A stretch of 64,000 nt of DNA from positions 1,798,001-1,862,000 of the forward strand of contig NZ_AP022873.1 in NCBI RefSeq assembly GCF_014701235.1, read 5' to 3'. Made by a program: the position numbers and the translations under genes. The notes under the pieces are model-generated. The model was not told where the DNA came from. It worked only from the letters and a program-made list of their open reading frames with translations, and ran no database searches. Positions 1 to 64,000 of the stretch are shown here, in pieces; within the stretch, counting starts at the first letter, position 1; every line of letters begins with the position of its first letter. This DNA is from Dissulfurispira thermophila (GTDB taxonomy: Bacteria > Nitrospirota > Thermodesulfovibrionia > Thermodesulfovibrionales > Dissulfurispiraceae).

Positions 1-1
1 T

Positions 2-706
2 TCTGAAAAAAATAAGAATCAGATATACTCATTAATCGAGGAAGAGACAAAAAAAGGAAGACAGGTGTATGTGGTATATCCTATAATTGAAGAGTCAGAA
101 AAGACAGATCTTAAATCCGCAATTACAGGTGCAGAGGCATTGCAAAAAATATTCCCTCACCTCAAAGTGAGTTTAATTCATGGAAAGATGAAACCCTTCG
201 AGAGAGAAGATGTGATGCAGAAATTTAAAAATGGCAATATACATATCCTCGTTTCCACAACAGTAATAGAAGTTGGTGTGGATGTGCCAAATGCAACCCT
301 AATGGTTATAATACATGCAGAGAGATTTGGCCTTGCTCAGCTGCACCAGTTGAGAGGAAGGGTCGGAAGGGGAAGCAGTCAGTCATATTGTATTTTACTG
401 GCTTACGGAGAAAGTGCAGATGCAAGAAAGAGGCTTGAGGTAATGGTTAAGACTACAGATGGCTTCAAAATAGCCGAGGAAGATTTGAATATTAGAGGAC
501 CCGGAGAATTTTTTGGCACGAGGCAATCAGGCATGCCTGATTTGAAGGTTGCAAATCTCTTAAGAGATGCTAAAATACTTGAAATAGCTCGTAAAGAGGC
601 ATTTTCATTAATTGAAAGGGACCCAACTCTTAAGAATTATCCACAACTTAGAAGGTCTATAGAGGATTTCTGGGGGAAAAGACTTGAGATGTTTAAGACA
701 GCATAA
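2..706 (+). CDS. recG: RecG ATP-dependent DNA helicase, C-terminal part (5' end outside window)
   Basis: The gene enters from the left edge; the frame is open from base 2, giving 234 visible residues. RecG reverses stalled replication forks and branch-migrates Holliday junctions. The visible part is the second helicase RecA-like domain: helicase motif V is seen in STTVIEVGVDVPNA and motif VI in QLRGRVGRG. It is followed by the RecG tail with the GEFFGTRQSG motif. The stop lies 10 bases before a perfect hairpin of the dispersed palindrome family. Identification as RecG rather than Mfd or PriA rests on the FFGTRQSG stretch and the short C-terminal tail without a further domain. Confidence 0.93.
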   Translation, partial: SEKNKNQIYSLIEEETKKGRQVYVVYPIIEESEKTDLKSAITGAEALQKIFPHLKVSLIHGKMKPFEREDVMQKFKNGNIHILVSTTVIEVGVDVPNATLMVIIHAERFGLAQLHQLRGRVGRGSSQSYCILLAYGESADARKRLEVMVKTTDGFKIAEEDLNIRGPGEFFGTRQSGMPDLKVANLLRDAKILEIARKEAFSLIERDPTLKNYPQLRRSIEDFWGKRLEMFKTA

Positions 707-715
707 AGCAGGGTA

Positions 716-740
716 TCCAGAAAGTCATAGACTTTCTGGA
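716..740. repeat. Palindromic repeat, 11-bp perfect stem
   Basis: TCCAGAAAGTC and GACTTTCTGGA form a perfect 11-bp stem with a 3-base ATA loop between recG and the next gene. It is followed by gtgtgaatgg, matching the tgcgaatgac that follows a related palindrome near 44.2 kb, so it belongs to the same dispersed family. There is no T-run after it, so it is not a typical intrinsic terminator. Confidence 0.7.
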
Positions 741-774
741 GTGTGAATGGAGTGATAGAGAAAAGGGGGTTTTT

Positions 775-1086
775 ATGTTCAACAGGGTAAAAAAAGATTT
801 TGATGAGGCAATTGAAAAAATTAAATGGTTTGCCTCCCTACTCTCTGAGAGGATAAGGGTTGAGATCACAGTTTTCAAGCTTCTATACAAATCAGAAGAA
901 CTAAAGAAACGTAGGGATGAGTTGATGAGAAAGATTGGCGAAGAGGTTTATGCAATGAGGGGAAAAGACAAGAACATATATGCCAACAAAGAAGTGATAG
1001 TCGCCATTAAAGAGCTTGAAACACTCCAACCCGAAATACAAGAGACAATCGAAAAGGCATCGGAGATAAGCAGGATAGTGGCATAG
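775..1086 (+). CDS. Small conserved coiled-coil protein of unknown function
   Basis: This is a 103-residue, highly charged protein without membrane segments or signal peptide. It is predicted almost entirely helical, with Lys/Glu-rich heptads (KSEELKKRRDELMRKIGEE) suggesting a coiled coil. The start is supported by AAGGGGG a few bases upstream of the ATG. It sits between recG and the prepilin peptidase gene in the same direction, 13 bases before the latter, so the two are probably cotranscribed. No family is recognised with confidence. Confidence 0.7.
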   Translation: MFNRVKKDFDEAIEKIKWFASLLSERIRVEITVFKLLYKSEELKKRRDELMRKIGEEVYAMRGKDKNIYANKEVIVAIKELETLQPEIQETIEKASEISRIVA

Positions 1087-1099
1087 CACATTTTGAACT

Positions 1100-1942
1100 A
1101 TGTTGAACTATTTAAACCATTTTGAACTATTATTTTTTATATTAGGCCTCATAGTCGGCTCATTTCTCAATGTCTGCATATACAGATTACCGAGAAATAT
1201 CTCGATAATAAGACCTTCATCATCATGTCCTGTCTGCAACACGGCTATTAAGCCGTGGGACAATATACCTATACTGAGCTATATTTTCTTAAAAGGCAAA
1301 TGCAGAAAATGCGGAGAAAGGATTTCCATTCGCTATCCAATGGTTGAATTGCTGAATGGAATTCTCTATTGGTCAGTCTTCGATTTTTTTGGATTGGGAT
1401 GGCATCTGCCTTTTGTTCTATTCTTTTCATCAGCAATGGTTGTAATAACATTCATTGACCTTGATTTCCAGATAATACCTGATGTAATAACACTTCCCGG
1501 AATTGTCATCGGCATTATATCAGCATCTTTTTTGCTCCCAGATCCTTTCAGCCTTCAGCACCTTTACCCCCACAAATTTCAAGATTTTTTGGGGACCCCA
1601 CCTTCAGCCTTCAGTCTTTCAGTCGTTGGCTTTAGAAATTCCGTTGCAGGGCTATTCCTCGGAGGTGGGTTGTTTTATCTCATTGCAACCCTCAGCAGGG
1701 GCGGAATGGGAGGCGGAGATATTAAATTAATGGCAATGGTGGGCGCATTCATGGGATGGCGAGCTGTTTTCCTCACAACATTCATAGGAAGCCTTTTGGG
1801 CTCTTTGGTGGGCATATTTCTCATGGTTTTTAAAGGAAAGGGAAGAAAGACGAAGATACCATTCGGCCCGTTTCTATCTTTTGGCTCAATAATTACCCTG
1901 TTTTTTGGCGGTGAGATCCTGAAGTGGTATTTCAATGCATAG
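1100..1942 (+). CDS. pilD: Type IV prepilin peptidase / N-methyltransferase (PilD-like)
   Basis: This membrane aspartyl protease cleaves and N-methylates type IV pilin and type II secretion pseudopilin leaders. Residues about 10-30 carry the GSFLNVCIYRLP motif. The cytoplasmic zinc-binding pairs CPVC and CRKC follow, typical of the bifunctional form with the methyltransferase domain. The two catalytic aspartates are in FIDLDFQIIPD and GGGDIKL. There are several hydrophobic segments over 280 residues. Oddity: residues about 145-175 (bases 1541-1626) are a low-complexity insert made of TTCAGCC-type heptamers plus half of the dispersed palindrome, read in frame. No pilin genes lie nearby. Confidence 0.92.
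   Translation: MLNYLNHFELLFFILGLIVGSFLNVCIYRLPRNISIIRPSSSCPVCNTAIKPWDNIPILSYIFLKGKCRKCGERISIRYPMVELLNGILYWSVFDFFGLGWHLPFVLFFSSAMVVITFIDLDFQIIPDVITLPGIVIGIISASFLLPDPFSLQHLYPHKFQDFLGTPPSAFSLSVVGFRNSVAGLFLGGGLFYLIATLSRGGMGGGDIKLMAMVGAFMGWRAVFLTTFIGSLLGSLVGIFLMVFKGKGRKTKIPFGPFLSFGSIITLFFGGEILKWYFNA
1541..1626. repeat. Heptamer arrays plus palindrome fragment inside pilD
   Basis: Period-7 copies (TTTCAGC, CTTCAGC and TTCAGTC-like) at 1546-1560 and 1601-1625 flank a half-copy of the dispersed palindrome (aagattttttggggacccc) at about 1580-1600. The whole block is translated in the prepilin peptidase. Confidence 0.6.
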
Positions 1943-2131
1943 GCTGAGGTTAAGGTTGAGGTTAAGGACTACCAATGGGATATAATTCATTTGATTTATG
2001 GGAAGAAAGTAGGTTATTTTAATAGTAAAGAGTGTGAGGAACTTTAATCAATATATGGAAAGAACTTAACATGCTTATAAACTCCCTTCAAAAAAAGTCT
2101 TAACCTTTTCCGAAACTTAACCTTAACCTAT
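1941..2131. repeat. Inverted AGGTTA hexamer arrays before typA
   Basis: AGGCTG-AGGTTA-AGGTTG-AGGTTA at 1941-1964 and the inverted AACTTAACCTTAACCT at about 2114-2129 bracket 150 bases of AT-rich intergenic DNA. They could pair into a long hairpin in the typA leader. The remainder of the 208-base gap shows no gene. Confidence 0.5.
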
Positions 2132-2150
2132 TTAAATTTTGTGAGGTTTT

Positions 2151-3956
2151 ATGAAGAGAGATGATTTAAGAAACATAGCTATCATTGCACATGTTGACCA
2201 TGGAAAGACAACCCTTGTTGATGGGATGTTAAAACAGGCTGGAATATTTCGCTCCAATCAGCAGGTTCAAGAAAGGGTTATGGACAGCATAGACCTTGAA
2301 CGTGAGCGCGGAATCACAATAATGGCAAAAAACACAGCAGTTGAATACAACGGCATAAAAATAAATATTGTAGATACACCAGGTCATGCAGACTTCGGAG
2401 GCGAGGTAGAAAGAACTTTAAAGATGGTTGATGGTGTGCTCTTGCTCGTTGATGCATCAGAGGGTCCCTTACCACAAACAAGATTCGTCCTTAAAAAGGC
2501 ACTGGAACTGGGACTTCCACCAATCCTCGTGATCAACAAAATAGATAGACCTGATGCTCGTATTCAGGAGGTTTTAAATGAGGTTTATGACCTTTTCATT
2601 GACCTTGACGCAACAGAAGAACAACTGGAATTTCCTATTGTTTACACAAATGCCAAAAGGGGCATTGCTAAGCTTGATATTAATGATGACTCAGAAAATC
2701 TAAAGCCACTTTTTGATCTTATACTAAAAACTATTCCTGCCCCTGAAGGCAAAAGAGATGGTGTTTTACAACTCCTTGTCACAAATATAGATTACAACGA
2801 TTATGTTGGCAGACTTGCAATTGGAAGGATCTTTTCAGGCACTATAAGAATTGGAGATGCAGTTGCAATGATAAACGGAAATGGCGATACAGTTAAAACA
2901 AAGATTACCTCTATTTACACATTCCAGGGATTAGAAAGGATTGAAGCAAAAGAGGCATCTATTGGAGACATCATAGCTCTTGCAGGAATTGAAGGCATAA
3001 ATATAGGTGATACGATTACAGATGTAGAAAGACCAATGCCTCTTCCAAGAATAAAAGTAGACGAGCCTACAATATCCATGGTCTTTTCTGTAAATACATC
3101 CCCATTTGCAGGAAAAGAAGGGAAATTTGTGACATCAAGAAATCTCAGGGAAAGGCTCGAAAAAGAACTCCTTTACAATGTCTCTATTAAGGTGGATTTT
3201 GATAACACTGATTCATTCAAGGTAATGGGGCGAGGAGAACTTCAGCTTGCAATATTAATAGAAATGATGAGAAGAGAAGGATACGAACTCTCTGTCTCCA
3301 TGCCCGAGACGATAACAAAAGAAATAAACGGCATTTTGCATGAGCCAATGGAACTGCTTGTCATTGATATACCTGAAGAATTTGTTGGAGTTGTAACCCA
3401 ACAGGTTGGAATGAGAAAAGGCAGGATGCAGAAGATGCAGAATAATGGTCATGGCAGAGTAAGACTCGAATTCAGGATTCCATCAAGAGGTCTTATTGGC
3501 TTCAGGTCACAGTTTCTAACAGATACAAAGGGAACAGGACTCTTAAACCATCTGTTTGATGGATATGAACCATGGCATGGCCCGATGTCAAAAAGGCAGA
3601 CAGGAGCCCTCGTTGCAGATAGGGCTGGTAAATCAACCACATATGCACTCTTTCACTTACAACCAAGGGGAACACTCTTTATAAAAGAAAATACACCTGT
3701 CTACGAGGGCATGATAATTGGAGAAAACTCAAGGGAGAATGACCTTGATGTAAATGTCACAAAGGAAAAAAAGCTCACAAACATGCGTGCTGCAAGTGCA
3801 GATGATACAATACAATTAATTCCTCCGAGGATATTGAATCTGGAGCAGGCACTTGAGTTCATAAAAGAAGATGAGCTTGTTGAGGTAACTCCTCAATCAG
3901 TAAGGCTCAGGAAAAAGATATTAGAGGCTAATAAAAGACCAAAGGCAAAAAACTGA
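2151..3956 (+). CDS. typA: Translational GTPase TypA/BipA
   Basis: This ribosome-associated GTPase is involved in 50S assembly at low temperature or under stress. At 601 residues it has the usual family length. The G domain shows G1 [10 protein letters not shown], the switch region [12 protein letters not shown]3 DTPGHADF and G4 NKID. EF-G-like domains II, III and V follow, then the BipA-specific C-terminal domain ([23 protein letters not shown]-like [11 protein letters not shown]). The start is the only ATG before the G1 loop and is preceded by GTGAGG. The next gene starts 14 bases downstream, so typA and mtgA may form a transcription unit. Confidence 0.96.
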
Positions 3957-3970
3957 AATTATAGATACAG

Positions 3971-4768
3971 ATGTGTAAATTCAGGATATTTATAGTATTT
4001 CTCGTTTCTCTATTATTCCTGAATATTGCTCATTACTTTATTTTCCCTGACATTTCGAAGCTTAAAAAAGAAAACCCCAAAAAAACATCATTCATGGAGT
4101 ATCGAGAAAGAGAATGGAAAGAAAAAGGCAAAAAAATAAAAATCAGACAAATATGGGTTCCTATTTCTAAAATATCACCTTACCTCGTAAAGGCAGTCCT
4201 CATTGCAGAGGACGACAAGTTCTGGCACCACGAAGGATTTGATTTTGAGGCAATAGAAAAGGCGATAGAGAAAAATATCAAGGCAGGGAAATTCAAGGTT
4301 GGAGGAAGCACTATAAGCCAACAGCTTGCAAAAAATCTTTATTTAAGTCCTTCAAAAAATCCAATTAGAAAAATCAAGGAGGTAATCCTTACATGGCGTG
4401 TAGAAAGAAACCTCTCAAAAAAAAGGATACTTGAACTATACCTTAATGTAGCTGAATGGGGTGAGGGAATATTCGGCATAGAGGCGGCATCACTTCATTA
4501 CTATGGCAAACCCGCATCAGCATTAGGTCCTGAGGAGGCTACACGGCTTGCATCAGTGCTTCCCAACCCAAGGAAATATAATCCCGTTGGAACCTCGAGA
4601 TATGTGGAGAACCGTTCGAAAATCATTTATAACATTATGGTCAAAAGAGGGATAGTAATACCTGAATACGAGGAGATTTCAGACAGTCCTGAAAATAATC
4701 TGAAACATGACAATGACAAAATGCCAACATTTCATCTCAATAAAACACAAGGAACAATAAAAGAGTAA
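3971..4768 (+). CDS. mtgA: Monofunctional biosynthetic peptidoglycan transglycosylase
   Basis: This family GT51 enzyme polymerises lipid II into glycan strands at the outer face of the inner membrane. A single N-terminal membrane segment (residues 5-24) is followed by the GT51 domain. The catalytic glutamate is in IAEDDKFWHHEG, and GGSTISQQLAKNL and the RKIKE(V)IL region are clear. Length is 265 residues with no transpeptidase domain, which separates it from class A PBPs. The 3' end overlaps the convergent dgkA-PAP2 gene by 32 bases. Confidence 0.93.
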   Translation: MCKFRIFIVFLVSLLFLNIAHYFIFPDISKLKKENPKKTSFMEYREREWKEKGKKIKIRQIWVPISKISPYLVKAVLIAEDDKFWHHEGFDFEAIEKAIEKNIKAGKFKVGGSTISQQLAKNLYLSPSKNPIRKIKEVILTWRVERNLSKKRILELYLNVAEWGEGIFGIEAASLHYYGKPASALGPEEATRLASVLPNPRKYNPVGTSRYVENRSKIIYNIMVKRGIVIPEYEEISDSPENNLKHDNDKMPTFHLNKTQGTIKE

Positions 4769-5435
4769 CCAGAGCACCTAAAACTGCACCTATTATCACC
4801 TCAAGAGGGGTATGTGCCTTTACCGTTACCCTACTTTGAGCTATGAGCACTGACAGTAAAAAACTAAGCAGTGAGGCAATAAAGCTCTCTGTGATATATG
4901 TAATCGCAATCCATGCTGAAAAAGCAATAGCAGAATGACCGCTCGGCATGCCACCGCGCAGGGGATGTCCCTTGCCTGAATATGCCTTGATCACCACCAC
5001 AATAATCAAAACAAGTATGACAGCAATAAGGGTAATTTCTTCCTTCGAATGTTTGGCAATATCGATACCATGCTCAAATGTCTTACTGAAGTATGGGAAT
5101 AATATAATGTATCCTAAAACTGCAGCACCAAAGGCAGTGATTAAAACCGCTCCAGCAGCCACATCCTTTGCAATCCTCGCCCTTTCACTACGATCAGGTG
5201 AAATCATGTCAACAACATATTCAATGGCTGTATTAATCATTTCTGCAAGCAGCACAAGTATAACTGCAATCGAGATAACAAGGAAATCTGTCCGTTCAAC
5301 TCCAAGAATATAACTCAAAACAAGGACTGCAACTGCTGAATAGAAATGATACATGAGATGTTTCTGCGTCTTTGCAGCATGCAGAATCCCCTCTATAGCA
5401 TTGTTTGCACTATCTATCCATTTTCTTAAAGGCAT
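4737..5435 (-). CDS. dgkA: Diacylglycerol/undecaprenol kinase fused to PAP2 phosphatase
   Basis: This 232-residue membrane protein has two parts. Residues 1-105 match the Gram-positive-type DgkA kinase (LRKWIDSANNAIEGI near the start, EMINTAIEYVVDMIS in the catalytic helix). Residues about 145-232 match a PAP2 phosphatase (PSGHSA, SRVTVKAHTPLEV). By family knowledge the first phosphorylates undecaprenol or diacylglycerol and the second removes phosphate from lipid phosphates; having both in one chain suggests lipid-carrier recycling. In many genomes dgkA follows ybeY directly; here ybeY is 14.7 kb away across the signalling island. No good ribosome-binding site precedes the ATG. Confidence 0.85.
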   Translation of the reverse strand: MPLRKWIDSANNAIEGILHAAKTQKHLMYHFYSAVAVLVLSYILGVERTDFLVISIAVILVLLAEMINTAIEYVVDMISPDRSERARIAKDVAAGAVLITAFGAAVLGYIILFPYFSKTFEHGIDIAKHSKEEITLIAVILVLIIVVVIKAYSGKGHPLRGGMPSGHSAIAFSAWIAITYITESFIASLLSFLLSVLIAQSRVTVKAHTPLEVIIGAVLGALVTLLLFLVFY

Positions 5436-5454
5436 GATATATAATTATATCATG
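5433..5454. promoter_or_regulatory. Palindrome containing both divergent start codons, with TATAAT
   Basis: CATGATATA-taat-TATATCATG is a perfect 9-bp inverted repeat. It contains the dgkA start codon on one strand and the kinase ATG on the other. TATAAT at 5440-5445 ends 6 bases before the kinase ATG, the spacing expected for a leaderless transcript. An equivalent arrangement (TATAAT 5 bases before an ATG) occurs at the cardiolipin synthase gene. Confidence 0.45.
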
Positions 5455-6117
5455 ACTCAAAACAATCACCTTCAATCCGTAGCATTTAATCTGCTCATGG
5501 CAGAAGAAAAAGAGCGGAGGCAGCTTGCATCAAATCTCCACGACAATGTTACGCAAACACTTGCCCTGTGTTTGATAAAATCAAAAATGCTGATGGAATC
5601 TCTGTCATCCACTGTTTATGCAGAGCCACTCAATGAAATATCCGAACTTATAAAGCAGACACTCGACAATATCAGGACTATGACATTTGAGATCAGCCCA
5701 CCTGATCTATATGAACTGGGTCTGCTATCTGCAATTGAAAGCCTCTGCGAGAGGTTTCATGATAAATATAGGCTGACAATCTATTTCCACATAAATAGAG
5801 AAATCGACAACATAAATGAAGAGGTATCAGTCCTCATCTTTAGAGCAGTGCAGGAACTTCTTTTTAATATAGTCAAACATGCTAATGCCAATATTGCAAG
5901 GGTTTCTATTGAAAGGGACAGAAATTTTATCAGAATCAATGTGTCTGATGATGGCATTGGTTTTAGTCCATCTGTAATGAATAATAAAGGCAATTACACA
6001 GGTTTTGGCATCTTTAGCATAAAAGAGCGACTGAAAGGCATTGGAGGACAAATGGATATAAAATCAAGACGTGGATTTGGAACACATATATCCATAAAAA
6101 TCCCTGTCATCTCATAG
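5452..6117 (+). CDS. Cytosolic sensor histidine kinase, NarX/LiaS-like (HisKA_3)
   Basis: This 221-residue kinase has no membrane segment and no recognisable sensor domain. The dimerisation/phosphoacceptor helix contains EKERRQLASNLHDNVTQ with the acceptor at about His30. The HATPase domain follows, with N-box ELLFNIVKHA, DDGIGF and the GFGIFSIKERL lid. The ATG at 5452 was chosen because earlier in-frame starts lie inside the divergent dgkA gene. This class pairs with NarL/FixJ regulators, so the regulator at 7907-8557 is the likely partner. A strong terminator follows at 6203-6230. Confidence 0.88.
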   Translation: MTQNNHLQSVAFNLLMAEEKERRQLASNLHDNVTQTLALCLIKSKMLMESLSSTVYAEPLNEISELIKQTLDNIRTMTFEISPPDLYELGLLSAIESLCERFHDKYRLTIYFHINREIDNINEEVSVLIFRAVQELLFNIVKHANANIARVSIERDRNFIRINVSDDGIGFSPSVMNNKGNYTGFGIFSIKERLKGIGGQMDIKSRRGFGTHISIKIPVIS

Positions 6118-6202
6118 CCATAAAGGGACAAAGTCCCTAAGAAAGACAGGTTAATGTTAAGACCGATTCACCAAAACCTTAAGCTTAACCTTAACCTGTT
6201 TT

Positions 6203-6230
6203 TATCAGGGATTTCCTGATAGATTTTTTT
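6203..6230 (+). terminator. Rho-independent terminator after the histidine kinase gene
   Basis: TATCAGG-gattt-CCTGATA forms a 7-bp stem followed by a run of seven T. It ends the kinase transcript before the CBS-GGDEF gene. Upstream, TTAACC-type repeats (6178-6197) and a small AGGGAC/GTCCCT hairpin (6124-6138) fill the gap. Confidence 0.75.
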
Positions 6231-6290
6231 ACTACTTTTAGTTTAAATTTTTAGGTCTAAAGTAGCTATCAGGGGAGGGATAATTCGCAA

Positions 6291-7910
6291 ATGATTGGCT
6301 TATGCCTGAAAGACATAGTCTGTAGAAAAGATATATGCCTTAATGAAGGAGCAACCTTAAAGCAGGCAATAGACCTGATGGAATCCAATGGAAAAGGGGT
6401 TGTCGTTATCCTCAAAGATGCAATACCAATTGGCATACTTACAGAAAGAGATATAGTCGAGATAGTTTACAGCGGAACAGATATAAACAGTCCTGCAATA
6501 AAATATGCTACAAAAAACCTTATAACCACTCATGAAACAAAGGCAATAGGCTACGCCTTGAATCTCATAGTCTCAAACAATATAAGACGAATAATTGTTG
6601 TAGATAAATCAGGTAGTTTCATAGGTGTGATAACACAGCAAGATATGGTTAAACACCTCGAAGATGACTTTTACCGCTCCACACTAAAAATAAGACATGT
6701 AATAGAAAAGATGCAGCCACTTATATACATTGATCAAGATAGTTCTCTCAATGATGCTATCAAAAAGATGATAGAAAACAAGGTCAGTGCTGTACCAATT
6801 TTAAAAGACAGTAAGGCGGTAGGAATAATTACAGAAAAAGATATACTCAAGGTTGTGAAAAACGGCATTTCACTAAACAGTCTTGCATCCGAATTCATGT
6901 CTCATCCAGTCATAACTGTAAGACTTGATGAACCAGTAACCCATGCTGTTGAGATTATGAACACAAAAAATATAAGAAGAGTTGTTGTTGTAAATTCAAA
7001 TAGCACTGCAGTAGCAATAGTAACACACAGAGACCTATTAAGAAATTTGGAAAGCACTTACACAGAATTCATAGAACGAAAGCTGAAACATACAAAGGAT
7101 ATACTAAATTTTCTTCCAGAGATGGTTATGGAGATAATAGATGCAGAGGAAGGTCAGGCAATAATCTGGGCAAATGAAAGGGCATTGAACAGATTTGGAA
7201 TGACAATCATAAACAAACCTATTACAGATTTTATTCCTTCTGACAAATGGGCAATAATTTATGGCACCCTCTGCAAACTTGGCAGAGCAGAAAACATAAA
7301 GGTCAAAAAGGATGATTTCATATATGAATTATCAGGTTTTTTCATAAAGACAGAAGCAGACCTCTGTGCAGGCAAAATACAGTTGATTATCAGAGACATT
7401 ACTGATGAGGTAAGGCTTTATACAACAGACCCACTGACAGGTCTTTATAATAGGAGATTCCTAAATGAGTTTCTCCATAAAGAATTGGAACTGAGTAAAA
7501 GATACCACAGGCAATTATCACTGGCAATAGCAGATATTGACGACTTCAAAAAATTAAATGACACCTACGGACATGTTGCAGGTGATGTAGTATTAAAGGC
7601 TATTGCAAAGACAATGCTCAAAAATGTAAGAGACTCTGATGTTGTAAGCAGATATGGCGGAGAGGAGTTTGTGATTGTCATGTCAGAGATAGGCAAGGAA
7701 ACTGCCTTAAAGGCAATAGAAAGAATAAGAGAAGCAATATCACAAGAGAAAATATCGCTTTTTGATGGAAGCAGCATTTCAATAACAATAAGCTCAGGCA
7801 TAGCCTCTTATCCTGATGATGCTGACTCCTCAGTTGATTTGCTCATTGCAGCAGATGATAGATTATACAAGGCAAAAAGAGAAGGGAAAAATAGAACAAT
7901 CTATTCATGA
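6291..7910 (+). CDS. Diguanylate cyclase with four CBS domains and a PAS-like domain
   Basis: A 539-residue cytosolic protein. Residues 1-260 hold four CBS modules in two tandem pairs (repeated xxVGIITExDIL motifs), which typically bind adenine nucleotides. Residues about 265-385 look like a PAS fold ending in the IRDITDEVRL linker. Residues 390-539 form the GGDEF domain with active-site motif GGEEF. RDSD sits five residues before it, an intact RxxD inhibitory I-site. It should make cyclic di-GMP under nucleotide or energy control. The start is supported by GGGGAGGG upstream. The stop codon overlaps the next ATG by four bases, so it is coupled to the response regulator. Confidence 0.9.
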   Translation: MIGLCLKDIVCRKDICLNEGATLKQAIDLMESNGKGVVVILKDAIPIGILTERDIVEIVYSGTDINSPAIKYATKNLITTHETKAIGYALNLIVSNNIRRIIVVDKSGSFIGVITQQDMVKHLEDDFYRSTLKIRHVIEKMQPLIYIDQDSSLNDAIKKMIENKVSAVPILKDSKAVGIITEKDILKVVKNGISLNSLASEFMSHPVITVRLDEPVTHAVEIMNTKNIRRVVVVNSNSTAVAIVTHRDLLRNLESTYTEFIERKLKHTKDILNFLPEMVMEIIDAEEGQAIIWANERALNRFGMTIINKPITDFIPSDKWAIIYGTLCKLGRAENIKVKKDDFIYELSGFFIKTEADLCAGKIQLIIRDITDEVRLYTTDPLTGLYNRRFLNEFLHKELELSKRYHRQLSLAIADIDDFKKLNDTYGHVAGDVVLKAIAKTMLKNVRDSDVVSRYGGEEFVIVMSEIGKETALKAIERIREAISQEKISLFDGSSISITISSGIASYPDDADSSVDLLIAADDRLYKAKREGKNRTIYS

Positions 7911-8557
7911 AAAAGATAAATGTTATCCTATCCGATGACCACAACATAATAAGAGAGGGGCTGGCATCTGTGCTTCAAAAACATCCCGACATCAAAGTAA
8001 TTGCACAGGCAGGTGATGGCAGGGTAACAGTTCAGTTGACAAAGGAACTAATGCCTGATGTTGTGGTAATGGATGTTACAATGCCGGGATTGAATGGCAT
8101 TGAAGCTACTCGCCAGATCATGTCTGCATGCAGTAATGTTAAAGTAATAGCACTATCAATACATTCCAGCAAACAATTTGTTATGGAAATGCTAAGGGCT
8201 GGTGCATCAGGCTATCTACTGAAAGATTGTGCTTCTGATGATCTGGCATATGCGATTAGGTCTGTGGCAAATGGACAGAACTATCTCAGCCCTCAGATAG
8301 CAAGGACCGTAATAAAAAACTATATAGATGATATCGAGACCATTAAAAATTCTGTCTTCTCTATCCTGACACATAGAGAAAGAGAGGTGCTGCAGCTTCT
8401 ATCTGAAGGTAAGAGCACAAAACAAATAGCATCGATATTAAGCCTCAGTATAAAAACCATCGAAACGCACAGGCAGCACATAACAAAAAAACTAAATATA
8501 AACAATATAGCTGAATTAACAAAATATGCAATACGGGAGGGACTGACACCACTATGA
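7907..8557 (+). CDS. NarL/FixJ-family response regulator
   Basis: A 216-residue two-domain transcription factor. The receiver shows the acidic pair DD at 10-11, the phosphoacceptor Asp56 in VVMDVTMPG and the conserved Lys in GYLLKD. The C-terminal LuxR-type helix-turn-helix contains HREREVLQLLSEGKSTKQIA and TIETHRQHI. It overlaps the cyclase gene by 4 bases and the FliL-like gene by 4 bases. The small HisKA_3 kinase at 5452-6117 is the probable donor. Targets are unknown; the surrounding genes suggest motility or chemotaxis control. Confidence 0.93.
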   Translation: MKKINVILSDDHNIIREGLASVLQKHPDIKVIAQAGDGRVTVQLTKELMPDVVVMDVTMPGLNGIEATRQIMSACSNVKVIALSIHSSKQFVMEMLRAGASGYLLKDCASDDLAYAIRSVANGQNYLSPQIARTVIKNYIDDIETIKNSVFSILTHREREVLQLLSEGKSTKQIASILSLSIKTIETHRQHITKKLNINNIAELTKYAIREGLTPL

Positions 8558-8943
8558 ATTTCAGGTATACAATCTTATTTTTAATGTTAATCATCTTGTT
8601 TATTTCGACTTATAGTCATGGTAGCGAATCAGCAAAGAAAGGTGGAGAAACACCAGTATTACAGCTTGACCCATTTATAACAAATATTGGCAGCGGAAAA
8701 AGATTTTTAAAATTCTCCATCTCCATTGAACTCTCAACACCAGCTATGGCAGAAAAGGCAAAGGCAAAAACAGGGATGATCAGAGATGCGATTATTATGC
8801 TTATAACAAGTAAAACACCAGATGATGTTTCTTCATCTGAAGGGAAGCAGCAACTCAAGGATGAATTAGTCACGAGATTGAATCAGATACTTGGTGAGGA
8901 TAGTATTAAAAATATTTATTTTACTGATTTTGTAATGCAATAA
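8554..8943 (+). CDS. fliL: FliL-like flagellar basal-body-associated protein
   Basis: A 129-residue protein with an N-terminal hydrophobic segment (residues 6-23) followed by a periplasmic domain. VLQLDPFITNIG, FLKFSISIEL and the C-terminal IYFTDFVMQ are characteristic of FliL, which surrounds and strengthens the stator of the flagellar motor. It lies outside any flagellar operon here and is translationally coupled to the NarL-type regulator (4-base overlap). The signal-like N-terminus is shorter than in classical FliL, so secretion or anchoring could differ. Confidence 0.78.
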   Translation: MNFRYTILFLMLIILFISTYSHGSESAKKGGETPVLQLDPFITNIGSGKRFLKFSISIELSTPAMAEKAKAKTGMIRDAIIMLITSKTPDDVSSSEGKQQLKDELVTRLNQILGEDSIKNIYFTDFVMQ

Positions 8944-8957
8944 GAGAGAAAATAAAA

Positions 8958-9290
8958 ATGTGGTTTAAAAAAAACAAAAACAACATATCATGCCCTGAAT
9001 GCAATGGCAGGATGGAGGTTACAGCTATAATTACAGATTCAGGCAGCCTTCCTGATTATTACGAGATAAGAAGAAAATACAAATGCAGAAGCAGAAAATG
9101 TAGGCATGAGTGCAGTTCTATAGAGCTAATAGCAATAAACGGAGATATACAATCTATAGCAGATGACTTAAACAAACTTTACAGCTCAATTGACACACTT
9201 AATGCATCACTCAAAACATTGCTTCAAGCAGCACATAAGCTGCAAGAAGTAAAAGGCTCAGTGGTATATAAAGGGCCTATTATGAATTAG
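8958..9290 (+). CDS. Small zinc-ribbon protein, function unknown
   Basis: A 110-residue protein with Cys12-x2-Cys15 and Cys43-x4-Cys48, a zinc-finger pattern. The CxxC plus Cx4C arrangement resembles the Ogr/Delta type of phage transcription activators, though the spacing between the pairs is longer and no phage genes are nearby. The C-terminal half is predicted helical. It is the last gene of the regulator-fliL unit, 14 bases downstream. No specific function can be assigned. Confidence 0.6.
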   Translation: MWFKKNKNNISCPECNGRMEVTAIITDSGSLPDYYEIRRKYKCRSRKCRHECSSIELIAINGDIQSIADDLNKLYSSIDTLNASLKTLLQAAHKLQEVKGSVVYKGPIMN

Positions 9291-9316
9291 GAAGGAGTAA
9301 CGATATCCATGAACGG

Positions 9317-9655
9317 CTATTTTAATAAAGCAAATAGAGCAGCTATAAGACCTGTCTGGACTACCCAGAAAATAAACATCCATTTGATTATCTCTGACTT
9401 TGTTTTTGCAATCTCTACTCTTAAGCCTGCTATTTCTTCAGTTATTCTTTTATCCAATCTTGCTATCTCCTCTGTTATCCGCCGGTTTATCTTTGCTACT
9501 TCTTCAGATAATCTGCGTTCAAACTTCTCTTCAGCTATCACAAGGGTGTCTTTTCTGCCTTCAAACTCTACTTCTTTAAGCAGCATTGCAAAAGACTCCG
9601 CTGCCTCGTCTCCGAGTTTGTCTCTTAATAGCTTTGGTATAGTTATTACAGACAT
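9317..9655 (-). CDS. Coiled-coil protein with C-terminal membrane helix (DUF1640/CCDC90-like)
   Basis: 112 residues. An N-terminal segment (IPKLLRDKLGDEAAESF) precedes a long charged coiled coil built of repeats such as NRRITEEIARLDKRITEEI. A C-terminal transmembrane helix runs over about residues 90-111. This layout is typical of small bacterial coiled-coil tail-anchored proteins related to the mitochondrial CCDC90 family; their function is unclear. It points against the neighbouring + strand genes and follows a broken paralogue. A related design occurs at 40746-41159. Confidence 0.72.
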   Translation of the reverse strand: MSVITIPKLLRDKLGDEAAESFAMLLKEVEFEGRKDTLVIAEEKFERRLSEEVAKINRRITEEIARLDKRITEEIAGLRVEIAKTKSEIIKWMFIFWVVQTGLIAALFALLK

Positions 9656-9893
9656 CTATATGCCTCCTCTGAGAAGTTTTACAAGGGCTGCAATAACTAC
9701 TGCCTGCGCTACAAGCATACCAGCTACCCATTTTACAATCTCTGACTTAAGCTCAATAAGCCGCAGGTCAAGATACTGTTTTGTAATAAGATTGTCGGAG
9801 ACCGTCTCTTTAACGACATTGGCAATCTCCTTAGATGCCTTTTCAGGTAGGTCTGCTGCTTTGATTTTTAGAGTGTCTATAGTGGTTTACATA
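9656..9893 (-). pseudogene. Broken small coiled-coil/TM protein gene (DUF1640-like)
   Basis: The reverse strand reads ATG immediately followed by TAA, then in the same frame TTIDTLKIKAADLPEK. Translation then slips at an A5 run (about 9840-9844) into another frame, giving ASKEIANVVKETVSDN, LITKQYLDLRLIELKSEIVK and the membrane helix WVAGMLVAQAVVIAALVKLL. Corrected, it is about 78 residues with the start, coiled coil and tail anchor of the family seen in the adjacent gene. Both a stop at codon 2 and a +1 base are needed to explain it, so it is probably dead. No alternative start rescues the membrane half. Confidence 0.6.
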
Positions 9894-9950
9894 AAATCAA
9901 TTATACAAAAACAAAGCAATTTTTACAGGCAATGGGCATGTGGTAAATTT

Positions 9951-9980
9951 AATGAGTCAAGAACTTTCTCTTGACCCATT
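9951..9980. repeat. Hairpin in the leader of the first chemoreceptor gene
   Basis: AATGAGTCAAGA-actttc-TCTTGACCCATT is a 12-bp stem with one mismatch, 82 bases before the chemoreceptor start. There is no T-run. It could be a regulatory leader structure or a transcript end for the pseudogene region. The rest of the gap 9894-10062 shows no gene. Confidence 0.45.
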
Positions 9981-10062
9981 AGCTACTTGACTACTTAAAA
10001 ATTAAAGGGGGTAAAATCAGCACAGGGCTTATTTCACATAAAAAACAAATAAGAGGTGTTCA

Positions 10063-12309
10063 GTGATTATTAAAAAGAAAATCAACAGTAGCATTTTTAT
10101 GAAATTAGCAACTTTGATAACAGGGCTACTATTATTAGGACTAACTGTGTTAATAGTTTTATCAACAATAATTCTCACATCAAACACAAAAAAACAGTCT
10201 GATCATGAACTATCTGATAAACATTCTGCTATTAGCAATATATTTTATAGCAGGTCTATCGGGCTTTTAGGGTATGCAGCAGAGCTTGCGAATCGGGCTG
10301 ATGTTAAAGCAGCAATTAAATCAGAAAATCGTGACCAGCTTAAGAGCATTTTTGTCCATACATTTAAATCAATAAACAGTGCAAACCCTGATGTTCACAC
10401 CATTGAAGCCTCAAATCCAAAGGGGATTATGCTCATTAGAGGACACAATCCTGAAAAATTTGGTGATGACAAGTCAAAGACCGAGCTTTTTGGCAATGCG
10501 ATAAAAACCAAAAAGCCTCAACTTGGCATGGAGGTCTCTACCACAACAGGTAAACTCAGCATTGATGCTGTATACCCTGTAATGGATGGGGATAACCTTG
10601 TAGGGCTTGTTAAAGTAGGGACATATCCAACTAATAATACCCTTGAGCAACTTTCAAAGGTTTCAGGCACTGAAATAGCAATAATAAGTGGTCAAAAGGT
10701 AATCGGCACATCATTAGGCAATATAGAATCTATAATCAGTAAAATAACAAATAAACTTTCTGATATTACTATTGATAATAAGCATTATCGTGCTAAACAA
10801 TTCCCATTGATGTTTGGAGATAAGGTTATTGAAAGTAGTAACATGCTACTTTTTTTAAGCAATGATGAAATCAATCATACAACTAAATCAGTGATCACCA
10901 CTCAGATAATCCTTGCTGTAGTAATATTAGCCCTTCTGTTGACTGCAATTTCAATAGTAATAAAACATATTCTTAATCCACTAAGACATGTGGATTCAGC
11001 ATTGCAAGAAATTGCAAAAGGTAATTTAAGGACAACTATTGAAGTAACTACTACAGATGAAATAGGTAATATTACAAGGAGCATGAATAAATGCCTTGAT
11101 TCGTTTAATAGCCTTATAAACAGTATACTCACAGCCTCTAACAATGTAGTATCAACAGTGGATACATTAAGGGCAAGGTCTCAAAAGACAGCAGAAGGTG
11201 CAAAGACCCAATCAGGACAAGCACATCAAATAGCAACAGCAGCAGAAGAGATGTCTCAGACAATAACAGACATAGCAAGAAATGCATCAGTAGCAGCAGA
11301 GACATCAGAAGATGCAATGAAGACAGCCTATGAAGGCAAAGAAATAGCAGACGGGGCAGTAAACACAGTAAACAGCGTTTATACATCTACAGTAGAGCTT
11401 GCTGGAATGGTAGAAAAACTCAATAACAGGGCAACAGAGATAGGAGACATAGTAACAGTAATCAAAGACATAGCAGACCAGACAAACCTATTGGCATTAA
11501 ATGCAGCAATAGAGGCAGCAAGGGCAGGAGAGCAGGGGAGGGGATTTGCAGTTGTTGCTGATGAAGTAAGGAAACTTGCAGAAAGGACAATAAAGGCAAC
11601 AGGCGAGATATCAGAAAAGATAGGAGCAATACAGCAAGAATCTGTGCAGACATCTAACACAATGACATCTGCATCAGATGAGGTAACAAAGGCAACAGAA
11701 TACATAAGGAAGGTAGGAGATTCACTCAACCACATAGTAGATGCAGTGCAGAGAGTAAAAGACCAGATAACACATATAGCCACAGCAGTAGATGAGCAAT
11801 CAGCAGCATCAGAGGAAGTGGCAAAGAACATAGAGAAGACATCAGCAATCTCTAAAGACATGGAGAGGATGGCAGAGGATGTAATGCATCAGGTAAATGC
11901 ACTCACAAAAATATCAGAGGAATTGAGGAATTCATCTGCTGGTTTTAAGACAAAAGGCAGTGAACTCATGATACTTGATTTAGCAAAGACAGACCACAGG
12001 ATATTCATTGGCAAAATAGGTGCATGTTTGAAAGGTGATACAACACTTGACCCATCACAATTGTCAGACCATCACAACTGTAGATTCGGCAAATGGTATT
12101 TTGGAGAAGGAAAAGAGATATGCGGGAATCTGCCGAGCTTTAGGGCAATAGATGAGCCACATGCAAGGATACACGCACTGGCAAAAGAGGCAGTAGCAGC
12201 ATATAACTCTGGAGACAAACTAAAGGCAGAGAGGATTTACAAAGAAATGGAAGACATCTCAGACCAAATTGCAAGCCTGCTTGATGGGATTAAAAGGGAG
12301 TGTAGATAA
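10063..12309 (+). CDS. Methyl-accepting chemotaxis protein with Cache sensor and CZB domain
   Basis: 748 residues with a GTG start preceded by AGAGGTG. TM1 spans about 12-36 and a periplasmic Cache-type ligand domain about 40-270 ([11 protein letters not shown] typical of this group). TM2 spans about 280-303. HAMP follows, then a long signalling hairpin with the conserved tip [20 protein letters not shown]. The tail is a chemoreceptor zinc-binding (CZB) domain at about 650-745, with HNCRFGKWY and PHARIH carrying the metal-binding His and Cys residues. CZB domains sense zinc or hypochlorous acid in other bacteria. No cheA, cheW, cheB or cheR lies in the window, so it must feed an array encoded elsewhere. 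Confidence 0.93.
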
Positions 12310-12319
12310 TAGGTTCGGT

Positions 12320-13090
12320 ATGCAAAAAATAATTCTCATAGTAGATGACCTATTGATGATACACCGTATTATAGGACAAATACTTACAGATGCAGGGTAT
12401 AAAGTTTTAAAGGCTGAAAACGGCAAAAAAGGCTATGAAATGACCATGACATGGAAACCCGATCTCGTAATAATGGACATTGAAATGCCTGTGATGAACG
12501 GAATCGAGGCAACAAAAATGATAAAGTCAGCCCCTGCCATATCACACATACCAGTTGTCATACTCATTTCGCTTGGAAGCGAAGAAGATAGAGAAAATGC
12601 AAAAAAGGCAGGGGCCGACTATTTTTTAAACAAACCTATTTCAAAAGACAGTTTGCTTGAAACAGTCAAAAACATATTACACAAGGAAAAATACGACATC
12701 AACGCATATATTACTGACAAAATCAGCGATACAGTAGAGAACACAGATGATACAGGCAGCACAGCAGAACACAAGATTAGAAGATTTTATCCAATTGCCT
12801 CACCAGAAAATGAAATGGGCATTTTTTGCATATCGCGGACAAATAACACAATAGACATGGCAGAGGCTGAAATAAATCTACTCGTTGGCAGCATAAATGA
12901 GATTGTACAACGAGAGATAGAGATAAACCAGATGAGCAATGAGATAATAGAACTGTCAGAACAAATAAATTTTTTATTTAACTTTGCTACACAAACAACA
13001 GGAATCAATAAAATACATGCCTTTTGCATAGCAGCAATCGAAACCGTTTCAAAAAAAAATATCAGCAGATCAGGGTTTTCTTATAGTTAG
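12320..13090 (+). CDS. REC-GAF-HD-GYP protein, N-terminal part (frame interrupted at A9)
   Basis: The first reading frame encodes a receiver domain (acidic pair 9-10, acceptor Asp53 in VIMDIEMPVMNG, Lys in FLNKPI), a linker, and the beginning of a GAF-like domain. It stops at 13088-13090 shortly after a run of nine A (13051-13059). Removing one A joins it smoothly to the downstream frame that completes the GAF and carries the HD-GYP domain. The start ATG at 12320 was chosen because the receiver begins right there (QKIILIVDD). It lies 10 bases after the chemoreceptor gene, so the pair is probably cotranscribed. Confidence 0.8.
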   Translation: MQKIILIVDDLLMIHRIIGQILTDAGYKVLKAENGKKGYEMTMTWKPDLVIMDIEMPVMNGIEATKMIKSAPAISHIPVVILISLGSEEDRENAKKAGADYFLNKPISKDSLLETVKNILHKEKYDINAYITDKISDTVENTDDTGSTAEHKIRRFYPIASPENEMGIFCISRTNNTIDMAEAEINLLVGSINEIVQREIEINQMSNEIIELSEQINFLFNFATQTTGINKIHAFCIAAIETVSKKNISRSGFSYS

Positions 13091-14072
13091 AAGCCATGAT
13101 GACGATATTATAACAATCCCAAATAACATCACTGAAGATAAGGCAATAGATATCATAAGCAATGATATATTTAAGATTGCACTGCAAAAAGGCGAACCTG
13201 TAATCTCAAAAACATCTGACAGTAGTTCACTGCTTGCCTGCCCTATAATTGTAAAAGACGGATCAATAGGCACTATGGCTTTCTTAAGAAATCCAGACAA
13301 ACAGCAATTTACTGCATATGAAAAAAAGTTTATAGGTGTTATAAATAAAAGCATATCTTCAACACTTGAGATACTGAGGCTTTATGAAGGACTCAAAAAA
13401 CTATATCTAAACACTGTCAAGGCATTGGCTGCTGCTATTGATGCAAAAGACCCCTATACCCATGGACATTCTTTCAGGGTTGCAAAGTATTCAGTGGCAA
13501 TGGCAAGAAAACTAAATCTTTCAGAAGAGGCTATTTCTGACCTTGAAATTGCAGTTTATATGCATGACCTTGGAAAAATAGGCATTTCTGAAGCTGTTTT
13601 AAAAAAGGCAGGAAAATTCACAGATGAAGAGTACAACGAAATAAAAAAACATCCCCACTTTACAGGCAAAATCCTTGCACCCATAAATCTGCCTGATTTT
13701 ATTGTCCTTACAGCAATACAGCACCATAAAAGGCTTGACGGCAAAGGCTATCCACTCGGACTTTCAGGTGACCAGATAATCAGCACTGCAAAGATTGTTG
13801 CAGTAGCAGATGTGTTTGATGCCCTCACATCAGACCGCCCCTACAGACCGGCTATGCCAGTAGAAAAGGCATTAGAAATACTTATTAATGACATAGATCG
13901 AGCCTTTGACAGAAAAATAGTTTTAGCCCTTATTGATGTATTAAAAGATAATGACATCATTGAAGAAATAAAGGATGTATATCGAGACCTCAAGTTTGTA
14001 GATATTCATGGACTAAACTGCTTCCTCACAACTCTGACAGACCAGCTCGTACGACCTGTAATCCGGATATAA
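13062..14072 (+). pseudogene. REC-GAF-HD-GYP protein, C-terminal part with HD-GYP domain
   Basis: The frame opens right after the A9 run and runs without a stop; its first ATG is only at 13275, inside the GAF domain. It contains the rest of the GAF fold (DQGFLIVRSHDDD, PVISKTSDSSSLLACPIIV, GTMAFLR) and then a complete HD-GYP phosphodiesterase domain: THGHSFRVA, YMHDLGKIGI, the signature HHKRLDGKGYPLGL and VADVFDALTSDRPYR. HD-GYP enzymes degrade cyclic di-GMP. All catalytic motifs are intact, which argues for recent frameshift, slippage decoding or a sequence error rather than old decay. A remnant of ybeY begins 3 bases after the stop. Confidence 0.7.
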
Positions 14073-14074
14073 AA

Positions 14075-14127
14075 AGCAACTCTTTTTCCATCTCCCTCAT
14101 CTTCGTTGGTATTTATTTTTCTCGTGC
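14075..14127 (-). pseudogene. ybeY 3'-end remnant, about 50 bp (copy A)
   Basis: About 52 bases match the C-terminal coding end of the truncated ybeY copy at 15237-15507 (agcaactctttttccatct onward). There is a 4-base deletion and a few mismatches, and the orientation is the same. It sits directly after the HD-GYP stop codon. It has no coding capacity and is read as a scar of rearrangement at the end of ybeY. Confidence 0.7.
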
Positions 14128-14153
14128 CCGCAATTCTGGGACAGTCCCCTTAG

Positions 14154-14330
14154 ATTCATAAAGATATGTGAGTTTCACGAAATTTGTAATCCATTGATTT
14201 TATTGATTTATTTGACATAGCATTTTTAGCAGTTTTTTGAGGGGATGGAGGGCAATTTTGTCTTACTACTTCCTCTCCCCTTGGGGAGAGGGAATTTTTT
14301 AATTTTGTGAAACCCTATTCATAAAGATAT
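14154..14330. mobile_element. MITE-like element with terminal inverted repeats and 14-bp flanking direct repeats
   Basis: ATTCATAAAGATAT occurs at 14154-14167 and again at 14317-14330. The 149 bases between have near-matching inverted ends (GTTTCACGAAATT at 14172-14184 against AATTTTGTGAAAC at 14301-14313, 12 of 13). They include a strong internal hairpin (CTCTCCCC-tt-GGGGAGAG near 14273-14291). There is no coding potential. The right direct repeat contains the stop codon region of the hepT-like gene, so the element appears to have inserted at that gene's 3' end. Confidence 0.5.
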
Positions 14331-14744
14331 CTTCCTAAGGTAGGCTGTTATTTTGTTGATATCTTTTATATTCTTTTTTAAAACGCCGTAAACAATATTA
14401 TCCTCAACCTTATCGTATCCATGGACAATAACATTTCTCATCCCTATCATCTTATCCATCAAATTGAGATATTCGACCGGGAATAAATCGTTCTCAGCTA
14501 ATATATAAAATGCCTCTCTATTGCTTTCCGGAGCTTTAAGTCCTTTGTCTGCTACTATCATCTTTCCGATATCTATAATTGCTTCTATCGTCTTATGGAG
14601 ATTTCTTTCCGTAGCATCTTTTATAAGCCATGATTTAATATATTCTGCATATGTAGGAACCTGCCTACTTAGGTTTCTAAGCTTTTTGATGCAGTCGTTC
14701 GCTGTCTCGAATTTTGAAGAATACTCAAACCTCTGCTTTGCCAT
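14319..14744 (-). CDS. hepT: HEPN-domain toxin, HepT/DUF86 family
   Basis: A 141-residue helical protein with the HEPN RNase motif RNVIVHGY (R-x4-6-H followed by Tyr) at about residues 102-109. In characterised systems HepT is an RNase toxin whose Tyr is AMPylated by its MNT partner. It overlaps the upstream mntA-like gene by 20 bases, as is common for this pair. A MITE-like element abuts its 3' end. The pair lies between two remnants of ybeY, so it was probably acquired as a cassette. Whether it acts as a toxin-antitoxin or a defence module here cannot be told. Confidence 0.82.
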   Translation of the reverse strand: MAKQRFEYSSKFETANDCIKKLRNLSRQVPTYAEYIKSWLIKDATERNLHKTIEAIIDIGKMIVADKGLKAPESNREAFYILAENDLFPVEYLNLMDKMIGMRNVIVHGYDKVEDNIVYGVLKKNIKDINKITAYLRKISL

Positions 14745-15174
14745 GTCTTATCTCTGTTAACTCCCGATAATACGGAATAAAATCAAAATATTCGCTTTTT
14801 ACATAATTTTCAAATGCTCTCCTGTACGGCCTTAACTGTTGCAGTTCGTATATAAGACTGCCATTTGAGATAACCGAATATTGAAGCAAGACCGATACGA
14901 GCCTGCCCTTGAGATTAAATACGCTTACTTTGTTGTTCAAGCCGATCTCTTTTGCCTTTTTGGTAACAATATCCTCCATTATCGAAATTAACCTTAAAAC
15001 ATCATCTTCGGCAACATTCGGTGAAGGCAGTATGGCAATGTCAATATCGCTATCACCTCTCAATCTACCTTCCAGTGCCGAACCATAGAGATACACTGCA
15101 ACTATCTCTGCAGGAATCTCTGCGCTGCTAAGATTGTCCTTCATATGTCGAAAAATATCTACCTTATCAGGCAT
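14725..15174 (-). CDS. mntA: MNT-type minimal nucleotidyltransferase, MntA-like antitoxin
   Basis: 149 residues with the polymerase-beta nucleotidyltransferase signature YGSALEGRLRGDSDIDIAIL at about 29-48 (GS-x9-DxD). By family knowledge MntA-type enzymes AMPylate the Tyr of HepT and neutralise it. The start is preceded by AAGAGGTTAAGG. A possible -10 (TATACT) lies about 30 bases further upstream, so the pair likely has its own promoter. It immediately follows the truncated ybeY copy B. Confidence 0.85.
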   Translation of the reverse strand: MPDKVDIFRHMKDNLSSAEIPAEIVAVYLYGSALEGRLRGDSDIDIAILPSPNVAEDDVLRLISIMEDIVTKKAKEIGLNNKVSVFNLKGRLVSVLLQYSVISNGSLIYELQQLRPYRRAFENYVKSEYFDFIPYYRELTEIRHGKAEV

Positions 15175-15233
15175 AGCCTTAACCTCTTGGAATAGTATAA
15201 CAAAAAAATATCCCTCCTACAAAGATTTCGCCT

Positions 15234-15507
15234 TCACTCTAACTCCCTGAGCAACTCTTTTTCCATCTCCCTCATCTTCTTTGCTTGGTATTTATTTTTT
15301 TCGTGGTCATATCCAAGAAGATGAAGAAGTCCGTGAATCAAAAGCCATGCAACTTCTTCATAAAAGGCAAATCCATGCTCCTTTTCCTGTCTTTTTGCCT
15401 GTGGAATGTTAATAACAATATCACCAAGCAGCATCATCCATCGAGAGTCAAAGGCTTGAAGACTGAAAGCTGAAAGCCTTTTTTTGAGCCTTGATGCCTT
15501 ATTGAAC
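15234..15507 (-). pseudogene. Truncated ybeY copy (copy B), 3' 270 bp
   Basis: Nearly identical to bases 20183-20450 of the intact ybeY, with only a few substitutions plus a shortened heptamer array at the break. It encodes at most 67 residues from an internal ATG (MMLLGDIVI) and retains the zinc motif [11 protein letters not shown]. It lacks the N-terminal half, so it is not a working enzyme. It keeps what looks like the native C-terminus (EKELLRELE), whereas the intact gene has an altered tail. It is therefore the original 3' end of ybeY displaced from its gene. Confidence 0.85.
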
Positions 15508-15538
15508 TCATCAAAATTGAACAGTTATAATACAGCTA

Positions 15539-16408
15539 ATGATACAACATGAAGACATAAAAAGAGCTGAAGTAATAGCTCGTGATATTGGCATACCACC
15601 ACAGCCTGATATTGTTATGAGTATCCTTCAAGAGATAAATAAGAATACCCCTGATTTAAAAAAAATATCTGACTTGATAATGAAAGATGCCTCTACTGTA
15701 GCAAGACTATTGAAAGTAGCAAATTCACCCTTTTTTTCAAGAGCAAAGGTAGATTCTGTCTTTCATGCCATCCAAATACTCGGTATTAAAAACTTCTATA
15801 ATATTGTCTTGATGTGTAGCCTTGAGGATATTATAAACAACTCAGGACTACAGCTTAGTAATCTCTGGAAACACTCTTATCTAACAGCAATGATAGCAGG
15901 TTATATAGCAAAAAAATATAAATTATGTTCAGAAGAGCATGCTTATATGGCAGGTCTATTTCATGACTGCGGCATTATGCTGATGATGAAGAAATGGCAT
16001 GACTACAATCAAATAGTTGAATATACTTTATACCTGAATCCACAATATCCGGCATATGAGAAATTCGAACTAATAACAGCCTATGAAACCAGTAAATACA
16101 CCTCAAATCACTGCGTACTCGGCTATACTATGGCTAAATCATGGAAACTGCCTGATATTGTAATCAACTGTTTACTCCATCACCATCATCATGATATTTC
16201 TATCCACAAAAAAGTTGATGATAGAATAATATGCTCACTACTTCACATATCAGAGTTAATATCCATGTCATTTGATTATTCGTCTGAAAAATTTTTCTAT
16301 ATCTATTCAAGATGGTTAGAAGTTTATAAAAATTCTCTAAGTGAACTCGGATTATCCGAAAGCAGTATAAGTCCTCTCATTACAGAAGTCTCAAGATTTT
16401 TTGCTTAA
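15539..16408 (+). CDS. HDOD-domain signalling protein
   Basis: 289 residues with an N-terminal HDOD domain. IPPQPDIVMSILQEIN, the DLIMKDASTVARLLKVANSPFF region and HAIQILGIKNFYNIVL are typical. Later motifs (AGLFHDCGIMLM) resemble a degenerate HD fold, but the paired metal ligands of active phosphodiesterases are not all evident. HDOD proteins act as scaffolds or regulators in chemotaxis, c-di-GMP and motility pathways. It overlaps or abuts the REC-PP2C-HATPase gene and probably shares its regulation. It begins 31 bases after the ybeY remnant, at the left edge of the inserted block. Confidence 0.85.
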   Translation: MIQHEDIKRAEVIARDIGIPPQPDIVMSILQEINKNTPDLKKISDLIMKDASTVARLLKVANSPFFSRAKVDSVFHAIQILGIKNFYNIVLMCSLEDIINNSGLQLSNLWKHSYLTAMIAGYIAKKYKLCSEEHAYMAGLFHDCGIMLMMKKWHDYNQIVEYTLYLNPQYPAYEKFELITAYETSKYTSNHCVLGYTMAKSWKLPDIVINCLLHHHHHDISIHKKVDDRIICSLLHISELISMSFDYSSEKFFYIYSRWLEVYKNSLSELGLSESSISPLITEVSRFFA

Positions 16409-16409
16409 T

Positions 16410-18083
16410 ATGGATACACTTGCAGAATTAAAAAAGATAACACAAAATTGCACAGTTATGTGTGTCGAAGATGATGATTCTGTGCTTTCATTGCTCCATG
16501 AAGCACTTTCTGGACTTTTTAAACATGTTATCACAGCAAAAAATGGACAGGATGGAATAGATAAGTTTCACAAAAACAAAATAGACCTCCTGATTACAGA
16601 CAATATCATGCCAGTAATGAACGGCATAGATATGATTAAGGAAATAAAAAAAACAGAGCCTAAACTACCTATAATCTTGATAACAGCCCACACTGATACC
16701 GACATCTTAATGGAAGCTATAAATATTGGTGTAACGCAATTTATTGCAAAACCTTTTACCATTAATATCCTTTTCAATGCTATAGAGACAGCAATTCAAA
16801 GAATAATAGTTGAAAAGCAAAAAATGCTTTATCAAGAAACCGAACTATTGAAATACAAAGAGAGCTACAATATACTGCAGCAAAAACTTGCTCTTAAAAA
16901 GCAACACAACATAATAAAAAACGATCTCTATTATAAAAAACTCTTGATTTATAATGATACAAAAGCAAGCGAATGGCTCATAAATATACGCTATGAACCG
17001 CACGATATCCTCTCTGGCGACTTTTATAGTATAAGAAAAATAGCTAAAGATAAAATCATTATATATCTATCAGATGCCATGGGTAAGGGATTAAATGCAT
17101 TTATATCAAATGCTGTCATAACATCGTTTCTGAATTTTTCGATTGATAAGGCGCTAAAAAAAAATGACTTTGATAAAGAGAGATTTTTCAATGATTTTTT
17201 CTATTTTTCAAAACAATATCTATCAGAAGATGAGGCATTATGTGCTGTATTACTCTTTATAGACTTTGAAAAAAATAGTCTTGAAATAGCTAATTTTTCA
17301 ATGCCGCCTATTCTCATTGAAACAGAAAAGAGAGAATTGCTAAAGATTAGCAGTAACAATCCACCTATTATGCGATTTGCCGAAAGATTTAAAAAAGATA
17401 TTTATAATATCGAATCACTTGAGAAAATGCTCATCTGTAGCGATGGTATATATAATGAAAAATACTGTGACTATATAGAAAATGATTTTATAAATGCAGC
17501 GTTTAAAAATCAATTTTTTAAAAGATTCACCGAACGGACTATCACACCTGATGATGATATAACCTTTATCTTTATAAAAAAAATACAATACATCCCAAAA
17601 TGGACAAAGACATACTCGATTAAAAGCAGACTTGAAGATGTACAATCTATAATCACAGAAATTGAAGTATTTCTGATGGAGATGGGCATGGACGCTGTGT
17701 TTATTGCAGAATGTATAACCGCTGTTTCAGAAATGACAATGAACGCATATGAACACGGCAGTCTAAATATCACATACCAACAAAAAAATAGACTTATAAA
17801 GGAAGGAAAATACGAGGAATATCTGCTTGATTTAGAAAAACAAATTGACAAAAAAATAGCGATTACAATAGAATTATTTGAAAATTATAATAGCTTATTT
17901 ATATGCTTCAAAATAACCGATGAGGGACATGGGTTCGATACATCAATAATAAAAGAAACCATGCAAGACATTAATCTATTACACTACAGAGGTATAAAAA
18001 TCGTTAAAGGCATTGTTGATGAAATTTATTACAATAACTCAGGCAACGAAGTCATCCTATTAAAGGAATGCAGCGAGAGATAG
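16410..18083 (+). CDS. Response regulator with PP2C phosphatase and RsbW-like kinase domains (HsbR-like)
   Basis: 557 residues in three modules. The receiver (Asp64 in LITDNIMPVMNG, acidic cluster 20-23) is followed by a coiled linker (about 130-180). A PP2C/SpoIIE phosphatase domain follows, with GDFYS, SDAMGKGLNAF, CSDGIYNE and PDDDITF. The tail is a GHKL anti-sigma-type kinase domain (ECITAVSEMTMNAYEHG, ITDEGHGFD). The same layout is known from Pseudomonas HsbR, which switches a STAS protein between phosphorylated and free states; the STAS gene follows at 18235. The start is taken at ATG 16410, one base after the HDOD stop; TTG 16401 is possible. No clear ribosome-binding site is seen, suggesting coupling. 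Confidence 0.87.
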   Translation: MDTLAELKKITQNCTVMCVEDDDSVLSLLHEALSGLFKHVITAKNGQDGIDKFHKNKIDLLITDNIMPVMNGIDMIKEIKKTEPKLPIILITAHTDTDILMEAINIGVTQFIAKPFTINILFNAIETAIQRIIVEKQKMLYQETELLKYKESYNILQQKLALKKQHNIIKNDLYYKKLLIYNDTKASEWLINIRYEPHDILSGDFYSIRKIAKDKIIIYLSDAMGKGLNAFISNAVITSFLNFSIDKALKKNDFDKERFFNDFFYFSKQYLSEDEALCAVLLFIDFEKNSLEIANFSMPPILIETEKRELLKISSNNPPIMRFAERFKKDIYNIESLEKMLICSDGIYNEKYCDYIENDFINAAFKNQFFKRFTERTITPDDDITFIFIKKIQYIPKWTKTYSIKSRLEDVQSIITEIEVFLMEMGMDAVFIAECITAVSEMTMNAYEHGSLNITYQQKNRLIKEGKYEEYLLDLEKQIDKKIAITIELFENYNSLFICFKITDEGHGFDTSIIKETMQDINLLHYRGIKIVKGIVDEIYYNNSGNEVILLKECSER

Positions 18084-18234
18084 GAGTTTAGAGATAGAGG
18101 GGGGAGATGGGAAAAAAGAAGAAGTTTGGACTTTAAATCAACAGAAACAATAGTCCCCTACTGATAAATCACAAGCCATGAGGATAGTTAAACTTAATTT
18201 GACATTTAATTTTTCTTAAAAAAGAGGAGGGGTT

Positions 18235-18534
18235 ATGGAGGCAATAGCATCAGGCATATCAGAAGTTACTATCACTGGAGAAATAAAATCTATAAACGAT
18301 TATCTTGACATCAAAAAAGTTATAACAGAGCTTATTGAAAATAATGACGTTGATTCAATCACAATAAAAATACCTACTTCGGCTTCCATAAATTCTGCAC
18401 TGATAGGTTTTTTCTTAAGACTTGTGCATGAAAACAAAATCAAACTCACAATACACGTCGGCAACGATAGATTATTAAACTTGCTTAATATAATGAATCT
18501 AATGACTATCTTTAATGTACAAAAGAAAATATAA
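18235..18534 (+). CDS. STAS-domain anti-sigma factor antagonist
   Basis: A 99-residue stand-alone STAS protein. Ser54 in INSALIG aligns with the phosphorylated Ser58 of SpoIIAA (DSSGLG), although the preceding Asp is Asn and the second Ser is Ala. It is the obvious substrate for the phosphatase and kinase domains encoded just upstream. AAGAGGAGGGG precedes the ATG. The 151-base gap before it contains no recognisable terminator. The chemoreceptor gene follows 10 bases downstream, linking the switch to chemosensing. Its binding target is not encoded nearby. Confidence 0.83.
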
Positions 18535-18544
18535 GGGGGGCGCA

Positions 18545-20179
18545 ATGAAAAAACTTTTCGATATGGTTTTAAGCATAGGAATTAAAAAGAAAGTATTAAT
18601 AGGTTACATTTTTATGAGTTTACTCATATTTGCCATCATTAGTTTTATTGCTATAAATGCATTTCATATCAAATCCAGATATGAGTTTCTGAATACTATA
18701 AGTAAAGACATACAAATCATTACACAGCTTAAATCTGATATAAATGGCATAAGGGCTTCATTTCTGAGAATGGCTATAGCAAAAGACCCAGATACATGGC
18801 AAAGACAAGAAGATGTAATGCATTTCTACTCAGACCAGAGTGATGAAAATCTTTCAAAATTAAAATATGGACGATATAAAGATAAAATCGCTGAAATGGA
18901 AAAGACATGGAAGCCCTTTAAAGAAACTATATTTAATGAGCTCATTCCACTTGTTAAATCAGGGAATGTTGCCAGGGCAATGGAAATACTTGGAACAACA
19001 CAGGCAGAAAGGTCTAAAGAATTCATGGCTATAGCCAATGAAATTATAGAAACTGCAAAAAATGAATTCTCAGAAAATACAAGCAATATAAACAGAGAAA
19101 TAAAAAACACTATTATTTTAGTGGTAGTCTTTGTTATAACGAGTTTTTCTATTGCCTTTGCTTTTTCTTTCTGGTTTATAAATAAATATGTAGTTGGTGA
19201 TCTAATCAGAATAGAACAGGCAGCAGAGAAATTCTCAGATGGCGATCTAACAGTTATAATTAGCCCTGAAAGTAAAGATGAATTTGGCATCATTTCTGAC
19301 AAACTCAACGAAAGTTTGACCCAATTTAACAACATGATAAAAAGCATTTTAAAAGTATCGAACAATGTTGTATCTGCTGTTGAAATATTAAAAAGAATGG
19401 CTGAAAATGCAAGCGATGGAACAAAAATACAATTTCAGCAAGCATCTCTAATATCCGACTCTGCTGATAAAATGATAAAAACCATAGTAAATATCTCGAA
19501 TAATTCATCAAAGGCACAGGAAAGCACTGAATCAGGAATGAATACAGCAGAGAAAGGCAAAGAAATTGCAGATAAAGCCATAGAAACAGTAGAAACAGTA
19601 AACCACATGACAACAGAGCTATCATCTGTGATCAAAAATTTAACAAGTCATGTTGAGGCTATAAGTGAAATAGCTACAGTAATTAAAGATATAGCAGACC
19701 AGACAAACCTTTTGGCACTGAATGCAGCTATTGAGGCGGCAAGGGCTGGAGAACAAGGAAGGGGATTTGCAGTAGTAGCAGATGAAGTAAGAAAACTTGC
19801 AGAGAAAACCATTAAAGCAACAGTAGAAATCGAAAATAAAATCACTTCAATCAAACAAGAATCGGAAAAAACAACCATATCAATGTCTCAAACCTTTAAT
19901 GCTGTTAATATAGCTACAGATTATATAAGAAATGTTGGAAACAGCCTTCACGAAATTGTAAATGCTATTAAAACCGCATATAAAGAGGTTTTAAGCATAA
20001 CAGAAGCAGTGCATGAGCATTCAGCAGGCTCACTTGATGTATCTGTAAATATAGAAAAAACACTTTCTGTCTCAAAAAATATGGAAAAAATGACTTCTGA
20101 ATTAATGAACGAAATTTATTCATTGCTTTCTATAGCAAACGATTTAAAAGCAATGAGTTCAAGATTTAAAACAAGATAG
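18545..20179 (+). CDS. Methyl-accepting chemotaxis protein with four-helix-bundle sensor
   Basis: 544 residues; the ATG at 18545 is preceded by AAGGGGGGCGCA. TM1 spans about 15-38, a periplasmic helical domain of the 4HB_MCP type about 40-195 and TM2 about 198-222. HAMP follows, then the signalling hairpin with [20 protein letters not shown]. The cytoplasmic part is close to that of the first chemoreceptor, but there is no CZB tail. Its last 21 bases overlap the 3' end of the convergent ybeY gene, which gives ybeY its altered C-terminus. It marks the right end of the inserted signalling block. Confidence 0.93.
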
Positions 20180-20710
20180 TAGTTGTTTTTCCATCTCCCT
20201 CATCTTCTTTGCTTGGTATTTATTTTTTTCGTGGTCATATCCAAGAAGATGAAGAAGTCCGTGAATCAAAAGCCATGCAACTTCTTCATAAAAGGTAAAT
20301 CCATGCTCCTTTGCCTGTCTTTTTGCCTGTGGAATGTTAATAACAATATCACCAAGCAGCATCATCCGTCGAGAGTCAAAGGCTTGAAGACTGAAAGCTG
20401 AAAGCCTTTTTTTGAGCTTTGAGCTTTGAACCTTGATGCCTGACGCCTGACGCTTATTGCTGAATGCAATTTGCGGGAACGAAAGCACATCTGTAGTTTT
20501 ATCTTTTTCACGATATTGCAAATTCAATTCTCTCATCTTCCTGTCATTTACAAAGAATACGCTTATCTCCAGCAATAGATAATGAGCAACAAATAATGAG
20601 TCTAACTTGCCGCTATCCTTCAGGTATTGGAGAGACCTTTTCAGTATCTGTTTTACTCTCCGCTGGTTTACCCTCATCAATCTTTGATTGTTTTTTATTG
20701 TTATTTCCAT
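20159..20710 (-). CDS. ybeY: Endoribonuclease YbeY (intact copy with altered C-terminus)
   Basis: A single-strand-specific metallo-endoribonuclease needed for 16S rRNA 3' maturation and ribosome quality control. 183 residues. The N-terminus includes [14 protein letters not shown], followed by KTTDVLSFP. The zinc site [11 protein letters not shown] is intact. Two oddities: a stretch of about 30 residues between TDVLSFP and LLGDIVI is encoded by a heptamer array (20375-20460), and the last residues (QLLSCFKS) are read from the end of the convergent chemoreceptor gene. The native tail survives in the remnant at 15234. It lies downstream of pgpH-like and phoH as in many genomes. Confidence 0.9.
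20375..20460. repeat. Heptamer array inside ybeY
   Basis: A run of degenerate 7-mers in two registers: GCTTGAA-GACTGAA-AGCTGAA, then TTGAGCT-TTGAGCT-TTGAACC-TTGATGC-CTGACGC-CTGACGC. It is translated in YbeY. The truncated ybeY copy B ends within a contracted version of this array, so the rearrangement break lies in it. Confidence 0.75.
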
Positions 20711-20757
20711 TTTCTCTTGATTACCTGAAATGCTTGAATATATGAGCTTTATTACTC

Positions 20758-22299
20758 TTAGCTACCGGCTGTTGCCGTCAGGATTGTTTTCTCTGTCTTA
20801 TGCGATAAGCCCTTTATATCGAGTTCAGGATATTCTATTCTCCTATGGAAGATGCTGGTCAGAATATATGTAAATTTCTTCTTGATTTCTGATATATCTT
20901 TCAGTGTGAGCTCACACTCATCTATCTGTCCATCGAGAAAGATATTGTTTATTATCCTATCAACAAGTGCTGAAATCCTTGCAGGTGTGGGGTCTGTAAG
21001 TGCACGGGAGGCTGCTTCTACTGCGTCTGCCATCATAACAATAGCAGCTACTCTTGTCTGTGGTTTTGGGCCGGGGTATCGATATTTTTCTTGAGATATG
21101 TCAGCAGCTTGCTCCATAGCCTTCTGATAAAAATATGTTATAAGGCTTGTGCCATGATGCTGTTGTATGATGTCTGTAATTAAACTTGGCAATTTATACT
21201 GTTTAGCCAGTTCAACACCTTCTTTTACATGAGAAATAAGTATCATGCTGCTCATATGCGGTGCCAATTTTTCATGTTTGCTCACTGTAGTTGTCTGATT
21301 TTCTACAAAATACTCTGGCATCTTCATCTTGCCAATATCGTGATAATATGCTGTCACTCTCGCAAGCAGGGGGTTTGCTCCCACTGCTTCTGCTGCTGCC
21401 TCTGCAAGATTTCCTACAATAACGCTATGATGATAAGTTCCGGGCGCAGTTATCATAAGATTGCGCATTAATGGCTGATCAAGGTCAAGTAATTCTACAA
21501 GGCTTATATCAGTTGTTATTCCAAAGATATATTCTATAGCAGGCAATATCAAGGATACAGTTGCAGAGACCATAATTCCTGACAATGCAGCAAATAAAAA
21601 AGCAGAAGGTGACATTTGAGAAAAAAGGCTCCCTTTAAGAAGCAGTATAATACCGGTAGTTAAAACATTTACGATGCTTACATACATACCACCTTTTATA
21701 AGGGCAGACCTTTTTTTACATCTTGCTACCCCAAATGCAGCAGTTAAACTTCCTATAAAGACATAAATCGTATAAAGTGGATCATTTAGCCATATTCCAG
21801 ATAATAGACTTATAGCAAATGAGAATATTATGGATGTATGAAAATCAAATATGAGTTTTATAAGCATAGCTCCTATAGGAATGGGTATGCCATAAATAAA
21901 GGCATTACCAGCAGGAAAGGCAAGTCCCCTGTGAAGCCCTGAGAGGAGATATTCATATGCCCTTCCAAGTATAAGTGTCCCTGCCACAAGAAGTCCTAAC
22001 AGGAGCAGCATCTTATAGTTTCTTAGGTAAGCAGGCTTATATCGTCTTATATCTTTATAAAAGATGAATAAGATTGCTACTGCTATTAAAAAACTGCCTA
22101 AAAATCGATCTACACCAACACCTACTCGAATTATTAAGGCAGAAACAAGGCCAAGTGCCATCAGGACAGCAATCTTATATATATCTTCTCTATGCCTTTC
22201 TGAGTACTCCTTGAGTTTACTCCAGAAACTATTTGTCCCAAAAACTTTTTGGAGACCTTTACTACTGCTCTTCTGTATCCCGTTTTTCATATCTTTCAT
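20758..22299 (-). CDS. Membrane HD-domain phosphohydrolase, PgpH family (short form)
   Basis: 513 residues with a cytoplasmic N-terminus, about seven hydrophobic segments between residues 40 and 260, and a C-terminal HD domain (TYHHSVIVGNLAEAA, YYHDIGKMKMPEYF, IIQQHHGTS, MMADAVEAASRAL). PgpH enzymes hydrolyse cyclic di-AMP. The large extracellular 7TMR-HDED domain that usually precedes the membrane region is missing, which explains the length below the usual 700-800. It sits between phoH and ybeY, the classical neighbourhood, and overlaps the phoH 3' end by about 38 bases. The substrate is inferred from the family. Confidence 0.87.
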   Translation of the reverse strand: MKDMKNGIQKSSSKGLQKVFGTNSFWSKLKEYSERHREDIYKIAVLMALGLVSALIIRVGVGVDRFLGSFLIAVAILFIFYKDIRRYKPAYLRNYKMLLLLGLLVAGTLILGRAYEYLLSGLHRGLAFPAGNAFIYGIPIPIGAMLIKLIFDFHTSIIFSFAISLLSGIWLNDPLYTIYVFIGSLTAAFGVARCKKRSALIKGGMYVSIVNVLTTGIILLLKGSLFSQMSPSAFLFAALSGIMVSATVSLILPAIEYIFGITTDISLVELLDLDQPLMRNLMITAPGTYHHSVIVGNLAEAAAEAVGANPLLARVTAYYHDIGKMKMPEYFVENQTTTVSKHEKLAPHMSSMILISHVKEGVELAKQYKLPSLITDIIQQHHGTSLITYFYQKAMEQAADISQEKYRYPGPKPQTRVAAIVMMADAVEAASRALTDPTPARISALVDRIINNIFLDGQIDECELTLKDISEIKKKFTYILTSIFHRRIEYPELDIKGLSHKTEKTILTATAGS

Positions 22300-23230
22300 A
22301 AGCCCTTACAATTTCCTGAACAAGTCTGTGTCTAACAACATCCCTCTCTGAGAAATAGACTATCTTTATGCCTTCTACATCTTTTAGGATCTTCAATGCT
22401 TCTATAAGCCCAGACATTCTGCCAGCAGGAAGGTCTATCTGTGTTATATCTCCTGTGATTACTGTCTTTGAACCAAAACCAAGCCTTGTCAGATACATCT
22501 TCATCTGTTCAGAAGTTGTGTTTTGAGCTTCATCAAGTATCACAAAGGAATCGTTCAATGTCCTTCCCCTCATGAATGCAAGGGGTGCTATCTCGATAAT
22601 GCCTCGCTCTATTAGCTTTGACGCCTTATCTATCTCCATCATATCAAAAAGGGCATCATACAATGGTCTGAGATAGGGACTGACCTTTTCTGCTATGTCA
22701 CCCGGCAGAAATCCTAATTTCTCACCGGCTTCAACCGCAGGCCTTACAAGGACTATTCTTGATACTTGTTTAGTCAAAAAGCCGTTGATAGCCATTGCCA
22801 TTGCAAGATATGTCTTTCCTGTGCCTGCAGGTCCGATGCCAAAAACTATATCATATTTGTTTATCGCATCTATATACTGCCTTTGTGTTTCTGTTTTAGG
22901 GATTATAAATCTCTTTTTTGAAGAAACAGGGATATTGCCCTTAAAAAGATCCCTGATAGAAATCTCTTTGCCTTCTGTCAGAGATTTAACAGCATAACTA
23001 ATGTCTTCAGGCTTTAGAATATATCCGTTTTTATTTACTTCCCGTATTTCGTGAATTACCTTTTCTGCCTTTTCGACATTTCCGTCTTCTCCATGGATAA
23101 TAAGCTTATTACCCCTGACGCTGATTGCAACATCAAAGGAGTTTTCTATAACCTTCAGAGTCTTATCTATTCCACCATGAAGAAAAGGATATTCCTTCTC
23201 TTCATCCAGTTCAATTTCTATAGTTCTCGT
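22262..23230 (-). CDS. phoH: PhoH family ATPase, probable ACG start
   Basis: PhoH/YbeZ is a cytosolic ATPase with an N-terminal nucleic-acid-binding domain that works with YbeY. The Walker A motif GIGPAGTGKTYLA and Walker B VILDEAQN are intact. The first ATG in this frame (22799-22801) lies after Walker A and cannot be the start. The frame is open upstream to about 23320 but contains no ATG, GTG or TTG. ACG at 23228-23230, five bases after AAGGGGG, would begin a 322-residue protein (RTIEIELDEEKEY) of normal family length. It starts 21 bases after the SPOR gene stop. Either a rare ACG start or a mutated ATG. Confidence 0.88.
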   Translation of the reverse strand, partial: TRTIEIELDEEKEYPFLHGGIDKTLKVIENSFDVAISVRGNKLIIHGEDGNVEKAEKVIHEIREVNKNGYILKPEDISYAVKSLTEGKEISIRDLFKGNIPVSSKKRFIIPKTETQRQYIDAINKYDIVFGIGPAGTGKTYLAMAMAINGFLTKQVSRIVLVRPAVEAGEKLGFLPGDIAEKVSPYLRPLYDALFDMMEIDKASKLIERGIIEIAPLAFMRGRTLNDSFVILDEAQNTTSEQMKMYLTRLGFGSKTVITGDITQIDLPAGRMSGLIEALKILKDVEGIKIVYFSERDVVRHRLVQEIVRAYERYEKRDTEEQ

Positions 23231-23250
23231 AAACGCCCCCTTAGCCTGTC

Positions 23251-24027
23251 TTATTTTGCCGTTACAAAATTCTGCATTCCTGTTTTCTTTCGCATTGATA
23301 CTGCTGCGATCTCGGCTTCTCGCTTACTTTTATATGTCCCTACTCTTACCCTGAAATATGGATCACCTTCTGCCTTGCTGACAATGTATGCCTTAATACC
23401 TTTTGAATTCAGGCTTTGCCGAAGCTGCTCAGCCCCTTCCTTATTAGGGAAGGCGCCAAACTGTATAGTATAAAGTTTTACGGATTTTGATGTTTTTGCA
23501 GGCACATTCTTTTTGGCTATACTCTTTACTGTATTTTTTTCTTTATTGGCAACAGCCGCATTCTCCTTTGTTTTTGTCTTTGTTTCGACTTTCACTTCAT
23601 GGCCCTTCACCTCTGGGGAATCCTTCTCTTTCTGCTCGCTCTTATCCTCTGCAATCTCTTCTCCATGACTTTTCCCTGATTTACTCTCAGTAGTTTTCTG
23701 CTCCTTTGGCAACTCCTTTTCAGGCTCTGCTAACTTTTGAGGAGGTGGCTCCTGTGGAAATTCAGGAGGTTTTATCGAAGGTGCTATAGGTGCCTCTTTT
23801 GGAGTAGTTGAAGTGGTCTCCAGTACCCTTTTGTCTTCAGGAGGAAGTGATGGTTTTTGTTCTACATCTTTTTTAAGTTCTTCTTCTGTCTGTAAAATAT
23901 TGCCGCCTTTATAACCCCAGAAATATCCAACTCCAAAACTCAATATAATTATGACAATAGCTCCAATAATCACGGTGCTTTTATTAAGCAGCAATATAGA
24001 TGATCTTTCCGTCCCTCTGATTCTCAT
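23251..24027 (-). CDS. SPOR-domain membrane protein
   Basis: 258 residues: a short cytoplasmic head, one transmembrane helix (about 16-38), a long Pro/Glu/Lys-rich periplasmic linker (about 45-180), and a C-terminal SPOR domain (LYTIQFGAFPNKEGAEQL to FRVRVGTYKSKREAE). SPOR domains bind denuded glycans at the septum, as in FtsN or DedD. The gene overlaps the queA stop by four bases. It is probably a cell-division or cell-wall protein; it is too divergent in the linker to name as FtsN. Confidence 0.87.
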   Translation of the reverse strand: MRIRGTERSSILLLNKSTVIIGAIVIIILSFGVGYFWGYKGGNILQTEEELKKDVEQKPSLPPEDKRVLETTSTTPKEAPIAPSIKPPEFPQEPPPQKLAEPEKELPKEQKTTESKSGKSHGEEIAEDKSEQKEKDSPEVKGHEVKVETKTKTKENAAVANKEKNTVKSIAKKNVPAKTSKSVKLYTIQFGAFPNKEGAEQLRQSLNSKGIKAYIVSKAEGDPYFRVRVGTYKSKREAEIAAVSMRKKTGMQNFVTAK

Positions 24028-25142
24028 AAAATGAGCATAGCATCACCATAGGAAAAAAATCTATAGCCCATGGCAATCGCCTCCTTATAAGCATATAATA
24101 TCTTCCTGAAACCTCTTAATGCAGATACAAGCATCAATGGCGTAGAACATGGAAGATGAAAATTGGTTACAAGCCCATCTATTGCCCTAAATTCATATCC
24201 GGGATATATAAATATATCAGCAAATCCCTTTATAGAGCCATTCTGATTAGTCAGAAATGAGGATTTCATCTCACCTTCGTCCACCCCATGAAAGAGGGGT
24301 CTCATGGGGGAGATTTCATCTCTCCCATGCTGATGCATACTAAATACTGCTTCTATTGCCCTTGTTGTTGTTGTCCCTACTGTTATAAGTCTATTACCTG
24401 ATTCTTTTGTCTTCTGTATCTTGTTCAGCAAAGAAGTTTTCATCTCGAAATATTCTGGATCCATTTTATGCTCCTGAAGCCACTCTGTCTTTATAGGCTT
24501 AAATGTTCCAATTCCCACATGGAGAGTTAATGTCTCAACCAATATCCCTTTATTCCTTATTTTATTAAGCAGTTCCTCGGTAAAATGCAGTCCTGCCGTG
24601 GGAGCAGCAATTGACCCCTGATATTCTGCATAAACAGTCTGGTATCTCTGTTTATCTGTATCGTCAGGCATGCGGTTTATATACGGAGGCAAAGGCATAT
24701 AGCCATACTGCCAGAGGACATCTTGCACTTTTGAGGATTCTATATTCAAAAATCTTAAAAATTTTTTTGCCCTTGACTCCTTACCCTTGACTCCTTCTGC
24801 CCATACTTCAGCCATGACCCCATCACCAATTGTTACAGTCCCATCAATCCTACCTTTGCACATTATCTCCCATACGCCATTTTTATCCACTTCCCTGACA
24901 AGTAGGATGTCAAGTTTTCCGCCAGAATGTTTTACAGCAATAATTCGTGCAGGGAATACCTTTGTATTATTAACCACAAGCATATCCCCTTCATTAAGAT
25001 ACTCGATAATATCATAAAACTTTTTATGCTCAATGTCTCCATTTTTATGAAGCACAAGAAGTCTTGAATTATCCCTTTTATCCAGTGGTCTTGAAGCAAT
25101 CAAATTCCTTGGTAAATGAAAATAAAAATCAGCAGTTCTCAT
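24024..25142 (-). CDS. queA: tRNA preQ1(34) S-adenosylmethionine ribosyltransferase-isomerase
   Basis: QueA transfers the ribosyl moiety of SAM to preQ1 in tRNA, forming epoxyqueuosine. 372 residues from the ATG at 25142 (MRTADFYFHLP matches the family start; an earlier ATG adds 18 unrelated residues). GSIAAPTAGLHFT, VGIGTFKPI and DIFIYPGYEF are conserved. It is longer than the usual 340 because of two in-frame inserts: a heptamer array (24771-24800, GVKGKESRAKK) and about 30 residues around 24240-24345 encoded by small palindromes. QueH, the next enzyme of the pathway, is encoded at 26514. Confidence 0.93.
   Translation of the reverse strand: MRTADFYFHLPRNLIASRPLDKRDNSRLLVLHKNGDIEHKKFYDIIEYLNEGDMLVVNNTKVFPARIIAVKHSGGKLDILLVREVDKNGVWEIMCKGRIDGTVTIGDGVMAEVWAEGVKGKESRAKKFLRFLNIESSKVQDVLWQYGYMPLPPYINRMPDDTDKQRYQTVYAEYQGSIAAPTAGLHFTEELLNKIRNKGILVETLTLHVGIGTFKPIKTEWLQEHKMDPEYFEMKTSLLNKIQKTKESGNRLITVGTTTTRAIEAVFSMHQHGRDEISPMRPLFHGVDEGEMKSSFLTNQNGSIKGFADIFIYPGYEFRAIDGLVTNFHLPCSTPLMLVSALRGFRKILYAYKEAIAMGYRFFSYGDAMLIL
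24240..24345. repeat. Palindromic insert in queA
   Basis: Two hairpins, ACCCCATGA/TCATGGGGG and GGGAGA/TCTCCC, lie in a stretch that extends QueA between TTTTRAIEAVF and the GFADIFIYPGY motif. Ordinary QueA proteins have a shorter loop here. It is probably a third kind of small repeat tolerated in frame. Confidence 0.4.
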
Positions 25143-25225
25143 AAAAATACCACTTTCACCTGTTATTTCGATCACCCAAGCCAAAGCCCTGATCAAAGCG
25201 AATGTAGGGGATCTCGTCTTTGGGA

Positions 25226-26308
25226 TTACTTATGGACCCCGTCTTTTGCAATAACATCCTCGTTGTATAGCTCTATAGTAGTTCCAGGGTAAAACTTAGA
25301 CAATATATCCCTGTAGTTCATTCCCTTTTTTGCCATATCAAGCGCAGTCCACTGACACATACCAACGCCGTGTCCATAACCTTTGCCTTCAAATATGTAA
25401 AAATTACCATCCTTTGTTATAGATGTTATCATTGTGCTTGGCAATCTGTCCCAACCTAAATTCTTCCTTAATTCCTTAGCTAAAATTTTATATTCACCAT
25501 CTTCTGTAATGATTTTAAAATTCCTAACACGGTTAGAAACTGTCAGACCGTCTATTATGATTTCTTTTATACCCGCCATATTTAATGCGCTTTCAATATC
25601 AGACACTGGTATTCGTTTCTCCCACATAAAATATGGAGATAGTTCACAAGTAGTCTCAACTGGTTTCAAATATGGATAGCTTTTTCCAAATACTTCTATA
25701 GGGTCTTCTGTCATACCGCCGCTTGTAGAATGATAGTATGCTGCTATCGGCTTGCCTTCGTATGTCAGTATTTCACCTCGTGTTTCATTCACTGCCTTTG
25801 CTATATTATCAGGCACATTGCCAGTTTTATAGACCTGATGCAGAACAGACGAAGTCAGATGATAAGGCAACTTACCATTACTATTTAGTTTTTGATAAAG
25901 GGCATAAGTTCTTGCCACAACAGCCTGTGCTTTTAATGCTTCTATATCCCAGCTATTTCCAACTTCACTGGCAACAACACCCTTTATATAATCTTCAAGC
26001 GGTATCTCATTAATAATATAAAGGCCTTTCTCTCCTTTCCATACTTCTATAAAACCCGAATATTTTAGCCCGCTCAAAAACACTTCTCCATTTGCATTGC
26101 CAGATCTCTGAATTTTCTCGTCCTTTTTAGGAATCTTTGCATTCTTGCCGTCAACAAGCAATACCCTTATTGTAGGCTCGGCAAATAAAGTAATAGGCGA
26201 TAGGCAATAGGCTATAGGCGTAAGGCTAAGAAAAACAAACAATAAAAAAAACAGTAAGACTTTCTTAATCCATTGCTCATTGCCTATTACCCATTGCCTA
26301 TTGCCCAT
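25226..26308 (-). CDS. SpoIID/LytB-domain secreted protein
   Basis: 360 residues with an N-terminal signal peptide (hydrophobic 17-36), then a SpoIID/LytB domain: IPLEDYIKGVVASEVGNSW, LKAQAVVARTYALY, YYHSTSGGMTED and GYGHGVGMCQWTA. SpoIID is a lytic transglycosylase on denuded glycan; the same domain is found in many non-sporulating bacteria. Oddity: the signal peptide is framed by two heptamer arrays (26192-26230 and 26271-26319) that are translated as WVIGNEQW and LTPIAYCLSPI. The start at 26308 lies inside an array; an internal start is possible, since the next hydrophobic core begins only after residue 16. Confidence 0.85.
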   Translation of the reverse strand: MGNRQWVIGNEQWIKKVLLFFLLFVFLSLTPIAYCLSPITLFAEPTIRVLLVDGKNAKIPKKDEKIQRSGNANGEVFLSGLKYSGFIEVWKGEKGLYIINEIPLEDYIKGVVASEVGNSWDIEALKAQAVVARTYALYQKLNSNGKLPYHLTSSVLHQVYKTGNVPDNIAKAVNETRGEILTYEGKPIAAYYHSTSGGMTEDPIEVFGKSYPYLKPVETTCELSPYFMWEKRIPVSDIESALNMAGIKEIIIDGLTVSNRVRNFKIITEDGEYKILAKELRKNLGWDRLPSTMITSITKDGNFYIFEGKGYGHGVGMCQWTALDMAKKGMNYRDILSKFYPGTTIELYNEDVIAKDGVHK

Positions 26309-26319
26309 TGCCTATTATC
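26192..26319. repeat. Two heptamer arrays framing the SpoIID-like signal peptide
   Basis: AATAGGC-GATAGGC-AATAGGC-TATAGGC-GTAAGGC at 26192-26226, and the inverted CATTGCT-CATTGCC-TATTACC-CATTGCC-TATTGCC-CATTGCC-TATTATC at 26271-26319. Each has an exact period of 7. Confidence 0.8.
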
Positions 26320-26539
26320 TCCTCCCTACTATCCAAAAAATAAGGGTCAAAATGATGCTTATTAATATGCTTGTTGCCAGTGGAAAATAAAATGTAAAGT
26401 TTTTCTTCTGAATTACTATATCGCCCGGAAGCCTGCCAAGCCATGAAATCTTACCCGATAACATCACCAATCCACCAATAACAGCAATCACAATACCCAT
26501 GATTATTAAAAACTTACCTATGTGTTGTATGCCGTCCAT
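26315..26539 (-). CDS. Small membrane protein, DUF2905-like
   Basis: 74 residues from ATG 26539 (DGIQHIGKFLIIMG). It has two membrane helices separated by the conserved loop LGRLPGDIVIQKKNFTFYFP, which is diagnostic of the DUF2905 family. Function is unknown. A longer frame starting at 26647 would run through queH coding sequence and is not supported. The start overlaps queH by 26 bases. Confidence 0.82.
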   Translation of the reverse strand: MDGIQHIGKFLIIMGIVIAVIGGLVMLSGKISWLGRLPGDIVIQKKNFTFYFPLATSILISIILTLIFWIVGRR

Positions 26540-27056
26540 ATCTCTCCATTTCTGAATATATGCAGCCGCAATATTTTTGCCTGTAAAGTCCCAACTCCCT
26601 TGACATCCTCCTACCATCATTAAATCCTTTTCTAAAATCCTCAACAAAAAACTCCACAGAATATCGCTCTTGCATCACCCTCCCTATATCTATAATCATA
26701 TCAAATTTCTGATAAGGACTCACCATTAAAGATGTAGTAAAGGCATCGGCATTAATCTCTCTGGCCCTTTTAGCAGTTTCTTCCAGCCTGATTGAATAGC
26801 AGTATTCACACCGATTATCTTCATTACCTACCACATTTCTGAGGTATTCCTTTAGTCCATAATAATCAATATATTCTACACTCAAATCCCATAGGATTTC
26901 GAGTTTTTTCAGGGCATTTAATCGGCTTTTGTATTCCGTATAGGGATGAATATTAGGATTAAACCAGAGACCTGTTACATCAATACCCATTTGTCTAACA
27001 AAAGTTAAAGGATATAGTGCACAATTAGCACAACATATGTGCATCAGTAGCTTCAT
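26514..27056 (-). CDS. queH: Epoxyqueuosine reductase QueH
   Basis: QueH (formerly DUF208) performs the last step of queuosine synthesis with an iron-sulfur cluster, replacing cobalamin-dependent QueG. 180 residues. Cysteine motifs HICCANCALYP near the N-terminus, CEYCYSIRLEETA in the middle and YCGCIYSE near the C-terminus provide the cluster and metal ligands. The gene starts two bases after the ruvB stop. Together with queA it shows that the cell makes queuosine in the oxygen-independent way for this last step. Confidence 0.93.
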   Translation of the reverse strand: MKLLMHICCANCALYPLTFVRQMGIDVTGLWFNPNIHPYTEYKSRLNALKKLEILWDLSVEYIDYYGLKEYLRNVVGNEDNRCEYCYSIRLEETAKRAREINADAFTTSLMVSPYQKFDMIIDIGRVMQERYSVEFFVEDFRKGFNDGRRMSRELGLYRQKYCGCIYSEMERYGRHTTHR

Positions 27057-27058
27057 TT

Positions 27059-28090
27059 CTAAAATAGTCCTTGTGGCAGGTCCTTTCCCATGTGTTTATA
27101 TGCAAGTCTCGTAGCAAGCCTTCCCCTTGAGGTTCGTTCTATTAAACCCTCCTGTAACAGATAAGGCTCATATACATCTTCTATTGTCTCCTTATCTTCT
27201 CTTAAAGCAGCAGCTATCGCATCAATTCCAGCGGGACCTCCATTGAATTTATCTATTATTGTAAGTAACAGCTTTCTGTCAACTTCATCAAGTCCAAGTA
27301 TATCGACATCCATAGCATTCATGGAATCAGCAGCGATTGTCATATCAATAATTCCATTTCCTTTAACCTGAGCAAAATCCCTTACCCGCTTTAAGAGTCT
27401 ATTAGCAATTCTTGGTGTACCGCGTGAACGTCTTGCGATTTCTGATGCAGCGTCATCTTTTATTTCAATCTCCAGTAAATGTGCAGACCTCTTAACTATC
27501 TGCTTTAATTCCTCAATATTATAAAACTCAAGCCTGTTTATAACTCCAAATCTGTCCCTTAGTGGTGAAGTCAGGAGTCCTGTCCGTGTAGTAGCACCTA
27601 TGAGGGTAAAACGCGGCAAATTTATCTTGAGGGTACGAGCGTTTGGTCCTTGTCCAATTATTATGTCAAGCTTATAGTCCTCCATCGCAGAATACAGGAT
27701 TTCTTCAACAATCCTTGGTAAACGATGGATCTCATCAATAAAAAGGATGTCCTTATCAGAAAGATTAGTAAGTATTGCTGCAAGATCGCCCTGTCGCTCG
27801 AGCACAGGACCTGTTGTAGTCTTAATATTCACTCCGAGTTCATTTGCAATGATTGTGGCAAGTGTTGTTTTTCCTAAACCAGGCGGGCCAAAAAATAGTG
27901 TATGGTCAAGAGGCTCCTGCCGCATTTTTGCAGCAGAAATGAATACCTTCAGATTTTCCTTTATCTTTTCTTGACCTATAAATTCATCCAAAGTGCGAGG
28001 CCGTAAATTTACCTCATACTGAATATCTTCTTGAATCACTTCAGGAGAAAGTGGATGAATTTCTTTATCTTCTATTCTCATATTATTCAA
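27059..28090 (-). CDS. ruvB: Holliday junction branch migration ATPase RuvB
   Basis: AAA+ motor of the RuvABC resolvasome. 343 residues of normal length: N-terminal [16 protein letters not shown], Walker [13 protein letters not shown], Walker [11 protein letters not shown], sensor GATTRTGLL with the arginine finger SPLRDRFG, and the winged-helix tail ending in [15 protein letters not shown]. It is separated from ruvA by an 80-base gap filled with inverted heptamer arrays. Confidence 0.97.
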
Positions 28091-28092
28091 CA

Positions 28093-28175
28093 GGTCATAT
28101 GTGATAGGTCATGGGTTGTAGGCAATAAACAAAACAGAATCCTATCACCTATAGCCCATTGCCTATTGCCTATTC
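28093..28175. repeat. Inverted heptamer arrays between ruvA and ruvB
   Basis: GGTCATA-TGTGATA-GGTCATG-GGTTGTA-GGCAATA (28093-28127) faces CCTATCA-CCTATAG-CCCATTG-CCTATTG-CCTATTC (28141-28175). The two arrays are roughly complementary and could fold into a long imperfect hairpin in the ruv transcript. Confidence 0.75.
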
Positions 28176-28739
28176 TTTTGTAAGATATTTTAACGCCTCT
28201 TTCAAAAGACTTTCAATATCTCTATAGCCGTTATTATATGCTTTTTCAAGGGCATCTTGTGCAATATTCTTTTTATACCCAAGGTTTATAAGTGCAGACA
28301 GGGTATCATCATAAACAATGTCTTTCTTTTCTTTTACATACGGGAGTTTACCTTTTAGTTCGAGGATTAATCTATGGGCAGTTTTTTTGCCAAGTCCTGG
28401 CACCTTGCAAAGCATATCTATATCTTCTGAGTTTATTGCATCATAAAAATTATCATGTGGGATACTCGAGAGTATATTTAATGCCACCCTTGGACCTATA
28501 CCTGATATGCCTATCAATGTTGTAAATATCCTTTTTTCATCCTCTGTGCGAAAGCCATATAGTTGTATAACATCCTCTCTCACATAGGTGTGTATGTACA
28601 AAAAGACATCTCTGTTCTCCTCAGGGAGTGATGAAAGCAAAGTTAGAGGCACATGGACACTGTAGCCGACACCTCCAACATCGACTATCAAGGTTTCGGG
28701 TTTTTTAGAAATCAATTTACCGCGTAGTGATGCAATCAT
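28170..28739 (-). CDS. ruvA: Holliday junction binding protein RuvA
   Basis: 189 residues. The N-terminal OB domain (MIASLRGKLISKKPETLIVD, YSVHVPLTLL), helix-hairpin-helix motifs (LIGISGIGPRVALNIL, LCKVPGLGKKTAHRLILELK) and a C-terminal three-helix domain that contacts RuvB are all present. The last codons run into the heptamer array. It follows ruvC by 45 bases. Confidence 0.97.
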   Translation of the reverse strand: MIASLRGKLISKKPETLIVDVGGVGYSVHVPLTLLSSLPEENRDVFLYIHTYVREDVIQLYGFRTEDEKRIFTTLIGISGIGPRVALNILSSIPHDNFYDAINSEDIDMLCKVPGLGKKTAHRLILELKGKLPYVKEKKDIVYDDTLSALINLGYKKNIAQDALEKAYNNGYRDIESLLKEALKYLTKE

Positions 28740-28784
28740 ATATTATAAGTATACACTTAAATCCAGTGATAAGAACAGGTCTTC

Positions 28785-29300
28785 CTAAATCTGCTTGGTG
28801 AAGCGGTAAATGGGTGAAGGATGCTGAATTTGTTTAGTATTTGCATGACAAATTGCCAGTGCAATTGCATCTGCACTGTCTGAAGATAATAAATGCTTAA
28901 TATTTAATATTTCCTTTACCAGTTTCTGCACTTGATTCTTATCAGCCCTGCCATAACCCACTACTGCCTTTTTCACCTCAAGAGCACTGTATTCATAAAT
29001 AGGAATGCCTGTTAAAGAAGCAGCTAATAGCACCACTCCTCTTGTATGACCAAGACTGAGAGCCACCCTGACACTCTTCGCAAAAAATATCTTTTCTATT
29101 ACTATCTCATCTGGCTTGTACTCTGAAATTACATCTATCAAAGAAGTATAAAGCTCCTGGAGCCTTATGTGGAGAGGCTTGCGTGCAGAAAGAATAATTC
29201 TGCCTGATGAGAGATAAAACAAAGAAGGATTAGGTGTGGTTGCTTCTATGAGTCCATATCCGCATTTTATACTTCCCGGGTCAATTCCAAGAATCCTCAT
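28785..29300 (-). CDS. ruvC: Crossover junction endodeoxyribonuclease RuvC
   Basis: 171 residues. RuvC cuts Holliday junctions symmetrically. The RNase-H-fold acidic residues are seen in ILGIDPGSIKCGYG (Asp near residue 6), VIEKIFFAKS and SSDSADAIALAICH. The stop lies 45 bases before the ruvA start, so ruvC-ruvA-ruvB form one unit. gmhA ends only six bases upstream. Confidence 0.96.
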   Translation of the reverse strand: MRILGIDPGSIKCGYGLIEATTPNPSLFYLSSGRIILSARKPLHIRLQELYTSLIDVISEYKPDEIVIEKIFFAKSVRVALSLGHTRGVVLLAASLTGIPIYEYSALEVKKAVVGYGRADKNQVQKLVKEILNIKHLLSSDSADAIALAICHANTKQIQHPSPIYRFTKQI

Positions 29301-29306
29301 TCCTTA

Positions 29307-29924
29307 TTACCCTGAAAAGTCATGCGACTTTTTGGGGACACCGCTTTTTCTTGGCACTTCAAAGAGTATCTCTTCAACCATCTGGCATAATACATGTCCG
29401 AGTGTTATATGAGTCTCCTGAATGCGAGGAGTATCATCTGAAGGCACAACAAAGGCATAATCACTCTTTGATGCAAACTTGTCGCCTTTCAGCCCTGTAA
29501 ATGCGATAGTCCTTAAACCCTTTTTCTTTGCAACATCAACTGCCTTGAGGATATTTTTTGAACTCCCACTCGTGCTTATAGCTATAGCAATATCCCCTGG
29601 CTCTGATAATGTCTTGACCTGCCGTGCAAATATTTCTGAATAATCATAATCATTAGATATCGATGTTAGTACTGCCATATCTGTATTTAATGCTATAGCA
29701 GGCAATCCTGGTCTGTCTTTTTTAAAACGATTAACAAACTCTGCTGCAATGTGAGATGCATCGCAGGCACTTCCGCCGTTGCCAAAAAGGAGGATTTTTT
29801 TGCCGTCATTAAATGCATCAGCTATTAGTTTTGATACTTCTGCAATAAGCGATGCATTTTCTTTAATGAATTTCTGTTTGACACTTATACTATCTTCAAA
29901 TGCCTTGATTATCTTTCTTTCCAT
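29307..29924 (-). CDS. gmhA: Sedoheptulose-7-phosphate isomerase
   Basis: GmhA converts sedoheptulose 7-phosphate to D-glycero-D-manno-heptose 7-phosphate for lipopolysaccharide core synthesis. 205 residues with the SIS fold: LLFGNGGSACDASHIAAEFVNRF, AISTSGSSKNILKAV and GHVLCQMVEEILF. The natural end should lie after ILFEV; the last dozen residues (GVPKKSHDFSG) come from a dispersed palindrome running through the 3' end (29311-29339), as in recJ and secF. No other heptose gene is nearby. Confidence 0.92.
   Translation of the reverse strand: MERKIIKAFEDSISVKQKFIKENASLIAEVSKLIADAFNDGKKILLFGNGGSACDASHIAAEFVNRFKKDRPGLPAIALNTDMAVLTSISNDYDYSEIFARQVKTLSEPGDIAIAISTSGSSKNILKAVDVAKKKGLRTIAFTGLKGDKFASKSDYAFVVPSDDTPRIQETHITLGHVLCQMVEEILFEVPRKSGVPKKSHDFSG
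29311..29339. repeat. Palindromic repeat forming the gmhA C-terminus
   Basis: The + strand reads cctgaaaagtcatgcgactttttggggac, one arm with a one-base variation. Read on the gene strand it encodes VPKKSHDFSG and the stop codon. Confidence 0.7.
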
Positions 29925-29980
29925 GCGATTAGTCTACTAAAGATAAAACCCCATAGTCAATAACCATAATCTATAACAAC

Positions 29981-30724
29981 TCAATGACCTATCCTTTTCA
30001 ATACTGCTTGTGCATCCTCCCATGTTAGCCACTTGTCCTTTGGATTTCTTAAGAGATATGCAGGATGAAATGTTGGCATCACAGGAATCCCTTTGTATTC
30101 ATAAAATCTTCCACGAACCTTTGTTATAGAAAACTTACTTATAGGTCCTTTGATCTCTAAAAGTGTATAAGTAGATATTTTCCCGAGAGACATTATAACA
30201 TCAGGCAATATTATCTCTATCTGTCTTTCAAGAAAAGGGAGGCATGTAGATATTTCATCCATCTGGGGATCTCTGTTCATAGGTGGTCTGCACTTAACAA
30301 TATTAGCAATATAAACCTCATCGCGTTCAAATCCCATTTTATTTATAAGCTTTGTGAGTAATTGTCCAGCGTCTCCAACAAATGGTCTCGCCTGCAGATC
30401 CTCTTCTCTTCCGGGTGCCTCGCCAATAAACATTATCCTTGCATTCACATTGCCTTCACCAAAGACTATATGTGTCCTTCCCTTTGAAAGTTTACATCTC
30501 TGGCAGTCACCGATTTCATCTCGGAGGGTATTTAGTAAAGCCTCTTTATGACTATTTGAACTTATTGAACCGCTAACAGTAGTCTTTTGTTTAAAGGGTT
30601 CAATTCGTTTAATCCCCTGATTGTTGACTACTGACTGCTGACTACTGTAATTAAGTGGTAGTCTCTCAAAATCAAGCTCTTTATAAAATTCAAGAATTTT
30701 TCTTAAACTGTCAATTCTATTCAT
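29981..30724 (-). CDS. Uracil-DNA glycosylase, family 4 (iron-sulfur)
   Basis: 247 residues. Family 4 UDGs excise uracil from DNA and carry a 4Fe-4S cluster. The cluster ligands are in GDCQRCKLS and KCRPP...ISTC. Motif GEAPGREEDLQARPFVGDAGQLL and the C-terminal THP-like FHPAYLLRNP are conserved. Residues about 24-60 form a nonconserved insert, part of it encoded by a CTACTGA-type heptamer array (30622-30649, SSQQSVVNN). The TPR protein gene ends three bases upstream. Confidence 0.93.
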   Translation of the reverse strand: MNRIDSLRKILEFYKELDFERLPLNYSSQQSVVNNQGIKRIEPFKQKTTVSGSISSNSHKEALLNTLRDEIGDCQRCKLSKGRTHIVFGEGNVNARIMFIGEAPGREEDLQARPFVGDAGQLLTKLINKMGFERDEVYIANIVKCRPPMNRDPQMDEISTCLPFLERQIEIILPDVIMSLGKISTYTLLEIKGPISKFSITKVRGRFYEYKGIPVMPTFHPAYLLRNPKDKWLTWEDAQAVLKRIGH

Positions 30725-30727
30725 AGT

Positions 30728-33001
30728 TTAATTAGTCTTCATGTTTTTATACTTTTCAACCCTCAGATAATCTTTATTCTTCTCAGAATTAGTGATAATA
30801 TCGTCTATAAAATTATTCCTCATGCCGAATCTTTCTGCACGACCTAAGTTTTCTTCAAGGAGTTTTATGGCCATGCTGTATTCTAACTGCAATGAGTAGT
30901 TGTCCGCCATTTCCCATAAACCAATAATCTCGCCTCCTTCATTCCCTAATCCCTTGAAAATATTAATAGCAATGGCTATGCTCTTTTCTGCATTTTTATA
31001 ATCGCCAAGCTTCTTCAAAACACGTCCAATACTCAAATATGCCTGTGCAATAATATGCTTAACTCTTCCTATCTCAAGACTAACCTTCAATGAGTCTTCA
31101 TAATATTTAAGTGCCTCCTTGTATTCGCCCTTATCCATCAAGACATTGCCTATATTGCTCAATGCCACTGCCTCCCCTTCTTTATTTCCTGTCTTCCTTG
31201 TGCTGTCAAAATATTTATTATAATAATACAAGGCTTTTTCGTATGACTTTTTTTGTTTGAAGATGTTACCAATAAGATTATAAACCATGCCAAGTCTCGT
31301 CTCATCATTGCCTTTTTCAGATAATTCCTGTGCAATAAGTGCATAATCTATTGCTTTGTCATATTCATCCATGTTTATAAGAGACATTGCAATATAATAA
31401 TTACCTCCAAAGATACCTCTTTTATAACCAAGTTTTTTTGCATTTTCTACAACAACCCTTGCAATCCCCTCCATACCCTTATAATCTCCTTTTTCGTAAA
31501 GCGCCCATGCATCATCAAGCATATTATTTATATTGCTAATTTCTTTATAAAGCAAATGTCCTGACAGCTTCATCGCCCCTACGATATTCTCTTCTTGCTT
31601 GAAGTCATGGTTTATCATTAATGCATACTCAAGCCTTTCTTTTGCTTTATTCTCATCGCCCATGTCAAGCAAGATGTCAGCCATTTGCATAGAAACCATT
31701 GCCTTTATATAATCCTTCACTTCAAGATTCATAAAAATTTCTTTATCTGCTCTACCAGATACTGCCTTGAAAATTTCAACAGAACCTTTTTTATCACCTT
31801 TAGCAATAAGTATCTTACTCTTATCAATCAATGCAAGGATTTCAAGTTCGGAGTCTTTGATATTAGAACCTATAACAATTGCTCTTTCAATATGCCTTTG
31901 TGCATCATCATACTTATTCAACCTTGTGTAACACTCCGCTACATTGTAATGTAATCGTCCTTGGACATACAGATTATTTTCTCTGGAGGCTATTTCAATT
32001 GCCTTTTCATTTGCATTGATAAAGTCTTCACATCTGCCCTCTCTGTAAAAGGCATTTGCCTCATCAAGCATATCCTGAAGGGACTTTTCAGTTGATTTCT
32101 CTACAGCACCATTTCCTTTAACCCTTACAACTTTTTCAATAACCCAGTAATGCTTACCATTTTTTCTTACTTTGTACCACTTCCTACCGCTGCTATCTTT
32201 GAGTTCTCCTAAAACCTCGAAAACAGAACCTTTATTAACCAACATGGCAGCACTGGAATCAAGAGATGGTTTATGTCTCAAATTAGCAGTATTTACATTG
32301 ACTATAATGGTTTTTGTAGGCTTGCTTTTTTTTGTAGTATCATCTACCTTTTCGGTTATTAGCTTCTTTTTAGGTTCTCTTTTTATTTTATCTTCTGCAG
32401 CCTTTTCCTTCTTCTCCACTGAAGATTTTTCTACTTTTAAATGTTTATCCTCCTCTGCTACTTTCTTCTGTACAATAGGGCTAACCTTTGCACCACCAGG
32501 AAGAAGTATCACATAATCACGGACATCCTCATACACATCGAATACTATGACATCTTCAATTTTTTTGTCTGCACCTATCTCCATCCGCCCAAAGCTTTCG
32601 GTACCAAGCCTTATAGAACCTGTAGCACCAATAGACTGATTCCATCTTCTCTTTTTATTGTCAATAATCACAAGGTCTGTTAATATATCCGATGGGATTG
32701 CATTATTGCTTTTATTATGAACCTTAAACCTCACGATGATGAACTTTCCATCAGCAATCTTTGCAAATACCCCTTCTCCTATAGACTTTGCTTCTTTGAC
32801 TTCTGTTAGTGTGTATACAGCCTTGATAATCTGCTCGTGCTTGCCTTCAATATACCGTATTTTCTGGGGGATTATTTGGTTGATAGTGTATTCTGCCAAT
32901 GCAGTGCTGCATAAGGAAAATACCAACAAAAAAAGAGAGAATAAACTTAAACTAAATGAGCCTGATCTAAAAATATATGTCAATTTTATCTCTCGCCCCA
33001 T
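30728..33001 (-). CDS. Secreted SH3b and tetratricopeptide repeat protein
   Basis: 757 residues with an N-terminal signal peptide (SLSLFSLFLLVFSLCSTALA). A beta-rich domain similar to DUF4352-type exported domains spans about 55-170. A Lys/Glu-rich linker is followed by a bacterial SH3 domain (TANLRHKPSLDSSAAML, RKWYKVRKNGKHYWV) and at least eight TPR units to the C-terminus (YNLIGNIFKQKKSYEKALYY, ALSNIGNVLMDKGEYKEALK). It is probably a periplasmic or cell-surface scaffold; partners are unknown. It overlaps nadK by 16 bases. Confidence 0.8.
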   Translation of the reverse strand: MGREIKLTYIFRSGSFSLSLFSLFLLVFSLCSTALAEYTINQIIPQKIRYIEGKHEQIIKAVYTLTEVKEAKSIGEGVFAKIADGKFIIVRFKVHNKSNNAIPSDILTDLVIIDNKKRRWNQSIGATGSIRLGTESFGRMEIGADKKIEDVIVFDVYEDVRDYVILLPGGAKVSPIVQKKVAEEDKHLKVEKSSVEKKEKAAEDKIKREPKKKLITEKVDDTTKKSKPTKTIIVNVNTANLRHKPSLDSSAAMLVNKGSVFEVLGELKDSSGRKWYKVRKNGKHYWVIEKVVRVKGNGAVEKSTEKSLQDMLDEANAFYREGRCEDFINANEKAIEIASRENNLYVQGRLHYNVAECYTRLNKYDDAQRHIERAIVIGSNIKDSELEILALIDKSKILIAKGDKKGSVEIFKAVSGRADKEIFMNLEVKDYIKAMVSMQMADILLDMGDENKAKERLEYALMINHDFKQEENIVGAMKLSGHLLYKEISNINNMLDDAWALYEKGDYKGMEGIARVVVENAKKLGYKRGIFGGNYYIAMSLINMDEYDKAIDYALIAQELSEKGNDETRLGMVYNLIGNIFKQKKSYEKALYYYNKYFDSTRKTGNKEGEAVALSNIGNVLMDKGEYKEALKYYEDSLKVSLEIGRVKHIIAQAYLSIGRVLKKLGDYKNAEKSIAIAINIFKGLGNEGGEIIGLWEMADNYSLQLEYSMAIKLLEENLGRAERFGMRNNFIDDIITNSEKNKDYLRVEKYKNMKTN

Positions 33002-33837
33002 TTGAGCTTTGTCCTTAAAACCTGAAAATAATCACGTTCACACGGCATGAGTAGCTTTGTCACAAAATCAGATTTCCTTACCTCTATAGAATCGTTCTTC
33101 CTAAGAGAAAATCCAACCTGTCCATCAAGGGTAAGAAAGACATCTTCACTTTCTGATCTCAAAAATATCTCAACACTGAAATCATCTGGAAGGACAATGG
33201 GTCTGTTTGTAAGGGTATGTGGGCATATAGGTGTAAGAACTATGCTGTTTAAAGTAGGATATAGAATAGGACCACCCGCTGATAGAGAGTATGCTGTTGA
33301 ACCTGTTGGTGTTGAAATAATCAGGCCATCAGCTTTAAAGGTTGCAACATAGGAATTGTTAATATATGTTTCAAGATCTATAATTCTTGCAAGTGCCCCT
33401 TTGTTGATAACAACATCATTTAAAACTACAAAATCTGCAATCCTCTCTCCATTGCGATGCACCGAAGCAGTCAACATTATTCTCTCTTCTATAGAGCATC
33501 TCCCTGCAAGCACCTTTTCTACAGCATCGAATATCTCATCTCTATTTACTTCTGTGATAAAACCAAGACCTCCAAGATTAACACCAAGTATCGGGACGCC
33601 CTTATTTCCAACAAGACGTGCAACGCCAAGCATTGTCCCGTCGCCACCAAGAACTATAATCACTTCCGACAAAGATGGTATTTGAGATCTTAAATAGCCG
33701 TCCATATTAAGAAGCCTTGCTGTCTCTTCATCAAGAAATACCTCATAACCCCTGTTCCTCAGCCAAGGGAGAAATTCCTTCAATATCTCAACAGGTTCAG
33801 ATCTTCCAGATTTACAAATTATGCCAATCTTTTTCAT
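32986..33837 (-). CDS. nadK: NAD kinase
   Basis: Phosphorylates NAD to NADP with ATP or polyphosphate. 283 residues with the signature VLGGDGTMLGVARL, GVNLGGLGFITEV, the diphosphate-binding STPTGSTAYSLSAGGPI and the C-terminal LTLDGQVGFSL. It overlaps the tsaE end by 26 bases and the TPR gene start by 16 bases, so the three are cotranscribed. Confidence 0.96.
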   Translation of the reverse strand: MKKIGIICKSGRSEPVEILKEFLPWLRNRGYEVFLDEETARLLNMDGYLRSQIPSLSEVIIVLGGDGTMLGVARLVGNKGVPILGVNLGGLGFITEVNRDEIFDAVEKVLAGRCSIEERIMLTASVHRNGERIADFVVLNDVVINKGALARIIDLETYINNSYVATFKADGLIISTPTGSTAYSLSAGGPILYPTLNSIVLTPICPHTLTNRPIVLPDDFSVEIFLRSESEDVFLTLDGQVGFSLRKNDSIEVRKSDFVTKLLMPCERDYFQVLRTKLKWGER

Positions 33838-34261
33838 CTACACCTTCTATAACTACCTCTCGTGAATTTTCGTCAATATAACTCATCCTTACCTTAATTA
33901 TGTCTTCAGGGAGTTCAGAAAGCCTCTCAGCCCATTCTATTACAGCAATTCCATCTGATTCAATATATTCCCATATACCAAGATTATCTAACTCGTCTCC
34001 TTGTTCAATTCTGTAGAGGTCTATATGATAAAAAGGGGGGATAGTCTCATATTCTGCTACTATAACAAAACTTGCACTACCTATATCCCTTTCAGGAATC
34101 CCGAAAGCTGATGCAATCCCCTTAATTAATGTGGTTTTACCTACACCAAGATCTCCATAAAGACATGCAGTCGCACTTTTTTGCTTTTTTAAAAACATTC
34201 CGAGTCTAAAACCAATATCCTCGGTCTCTGATGGAGATTTAGTAATAATTCTCAGCTCTAT
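33812..34261 (-). CDS. tsaE: tRNA threonylcarbamoyladenosine biosynthesis ATPase TsaE, probable non-ATG start
   Basis: TsaE supports the TsaD-TsaB complex in making t6A37 of tRNAs. The P-loop LYGDLGVGKTTLIKG and SASFVIVAEY plus HIDLYRIEQGDEL are conserved. The first ATG (34196-34198) would give 128 residues and remove the first helix. The 21 upstream codons, starting ATA GAG CTG and reading ELRIITKSPSETEDIGFRLG, match the normal family N-terminus and contain no stop. No ATG, GTG or TTG is available there. AAAGGA lies eight bases before the ATA at 34259-34261. Taken as a rare start, with the shorter form as alternative. The extension overlaps the CBS gene's stop. Confidence 0.82.
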   Translation of the reverse strand: MELRIITKSPSETEDIGFRLGMFLKKQKSATACLYGDLGVGKTTLIKGIASAFGIPERDIGSASFVIVAEYETIPPFYHIDLYRIEQGDELDNLGIWEYIESDGIAVIEWAERLSELPEDIIKVRMSYIDENSREVVIEGVDEKDWHNL

Positions 34262-34707
34262 TTCACCATTCCTTTGATTATATCCATCTTACCAATTATA
34301 CCCTTAACCTTTTTGCCCTCTACAACGGGAATGAGGTGCACCTTTTTATCAGACATTATAGTAGCTATGCCTTCCACAGGAGTTTCTTCTGAAACTGTAA
34401 TAACATCCTTTATACATATATCTGCAACTGTAACTGCAGCCATTTTCCTTATTTCTTTCTCTATTTTACTCGGGCTCTCAAGCATTATAAAAGCATCAAA
34501 TAGTCGCACTACGGTCGGGATATGAAGTCTTTTATTCTGGCTGATAAGGTCATTTTCTGTAACAATACCTGTTATATCACCATTGTCATCTACTACAGGC
34601 GCACCACTGATTTTTCTTTCTATAAATATATGTGCCAGTTCTTCAATAGTGGTAGCAGGTTTAACTGTTATAACATCCCTTGTCATTATATCTTTTGCTT
34701 TTAGCAT
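34258..34707 (-). CDS. Two-CBS-domain protein
   Basis: 149 residues made of a Bateman pair. The first CBS has AKDIMTRDVITVKPATTIEE and GITGIVTENDLI; the second has VADICIKDVITVSEETPVEG and KVKGIIGKMDIIKGMVK. Such proteins bind adenine nucleotides and regulate partners, but there is no attached effector. The stop overlaps the probable tsaE start by four bases. It is unrelated by position to the CBS-GGDEF protein of the island. Confidence 0.88.
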   Translation of the reverse strand: MLKAKDIMTRDVITVKPATTIEELAHIFIERKISGAPVVDDNGDITGIVTENDLISQNKRLHIPTVVRLFDAFIMLESPSKIEKEIRKMAAVTVADICIKDVITVSEETPVEGIATIMSDKKVHLIPVVEGKKVKGIIGKMDIIKGMVK

Positions 34708-34760
34708 GGTATCTCCTTTGAGTTATCTTATGTGCATTTATTATAAACCACAAAGCCGTA

Positions 34761-35447
34761 TCAGACAATCCCTATAAATCCGCACTGTCTTCCTGTAGCC
34801 CCTTTTGCATATCTGTATGAATAATATTTTTCAGGAAGGCAAAATGTGCATTCACCTGACATCCATATATTATCTAACAGGACACCTGAAGAAATTGCCT
34901 GATATGTATTTGCAGTCGGCAAATCAATGCAATACTTCTCGCCCCTTTTTATAATATAATCCCCATTGCCCGTTACCCTGGTGACTGCCTCTATTACTTC
35001 ATAACCAACACCATAACAACACCACCTTATAGCAGGACCTGTAGCAACCATTATATCAGACGGTATAGAGTAAAACCTCTCAACCATTACCTCTATCGTC
35101 TTTTTCAAAATTCCCTCTGCAGTGCCTCTCCAGCCTGCATGAACAGCACCTACTACATGCGTTTTTTTATCATATAAAAGAATAGGCACACAGTCTGCCG
35201 TCTGGACACCAATTAAAATATCTTTCCTGTTAGTAATAACTGCATCAGCTATTTTCGGCTCAAGGCTATAATCCAATATCAAGACTTTATCTGTGTGTTT
35301 CTGGATAGGGAGATAGATATTATTTGGAGGTATATTAAATGCCTTTGATACAGCATCTATATTGCAACCCAATGTCCTTGTTGTAAAAAAGGCATTTACA
35401 AGAAACCCGCTGAAAATAGGAGGAGTTACAATTGGTTCATAGTTCAT
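34761..35447 (-). CDS. pgeF: Multicopper-oxidase-fold purine nucleosidase/phosphorylase, PgeF/YfiH family
   Basis: 228 residues from the ATG at 35447 (NYEPIVTPPIFSGF); an upstream ATG would add 25 residues overlapping the kinase gene. The family motifs are VQTADCVPIL, VGAVHAGWRGTAEGIL and WCCYGVG, with zinc-binding His and Cys residues. Members cleave purine nucleosides and have been linked to peptidoglycan editing. It ends downstream of the hybrid kinase operon. Confidence 0.9.
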   Translation of the reverse strand: MNYEPIVTPPIFSGFLVNAFFTTRTLGCNIDAVSKAFNIPPNNIYLPIQKHTDKVLILDYSLEPKIADAVITNRKDILIGVQTADCVPILLYDKKTHVVGAVHAGWRGTAEGILKKTIEVMVERFYSIPSDIMVATGPAIRWCCYGVGYEVIEAVTRVTGNGDYIIKRGEKYCIDLPTANTYQAISSGVLLDNIWMSGECTFCLPEKYYSYRYAKGATGRQCGFIGIV

Positions 35448-35499
35448 ATCCCTTGACCTTTTTACTATATACCATAAACTATTAACAATAAAATATGCA

Positions 35500-37731
35500 C
35501 TACCTTGCCATTGCCTCCTCAACCTTGCTTAGCAATTCTGTATGCTGAAAAGGCTTCTGAAGAAAACCTACTGCACCTGCCTCAAATAACTCATAAAAAT
35601 ACTGTTCCTCTCCATATCCAGTGCATATCAGCACCTTTGCATCAGGCTTTAGCGCCCGTATTTCTTTAAATGTCTGTCTGCCGCCCTTTTCAGGCATTAC
35701 CATGTCAAGTATAACAAGGTCTATCTTATCTTTACATTCATTAAACACCCTCACCCCTTCATTTCCATGTATAGCAAGGAGCACCTCATAATCATATGCC
35801 TCAAGGATATCCTTTCCAAGTTCTCTCACTACCTCCTCATCATCTATAAGGAGAATTGTTCCTTTTTTAGGTCTTTCATCTATCATGGCTTTGTCCCCCT
35901 TTTTTTCTTCTACTGTTCCGTCTCCTTTCGGAAGATATAGACGCACAGTAGTGCCAAGGCCCGGCTCGGAATAAACAGTTATATAACCTCCATGATTTTT
36001 TATTATGCCATAAACCATGGCAAGACCAAGTCCTGTTCCTTTACCAATACCTTTTGTTGTGTAGAAAGGTTCAAATATCTTTTTCTTTACATCAGCAGTC
36101 ATTCCAACACCTGTATCAGTAACACTCACGCGAACATATTCGCCAGGTGGGATCTGGAAATAATCAACGACTTTTTCATCATGGAGCAGATAAAATTCTG
36201 TTTTTATATAAAGCCTGCCACCTTCCGGCATTGCATCCCGTGCATTTATACAGAGATTCATAATCGCCTGATAAAGTTGATTGCTGTCTCCTTCAACAGG
36301 CGGGAGATTTTCCTCTGTTTCCACTACAATAGTTATACTCCTGTCAAATGTCTCCTTTAAAAATGACGCAAGTTCTTTCACAAGGTCATTGACTGACAAT
36401 TTTGTCATTACATATTTGCCTTTTCTCGCAAAACCAAGAAGTTGCTGTGCAAGATTTGCAGCCCTTGATGCTGATTTCTCTATTGTATCTATATACTTAT
36501 ACATCTTGTCTGTCTCTGGCACGGTACTCTTTAGCAATGATGCATAGCCAAGAACACCTGTTAGAATATTATTAAAATCGTGGGCAATACCGCCTGCCAA
36601 CATTCCGAGACTGTCAAGCTTTTGGGTCTGAATAAGGGTTTCCTCAAGTCTCTTTTTTTCTGTTATATCAACAAAATAACCATCAAATCCTATAACTTCA
36701 CCATGTTCATCAAACTCAGGATATACACTCATAATCACAATAAGCTCATTACCGTCTTTACCCATAAGCCTCTCTTCTAAATTTTTCATGCCCCCTGCAG
36801 ATAAGACCTTTTGCAACCTCAGTCCTTCCATGTCAGAACTAAATAACCCGCAAAATCTATTTGCACCACCGCAGAGTTCATCGAATTTCCTGTTCGTCTC
36901 AATTATATTGCCATCTTTATCAAGCCTGAAAATAGCATGTTCAACCCTCTCAAAAAGATCTCTTATCTTCTTTTCAGACTCCATTATTCTTGACTCTCTA
37001 TCCTTTATTGCAGATGTCATTCTGTTAAATTCCACAGCTAATTCACCAATCTCATCACCGGTGGGCTTTATCTGTATCTCGGTATAATCTCCCTCTTTTA
37101 TTCTCCTTACAGCATTAGAAAGCACAGATAGTGGGCGGGTGGCTATTGTAATCAAAAAATAGACAATAAAACTGCTGCTTACAGTAAAAATCAATGCAAG
37201 CACAACTCCCCTTGCAACTATTTTGTTTTCCATCTCCTTTATAGCAGCTTTAGAGAATCCTATCCTTACCCATCCTATGTGATCTATGGTCTGTTTTAAG
37301 GCGTCTTCTTGAAATATGCCTATATCCTCTGATGCCCTTATTGTATATACAGGTGCATAAAAAATAAAAAAGTCCCTTTCCTCAAAAAATGACAGCGGAA
37401 AATTGGAAGACAGTTGAGGAAGTCTTTCTGGGAACAGACTGCCTTCGTGTATCAATAGATTTTCTTTTTTATCATAAAAAGATACAAATGCAACATCAGG
37501 AGAGTTTCTTATAAATGCTGCGGTTTTTTTTAGAAGTTCTGCATTTTCAGAAATGATGGGCAATTCAACCGTCTTGCTTGCCAATGTGGTTACAACCTCA
37601 GACCTTTTTATAATCTCTTTCCTTGATATTTCTTTTTCTGTCTTTATTGCTTCATAGGTATATACCATTGACACGAAAATGAGTATCGAAATCATCAAAA
37701 AAAGCGCCTTTGCCCTGAATGTCAATCTCAT
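35500..37731 (-). CDS. Membrane hybrid sensor histidine kinase with receiver
   Basis: 743 residues. TM1 spans 9-27, a periplasmic sensor region about 30-170 and TM2 about 173-195. HAMP (IATRPLSVLSNAV) follows, then a PAS domain (about 255-365). The HisKA domain has GGIAHDFNNILTGVLGYASLL and HATPase has NARDAMPEGG, DTGVGM and GKGTGLGLAMVYG. The C-terminal receiver has ILLIDDEEVV, LVILDMVMPEKGG and FLQKPF. It overlaps the binding-protein gene by four bases, so the periplasmic binding protein is the likely ligand presenter. No DNA-binding output is encoded here; the receiver ends the chain. Confidence 0.93.
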   Translation of the reverse strand: MRLTFRAKALFLMISILIFVSMVYTYEAIKTEKEISRKEIIKRSEVVTTLASKTVELPIISENAELLKKTAAFIRNSPDVAFVSFYDKKENLLIHEGSLFPERLPQLSSNFPLSFFEERDFFIFYAPVYTIRASEDIGIFQEDALKQTIDHIGWVRIGFSKAAIKEMENKIVARGVVLALIFTVSSSFIVYFLITIATRPLSVLSNAVRRIKEGDYTEIQIKPTGDEIGELAVEFNRMTSAIKDRESRIMESEKKIRDLFERVEHAIFRLDKDGNIIETNRKFDELCGGANRFCGLFSSDMEGLRLQKVLSAGGMKNLEERLMGKDGNELIVIMSVYPEFDEHGEVIGFDGYFVDITEKKRLEETLIQTQKLDSLGMLAGGIAHDFNNILTGVLGYASLLKSTVPETDKMYKYIDTIEKSASRAANLAQQLLGFARKGKYVMTKLSVNDLVKELASFLKETFDRSITIVVETEENLPPVEGDSNQLYQAIMNLCINARDAMPEGGRLYIKTEFYLLHDEKVVDYFQIPPGEYVRVSVTDTGVGMTADVKKKIFEPFYTTKGIGKGTGLGLAMVYGIIKNHGGYITVYSEPGLGTTVRLYLPKGDGTVEEKKGDKAMIDERPKKGTILLIDDEEVVRELGKDILEAYDYEVLLAIHGNEGVRVFNECKDKIDLVILDMVMPEKGGRQTFKEIRALKPDAKVLICTGYGEEQYFYELFEAGAVGFLQKPFQHTELLSKVEEAMAR

Positions 37732-38609
37732 GGATATACCCTTTTTACCTTCCTCAGAAGTTCTTGTGAGATGTGTATACCCATTTTCTTAGCTGTGTTT
37801 ATATTTATGTAAATATCAAACTCTCGAGAAGGAGAAGGTGGTAATGTCCCCATATCTATTCCATTGAGTGCCTTTGATGCCTTCTCTGCAATCTGTCTTC
37901 CAACATTTACAGGATTAAATGTAATAGACATGAGCGCACCATATTTCACATGCTTTTCTGAAATACCGAGTATAGGTATATTTTTTCTGAATGCAGATAA
38001 AAAGACCTCTTCTACAGTTGTGTCGGTAAGCAGTCTCACATCAGGTAAAAGCAAAATAGCACCAACTGAATCAACTTGTTTTACAGCGTTTACAAATTCA
38101 AAAGAGCTCCTCACATTATAAGCAGCCACCTGTGGACTGGCAGTTCCATCGAGTATCCTCATCAAGTCTCGGCTGCCTACAACAGCTATTCGCTTAATTT
38201 GAGGCAGATAACTATTAACAATATCAATATACTCCTTCACAGGCGTTGCCATATAAACACCTGTTGTATTCGGTCTGTCAATCTCAGGAGGAACTATGAC
38301 AAGGTCATAGATCACTGCAATGGATGATGGCAGTTTAAGTGCCTCTCCAAGTGCCTCACTTCCAAGTGCTACCACAACACTTGCATCCTCATTCTCTACA
38401 ATATCTCTTAATCTGCCTTTAACACCAGAAGGAGAGTATATTTTTATAGGTGAGCCTAACCTTTCTCTTATGCCGGATATAATCTCGATTACAGGCCTTA
38501 GATTAGTATCGCCAACAACAATCACATCTGCTGATTCACAGATAGAAACAGAAAAAAAAACAATATATGCGGCAGCCAAAAAAGATGCAAAAGATTTAAT
38601 ATTATTCAT
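37728..38609 (-). CDS. ABC-type periplasmic binding protein (ABC_sub_bind/TrpX-like)
   Basis: 293 residues with a signal peptide (residues 5-25). The remaining two-lobed periplasmic fold belongs to the group typified by TrpX/YnjB-like ABC_sub_bind proteins (GVKGRLRDIV, VVALGSEALGEAL, GVYMATPVKEYID, GISEKHVKYGALMSITFNPVNVGRQIAEKA). No ABC permease or ATPase is encoded nearby. It lies between a TonB receptor and a membrane kinase with 4-base junctions, so a sensory role is likely. Confidence 0.85.
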   Translation of the reverse strand: MNNIKSFASFLAAAYIVFFSVSICESADVIVVGDTNLRPVIEIISGIRERLGSPIKIYSPSGVKGRLRDIVENEDASVVVALGSEALGEALKLPSSIAVIYDLVIVPPEIDRPNTTGVYMATPVKEYIDIVNSYLPQIKRIAVVGSRDLMRILDGTASPQVAAYNVRSSFEFVNAVKQVDSVGAILLLPDVRLLTDTTVEEVFLSAFRKNIPILGISEKHVKYGALMSITFNPVNVGRQIAEKASKALNGIDMGTLPPSPSREFDIYININTAKKMGIHISQELLRKVKRVYP

Positions 38610-38613
38610 TGCA

Positions 38614-40146
38614 TTAAAATTTATACCTCACGCTTACTAAAGCAGAAATTCCTTCCCTCGGAAAGTCATTAGGTATAAGTTGTAAAGAACCTGATGTATC
38701 AGGATCTCTATATCTCTTGTCCAGCAAATTATAAATTGTACCTTTTATCTCGAGTCCTCTATAGATATTTTTAGCAATCAGAGTTAAATCCACAGTAGCA
38801 TATGAAGGCATCTTTGACCTCGTATCTCCCGGAGCCCTCGGTCTTGAGCCTGTCCATAAAACATCGATATGTGAATTTATATACTTTGAAAGTTCATAGT
38901 TCAAACTTGCGGTTGCCCTCTGGGAAGGCACATTTGGCAGTCTTTCATTTGTATCAGAGTCTTTTGGTTCCTGATATGTATAACTCAATTTCCAATAATT
39001 CGAAGATGTATAGTTTCCCCTCATCTCTATCTCTATGCCCTTGACATCTGCGCCTCCCTTATTTGCATATTTCGGGGTAGGTGTTATTGACGTATCTCTG
39101 ACAATAAGGTCATCAATCTTATTGTAAAAATAGTTCGCATCAATCCTGAAATTGTCCGTAAATCTATATCCCACACCTGCTTCGTATGTATTTATCTTTT
39201 CTGGTTTGAGACCCGGATTACCTAAAACAGTAGGATTATTTGCATTGTATAATTCAATAAAGTTGGGCGCCCTAAATGCCTGTCCATAGAGGAGTTTAAG
39301 CTCTGCATTTTTCACAAAACCCCATACGACACCCATTCGTGGATTAAAGGCATCCTTGAAGTCGCTGTAATGGTCATATCTGACTCCAGCAGTAACATTC
39401 AAGTTGTCTCTTATCTCCCATTCATCCTGAATAAAGGCTGCCCATACCTCCCTTTTTGCATCTTTATTAAAATTTGCCCATGAGGTTACATCCTGAAAGG
39501 AGCCGAGGGGAAGAAGGTCTGCTGTAGCTGTTCTTGGATCATAGTTTATATGCATCTTTACATCAAACTGTCTTATATTCTCATACAGGCCGCCGACTAT
39601 CAGGTGATTATTCTCAGACAGCTTGTACTCAAATTGAAGCTCCGTACCGAGCGTCCTGTTTTTCAGGAGCGCTCTTGCAAATGCACCATCAGGAAATGTG
39701 CCTGCTGTTGATGTAAATCCCTCAGGAAAAAGCTCCACCCTTGCGTCCTGTTCAAACTGGTCAAAATACAACCTGACTTGTGCAGAAAGGTTATCCATGA
39801 TTGTTTGGCTATAACTTAATTCATTCCAGAAATTGGTAAATCTCAAAGAATTTTCATCTGTAAGGGCATAGGAAATGCCGAATGCGCCATGGTTTTTCTT
39901 TATATATTGTCCTTTAAAACTCAGGTTGCCGTATAAGGCCTTTAAAAAGATATCGGTCTTCTCAAGGTGCAGGTCAGCTTTTCCGGGAGCCATTGTAATC
40001 GAAGGCTGCGTTGCTGAAAGGCGATCACTCTCTATCAGAAGTTTCAGGCCGTCTGCATTTATATAATCAACAGCACCCGAGATTTGAAACTCACCCAATG
40101 ACTTGCCGCCGAGGACATTGAACTTTTTGGTATCAAAAACTTCCAC
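38614..40146 (-). pseudogene. TonB-dependent receptor, C-terminal beta-barrel part (frameshifted)
   Basis: 510 codons of outer-membrane barrel: DIFLKALYGNLSFKGQY, GVRYDHYSDFKDAFNPRMG, LLYGQAFRAPNFIELYNA, GLKPEKINTYEAGVGYRF and the terminal aromatic SALVSVRYKF expected for BAM recognition. The reading frame joins the plug domain encoded upstream if one T is removed from a T5 run at 40135-40139 (gene strand). The GTG at 40146 could serve as a start, but the product would lack signal and plug. The ligand is unknown; the operon with a binding protein and kinase suggests regulated uptake. Confidence 0.82.
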
Positions 40147-40729
40147 CTGTAGCAGATATATCTATACCTTTTATATCATCCGCATCCTTTGTAACTATAT
40201 TTATAACAGCCGCAAAGGCATTTGCCCCATAAAGGGCAGAGCCGGGACCTCTGATTATCTCTATCTGCTTTATATTTTCAAGGGCAAGGTTATATATATA
40301 TGCAAGGACGCTTCCTCTGTAGGTTTCATTCAATCTGTGTCCATCAATCATTACCATGATTTTCTCGGTTACTGTTGTCCTGATACCCCTCACCTCAACC
40401 ATATACCACCCGTACTCATTTATGGATACCCCTATCCCTGTGACCATCTTCAACACATCCATGAGATTCCTTGCACCCATATTTTTTATCTCTTCTGCTG
40501 TTATAACTGATGCAATTGCAGGGGCCTTTCTTACAGAGATTGGCCGTTTTGTTGCAACCACAAGGTCTTTTTCCTCATAAAATAAAAGCAATTCTTCTTT
40601 TGTGGTGTATTTTGATATTTGTGTACGTTTTATTTCAGAGGTGGATTCATCTAATGTTTCTACTGCAATGCTGATGCCGGGAAGTAGTAAAGTAAAAATT
40701 ACTGACAAAAACCACAATACTACTGACAT
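40133..40729 (-). pseudogene. TonB-dependent receptor, N-terminal signal and plug part (frameshifted)
   Basis: 198 residues from ATG 40729 (signal peptide SVVLWFLSVIFTLLLPGIS; AGGGGGG just upstream). They include a TonB-box-like segment EEKDLVVATKRP and the plug domain: APAIASVITAEEIKNMGARN, VEVRGIRTT, EIIRGPGSALYGANAFAAVI. The frame ends in SATGGSF and stop; one base fewer in the following T5 run continues as DTKKFNVLGGKSLG in the barrel frame. Signal, plug and barrel together would give about 705 residues, normal for the family. Dead gene or sequence error cannot be separated. Confidence 0.82.
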
Positions 40730-40745
40730 TGCCCCCCTGAAGATT

Positions 40746-41159
40746 TTATTTATTAAACAGTATGGCAAGTAAGACTGTTATCCATGTAGTTATCTGAATC
40801 CCGACTATCCAGCGGAAATTTGTGTATATCTCTTTTCTCATGAGATCTATTGCCATCTCAAGTTTATCTATCCTTTGATTAAGTTCTTCTCTATTTTTGT
40901 CTATCTTCTGATTAAGGGATTCGTTTACTTTGTCTATCTTTTGATTGAGTTCCTCTCTAAAATTGTCTATCTTTTTTTCAAGTTTTTCATTAGTTCTATC
41001 TATTTTCTGCTCAAGGTCTTCTTTATTTCTGTCACCTTTATCCTCAAGAAGTGTAAGTTTTACGCTTATTGATTCAAAAAATTTCGCACCAATATTTAAA
41101 TGCTCATCTATTCTGCCTTCAAGTCTTGCAACCCTTTCTTCTAATTCAAGTGTTGGCAT
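40746..41159 (-). CDS. Coiled-coil protein with C-terminal membrane helix
   Basis: 137 residues. The N-terminal half has LEERVARLEGRIDEHL. The middle is a strikingly regular coiled coil with 11-residue units (KIDRTNEKLEK, KIDNFREELNQ, KIDKVNESLNQ, KIDKNREELNQ). A C-terminal transmembrane helix spans about 113-135. Architecture is like the small tail-anchored protein at 9317. It lies immediately upstream of the TonB receptor gene (16 bases). Function is unknown. Confidence 0.72.
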   Translation of the reverse strand: MPTLELEERVARLEGRIDEHLNIGAKFFESISVKLTLLEDKGDRNKEDLEQKIDRTNEKLEKKIDNFREELNQKIDKVNESLNQKIDKNREELNQRIDKLEMAIDLMRKEIYTNFRWIVGIQITTWITVLLAILFNK

Positions 41160-41206
41160 GGAAATCCCCTTTAATAAAAATCTAATACAATACTATCATA
41201 AAAATA

Positions 41207-42757
41207 TCAACCTTGCAACTTTAAAAATGCATCAGGCAAGAAGCCAATAATATCCGATGCAATCAAAGAATGTTCTCCAATTGACTCTGCTGCAATATCT
41301 CCTGCAAGCCCATGCATATAAACACCAAACAAAGACGCATTCTGAGGATTCAATCCTTGCCCAAGCAAAGAGGCAATAATTCCTGTTAAGACATCTCCTG
41401 AGCCTGCTGTGGCCATACCCGGATTTCCTGTTGTATTTATAAAGACACTGCCTTCGGGATTTGCAACAATCGTAGGTGTTCCTTTTAATACAAGATATGC
41501 CCCTGTTTCTTTTGAAAATGCTCTTGCAATATCGATTCTATTTTTTCGTACTTCCATTGACCATTGACCCTTGGTACTTGACGCTGATAAAAGCCTCGCC
41601 ATTTCACCGGTATGAGGCGTAAGAATAACAGGTGACTTTGCCTTTGTTAAGATTTTTCTTGGCACGCCCTCTGCTATTGAATTTATTCCATCTGCATCTA
41701 TCACAAGCGGAACAGTTGATTTTTGAATAAGCTCTGTCATAACTCTTTCCATGTCAGATGAAACTCCGATACCAGGACCAACTGCAATGGCATCGATCTT
41801 GCCAGCAATAAATTTCAGAATGACATCTACTGCCTTTAATGAGATCACACCTCTACCATCGTCAGGAAGAGGTAAGGTCATTTCCTCTGTAACCCTATCT
41901 TGAAAAACATTCGCCAATGATTCTGGAACAGCCAAAGTTACGAGACCCGAACCACTTCTGAGACATGCCTTTGCAGTCATCAGTGCAGCACCTGTTTTAC
42001 CTTTAGAGCCTGCTATAACTAAAACATGCCCATAATCACCTTTATGAGAATTTATATATCTTGCAGGGATAAGGCTTGATGCTGTTTGACTGTTGATAAG
42101 ATTTACTTTAAGAACCTCAGAACATATCAACTCGGCTGGGAATCCTATATCTTCAACAAATAATTTGCCTGAATATTCAGCACCGGGATGAAGAAAATGT
42201 CCCACCTTTGGTAAACCAAATGTAACAGTAATATCAGCCATTATTGCCTCTCCAAGAATCTCCCCTGTATCTGAAGAAACGCCAGATGGAATATCAACTG
42301 CAACGACAGGAACACCTGAAGCATTGATAAATGCAAAGACCTCTATAAGATTTCCTTTTACATAGCGGCTGAGACCTGTACCAAATATTGCATCAATTAC
42401 AACAGCACCATGTATATCTCTTTCATTTATTGAATCCCTGAACTCAATGGGAATGCCAAATTTTTTAGCAATCTGATATTGTGTATTACAATCAGCACTC
42501 AATGCATTCTTCTTTGCAAATATTAATACATTAACCTTAAATCCCCAATTATGCAGATTCCTTGCAGCAACTATTCCGTCTCCACCATTATTGCCGCCTC
42601 CGCAAAGGATAACTATCTTTTTATCTGGATAGAATTCCTTTACTTTTAGAGCAACTGCAAGCCCAGCCCTCTCCATGAGAACAAGACCTGGAATGCCATA
42701 GTCCTCTATGGTAATTCTGTCAATCTCTCGCATTTCTTGACCAGTGGCAACCTTCAT
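41207..42757 (-). CDS. nnr: Bifunctional NAD(P)H-hydrate repair enzyme (epimerase + ADP/ATP-dependent dehydratase)
   Basis: 516 residues from ATG 42757 (KVATGQEMREID is the usual family start; an earlier ATG would overlap the upstream gene). Residues 1-215 are the YjeF_N epimerase (GGGNNGGDGIVAARNL, VDIPSGVSSDTGE). Residues about 230-516 are the ribokinase-like dehydratase (HKGDYGHVLVIAGSKGKTGAA, AVGPGIG, LTPHTGEMARLL, AGSGDVLTGIIASLLGQG). It repairs damaged NADHX and NADPHX. An in-frame heptamer array (41556-41590) encodes SASSTKGQWSMEV in the second domain. Confidence 0.94.
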   Translation of the reverse strand: MKVATGQEMREIDRITIEDYGIPGLVLMERAGLAVALKVKEFYPDKKIVILCGGGNNGGDGIVAARNLHNWGFKVNVLIFAKKNALSADCNTQYQIAKKFGIPIEFRDSINERDIHGAVVIDAIFGTGLSRYVKGNLIEVFAFINASGVPVVAVDIPSGVSSDTGEILGEAIMADITVTFGLPKVGHFLHPGAEYSGKLFVEDIGFPAELICSEVLKVNLINSQTASSLIPARYINSHKGDYGHVLVIAGSKGKTGAALMTAKACLRSGSGLVTLAVPESLANVFQDRVTEEMTLPLPDDGRGVISLKAVDVILKFIAGKIDAIAVGPGIGVSSDMERVMTELIQKSTVPLVIDADGINSIAEGVPRKILTKAKSPVILTPHTGEMARLLSASSTKGQWSMEVRKNRIDIARAFSKETGAYLVLKGTPTIVANPEGSVFINTTGNPGMATAGSGDVLTGIIASLLGQGLNPQNASLFGVYMHGLAGDIAAESIGEHSLIASDIIGFLPDAFLKLQG

Positions 42758-42771
42758 TCCCAGATATACCT

Positions 42772-43197
42772 CTATGGCTTTATTCCTGTCTGCATATACC
42801 ACGGAGTCTCTGTAGGCTTTTGAAAACCACAGAGCTTATATATGTAATCACTTACCTGCTCAGCAGTAAAAGGTCTGATGAGGACTCCACTCACAATCTT
42901 TGATTGAATAAGTCCGACTATCTCCTCTTTAGTCGTCCCGGAAGATGCTATGAGGAGAATTTTTAAAGAAGGCTTGTCTTTTTTTATCTCCTTTGCAAAA
43001 TCAATAGTTGATTCATCACCAATAACAGAGTCAAGGATTACAGCACAGCAGTTCTCTATATCTCCAAGAACCATTCCGAGTTGTCTCGTGTTATCGAGAT
43101 ACCTAATATTTATCTGGCTCTCGAATTCTCTCAATGCCCAGCTTATTGGATGAACAATATCCTTTTTCACACACACTAAAACAGATTTCTTTGCCAT
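42772..43197 (-). CDS. Degenerate receiver-like protein
   Basis: 141 residues with the alternating pattern of a receiver: VLVCVKKDI, AVILDSVIGDESTI with a possible acceptor Asp, KILLIASSGTTKEE, VSGVLIRPFTAEQV. The acidic pair after strand 1 is absent and the conserved Lys before Pro is Arg, so normal phosphorylation is doubtful. No output domain is attached. It is placed between panB (10 bases) and nnr in the same direction. Its partner is unknown. Confidence 0.72.
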   Translation of the reverse strand: MAKKSVLVCVKKDIVHPISWALREFESQINIRYLDNTRQLGMVLGDIENCCAVILDSVIGDESTIDFAKEIKKDKPSLKILLIASSGTTKEEIVGLIQSKIVSGVLIRPFTAEQVSDYIYKLCGFQKPTETPWYMQTGIKP

Positions 43198-43207
43198 TAA
43201 TGCACCT

Positions 43208-44002
43208 CTAAAAAGATTGTTCTTTTCCAGGAAACAAGCCCTTTTCGACCTCTTCCTTATACTGCCTTATTGCATCCAATGCATCACCTTTAAGATTTGC
43301 ATACCTTTTAACAAACTTTGGAACAAACCTCTCGAATAATCCAAGCACATCGTGTATGACCAAGACCTGTCCGTTGCAGTATGCTCCAGCACCTATACCG
43401 ATTGTTGGTATTGTCAGGTCTTCTGTTATCTGCAATGCAAGACCTGCAGGGATTGCCTCAAGAATTATAGAAAATGCTCCTGCATCCTGAAGCATCTTTG
43501 CATCTTCTAATAGCCTCTTTGCTGCATCCTCTGTCCTGCCCTGCACCTTATATCCTCCCATCCTGTGAACAGCCTGTGGAGTAAGACCAATATGCGCAAT
43601 AACAGGAATCTCTGCCTTTGTCATTGCCTCAACTTTATCAGCTACTTCCCTTCCACCTTCTATCTTTACAGCCTGCGCACCAGCTTCTTTAATAAATCTT
43701 CCTGCATTCCTTATTGCCTCTTCGATACTTACCTGATATGAAAGATAAGGCATATCAGCTACAACCATAGCCCTCTTTGCCGCCCTCGAAACCATCCTTG
43801 TGTGATATATCATTTCCTCCATTGTTACAGGAAGGGTGTTATCAAGCCCCTGAACAACCATTGCCAGTGAATCGCCCACTAATATCGCATCTATTCCTGC
43901 CTCATCAACAATCTGCGCAAAAGGGTAATCATATGCAGTAAGCATGGTGATCTTATGTCCTTCTTGTTTCTTCTTAAAAAAATCATTAATCGTAACTTTC
44001 AT
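43208..44002 (-). CDS. panB: 3-methyl-2-oxobutanoate hydroxymethyltransferase
   Basis: PanB makes ketopantoate, the first committed step of pantothenate synthesis. 264 residues of normal length: [54 protein letters not shown] and [19 protein letters not shown]. No panC or panD lies in the window. It is preceded by a repeat-rich 245-base gap. Confidence 0.96.
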
Positions 44003-44009
44003 GCCTGGG

Positions 44010-44240
44010 CACCTCTTTTGTCATTGCGAACCGAAGTTGCAAGCGGAGCGAAGCAAACCTATTAGAGATTGCCACGGGCTTCGCCCTTGCAACGACCTTT
44101 CAGGTCGATTTGCTAAGCTTGTCCCGAACAGAGTAAGGAATCTCGCTATCCGAGTTCCCTCGCTTTGCCCGGTGCCGCTACTGCTCCTCGTACCGATGTC
44201 CCAAGAAAATCGCAGACTTTCTTGGGTGCGAATGACATTG
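44010..44240. repeat. Multi-hairpin dispersed element between recJ and panB
   Basis: This gap is clearly richer in G and C than the flanking genes. It contains tcattgcgaaccgaagttgc and gcgaagcaa motifs typical of the tcattgcgag(c)-gcaatctc intergenic repeats found in many genomes. Short hairpins include GGGCttcGCCC (44088-44098) and CGACCTttcAGGTCG. It ends in a member of the palindrome family (gtcccaagaaaatcgcagac..., 44198-44228). No credible gene is seen. Confidence 0.6.
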
Positions 44241-44247
44241 GAATTTT

Positions 44248-45972
44248 TCATACTGATGGTCTTATTGCCTTAAGATTCAACTGCAAATATCTGCCACCAT
44301 CCCATTCATTTATTATCGGCAAAAACACAGCATCAATCAGTGAATGACTTTCAACAGTATCCAAAAGTTCTCCAAAATCAAATCCAATGCTGTCTATCCT
44401 GCGCCCATTCTGCCTTAAATGCATCTTCAGATGGTTATTCCCAACAATCCTTGGCTGTATTACTTCCAGTCCTTTTGCGCCGAATAACGGCTCTTCATTA
44501 CCATAACCAAAGGGTTCAAGTCTTGAGATTTCATCTATAAGTTCTATGCTGATATCTGACATATCAACTGATGCATCTATATTCAAAACAGGAACAAAAT
44601 CATCTTCAGAAAGATTATTTATAACGATTTCTGAAATCACTGAACTGAACTTTTCAATATCGTCTGATAAAAGACTCAATCCCGCTGCCTGTTTGTGACC
44701 ACCGAATCTTTTTAGTATATCCCTGCAGCAAGTGAGAGCGTAATGTATATCAAAAGGAGGTATACTCCTTGCAGAGCCTTTAGCTATGCCATTTTCTATA
44801 GATAATATAAATGTTGGTCTATAATACTGCTCCGCAATCCTTGACGCTACAATACCAACCACACCGTGATGCCATCCTTCTGATGCAAGAACAATGGCTC
44901 CGGCAACTTCAGTCTTCTCGAGCATCTTCAATGCCTCTTTATAGACAGATTCCTCTATCTCCTGTCTTTTGCAATTCATATCCTGAAGCCACATAGCCAA
45001 TTCCTCTGCCTCTGCATCTAATTTCGTGGTCAAAAGCCTAACAACATTGTTTGCATCCGACATCCTGCCCGGAGCATTGATTCTTGGTATCAAGATGTAA
45101 TATAGAAGAGATGTTTTAAAAAAATCAGCTCGTATTCCTGACGCATCTTTCAATGCCCTGATACCCGGCCTTTGTCCTGACCGTATTAATTTAATACCCT
45201 CTTTAAGAATAATCCTGTTGTCTCCTATCACAGGCACGACATCAGCAGCAGTCCCAATTGCGGCAAGGTCAAATAGATCATATACATCATCAATATTATT
45301 TTCAAAAAGTGCTGTTATGAACTTAAATGCCACCCCAGCACCGGATAAGAGTGATAAGTGATGAGTAACAAGCGATGAATTGAGGAGCTTGGGATTAATA
45401 ATTGCCAGTGCATCCGGCAACTCATATTCCCCTATTGCCTCTTGCCCATTGCCTATTGCCTTTTTTGCTGGTTCATGATGGTCTGTAATTACAACATCTA
45501 TACCGAGAGATTTAGCAGCAGATACAGCATCAAATGATGTTATTCCACAGTCTACAGTAATTATAAGCTTTGCACCAATTTCTTTTGCCTTTTCAACTCC
45601 TGCACTGCCAAATCCGTAACCATGCTCTACCCTATTTGGAATAAAATAATGAACATCAATACCGATTTTCTTGAGACCTTCAACCATTATTGCTGTTGCA
45701 GTAACACCATCAGCATCATAGTCACCGTGAATAAGGACTCTTTCTCCGTTTTTTTTTGCCTCTTTGATTCTGTCCATCGCGATTTTAATATGAGGCAGTT
45801 CGAATGAATCGGATAATTTATCAACAACAGGATTAAGAAAGGCATGCAGCGATTCAGGGGTTTTAATTCCCCTGTTTATCAATACCTGTGCAAATGCAGG
45901 GGATACGCCTGCAATCCTTGATATATAATCAACATACTCGGGGTTGGTTCTATTTACCAACCACTTCTTCAC
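44248..45972 (-). CDS. recJ: Single-stranded-DNA-specific exonuclease RecJ
   Basis: 574 residues from the GTG at 45972 (KKWLVNRTNPEYVDY), preceded by AGAGG. The longer frame upstream is only repeat and secF sequence. The DHH motifs are present: HGDYDADGVTATA, ITVDCGIT, VITDHHEP, GGHKQAAGLSL. RecJ degrades 5' single-stranded DNA in recombination and mismatch repair. Two heptamer arrays are translated inside the DHH domain region (45344-45385 as SSLVTHHLSLLSG; 45431-45460 as KAIGNGQEAIGE). Between them lie normal motifs, so the protein is probably functional. Confidence 0.93.
   Translation of the reverse strand: MKKWLVNRTNPEYVDYISRIAGVSPAFAQVLINRGIKTPESLHAFLNPVVDKLSDSFELPHIKIAMDRIKEAKKNGERVLIHGDYDADGVTATAIMVEGLKKIGIDVHYFIPNRVEHGYGFGSAGVEKAKEIGAKLIITVDCGITSFDAVSAAKSLGIDVVITDHHEPAKKAIGNGQEAIGEYELPDALAIINPKLLNSSLVTHHLSLLSGAGVAFKFITALFENNIDDVYDLFDLAAIGTAADVVPVIGDNRIILKEGIKLIRSGQRPGIRALKDASGIRADFFKTSLLYYILIPRINAPGRMSDANNVVRLLTTKLDAEAEELAMWLQDMNCKRQEIEESVYKEALKMLEKTEVAGAIVLASEGWHHGVVGIVASRIAEQYYRPTFILSIENGIAKGSARSIPPFDIHYALTCCRDILKRFGGHKQAAGLSLLSDDIEKFSSVISEIVINNLSEDDFVPVLNIDASVDMSDISIELIDEISRLEPFGYGNEEPLFGAKGLEVIQPRIVGNNHLKMHLRQNGRRIDSIGFDFGELLDTVESHSLIDAVFLPIINEWDGGRYLQLNLKAIRPSV
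45344..45460. repeat. Two heptamer arrays inside recJ
   Basis: GATAAGA-GTGATAA-GTGATGA-GTAACAA-GCGATGA (45344-45378) and CCTATTG-CCTCTTG-CCCATTG-CCTATTG (45431-45458), both with period 7 and translated without a stop. Confidence 0.75.
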
Positions 45973-45988
45973 CCTCACCTCTACTGTA

Positions 45989-46022
45989 CCCCCCAAAAAG
46001 TCATGCGACTTTTTTGGGACCC
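45989..46022. repeat. Palindromic repeat at the secF-recJ junction
   Basis: CCCCAAAAAGTC-atgc-GACTTTTTTGGGG-like palindrome. It supplies the last residues of SecF (GPKKVA) and, in the recJ frame upstream of the chosen start, GVPKKSHDFLGG. Confidence 0.75.
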
Positions 46023-46915
46023 CTCTTTCTGCCCAAAAGCACAACAACAGGGCTTGCAACAAAAATAGAGGAGTATGTTCCAATAGCAATGCCTATTAAC
46101 ATTGCAAGAGCAAAATCGTGTATAACCTCGCCGCCAAATAAAAATAATGCAAAGGCCGCAAGAAATGTTGTTAGTGATGTTACAATTGTCCGTGAAAGAA
46201 CCTCATTAATGCTTTTGTTAACTATCACTTCTATAGGCTCTTTGAGCATCTTCTTTATATTTTCCCTTATCCTATCAAATACAACAACTGTATCTGTGAG
46301 AGAATATCCTGCAATAGTAAGCAATGCACTCAAAAAGATGAGATTCATTTCCTTACCTGATATATAAAAAATTCCAAGCACCGCTAAAACATCATGAAAT
46401 GTTGCAATTGTTGCACCAACTCCAAATCTAAACTGAAATCTCCATGCAACATATACCAGTATGCCTATGGTAGCTATAATAACTGCCCACATGGCATCCT
46501 TCTTCAATCTTGAACCAACCTTTGGTCCTATCTCTGTCACAGAATCAATAACAGGTTTTTTATCCGAAAATTTTTGTAATAGAATCTGGTTGATCTTTTC
46601 TGAAAAACCACCGAGTTTCTCTTCTTGTTTTTTTACCCTTACAAGTATTTTATTTTCAGTTGGCAGATCCTGAAGATCAAAGTCCTTAAGCCCTCCTTCA
46701 TCAAGTGCCTTTCTTACATCCTGAAGCTTGACAGTCTGTGCAAACTTGATCTGAACTGCCGTACCCCCTGCAAAATCAACTCCTAAATTTGCCCTGCCAA
46801 GCCCTATCTGAACAATAGCAAAAATACCAAGCAAAGAAAATATCCCTGAAATCACAAAGGTATATATCTTTTTACTCATAAAATCCATTTTAGTGCCTTT
46901 TAATAACTCGAACAT
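46001..46915 (-). CDS. secF: Protein translocase subunit SecF
   Basis: 304 residues with six membrane helices. The N-terminal helix (residues 16-36) is followed by GVDFAGGTAVQIKF, the periplasmic P1 region, and the conserved TIAGYSLTDTVVVFDRIREN and TSLTTFLAAFALFLFGG. It works with SecD in proton-driven late translocation. The C-terminal tail comes from a palindromic repeat. It follows secD by 13 bases. Confidence 0.95.
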   Translation of the reverse strand: MFELLKGTKMDFMSKKIYTFVISGIFSLLGIFAIVQIGLGRANLGVDFAGGTAVQIKFAQTVKLQDVRKALDEGGLKDFDLQDLPTENKILVRVKKQEEKLGGFSEKINQILLQKFSDKKPVIDSVTEIGPKVGSRLKKDAMWAVIIATIGILVYVAWRFQFRFGVGATIATFHDVLAVLGIFYISGKEMNLIFLSALLTIAGYSLTDTVVVFDRIRENIKKMLKEPIEVIVNKSINEVLSRTIVTSLTTFLAAFALFLFGGEVIHDFALAMLIGIAIGTYSSIFVASPVVVLLGRKRGPKKVA

Positions 46916-46928
46916 TATCCAGCCTCCA

Positions 46929-48551
46929 CTATATACTTAACCTCTTGACCTCTTTCTTTGATTGTATGATGTCAAAGACAGTCTTTGTTCCTATAAGTGC
47001 TGTAAAGAGATTTATAGCAACTCCAAGACTTAAAGTGACTGCAAAGCCTTTTATCGGACCAGTCCCAAACTGAAATAATACAGCAGCCGTTATAAGAGTT
47101 GTTACATGGGAATCAAATATTGTCCAGAATGCCTTTTTATATCCACTCTCAACAGCAGCCCTGGGTGTCTTGCCTGCTCTTATCTCTTCTCTCATTCTCT
47201 CAAACATAAGAACATTGGAGTCAACTGCCATGCCTATTGCCAGTATTATGCCAGCAATACCGGGCATTGTAAGGGTTGCATTAAGAGACGCCATTGCACC
47301 CAACAAAAGCACTATATTAAGCACAAGTGCAAAATCAGCTATAACCCCTGACAATTTATAATAAATAATCATGAACATAACAACTAATATAGTGCCAATA
47401 ATACCTGCTTTCTTTCCTGCCTCGATGGAATCCCTTCCGAGTGATGGTCCGACAGTAACATTTTGAAGGATTTTAATTGGCGCTGGCAGTGCACCTGCCC
47501 TCAATACTATTGCAAGGTCCTTTGCTTCGTTCATTGTAAAGCTTCCTGTTATCTGTGCACTTCCCCCACTTATTCTTTCCTGGATAACAGGTGCAGAATA
47601 CACATTTCCATCAAGGATTATTGCAAGTCTTTTTTTAACATTTTGTGCTGTTATATCTTCAAACATCTTTGCACCTGCACTGTTAAATGTTATAGATACA
47701 TAAGGCTCGTTAAACCTTTGATCTATGTTTACCCTCGCCTCTGTTAAAAGGTCTCCTGTGAGAAGCGTTCCTTTCTTTAATAGAATTGGTCTTTTTGTAA
47801 CAACACCTGTCTCTTTGTTTACAACCCTTTGAAAGAGTATCTCATCACCTTCAGGGATTTTATTCCCGAACTTCTCAAGAAACTGTGTCTCTTCTTCAGG
47901 CATTACAGAAGCAGGCAGCTCTGCAGCAATAGGTGATTCATCATCCACGAGCTTAAATTCAAGTAATGCAGTCTTACCAATTATCTCCACAGCCCTTTTA
48001 GGATCTTTCACTCCGGGGAGTTGGACGACTATTTCGTTTTCAGCCTGTCTGTGGATTGTTGGTTCTGCAACACCAAACTGATCTATCCTGTTTCTTATAA
48101 TTTCCAGGACCTGATCTGTAGCAGTATCCTTGATTCTCTGAATCTCCTTGGAAGATAGCTTATATTTCAGCACATCTTTACCTTCCGCAAGGGTTAACAC
48201 AGGAAAGGTATCCTCTATTACCTTTCTAATATCCATATTAGCAGGGGTTACAACCACAAAAGTGCCTTCTTTCTTCACACTTGCCTGAATCTTTTTTCTT
48301 TCAAAAATACTCACCAGAGAAGATGCAATTCTTTCTGTAGCAATATCTACAGCCTTATCCCCTTCCACCTCAAAAACAAGATGTAATCCACCCTGAAGGT
48401 CAAGGCCGAGTACTATGCCCTTATTCGGCATGGTCTTCTTCCACCAGTCAGGCATGCCCTGGAATAGAGGAGTATTTGGTAGAAAAAAAATCACAGCAAT
48501 TAATACAGTAAGTGCTATAAGGATTACTCTCCAAAATACGCCTTTCTTCAT
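46929..48551 (-). CDS. secD: Protein translocase subunit SecD
   Basis: 540 residues with an N-terminal membrane helix (9-26). The [14 protein letters not shown] motif, a large periplasmic P1 domain (about 100-350 with [14 protein letters not shown]) and five C-terminal helices with [21 protein letters not shown] are present. It is directly downstream of yajC by 18 bases, the usual yajC-secD-secF order. tgt, often upstream, is not in the window. Confidence 0.96.
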
Positions 48552-48569
48552 TTATATCTATTCCTCCGA

Positions 48570-48920
48570 TTAGTCTTCTTCTGTTGCTGGTCTTACAGCA
48601 ACAATATAGCCCTTCCCAAATTTTACCTTTACATTTTCTGCTATCTTTAAAACAACGGTATTATTACCAACACTTTCGACGACTCCATATATGCCACCGC
48701 CTGTTATTACCTTATCACCCCTCTTAAGATTCTCGAGCATCTGCCTGTGTTCTTTTGCCTTTTTCTGCTGCGGTCTTATGAGTAGAAAATAAAAGACCAC
48801 AAAGATAAGTATCAAGGGAAGCAAACTTGCAATCATACCCTGTGCGCCTCCAGCCTGTCCACCTGCCTGAGGAGCAGGTCCCATAGCAAAAGCCTCTGTT
48901 ACAAAATTGAATAGAAACAT
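48570..48920 (-). CDS. yajC: Preprotein translocase subunit YajC
   Basis: 116 residues. A short Gly/Ala/Gln-rich head is followed by one membrane helix (about 30-47) ending in FYFLLIRPQQKKAKEH, then the YajC domain with LKRGDKVITGGGIYGVV. YajC is an accessory of the SecDF complex. The upstream gap to 49107 is filled with degenerate heptamers. Confidence 0.94.
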   Translation of the reverse strand: MFLFNFVTEAFAMGPAPQAGGQAGGAQGMIASLLPLILIFVVFYFLLIRPQQKKAKEHRQMLENLKRGDKVITGGGIYGVVESVGNNTVVLKIAENVKVKFGKGYIVAVRPATEED

Positions 48921-48936
48921 TTAACACCTCCAAGTT

Positions 48937-49045
48937 AGCTCATAGTTTATAGCTGATAGCTCAACTTATCCCATAGCTCATGGTTTTTAAATTAGCATCT
49001 ATGCGTCATGAACTATGAACTATCAACTAAATGACTTATATACTA
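48937..49045. repeat. Heptamer arrays upstream of yajC
   Basis: CTCATAG-TTTATAG-CTGATAG-CTCAACT-type units and a second group around aactatgaactatcaac. They fill most of the 187-base gap between the kinase and yajC genes. No promoter stands out. Confidence 0.55.
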
Positions 49046-49107
49046 ACAATCTTACATAAAAATCTCAAGGCTTTACCATAATCCGTAATCCGCGCGGATT
49101 TAGGGTT

Positions 49108-51240
49108 TTACTGATTCAAAGGTTTTAACCCGTAAGGAACATAAATGCTGAAGGTCGAACCCTTGCCAACTGCGCTCTCTACCTTTATAAAACCTCCGTG
49201 GTCCTCTACAATCTTTTTACTTATAGCAAGTCCTAAACCCGTACCTCTTTCCATCACCTTAGTAGTAAAAAATGGCTCAAAGACAAGCCTCAATTTATCA
49301 GATGGGATACCAATTCCTGTATCTGAGATCTTGATGCATAAGTATGAAGCATCCTTAATTGCTTCCTGAAAGATAGAAATCGTTAATATACCTCCACCAT
49401 ACATAAAATCTATGGCATTAGAAATAATATTACTTATAACCTCTTTTATCCTGTCTTTATCAATTACAATATCAGGTACATCTGCAAAATCTTTTTCGAT
49501 CTTTATATTCCTTTCATAACATACAATCTCAAATGTCTTAAGTATTTCATTCACTATATCTGCTATCTTATAACTCTTTAAATCTAACCGACTCTCTCTC
49601 GAGTAAGTTAGAACACTCTTTAATATCTTTTCAAGTCTATCAACCTCTGAAATGATCACACCTATATATTCCTTTTCTTTATCTTCCAGAGCAATCTTTG
49701 ACAGCCTCCTGGCATAGCCACCTATTGAAGTCAATGGATTTCTTATCTCATGAGCTACATTTGCTGTAAGCCTTCCCAATGCTGATAGTTTTTCTACTTG
49801 AATTAGTTGCTCATGAAGTTTTTGTTTTTCTTTTTCAGCCATATGTCTTTCAATAACTCCAGCTATAGTTTTAGAAATGGATAACATTAATTCATCATCT
49901 TCTTTATCACGCTTATAACCCTTTTCCATAATAATGCTTATAACCCCCAATACCTTTCCACCTGAGACTATAGGGATGCAATAATTACTGTGGGGTGTCA
50001 TACCTTTATACCTCGACTCATGAGGTCTTTCATCAAAATCACATACAACTATATCACCTGACAATGCTGAAAGTCCGCAAAGACATTCTCCAACGGGTAC
50101 ATTAGAGCATGCCTCCTTTATAGCATCAGGATATCCCCTTTGCACCTTCATGACCAGAGTATCAGGTTTCTCCTCTATCAAAAATATACATCCCATCCTT
50201 AAAGATGGAATAGTTGGCATGGAAAGTATCTCATCAAGAATACCTTCGAGTTGTTTTTCAAAGGGTATGTTCTCAATAGATATTTGCAGAATAGAACTTA
50301 TTGTTTTCTGAAAATAATAACCTTGCTTTATTTTTCTTTCGGCAATTTTGTGTTCTGTGATATCACGAATATCAGCAAGGACAAAGATACCATCTTCTGT
50401 TTTCACAGGACTGAGGCTAATATCCACAGGGAACTCTCTACCGTCTGCTGCTAAACCATATGGTTCATAACCATGCCCTCCCATTGCCCTTGCAGTTGGT
50501 GCTTGAAAATATTTATCTCTATGTCTTTTATGAATACTGCGAAATCTAACAGGCATAAGGTCTTCTATCTCTCTTCCAATTAAGTCAGCTATAGAATAAC
50601 CAAAGAGTTTTTCAGCCTGCAGATTTGCCATAGCTACTTTTCCTTTATCATTTACATAAAGAAGGGCATCAGGGGCAGATTCCATAAGAGTTCTAAACCT
50701 CTCTTCCGCCTCCTTTCTTATAGCTATCTCTTTTTCCATCGGGATTAAGGCAAGTCTCCTAACACTATACCAGAGTGTAAATCCTGTAAAAACAGTTAGC
50801 AAGATTGCCCCAGATATTAATCGCACCAAAAAATGATTTAAGCTCTCTTTAACAGATGAAAAATCTTTTGTCATTTCTATGGTAGCTAAATTTCTATTTT
50901 CATAGCTAACTGACTTTTTGAAAGAAAAGGAATACATAGATGGTTCTCTTTTAAAGTGTGCTATTACAAAATTATTTGGTGCTATTATTTTCAGTTCAAT
51001 AATATCTTTATGCCTCTTTCCCCACCGAGTTAAAAACTGTTCAATAGATGCGTAATCGTATCTTATAATTGCATCCTGGACAAAAGAGCCTATCAATTCT
51101 AACTCTCCCCGCGCATTCTCGTATGACATGTCAAACATATCCTTTTCATGAGAGACAATAACAGTCACCACAATCCCAAAGTATATAATCAGGATAAGAG
51201 CAAATATAAAAATTGTCCTTTTGTATTGCAGTCCCTTCAT
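49108..51240 (-). CDS. Membrane PAS-GAF sensor histidine kinase
   Basis: 710 residues. TM1 spans about 9-29, a periplasmic segment 30-135 and TM2 about 136-156. The PAS domain is at about 180-300 (ESAPDALLYVNDKGKVAMAN, GREIEDLMP). A GAF domain spans about 320-460 with several Cys residues. HisKA has NVAHEIRNPLTSIGGYARRL; HATPase has SNAIDFMYGGG, DTGIGIP and MERGTGLGLAISKKI. It starts two bases after a periplasmic PhnD-type protein, which may deliver its ligand. No cognate regulator is adjacent. Confidence 0.93.
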   Translation of the reverse strand: MKGLQYKRTIFIFALILIIYFGIVVTVIVSHEKDMFDMSYENARGELELIGSFVQDAIIRYDYASIEQFLTRWGKRHKDIIELKIIAPNNFVIAHFKREPSMYSFSFKKSVSYENRNLATIEMTKDFSSVKESLNHFLVRLISGAILLTVFTGFTLWYSVRRLALIPMEKEIAIRKEAEERFRTLMESAPDALLYVNDKGKVAMANLQAEKLFGYSIADLIGREIEDLMPVRFRSIHKRHRDKYFQAPTARAMGGHGYEPYGLAADGREFPVDISLSPVKTEDGIFVLADIRDITEHKIAERKIKQGYYFQKTISSILQISIENIPFEKQLEGILDEILSMPTIPSLRMGCIFLIEEKPDTLVMKVQRGYPDAIKEACSNVPVGECLCGLSALSGDIVVCDFDERPHESRYKGMTPHSNYCIPIVSGGKVLGVISIIMEKGYKRDKEDDELMLSISKTIAGVIERHMAEKEKQKLHEQLIQVEKLSALGRLTANVAHEIRNPLTSIGGYARRLSKIALEDKEKEYIGVIISEVDRLEKILKSVLTYSRESRLDLKSYKIADIVNEILKTFEIVCYERNIKIEKDFADVPDIVIDKDRIKEVISNIISNAIDFMYGGGILTISIFQEAIKDASYLCIKISDTGIGIPSDKLRLVFEPFFTTKVMERGTGLGLAISKKIVEDHGGFIKVESAVGKGSTFSIYVPYGLKPLNQ

Positions 51241-51242
51241 CT

Positions 51243-52103
51243 CTAAAGTTTATAACCTACCTCTATAAGTCTCTGATATATATTTCTCAGATTTTCATAA
51301 TCCTTATCATCAGCTGATACCATACCTGTCAGATTAGGCTGTATTTTTTTCAATATCTTGATGCCCTCTCTACTATTTTTCAATTGAAATATAGCCTTGC
51401 TTAATTCTCTAATAGTCTTTTTAGAAACTTTTTTATTAGTCACAATAACATGTTCTGATATGTCAGGGGACCATGCTAAAGCCCTCAACCCTCTTTTTTC
51501 ATACTCATAAAAGATATCTTCTTTAACAGCCCCTGCATCAAAATCACCTGCAAGCACACCGAGAACCACATTGTGATGATTATAAAGAAATCTATAGCTT
51601 GAGAAATCCCTAATATTTATACCATCTATCAGAAACAGATAAAGTGGAACAATGTATCCCATTGTAGATTCGGGATCTACAAAGGCAAATCTCTTACCTT
51701 TCAGGTCAGATAATACCTTTATTTTACTATCTTTTGAAACCACAATAACCCCTCTGAATGTAGGTCTGCCATTTACCTCAAGACGGCAGATGAGAGATTT
51801 TTTACCATATTTTTGCACCATCTTTACATAAGAGACAGGACCCATAAATGCTATATCAATTTTGTCATTACCAATCTTTTCTATATGATCATTGTAATCT
51901 TTTGACACCTCGATAACTATTTTCTTGCCTGTCTTTCTGCTCAGATAATTTGACAATGGTGTAAACCTATCAATCAATTCTGATGCAGGCAAATATGGAT
52001 GTATTCCAAATATCAAGATGTTTTTATCACGAGCATATGTCTCAGGCAGTAAAAAAAACAAGACAAACAAAAAAACAGAACATTTAACAAATTTATAAAA
52101 CAT
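51243..52103 (-). CDS. PhnD-like periplasmic substrate-binding protein
   Basis: 286 residues with a signal peptide (residues 6-24). The mature part has the phosphate/phosphonate-binding fold: GIHPYLPASELIDRFTPLSNYLSRKTGK, IDIAFMGPVSYVKM, DLKGKRFAFVDPESTMGYIVP, VLAGDFDAGAVKED. No transporter genes accompany it; the following gene is a membrane kinase. Proteins of this type often act as extracytoplasmic sensors. It overlaps mqnA by 11 bases. Confidence 0.88.
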   Translation of the reverse strand: MFYKFVKCSVFLFVLFFLLPETYARDKNILIFGIHPYLPASELIDRFTPLSNYLSRKTGKKIVIEVSKDYNDHIEKIGNDKIDIAFMGPVSYVKMVQKYGKKSLICRLEVNGRPTFRGVIVVSKDSKIKVLSDLKGKRFAFVDPESTMGYIVPLYLFLIDGINIRDFSSYRFLYNHHNVVLGVLAGDFDAGAVKEDIFYEYEKRGLRALAWSPDISEHVIVTNKKVSKKTIRELSKAIFQLKNSREGIKILKKIQPNLTGMVSADDKDYENLRNIYQRLIEVGYKL

Positions 52104-52941
52104 GATCTACCTCCTTTAGGTATCTTTCAAATAATTTAAGCCCTTTTTTATGCTCTGCCTTTAAATCATAATCAATAAGTCTCCAATAAGATACAATCTC
52201 TTTTTCTGACATAAACTCTTTCATTGGTGAATGCCTTGCAATCTCATAAAGATTTTTCGAGGCAATCTCTTTTGCCTTATTTAAGTCCTTGATAAATTTA
52301 TTCAATATTTCTCGCTTATCAAACATATCTTTTCTTGCAATCCATAAGGCAAAAACAAACGGCAATCCAGTCTTCTCATACCAAATTTCCCCAAGATCAT
52401 AGACAAATTGGTGACTGACTATAGGCAACTGGCCATGGATTGTATGTTTATCAATGTTTTTACCTATTGCTTCTTGTCTATTGCTTATTGCCTTGTATCT
52501 AAGCGCATCATCGCCTATTAAAAGAAAAGCGTCAGCACCTGAATCTTCAGGTCTTTGCGATACCTGAATTCCACACTGAATATCGTAAAATTTTTTAAGT
52601 ATAATATTAAGCAAGGCAACGGATGTCTCTGACTGGGAAGATACATACACAATGTTACCATTTAATTCATGAATGTCTTTTTTTGTAAAGAGAAAGATAC
52701 TCCCTATCGGGCCTCTGGAACTAATGGAATTACCTTCGATAATCTGGTAGAGAAATGGGTTTCTTATATATTCTATTGATGAAGACGGGCTTACATCTAT
52801 CTTCCCATCTCTGATCATTTTATTGAGCAAAGAGGGAACGCCTTCGACAAATTCATAGGTTGAACAGTCACATTTTTTTTCAAGCATGTAAAAAATCGGA
52901 AAGAGATTTGCATATGGTATCTTGCCAATCCTGAGTTTCAC
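52093..52941 (-). CDS. mqnA: Chorismate dehydratase MqnA (futalosine pathway)
   Basis: 282 residues. MqnA converts chorismate to 3-enolpyruvylbenzoate, the entry to the futalosine route of menaquinone synthesis. LRIGKIPYANLFPIF, DGKIDVSPSSSIEYIRNP, SSRGPIGSIFLF and WYEKTGLPFVFALWIARKD are conserved. A heptamer array at 52463-52492 encodes YKAISNRQEAIGK, an in-frame insert. Its start overlaps the rtcB stop by four bases. Confidence 0.9.
   Translation of the reverse strand: MKLRIGKIPYANLFPIFYMLEKKCDCSTYEFVEGVPSLLNKMIRDGKIDVSPSSSIEYIRNPFLYQIIEGNSISSRGPIGSIFLFTKKDIHELNGNIVYVSSQSETSVALLNIILKKFYDIQCGIQVSQRPEDSGADAFLLIGDDALRYKAISNRQEAIGKNIDKHTIHGQLPIVSHQFVYDLGEIWYEKTGLPFVFALWIARKDMFDKREILNKFIKDLNKAKEIASKNLYEIARHSPMKEFMSEKEIVSYWRLIDYDLKAEHKKGLKLFERYLKEVDHVL
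52463..52492. repeat. Heptamer array inside mqnA
   Basis: CCTATTG-CTTCTTG-TCTATTG-CTTATTG on the + strand, period 7, translated in MqnA. The amino-acid outcome (AISNRQEAIG) resembles that of the array in recJ (AIGNGQEAIG), because the same repeat is read in the same frame. Confidence 0.75.
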
Positions 52942-54386
52942 CCTTTTATTACTCCTAAAGGCCTCAACCTTGCAACCTTTAAAGAAATACCTGCATTATG
53001 CACAATCTCAACAACATTGGATATATCTTTATATGCCTCTGACATCTCCTCGGCTAATGTCTCTCTTCCCGCAGCCCTCACAATTATTCCCCTGTCTTCC
53101 ATCTCACGCCATATAGCACGTCCTTTTGCCTGTCTGATTGCCTGATGCCTCGACATCACTCTTCCAGCACCATGGCATGTAGAGCCAAATGTCTCTTTCA
53201 TTGCTTTATCAGTACCTATAAGAACATAAGATGCCCTGCCCATATCACCCGGTATAAGAACAGGCTGTCCTATGTTTCTATAGACCACTGGCAGATCAGG
53301 ATGACCAGGAGGAAATGCTCTTGTAGCACCCTTTCTGTGAACAACTAATTTTTTCTTTTTTCCATCAACAATATGCTCTTCTACCTTTGCTATATTGTGT
53401 GCAACATCATAAATCAAGGTCATCTCAAGCTCTATAGGAGAAACATTAAATACAGACATAAAAACCTCTCGAGTCCAGTGCATAAGGCATTGCCTGTTAC
53501 ACCACGCATAATTGGCAGCAGCCTTCATTGCAGCAAAATAATCCTGTGCCTCCGGGCTATTAAATGGTGCACATGCAAGCTCCCTGTCAGGTAGTGCAAT
53601 ATTATATTTCTGTATAGCCCTTTCCATTACCTCGATGAAATCCGTACATACCTGATGTCCAAATCCCCTCGAACCTGAATGTATCATAACAGTTATCTGA
53701 TTTTTGAAAAGACCAAGGGCATTTGCTATTTTTTCATCGTATATCTCATCTACATACTGAACCTCAAGAAAATGATTCCCTGATCCCAGAGTTCCTTGCT
53801 GTGACCTTCCTCTTTCGTATGCTTTTTGACTTATAATAGACGGGTCTGCGCCCTCAAGACAGCCTCCAGACTCAATTTTTTCAAGGTCTGATACATCACC
53901 AAGCCCTTTCTCAACAGCCCATCTTGCTCCCTTTAAAAGCAGTTTTTCTTCGTCATCAGGGCTGAGTCTGATCTTTCCTTTTGAGCCAACACCTGATGGT
54001 ATTTCGTTATAAAGGGCTTCTATTAGTTCTTTTAATTTTGGGACAACTGTATCTTTTTTGAAATTACTTCTTAGAAGCCTTACGCCACAGTTTATGTCAT
54101 AACCAACGCCACCCGGAGAGATTATCCCTTCTTTTAAATCAAATGCCGCAACACCTCCAATCGGAAACCCATATCCTGTATGAATATCAGGCATTGCCAT
54201 TGATGCACCAACAATACCAGGTAGGGTAGCCACATTTGCAACCTGCTCAATTGACTCTTCTTCGAGTTCCTTTTCCAGGATATTATCAACATAAATAATC
54301 CCTTTGGTCCTCATCCCAGTCTTGTAATCAGCAGGAACCTCAAGCCTATTGTCATCTATCCTTTTAAGTCTTTCAATAGACATCAT
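52938..54386 (-). CDS. rtcB: RNA-splicing ligase RtcB
   Basis: 482 residues. RtcB joins 2',3'-cyclic phosphate and 5'-hydroxyl RNA ends through a GMP-histidine intermediate. GVGYDINCGVRLLRSN (metal-binding Cys), LGSGNHFLEVQ, HSGSRGFGHQVC, YDVAHNIAKVE and the nucleotidyl His in TCHGAGRVMSR (about residue 403) are intact. Archease, its activator, is encoded 144 bases upstream on the same strand. Coupled downstream to mqnA by a 4-base overlap. Confidence 0.96.
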   Translation of the reverse strand: MMSIERLKRIDDNRLEVPADYKTGMRTKGIIYVDNILEKELEEESIEQVANVATLPGIVGASMAMPDIHTGYGFPIGGVAAFDLKEGIISPGGVGYDINCGVRLLRSNFKKDTVVPKLKELIEALYNEIPSGVGSKGKIRLSPDDEEKLLLKGARWAVEKGLGDVSDLEKIESGGCLEGADPSIISQKAYERGRSQQGTLGSGNHFLEVQYVDEIYDEKIANALGLFKNQITVMIHSGSRGFGHQVCTDFIEVMERAIQKYNIALPDRELACAPFNSPEAQDYFAAMKAAANYAWCNRQCLMHWTREVFMSVFNVSPIELEMTLIYDVAHNIAKVEEHIVDGKKKKLVVHRKGATRAFPPGHPDLPVVYRNIGQPVLIPGDMGRASYVLIGTDKAMKETFGSTCHGAGRVMSRHQAIRQAKGRAIWREMEDRGIIVRAAGRETLAEEMSEAYKDISNVVEIVHNAGISLKVARLRPLGVIKG

Positions 54387-54441
54387 ACACCTCCAAAAAT
54401 TTTAGAATACAGACAACCGATGTGCCGAAAAGCCTGATATG

Positions 54442-54462
54442 TGGTCCCCAAAAAGTCGCAGA
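54442..54462. repeat. Half-palindrome between archease and rtcB genes
   Basis: ggtccccaaaaagtcgcagac is one arm of the dispersed palindrome family. The rest of the 54387-54530 gap is AT-rich and shows no gene. Confidence 0.6.
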
Positions 54463-54530
54463 CGCCTCTAATTTAATCTCGTCGCATTCTAAAAAAAGCT
54501 TGAAGGCATGTCAGTTGCTTGTAATTCTGT

Positions 54531-54953
54531 TTATATGTCAAACACAACCTCTATCTCCCACTTGTTATTTATTTTTTCTACCCTAATATTATGATAAGTC
54601 GCTGCTTTCACGAGCAACCTCCTCTCATGCCTACCATCGTCAAATTCCTCACCATATATTTTTGCCTTAATAGAAACAGGAGGGTGCTTGCTAAAATTAA
54701 TTATCTCTATCCTTTTGCCAATAAACCCATAGGTATCAAACTGAAATATCAGTTCATTCAAATATGAAACGAGCAACCCCTCCAGAGAATGGCTTTTTGC
54801 TTCTATATCTATAATCTGCTTTTCGACAATCTCTTCTATATTCGAAATTAGACTGTACATACCAATGCCTGCATTCACAAACGCCTCCTCACAACTTTTC
54901 CCGTATACCCTTATACCCACATCGCCTGATATATCTATAATCTCAAACTGCAT
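54531..54953 (-). CDS. Archease, RtcB activator
   Basis: 140 residues from ATG 54953 (QFEIIDISGDVGIRVYG); the upstream ATG would add 39 unrelated hydrophobic residues that overlap the divergent gene. Family features: GDVGIRVYGKSCEEAFVNAG, SLEGLLVSYLNELIFQFD, and the C-terminal VKAATYHNIRVEK and WEIEVVFDI with conserved metal-binding acidic residues. Archease stimulates RtcB guanylylation and turnover. Confidence 0.9.
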   Translation of the reverse strand: MQFEIIDISGDVGIRVYGKSCEEAFVNAGIGMYSLISNIEEIVEKQIIDIEAKSHSLEGLLVSYLNELIFQFDTYGFIGKRIEIINFSKHPPVSIKAKIYGEEFDDGRHERRLLVKAATYHNIRVEKINNKWEIEVVFDI

Positions 54954-54991
54954 ATTAAATGATAACACACAATACAAAATGTAGAGTATTA

Positions 54992-54997
54992 TATAAT
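54992..54997 (+). promoter_or_regulatory. TATAAT element 5 bases before cls start
   Basis: TATATAATTACATATG places a perfect -10 hexamer where transcription would begin about at the A of the ATG, consistent with a leaderless mRNA. There is no Shine-Dalgarno sequence and no convincing -35. The histidine kinase gene at 5452 has the same layout. Confidence 0.4.
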
Positions 54998-55002
54998 TAC
55001 AT

Positions 55003-56160
55003 ATGACTAACACATTCATGATACATGCCATCGAAAGGATATTCGAAGGTAAATTTTCTCTTGCCTCCAATATCCAGCTTTTATGGAAAGGAAATGAGTC
55101 ATTTCAGACTATCTTTGATACGATTAGAACTGCCGAGAAACTAATATGCCTTGAATTTTATATCTTCAGAAACGATGAAACAGGCACGGAGTTGGCTAAA
55201 TTACTCAAACAAAAAAGTATCGAAGGGATTAAGGTATATCTACTCTATGACCATTTTGGCTCATTTGGAACATCAAGAAAGTTCTGGAAAGATATGGAAG
55301 ATGCCGGCATAAAAATAAGGGCATCCAGACCATTCAAATGGACATCTCCATTCAATTATGTGCGTAGAGATCATAGAAAGCTCATTATAGTGGACAATAA
55401 AAAGGCATTCACAGGCGGATTAAATATCGCAAATGAATATAGTGGATTTCATCTACGCAGTAAAGGCAAAGTATGGAGGGATACAGGAATAATGCTCGAA
55501 GGACCAATCGTAAACGAACTTTTCGATGCCTTCAGAAAATGGTGGTATATATGGGGAGGAGACCCAATCGAAGTTTCAGATCTCAAAATTCAAAATTCGA
55601 ATTTAAAGGACGGCATTCCTGCAATTCCAATCTTTGTGAGTTCTGCAAAAGGAAGAAGGAGGATGAGGAGACTATTGTATTACAGCATCAATCATGCCCA
55701 AAAAAGCATCTCTCTGACAACTGCCTATTTTACTCCGAGCAAAAGAATGGTAGAAACACTTGAAAATGCAGTGAATCGTGGAGTAAAAGTGAGATTAATA
55801 GTTCCCGGCATCAGTGATGTACCTGCTGCATCATATGCAGGTAGGGCTTTTTTCACAAGACTATTAAAAGCAGGTATCGAGATCTATTACTACATTGGTG
55901 AGATACTCCACGCAAAAACATATATCTTCGATAACTGCTGGAGTATAATAGGCTCCACAAATCTTGATTTTCAGTCACTGAGATATAATGACGAGGGAAA
56001 CGTAGGAATACTTGACACTGATTTTACGATGAAAATGAATATGATATTTGAGGATGATTTAAAGAACTCTGTCAAAATAAACCTTGATGAGTGGAATAAA
56101 AGACCTTTAAAAGAAAAGTTAAAAGAGTATTTTTTTTCATTTTTCAGAAGAAGGCTATAA
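55003..56160 (+). CDS. Cardiolipin synthase, phospholipase D superfamily
   Basis: 385 residues without the N-terminal membrane helices of ClsA, so closer to the ClsB type. Two HKD motifs are present: RDHRKLIIVDNKKAFTGG (about 125-142) and LHAKTYIFDNCWSIIGSTN (about 305-323). The enzyme transfers a phosphatidyl group to make cardiolipin or related lipids at the membrane. It is transcribed divergently from the archease gene with 49 bases between and runs convergently into the ATP synthase operon. Confidence 0.9.
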   Translation: MTNTFMIHAIERIFEGKFSLASNIQLLWKGNESFQTIFDTIRTAEKLICLEFYIFRNDETGTELAKLLKQKSIEGIKVYLLYDHFGSFGTSRKFWKDMEDAGIKIRASRPFKWTSPFNYVRRDHRKLIIVDNKKAFTGGLNIANEYSGFHLRSKGKVWRDTGIMLEGPIVNELFDAFRKWWYIWGGDPIEVSDLKIQNSNLKDGIPAIPIFVSSAKGRRRMRRLLYYSINHAQKSISLTTAYFTPSKRMVETLENAVNRGVKVRLIVPGISDVPAASYAGRAFFTRLLKAGIEIYYYIGEILHAKTYIFDNCWSIIGSTNLDFQSLRYNDEGNVGILDTDFTMKMNMIFEDDLKNSVKINLDEWNKRPLKEKLKEYFFSFFRRRL

Positions 56161-56204
56161 ACAAAAAGAATGTCATGGTTGAGATCTGATGACAGCATCA
56201 GAGT

Positions 56205-56250
56205 ATCAGAATGTCAAAGTATCAAAGCTCAAAGACTATGACACTATAAC
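56205..56250. repeat. Degenerate heptamers between cls and atpC
   Basis: GTATCAG-AATGTCA-AAGTATC-AAAGCTC-AAAGACT-type units in the 116-base convergent gap. A small CTGATG-acag-CATCAG hairpin precedes them but lacks a T-run. Confidence 0.5.
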
Positions 56251-56276
56251 ATTTTACTTAGCCTTAATCTAATTTT

Positions 56277-56687
56277 TTATCGAGGGACCTTTCTTTCAGC
56301 TATTTGAATCCTAATAGATGCCCTTTCAAGTGCTGCCATTGCCCTGGCAAAATCATATTTTTCAGCTTGTGCAAGCCTCTCTTCTGCCCTCTTTTTCGCT
56401 GCAAGTGCTCTTTCAATATCTATATCTTCTGCCCGTTCAGCACTATCAGCAAGGATTATCACTTTATCAGGTGATACCTCAGCATAGCCTGAATTAACAA
56501 AAACATATTCTGTCTTATTATCCTTTCTCAGAATGAGCATCCCTATTTTTAATGTTGTAACAAATGGCACATGACCCGGCAATACACCAAACTCCCCTTC
56601 CGTGCCTGCTGCTGTTACCTCATCAACATCTTCACTCAGTACAAGACCATGAGGTGTAACAATATCTAATCTTAATTTATTCTCCAT
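56277..56687 (-). CDS. atpC: ATP synthase epsilon subunit
   Basis: 136 residues. The N-terminal beta domain ([40 protein letters not shown]) is followed by the C-terminal helical hairpin ([13 protein letters not shown]). It is part of the F1 central stalk and the last gene of the operon. The 46-base gap to atpD contains AAATTTG heptamers (56699-56730). Confidence 0.96.
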
Positions 56688-56733
56688 ATCCCACCCTTAA
56701 TTTGAAATTTCAAATTTGAAATTTGAAATTATG

Positions 56734-58179
<1,446 letters not shown>

Positions 58180-58205
58180 TCAAGTATAAAGTTACAATCT
58201 GTTAA

Positions 58206-58375
58206 AGTTGTGGTGTTCTTCCAGCCTTTAGTCCCTTTATCTAACCTCTTTTGTTCTACGAGCCTTTACGCCCAACTTACCTTATGCAAATCTAAAGGGC
58301 GGTGGAAGTCGACCAAGCTGTTTCGTTCAGGCCTAATGCCTACGAGGTGCTGCGATCCTCCTTCCACCACAACTG
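58206..58375 (-). ncRNA. Candidate bridge (seek) RNA region of the IS
   Basis: In IS1111-group elements the guide RNA is known to lie between transposase stop and the right end. Here this region holds paired segments: GTTGTGGTG (58207-58215) with CACCACAAC (58365-58373), and alternatively GGTGGAAG (58301-58308) with CTTCCACC (58361-58368). An AGGC/GCCT hairpin lies near 58329-58341. The boundaries and loops cannot be established by eye. Confidence 0.35.
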
Positions 58376-58383
58376 TTTATTCC

Positions 58384-59670
58384 TTATGCCGCTAATGCCA
58401 ATGCAGGCGCTTTAGCGGTAAACATTCTATTGTCTCTTAGCAGCGCAAATATCACTTTTATCAGTTTTATGGCCACCGCACATATCGCTTCTTTTTTCTT
58501 TAATGGCTGCCCAAATCGATTGCTGCTCTTTAACTTGCTATAATAATATTCACTGAAAAACTTGCTCCGATGTATAGCTCTCATGCTCATAAAATAGAGA
58601 TATTTCCTCAGCATCCAGCGCCCCTTCTTTGATATCCTCTTTCTCCCTATGCTTTGTCCAGAATCGTTCTCCCGAGGATCATATCCAGCGTATTTGATTA
58701 TCTGTTTAGGGCTCTTAAAGTTAGAAGGATTCCCCAGTTCTCCCAAAAACACTGCACAGGATAAAACTCCTACACCGGGAATCGACAGTATGTTCTTTGC
58801 ACAGGGGACTTCTCCTAACAGTTTCTTCATCTCTTCCTCTATGTCTTTCAGTTGCGCCTCCGAACGCTTTACTTCCTCCAAATACATCTTTAATCTGTAA
58901 CGATCTGCTATGCCTATCTGTTTAAGTCCAACTGTTTCTTTTGCTGCATGGTAAAGCTCCGCAGCCTTCTTTGCTGCTGAGCCTTTGCGTCGTGTGCTCT
59001 TTGCTATAAGCTCTGTCAACTCCTTTTGTCCAAGCCTTTTTACGTCTTCGGGAAATGGACAGTTCTCCAGCACTGCCCATAAACCTTTAGACTTCATTGA
59101 CCAGAAGATTCCATTTAGCTCAGGGAAATAATCATCTAATACTGCTCTCAATGCATGCTTTGAACCTGTGTTGTATCTCTGTATCCGTTCCCGTACATGG
59201 GCTAATGTCCTTAGTTGCCTAAATACGCCGTCTTCTATAACGGTGTCTATATACTTGCCCTCTCTCGTTATGTTGGCTATTGTTACCGCATCCCTGATGT
59301 CGCTCTTGGCCGAGGAACTTTCGTCAAGCTCTCTTTGATGTCTTAACGCCGTTGTCCTGACAAACCTAACTTCATACCCCTTGTCTTTACCAAAATAAGC
59401 TATCTTCCTCCAATAATGTCCTGTCGGCTCCATGCCTATTAACACATCCTTGAATCCTTTTTTCTTTTTCATCGCTTCTATTATCTTTGAGAAAAAGTTA
59501 AAACCTTTCCTGCTGTTGTATATACGGGAATACTTGCCCAATACCTCTCCGTCTTTGTTCATCAGACACATTGCATTAAATTCGTTCCCTATGTCCATCC
59601 CAATCACCAGTGTCGTCCTCTTTACTCTTTGACGCTTTGCTATCTGCTTGTTATAATCTTTCCCATGCAT
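58384..59670 (-). CDS. IS110-family (IS1111 group) transposase
   Basis: 428 residues. The N-terminal RuvC-like DEDD domain shows VIGMDIGNEFNA, IGMEPTGHYWRKI and SSAKSDIRDAVTIA. A helical middle follows, then the C-terminal transposase_20 domain with ILSIPGVGVLSCAVFLGELG and the serine-containing DSGQSIGRKRISKKG. It appears full length and intact. GGAGGT precedes the start. The start codon lies in one arm of a 13-bp inverted repeat (59667-59679 with 59722-59734) that could fold in read-through transcripts coming from atpG and hide the start. Confidence 0.93.
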   Translation of the reverse strand: MHGKDYNKQIAKRQRVKRTTLVIGMDIGNEFNAMCLMNKDGEVLGKYSRIYNSRKGFNFFSKIIEAMKKKKGFKDVLIGMEPTGHYWRKIAYFGKDKGYEVRFVRTTALRHQRELDESSSAKSDIRDAVTIANITREGKYIDTVIEDGVFRQLRTLAHVRERIQRYNTGSKHALRAVLDDYFPELNGIFWSMKSKGLWAVLENCPFPEDVKRLGQKELTELIAKSTRRKGSAAKKAAELYHAAKETVGLKQIGIADRYRLKMYLEEVKRSEAQLKDIEEEMKKLLGEVPCAKNILSIPGVGVLSCAVFLGELGNPSNFKSPKQIIKYAGYDPRENDSGQSIGRKRISKKGRWMLRKYLYFMSMRAIHRSKFFSEYYYSKLKSSNRFGQPLKKKEAICAVAIKLIKVIFALLRDNRMFTAKAPALALAA

Positions 59671-59800
59671 GACAATTACCTCCTCTGTTAGGTTTTTCTT
59701 GGTCGATTACCTTAACAGATTGTAATTGTCATGCTCTACTTTAGCTCACTCCCTTATAGTAAGCTATATCTTGAAGAAATTTCAGCTTTCAAGTTTCAAA

Positions 59801-60673
59801 TTATTGTTTTAATGCCTCGACACCGCCAACGATGTCCATAAGTTCTTTTGTAATAGATGCCTGTCTTGCCTTATTATATTGCAGCGTCAGGTTATCAATC
59901 ATATCATCTGCTGCCTTTGTAGCATTTTCCATTGATGTCATTCTGGCTGCTTCTTCAGATGCCTGAGATTCAAGCAATGCCCTAAAAACCTGTATTTCAA
60001 GATTCTTTGGCAGCAGATTGTCAAATATGGCCTGCTGTGAAGGTTCATATATAAATGCTGCTATAGTTTCTTGCGGCTCAGACACCTCTGTCTTTACTGG
60101 TGCAAGAGGTAAAAGTTTAACAATAGAAACCTTTTGAACAAGAGCAGATTTAAATTCATTATAGATAAGAATAACTTCGTCAAAAGTTTCATTAATATAG
60201 TTTTCTATGATATTTGCGGTAATTTCTTTTGCATTTAGATAAGAGACTCTCCCTGAAATTCCAAGCCAGGACTGACGCGGAGTAAACCCCCTTCTTTTTA
60301 GAAGGTCATTTCCTTTTTTTCCTATGGCGCTGACGCTAACCTCTATACCTTCTGACTGCATCTCTTTAATAAGCTTGAATGCTGCCTTCATTACATTGGT
60401 ATTAAATGCCCCGCATAGTCCCTTATCCCCTGTGAGAACGATAACCTCTACCCTTTTCCGCAATCTTACTTCAAGCAATGGATGCCCTATCTCAACTGTT
60501 GTTGCAAGAGATGCAAGCACTGAGTTCATTTTATCAGCATATGGACGAAGTTCGAGTATCCTCGCTTGCGCCTTTCTGAACTTGGCTGCTGCAACCATTT
60601 TCATGGCCTTAGTAATCTGCTTTGTGCTCTTAACCGAGCTTATCCTCTTTCGTATCTCTTTTAATCCAGGCAT
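59801..60673 (-). CDS. atpG: ATP synthase gamma subunit
   Basis: 290 residues. The rotor shaft's N-terminal helix (LKEIRKRISSVKSTKQITKAMKMVAAAKFRKAQ region), the LTGDKGLCGAFNTN motif and the C-terminal MTSMENATKAADDMI are conserved. It follows atpA by 12 bases. The 3' flank up to the IS contains TTTCAGC-TTTCAAG-TTTCAAA heptamers just after the stop. Confidence 0.97.
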   Translation of the reverse strand: MPGLKEIRKRISSVKSTKQITKAMKMVAAAKFRKAQARILELRPYADKMNSVLASLATTVEIGHPLLEVRLRKRVEVIVLTGDKGLCGAFNTNVMKAAFKLIKEMQSEGIEVSVSAIGKKGNDLLKRRGFTPRQSWLGISGRVSYLNAKEITANIIENYINETFDEVILIYNEFKSALVQKVSIVKLLPLAPVKTEVSEPQETIAAFIYEPSQQAIFDNLLPKNLEIQVFRALLESQASEEAARMTSMENATKAADDMIDNLTLQYNKARQASITKELMDIVGGVEALKQ

Positions 60674-60685
60674 TTATTCTCCTCT

Positions 60686-62194
60686 CTAAATTATAAAGCC
60701 CTTCTTAAATTCAGTAATTGCAGCATTGAGCTTTTCTTTCAAGGTATCGTCAATCGCCTTTTTTTCTTTTAACTCATTCTTTACATCAGCCTTCTTATCT
60801 CTCATAAAGGCAAGGAATTCTGCCTCAAATTTCTTAATTGCCTCAACAGGTATATCATCAAGATATCCCTGAGAGCCAGCAAAAATCAAGGCTACCTGAT
60901 CCTCAACAGGAAGTGGCACATACTGATCCTGCTTTAACAACTCGACCATTCTCTTACCCCTCTCTATCTGTGCCAGTGTTGCTTTATCAAGGTCAGAACC
61001 AAACTGTGCAAATGCCGCCAGTTCTCTGAACTGTGCAAGGTCAAGCCTGAGGGTTCCTGCAACCTGCTTCATTGCCTTTGTCTGTGCTGCGCCACCAACA
61101 CGGCTAACCGAAAGACCAACATTGACTGCAGGCCTAACACCTGCATAAAAGAGGTCTGGTTCAAGATATATTTGCCCATCAGTAATGGAAATGACATTAG
61201 TTGGGATATATGCTGAGACATCACCTGCCTGTGTCTCTATTATTGGAAGTGCAGTCAATGACCCTCCACCCAACTCATCACTCAATTTAGCTGCTCTTTC
61301 AAGCAACCTCGAATGGAGATAAAAGACATCTCCAGGAAATGCCTCACGTCCCGGAGGGCGTCTAAGCAGCAAGGAAAGCTGTCTGTATGCAGTAGCCTGT
61401 TTGCTTAAGTCGTCATATATAATCAATGCATGCCTTCCGCTGTCTCTAAAATATTCACCGATTGCGCAGCCAGTATAAGGAGCTATGTACTGCAGTGGTG
61501 CTGGCTCACTGGCAGTTGCTGAAACAACAATAGTGTGAGCCATTGCTCCGTGTTCCTCAAGCGTCTTAACAACACGGGCAACAGATGCCCTTTTCTGACC
61601 TACAGCAACATATATGCAAATAACATCGCCACCTTTTTGATTAATGATTGCATCAATAGCAATTGCTGTCTTTCCCGTCTGGCGGTCTCCGATGATAAGT
61701 TCTCTCTGTCCCCTCCCAACTGGAATCATTGCATCGATTGCCTTTATCCCTGTCTGCAAAGGCTCTCTGACTGGCTGCCTGTCAACAATACCGGGTGCAA
61801 CAACATCTACTATCCTACTTGCCTTTGCATTTATTGGACCTTTGCCATCAATAGGTTGACCAATAGCATTAACAACCCTTCCTATCATTTCTTCTCCGGC
61901 AGGGACAGACATAATCTTTCCTGTCCTCTTCACTACATCGCCTTCTTTAATAAGGGTATCCTCACCAAAAAGAACTGCCCCAACTACATCCTCTTCAAGA
62001 TTTAGTGCCATTCCAAATACGCCGTTTGGAAACTCCAGAAGTTCTGATGCCATGCAGTTATCAAGACCATAAATTCTGGCAATACCGTCACCAACATTGG
62101 TAACGACTCCGACCTCGCTAACATCAACCCGCTTTTCAAAATCGGCTATTTGTTTTTTCAGATACTCGCTAATCTCTTCTACCTTGATTTCCAT
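60686..62194 (-). CDS. atpA: ATP synthase alpha subunit
   Basis: 502 residues of normal length: [12 protein letters not shown], Walker [60 protein letters not shown] and the arginine-finger region [15 protein letters not shown]. It forms the F1 hexamer with beta. The start is four bases after the atpH stop. Confidence 0.98.
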
Positions 62195-62198
62195 ACTC

Positions 62199-62738
62199 TC
62201 ACCCCTTTATAAGCTTATCTCTTAAAAGCCTTAATTGGCCCTTTATACTGCTGTCATACATTGTGCTGCCCACCTTAATACGAACACCACCAAGAAGAAC
62301 AGGATCTACAACAAACTCCATATCAACATCTCTTCCAGTAATCTCCCTGAGAGAATCTCTCAATTTTCCCTCATAATCTTTACTTACCTGAACAGGGGAT
62401 GTCACAACTGCTTTTACTCGTTTCTTCATATCGAGATATCCTGCTACTATAGCCATTACTATCTCAGACATTGCACTGAGAGCCTTTGATGCAGAAAGAT
62501 ACCGAATATACTTGACAGTCGTTTCCGACATCTTAAGTCTTTGCCCCAGATAGTTAATTATCTGCTGGTTTTCTGCTTCACTAAATACAGGGCTTATCAT
62601 AATATTTCTAAATGTCTTGTCTTTTTCCATCAGGTCAGATATTGCACTCAATTGCTCGATTGCCTGTGGAACCTCATTAATATTCATTGTGTTTAAAAAC
62701 TGCCTTGCATATCGCTTTATGCCTTTTACCTTTTTCAA
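62199..62738 (-). CDS. atpH: ATP synthase delta subunit
   Basis: 179 residues. The N-terminal helical domain ([20 protein letters not shown]) and C-terminal domain with [43 protein letters not shown] are typical. It links F1 to the b-subunit stalk. The 53-base gap to the b gene is AT-rich with short repeats. Confidence 0.95.
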
Positions 62739-62791
62739 TTTCTTCCCTCTTGATTTTAAGTTATTAAGTTATAAATTTAATTCACTTATTT

Positions 62792-63382
62792 CTAATTCTT
62801 TGTGCTTATAAGCTTTAGAGATTCCTGAAATAGCTTTTCGTGGTCATCCTTTGTTATTTTTGCTTTTATTTTTTCCTCTGCAAGCTGCATGGCTGCATCC
62901 ACAGCTTCTGCCTTAATTGCCTCTTTTGCCTTCTTGACCTCATACTCGATATTTGTTTTTGCTTGCTCCAAAATCTTAACCTTTAGCCTTTCACCCTCTT
63001 GTATAAGCCTTTCCTTTTCTTTTTCACCTGAAACCTTTGCTGAAGATATTATATCTTCCACCTCTTTATCTTTAACCTTAAGCCTCTCCTCAACTTCTCT
63101 GAGTGCCTTCATAGCAAGCTCTTTTGCCTCCTGAGCCTCTTTAATACTTTTCTCTATAAGTTCTTTTCTCTGCTGAAGGTAATTTTTCAGAGGCTTATTG
63201 AGAAATTTAACAAGTATAAATACGAGTATTGCAAAATTAACTATCCTCCACACCCACTCCATTATCGAACCACCGTGCTCGCCTCCTGCTTCTGCAGCAA
63301 ATACAGCAACCGGAAATAGTGAAAAATAAACAGTAAACAATAAATTTGAAATTTGAAATTTGAAACCTGAAATTTTTTTCAT
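62792..63382 (-). CDS. atpF: ATP synthase b subunit with signal-peptide-like N-terminus
   Basis: 196 residues. The first 30 residues look like a signal peptide (LLFTVYFSLFPVAVFAAEAGG) before the true membrane anchor (VWRIVNFAILVFILVKFLNKPL) and a long coiled coil. Such extended b subunits occur in deltaproteobacteria and relatives. The first dozen codons (ISGFKFQISN) are encoded by an AAATTTG heptamer array (63343-63377), so the leader may have been built partly from a repeat. It overlaps the b' gene by four bases. Confidence 0.93.
   Translation of the reverse strand: MKKISGFKFQISNLLFTVYFSLFPVAVFAAEAGGEHGGSIMEWVWRIVNFAILVFILVKFLNKPLKNYLQQRKELIEKSIKEAQEAKELAMKALREVEERLKVKDKEVEDIISSAKVSGEKEKERLIQEGERLKVKILEQAKTNIEYEVKKAKEAIKAEAVDAAMQLAEEKIKAKITKDDHEKLFQESLKLISTKN
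63343..63377. repeat. Heptamer array encoding the start of AtpF
   Basis: AAATTTG-AAATTTG-AAATTTG-AAACCTG-AAATTTT on the + strand, exact period 7, covering codons 2 to about 13 of atpF. Confidence 0.8.
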
Positions 63383-63798
63383 ACCCTCACCAACCTGCTA
63401 ACAATTTCATCTGAGAACTTCTCGATGTCTGCCCTTAATGCCGCCCTTGCTTTTTCAGCCTCTGTCTGCAGTTCCTTTCGTGCTTTCTCGATTAGTTCCA
63501 CAGCCTCGGCCTCTGCCTTTGTAAGCATCTCTTTCTGCCTTGCAATCCCAGCCTCTCTTAATGAATCAAAGATCTCTCTTGCCTTATTTTTAGCTGACAT
63601 AAGCTCTGCATTCATCCTTTCAACTGCTTCATCCTTCTTGAGCATTAGTGATTTTGCTTCGTCAAGGGCACCTGCTGTAGCAGTTTCTCTTTCTTTAAAT
63701 ATTTTTGCAAGGGGTTTAAAAAGAATGGCGTTCAAGACAAAGAGTAGGATAAGAAAGTTTGCAAGGAGAACAAAAAACCATTGATTAAACTCTAACAT
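63379..63798 (-). CDS. ATP synthase b' (second b) subunit
   Basis: 139 residues: a membrane anchor (WFFVLLANFLILLFVLNAILFKPL) followed by a charged Ala/Glu/Lys-rich coiled coil ending in DEIVSRLVRV. A pair of different b-type subunits, one with leader, forms a heterodimeric peripheral stalk. It is the first gene of this operon; genes for subunits a and c are not upstream in the window, so the ATPase operon is split. Confidence 0.92.
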   Translation of the reverse strand: MLEFNQWFFVLLANFLILLFVLNAILFKPLAKIFKERETATAGALDEAKSLMLKKDEAVERMNAELMSAKNKAREIFDSLREAGIARQKEMLTKAEAEAVELIEKARKELQTEAEKARAALRADIEKFSDEIVSRLVRV

Positions 63799-63844
63799 AT
63801 TACACCCCTCTCATAGTCTTACAGTAGCGCCTCTCCCAGCGCCG

Positions 63845-63888
63845 TGCTTTATTTTATAGTTTTTTATGCTTTATTTTATAGTTTTTTA
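63845..63888. repeat. 22-bp tandem repeat in the atp leader
   Basis: TGCTTTATTTTATAGTTTTTTA occurs twice in perfect tandem at 63845-63866 and 63867-63888, within the 5' untranslated region of the atp operon, downstream of the predicted promoter. Confidence 0.85.
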
Positions 63889-63904
63889 AAAAATGCTGGA
63901 TTGA

Positions 63905-63933
63905 ACATTACCACACAGCTTTTTTTTTGTCAA
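63905..63933 (-). promoter_or_regulatory. Sigma-70-type promoter of the atp operon
   Basis: On the reverse strand TTGACA (63928-63933) and TAATGT (63905-63910) are separated by exactly 17 bases, part of it an A-tract. Transcription would start about 100 bases upstream of the first atp gene. Confidence 0.7.
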
Positions 63934-64000
63934 GAATTTGAGCGATTATAATTTTTTATAATTAATTAGATTAAAATTATAATTACAAACGAATTGGCAA

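Follow-up and report, generated by a model that had tools for sequence, protein, structure and literature searches.

A receiver-phosphatase-kinase protein with a divergent STAS partner beside a chemoreceptor gene: a candidate partner switch for chemosensing

Four neighbouring genes of Dissulfurispira thermophila, coding for an HDOD-domain protein, a receiver-PP2C phosphatase-GHKL serine kinase protein (RPK), a divergent STAS protein and a HAMP-MCP chemoreceptor (MCP), are proposed here to form a partner-switching signalling unit in which STAS acts on the chemosensory apparatus. We put the probability of this reading at about 0.52. The genes lie in a stretch of 64,000 nucleotides, called the window below, and their coordinates are collected in Table 1. 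The output of most known partner switches is a sigma factor; for a few it is a cyclase or another target. The one described here, if the proposal is true, might reach chemosensing by a path free of sigma and anti-sigma factors.

Table 1. Features of the block and its borders (positions in the window)
Feature	Positions	Strand	Basis
Diacylglycerol-kinase-like gene	4737-5435		
237-nt direct repeat, left copy, ybeY fragment	15258-15494	.	98% identical to 20186-20422
HDOD-domain protein, 289 aa	15539-16408	+	PF08668, E 9e-42
RPK, receiver-PP2C phosphatase-GHKL serine kinase, 557 aa	16410-18083	+	Pfam domains, conserved catalytic residues, fold matches
Receiver domain of RPK	16455-16784	+	PF00072; invariant columns D64, T92, K114
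PP2C (SpoIIE-type) phosphatase domain of RPK	16971-17585	+	PF07228
GHKL serine-kinase domain of RPK	17622-18062	+	PF13581; residues kept in relatives
Divergent STAS protein, 99 aa	18235-18534	+	AF2 model, Foldseek, hhalign, Ser54 invariance
HAMP-MCP chemoreceptor, 544 aa from ATG 18545	18545-20179	+	PF00015, E 4e-41; HAMP, E 2e-6
ybeY	20159-20710	-	
237-nt direct repeat, right copy, inside ybeY	20186-20422	.	98% identical to left copy

RPK and its STAS partner

RPK is read from the ATG at 16410, the mechanical open reading frame opening earlier, at TTG 16401. The initial annotation had seen a receiver, a complete PP2C phosphatase and a GHKL kinase in this one polypeptide, and judged by sequence all the residues predicted to be catalytic are indeed present. 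The three Pfam matches (Response_reg, E 7e-25; SpoIIE, i.e. PP2C, E 3e-10; HATPase_c_2, E 1e-9) all exceed the curated cut-offs, and no other protein of the 2.37 Mb genome matches SpoIIE. Catalytic residues are invariant or nearly invariant across relatives: the receiver has its phospho-acceptor Asp64 (16599-16601) and the conserved Lys114; the metal-ligand residues Asp204, Asp222, Asp345 and Asp383 of the phosphatase are conserved in 77-79 of the 79 rows of the alignment; and the alignment of relatives retains the kinase motifs, namely N-box E441/N445, D504xG506xG508 and R527-G528. The AlphaFold model of RPK (pLDDT 85.5) matches the folds of Pseudomonas aeruginosa RssB (REC-PP2C) and of the RsbU-RsbW part of Rv1364c.

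The STAS protein is less easily recognised. Its reading frame has no Pfam match in the window, none of 47 members of its subfamily matched the Pfam STAS models at E 0.01, and the NCBIfam anti-sigma-antagonist model gives E 8e-5, which is below threshold (TIGR00377, 22 bits against a cut-off of 53). Its fold is nevertheless that of STAS. The AF2 model (pLDDT 93.8) has the strand and helix order of STAS topology, and Foldseek finds RsfB, SpoIIAA and TM1442 as the best PDB matches; the top twelve are all anti-sigma-factor antagonists, with probabilities of 0.97-1.00 and E-values of only 0.004-0.13. Profile-profile comparison with canonical STAS by hhalign (probability 93%, E 3.7e-7) aligns Ser54 on the canonical phospho-Ser. 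In an hmmsearch against PDB sequences RsbV was matched over its full length (E 0.3), in line with the fold search. The top hits of that hmmsearch, to the HR1 region of coronavirus spike, were rejected as chance matches of a short stretch that scored several times over in repeat constructs.

The putative phospho-acceptor Ser54 (18394-18396) opens helix 2 (residues 54-65) and is invariant in 47 of 47 relatives. The Asp that precedes the phospho-Ser in the canonical D-S-x-G motif occurs in no member of the subfamily (T in 28, P in 15, N in 2, S and L in 1 each), Asn53 taking its place in the window protein; the canonical Gly after the Ser is replaced as well, mostly by a hydrophobic residue. The earlier reading of a stand-alone STAS protein with a conserved Ser54 thus holds for the fold and for the serine, and has to be corrected in that the window protein and its relatives are a divergent STAS subfamily lacking the Asp, one unannotated in current domain databases. 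We found no description of it in the open-licence literature. Since Pfam misses the subfamily, similar pairs are probably under-annotated. A plasmid collection held no homologues of this STAS, and its matches to the PP2C domain were distant only.

The features by which a partner switch can be recognised in sequence are all present: an intact PP2C domain, a GHKL kinase with N-box and DxGxG, and a STAS-fold partner with its Ser. The GHKL domain of RPK would phosphorylate STAS on Ser54, the PP2C domain would take the phosphate off again, and the receiver, phosphorylated on Asp64 by some histidine kinase (possibly CheA), would set the balance between kinase and phosphatase. These predicted steps are well supported by sequence and by established knowledge of the families. 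STAS in one of its two phosphorylation states, most likely without phosphate, would then act on the chemosensory apparatus, either through the co-encoded MCP or through the CheA/CheW engaged by it, and a slow stress or metabolic signal would thereby adjust receptor output. Our guess for HDOD is that it probably modulates the input side.

Distribution of the pair and setting of the block

Among 295 genomes of the same phylum, strong RPK homologues (E<1e-60) occur in 13, and an intact STAS gene occurs in exactly those 13. In a second collection STAS was present in 39 of 39 genomes reached through RPK-like loci; these belong to Nitrospirae (including Magnetobacterium and Magnetominusculus), Campylobacterota, Deferribacteraceae and Geobacteraceae. 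The pair is also found in Campylobacterota, Deferribacterota and Desulfobacterota, at least four phyla in all. Of 74 unique STAS loci, 45 have RPK as the gene immediately before STAS, and 57 have it no more than two genes away. The pairing of RPK with STAS is not chance. It is accessory, as neither gene is present in two of three further genomes of the genus that were sampled. A fourteenth genome of the phylum, G245, without a strong RPK, carries 25 in-frame residues left over from the STAS C-terminus (G245:C17:19318-19392; L130:9094-9396), probably a decayed copy.

Co-occurrence of all four genes elsewhere had been set beforehand as the refutation test. RPK and STAS passed it strongly by the counts above. 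HDOD accompanies them in part, in the window's clade and in relatives of Magnetobacterium, and MCP in the window, in G289 and, as a STAS-MCP pair, in G113. The HDOD gene, described in the initial annotation as packed with RPK, does lie directly upstream, its stop codon 1 nt ahead of the RPK start. The same order is kept in G289, G113, G158, another metagenome-assembled genome (MAG) of the window's clade and the Magnetobacterium relatives, and HDOD is upstream of RPK in the relatives L035, L036, L037, L038, L043 and L051.

The HD-GYP enzyme that had been counted as part of the module fared otherwise. A REC-(GAF-like)-HD-GYP gene (12269-14072) is broken near an A9 run around 13050, and the frame at 13275-14072 is its latter half, out of frame with the first; the idea of an intact module enzyme was rejected for this frameshift. 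The frameshift at the homopolymer is a sequencing error, a slippage site or the mark of a pseudogene; relatives with an uninterrupted frame of about 500 aa are present in this genome and in a second one of the family. An opposite-strand gene pair also separates the HD-GYP gene from HDOD. It consists of overlapping HEPN-like (RNVIVH) and MNT nucleotidyltransferase-like frames (14319-15174, - strand) resembling an MNT/HEPN toxin-antitoxin pair, and a 44-nt piece of the ybeY repeat is found on both sides of it (14075 and 15250). A scan of the block for promoters and terminators performed no better than shuffles.

The four-gene block is flanked by the copies of the 237-nt repeat, has a GC content of 32% against 38% around it, and belongs to a strain-variable island of about 14.7 kb (5436-20158), mostly of signalling genes, between the diacylglycerol-kinase-like gene and ybeY. 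These two genes adjoin with nothing between them in the congener G113 and enclose Ku- and ligase-like genes in the congeners G062 and G087. The four genes seem to have been acquired or rearranged together not long ago. Such a setting would also suit a real RPK-STAS partner switch to which MCP, HDOD and HD-GYP are functionally unlinked, being merely co-resident in an island rich in signalling genes. We consider this improbable, because HDOD stays with RPK and STAS with MCP at different chromosomal positions in G289 and G113, and in other phyla MCP is again linked at a rate well over background. A FliL gene (8554-8943), preceded by a LuxR-type response regulator, also lies in the island, apart from the flagellar genes at C1:1.35 Mb.

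Chemosensory neighbours and the output of STAS

The chemoreceptor gene begins 10 nt past the end of STAS, next to it as first annotated, and the linkage proved to be real. A same-strand MCP lies within two genes of STAS in 22 of the 74 unique loci, above the 2.2-3.7 expected from MCP densities of 0.8-1.4% (7-38 MCPs per genome) and the roughly 6 expected from the in-locus background (15 of 725 genes at least four positions away), the loci being related and their counts not independent. Clustered at 40% identity, the STAS loci form 21 clusters, 10 of them with an MCP. The linked MCPs are of seven types by their N-terminal region, and the RPK tree requires eight or more changes in linkage. A C-terminal length common to the MCPs beside STAS (156-157 residues beyond the hairpin motif) was discarded as a distinguishing trait, since distant MCPs of the same loci often share it. 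Most RPK-STAS pairs of Nitrospirota have no adjoining MCP, and several lie beside HD-GYP, GGDEF, histidine-kinase or unrelated genes.

Orthologues of the window MCP follow STAS in G289 (68% identity) and G113 (62%). Gene orders in Campylobacterota are MCP-RPK-STAS, RPK-STAS-MCP and STAS-MCP-RPK, and the order in Geobacteraceae is MCP-RPK-STAS. Where STAS stands apart from RPK, it is often still accompanied by chemosensory genes. The unit of G113 is split into HD-GYP-HDOD-RPK at one site and STAS-MCP at another; Sulfurospirillum has STAS-MCP with no RPK nearby; Denitrovibrio has MCP-STAS and another copy as STAS-CheD; and the second STAS of G228 closes a CheA-MCP-CheW-CheR-CheB-HK-CheD operon, its genes named by eye and homology. 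CheA and the HK type of that operon adjoin an RPK-STAS pair in L052. In the Denitrovibrio locus L160 (6955-7921) the STAS that precedes the CheD homologue is divergent. It is mainly because MCP or che genes still accompany STAS at loci away from RPK that we infer a chemosensory output, to which we give about even odds. The gene neighbourhood fits both an action of STAS on MCP and a feeding of RPK by MCP, and the two directions cannot be separated from it.

The second direction underlies the main rival to a chemosensory output. MCP would be the input sensor, its CheA phosphorylating the RPK receiver, and STAS would act on c-di-GMP metabolism through a diguanylate cyclase or an HD-GYP protein. 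HsbA-HsbD and SiaC-SiaD of Pseudomonas are precedents for such an output. The cyclase HsbD is bound by HsbA (PMC6482189). An HD-GYP gene lies upstream of HDOD-RPK in G113 and, broken, in the window, and directly downstream of STAS in L042, L045, L046 and L070, while GGDEF genes or a GGDEF-PP2C-kinase fusion are interleaved with RPK-STAS copies in L065/L067. The fusion possibly couples a partner switch to c-di-GMP directly. In this locus pair, from the Nitrospirae MAG nDJH15bin8, RPK-STAS is in tandem, and the two STAS genes, which have equal scores, may stem from a recent duplication or from the assembly. Even so, we regard a c-di-GMP output as rather unlikely: an MCP serving for input only does not need the STAS-MCP pairs without nearby RPK (G113, Sulfurospirillum), the c-di-GMP genes adjoin a minority of loci and differ between lineages, and the HD-GYP gene of the window is frameshifted. 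For the same reasons, the broken HD-GYP gene and c-di-GMP genes beside the pair in only some relatives, the self-contained module linked to c-di-GMP that was first suggested is weakened or loses its support.

Control of a sigma factor or of FlgM, as a further output, appears more doubtful still. In its favour, HsbR-HsbA shares the domain order and the adjacent STAS gene (PMC6482189), FlgM and a FliA-like sigma factor are encoded elsewhere in the genome, and a paralogous pair in L032 lies beside fliL-fliM-fliN. Yet FlgM is present in the module-free congeners G062 and G087 and absent from G228, which has two STAS copies, so that FlgM does not co-vary with the module and co-occurrence lends no support to it as the obligatory target of STAS. 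No sequence in 10 genomes reached the RpoS cut-off. Unsystematic inspection of the genes beside the STAS loci examined revealed no recognisable sigma or anti-sigma gene, and the block itself contains neither FlgM nor an anti-sigma factor, as noted from the outset.

The proposed action of STAS on chemosensing may extend beyond the window. We tentatively suggest that the STAS subfamily, obligately coupled to PP2C-kinases in at least four phyla, could be a phospho-switchable regulator of chemoreceptor arrays, its serine phosphorylation gating chemosensing directly, without any sigma or anti-sigma factor. The subfamily makes targets of STAS other than anti-sigma factors testable, with the adjacent chemoreceptor or CheA/CheW as the named candidate, and some host lineages are culturable (Sulfurospirillum, Denitrovibrio, Geobacteraceae).

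Comparison with known systems

HsbR-HsbA of Pseudomonas aeruginosa and CrsR-CrsA of Shewanella oneidensis have the same order of REC, PP2C and kinase in one polypeptide, and an adjoining STAS-only protein that can be phosphorylated on one Ser (Ser56 in HsbA). FlgM and HsbD are targets of HsbA, and RpoS is a target of both systems (PMC6482189). The window STAS, unlike theirs, lacks the canonical Asp and falls outside Pfam STAS; no RpoS was found in the 10 genomes tested and FlgM does not track the module, which is linked to MCP, HDOD or che genes. The analogy with HsbR/HsbA and FlgM drawn in the initial annotation is therefore retained for the layout and weakened for the targets, and the module, with its unannotated STAS, is not filed as HsbRA.

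SypE of Vibrio fischeri likewise unites REC, PP2C and kinase in one protein and targets a STAS-only protein, SypA. The system controls biofilm through the syp locus, and no link to an MCP is known. SypE has its receiver in a central position (PMC3610818), unlike RPK. Rv1364c of Mycobacterium tuberculosis, among the best fold matches of RPK, has PP2C (RsbU) and kinase (RsbW) fused. It carries a PAS sensor instead of REC and a fused STAS domain, and works in a sigma-factor pathway.

CheS of Sinorhizobium is a STAS-only protein that is reported to bind CheA (PMC12654446). In S. meliloti it belongs to chemosensory clusters, as does the member of our subfamily that ends the che operon of G228, and it alters the flow of phosphate between two CheYs. 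We know of no PP2C or kinase partner of CheS.

The nearest published arrangement is the triad of F7 chemosensory systems, whose stage 1-2 clusters encode a serine phosphatase and an anti-sigma antagonist together with an mcpA-like receptor (PMC7184735). MCP, STAS and PP2C genes are adjacent there, as in the window and L035, and a Vibrio record has MCP-STAS-REC/PP2C/kinase after cheR-cheD-cheB. The Vibrio STAS is canonical (IDSAGLG) and escapes the profile of the window subfamily; its phosphatase is a REC-PP2C-kinase too, but distant from RPK, with a long branch on the tree. The window triad, unlike that of F7, stands outside a che operon: the window contains no cheA, and the CheA-type matches of the genome are at C1:112747 and C1:1374632. 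The divergent subfamily described here could shed light on the MCP/STAS/serine-phosphatase triad of the ancestral F7 systems.
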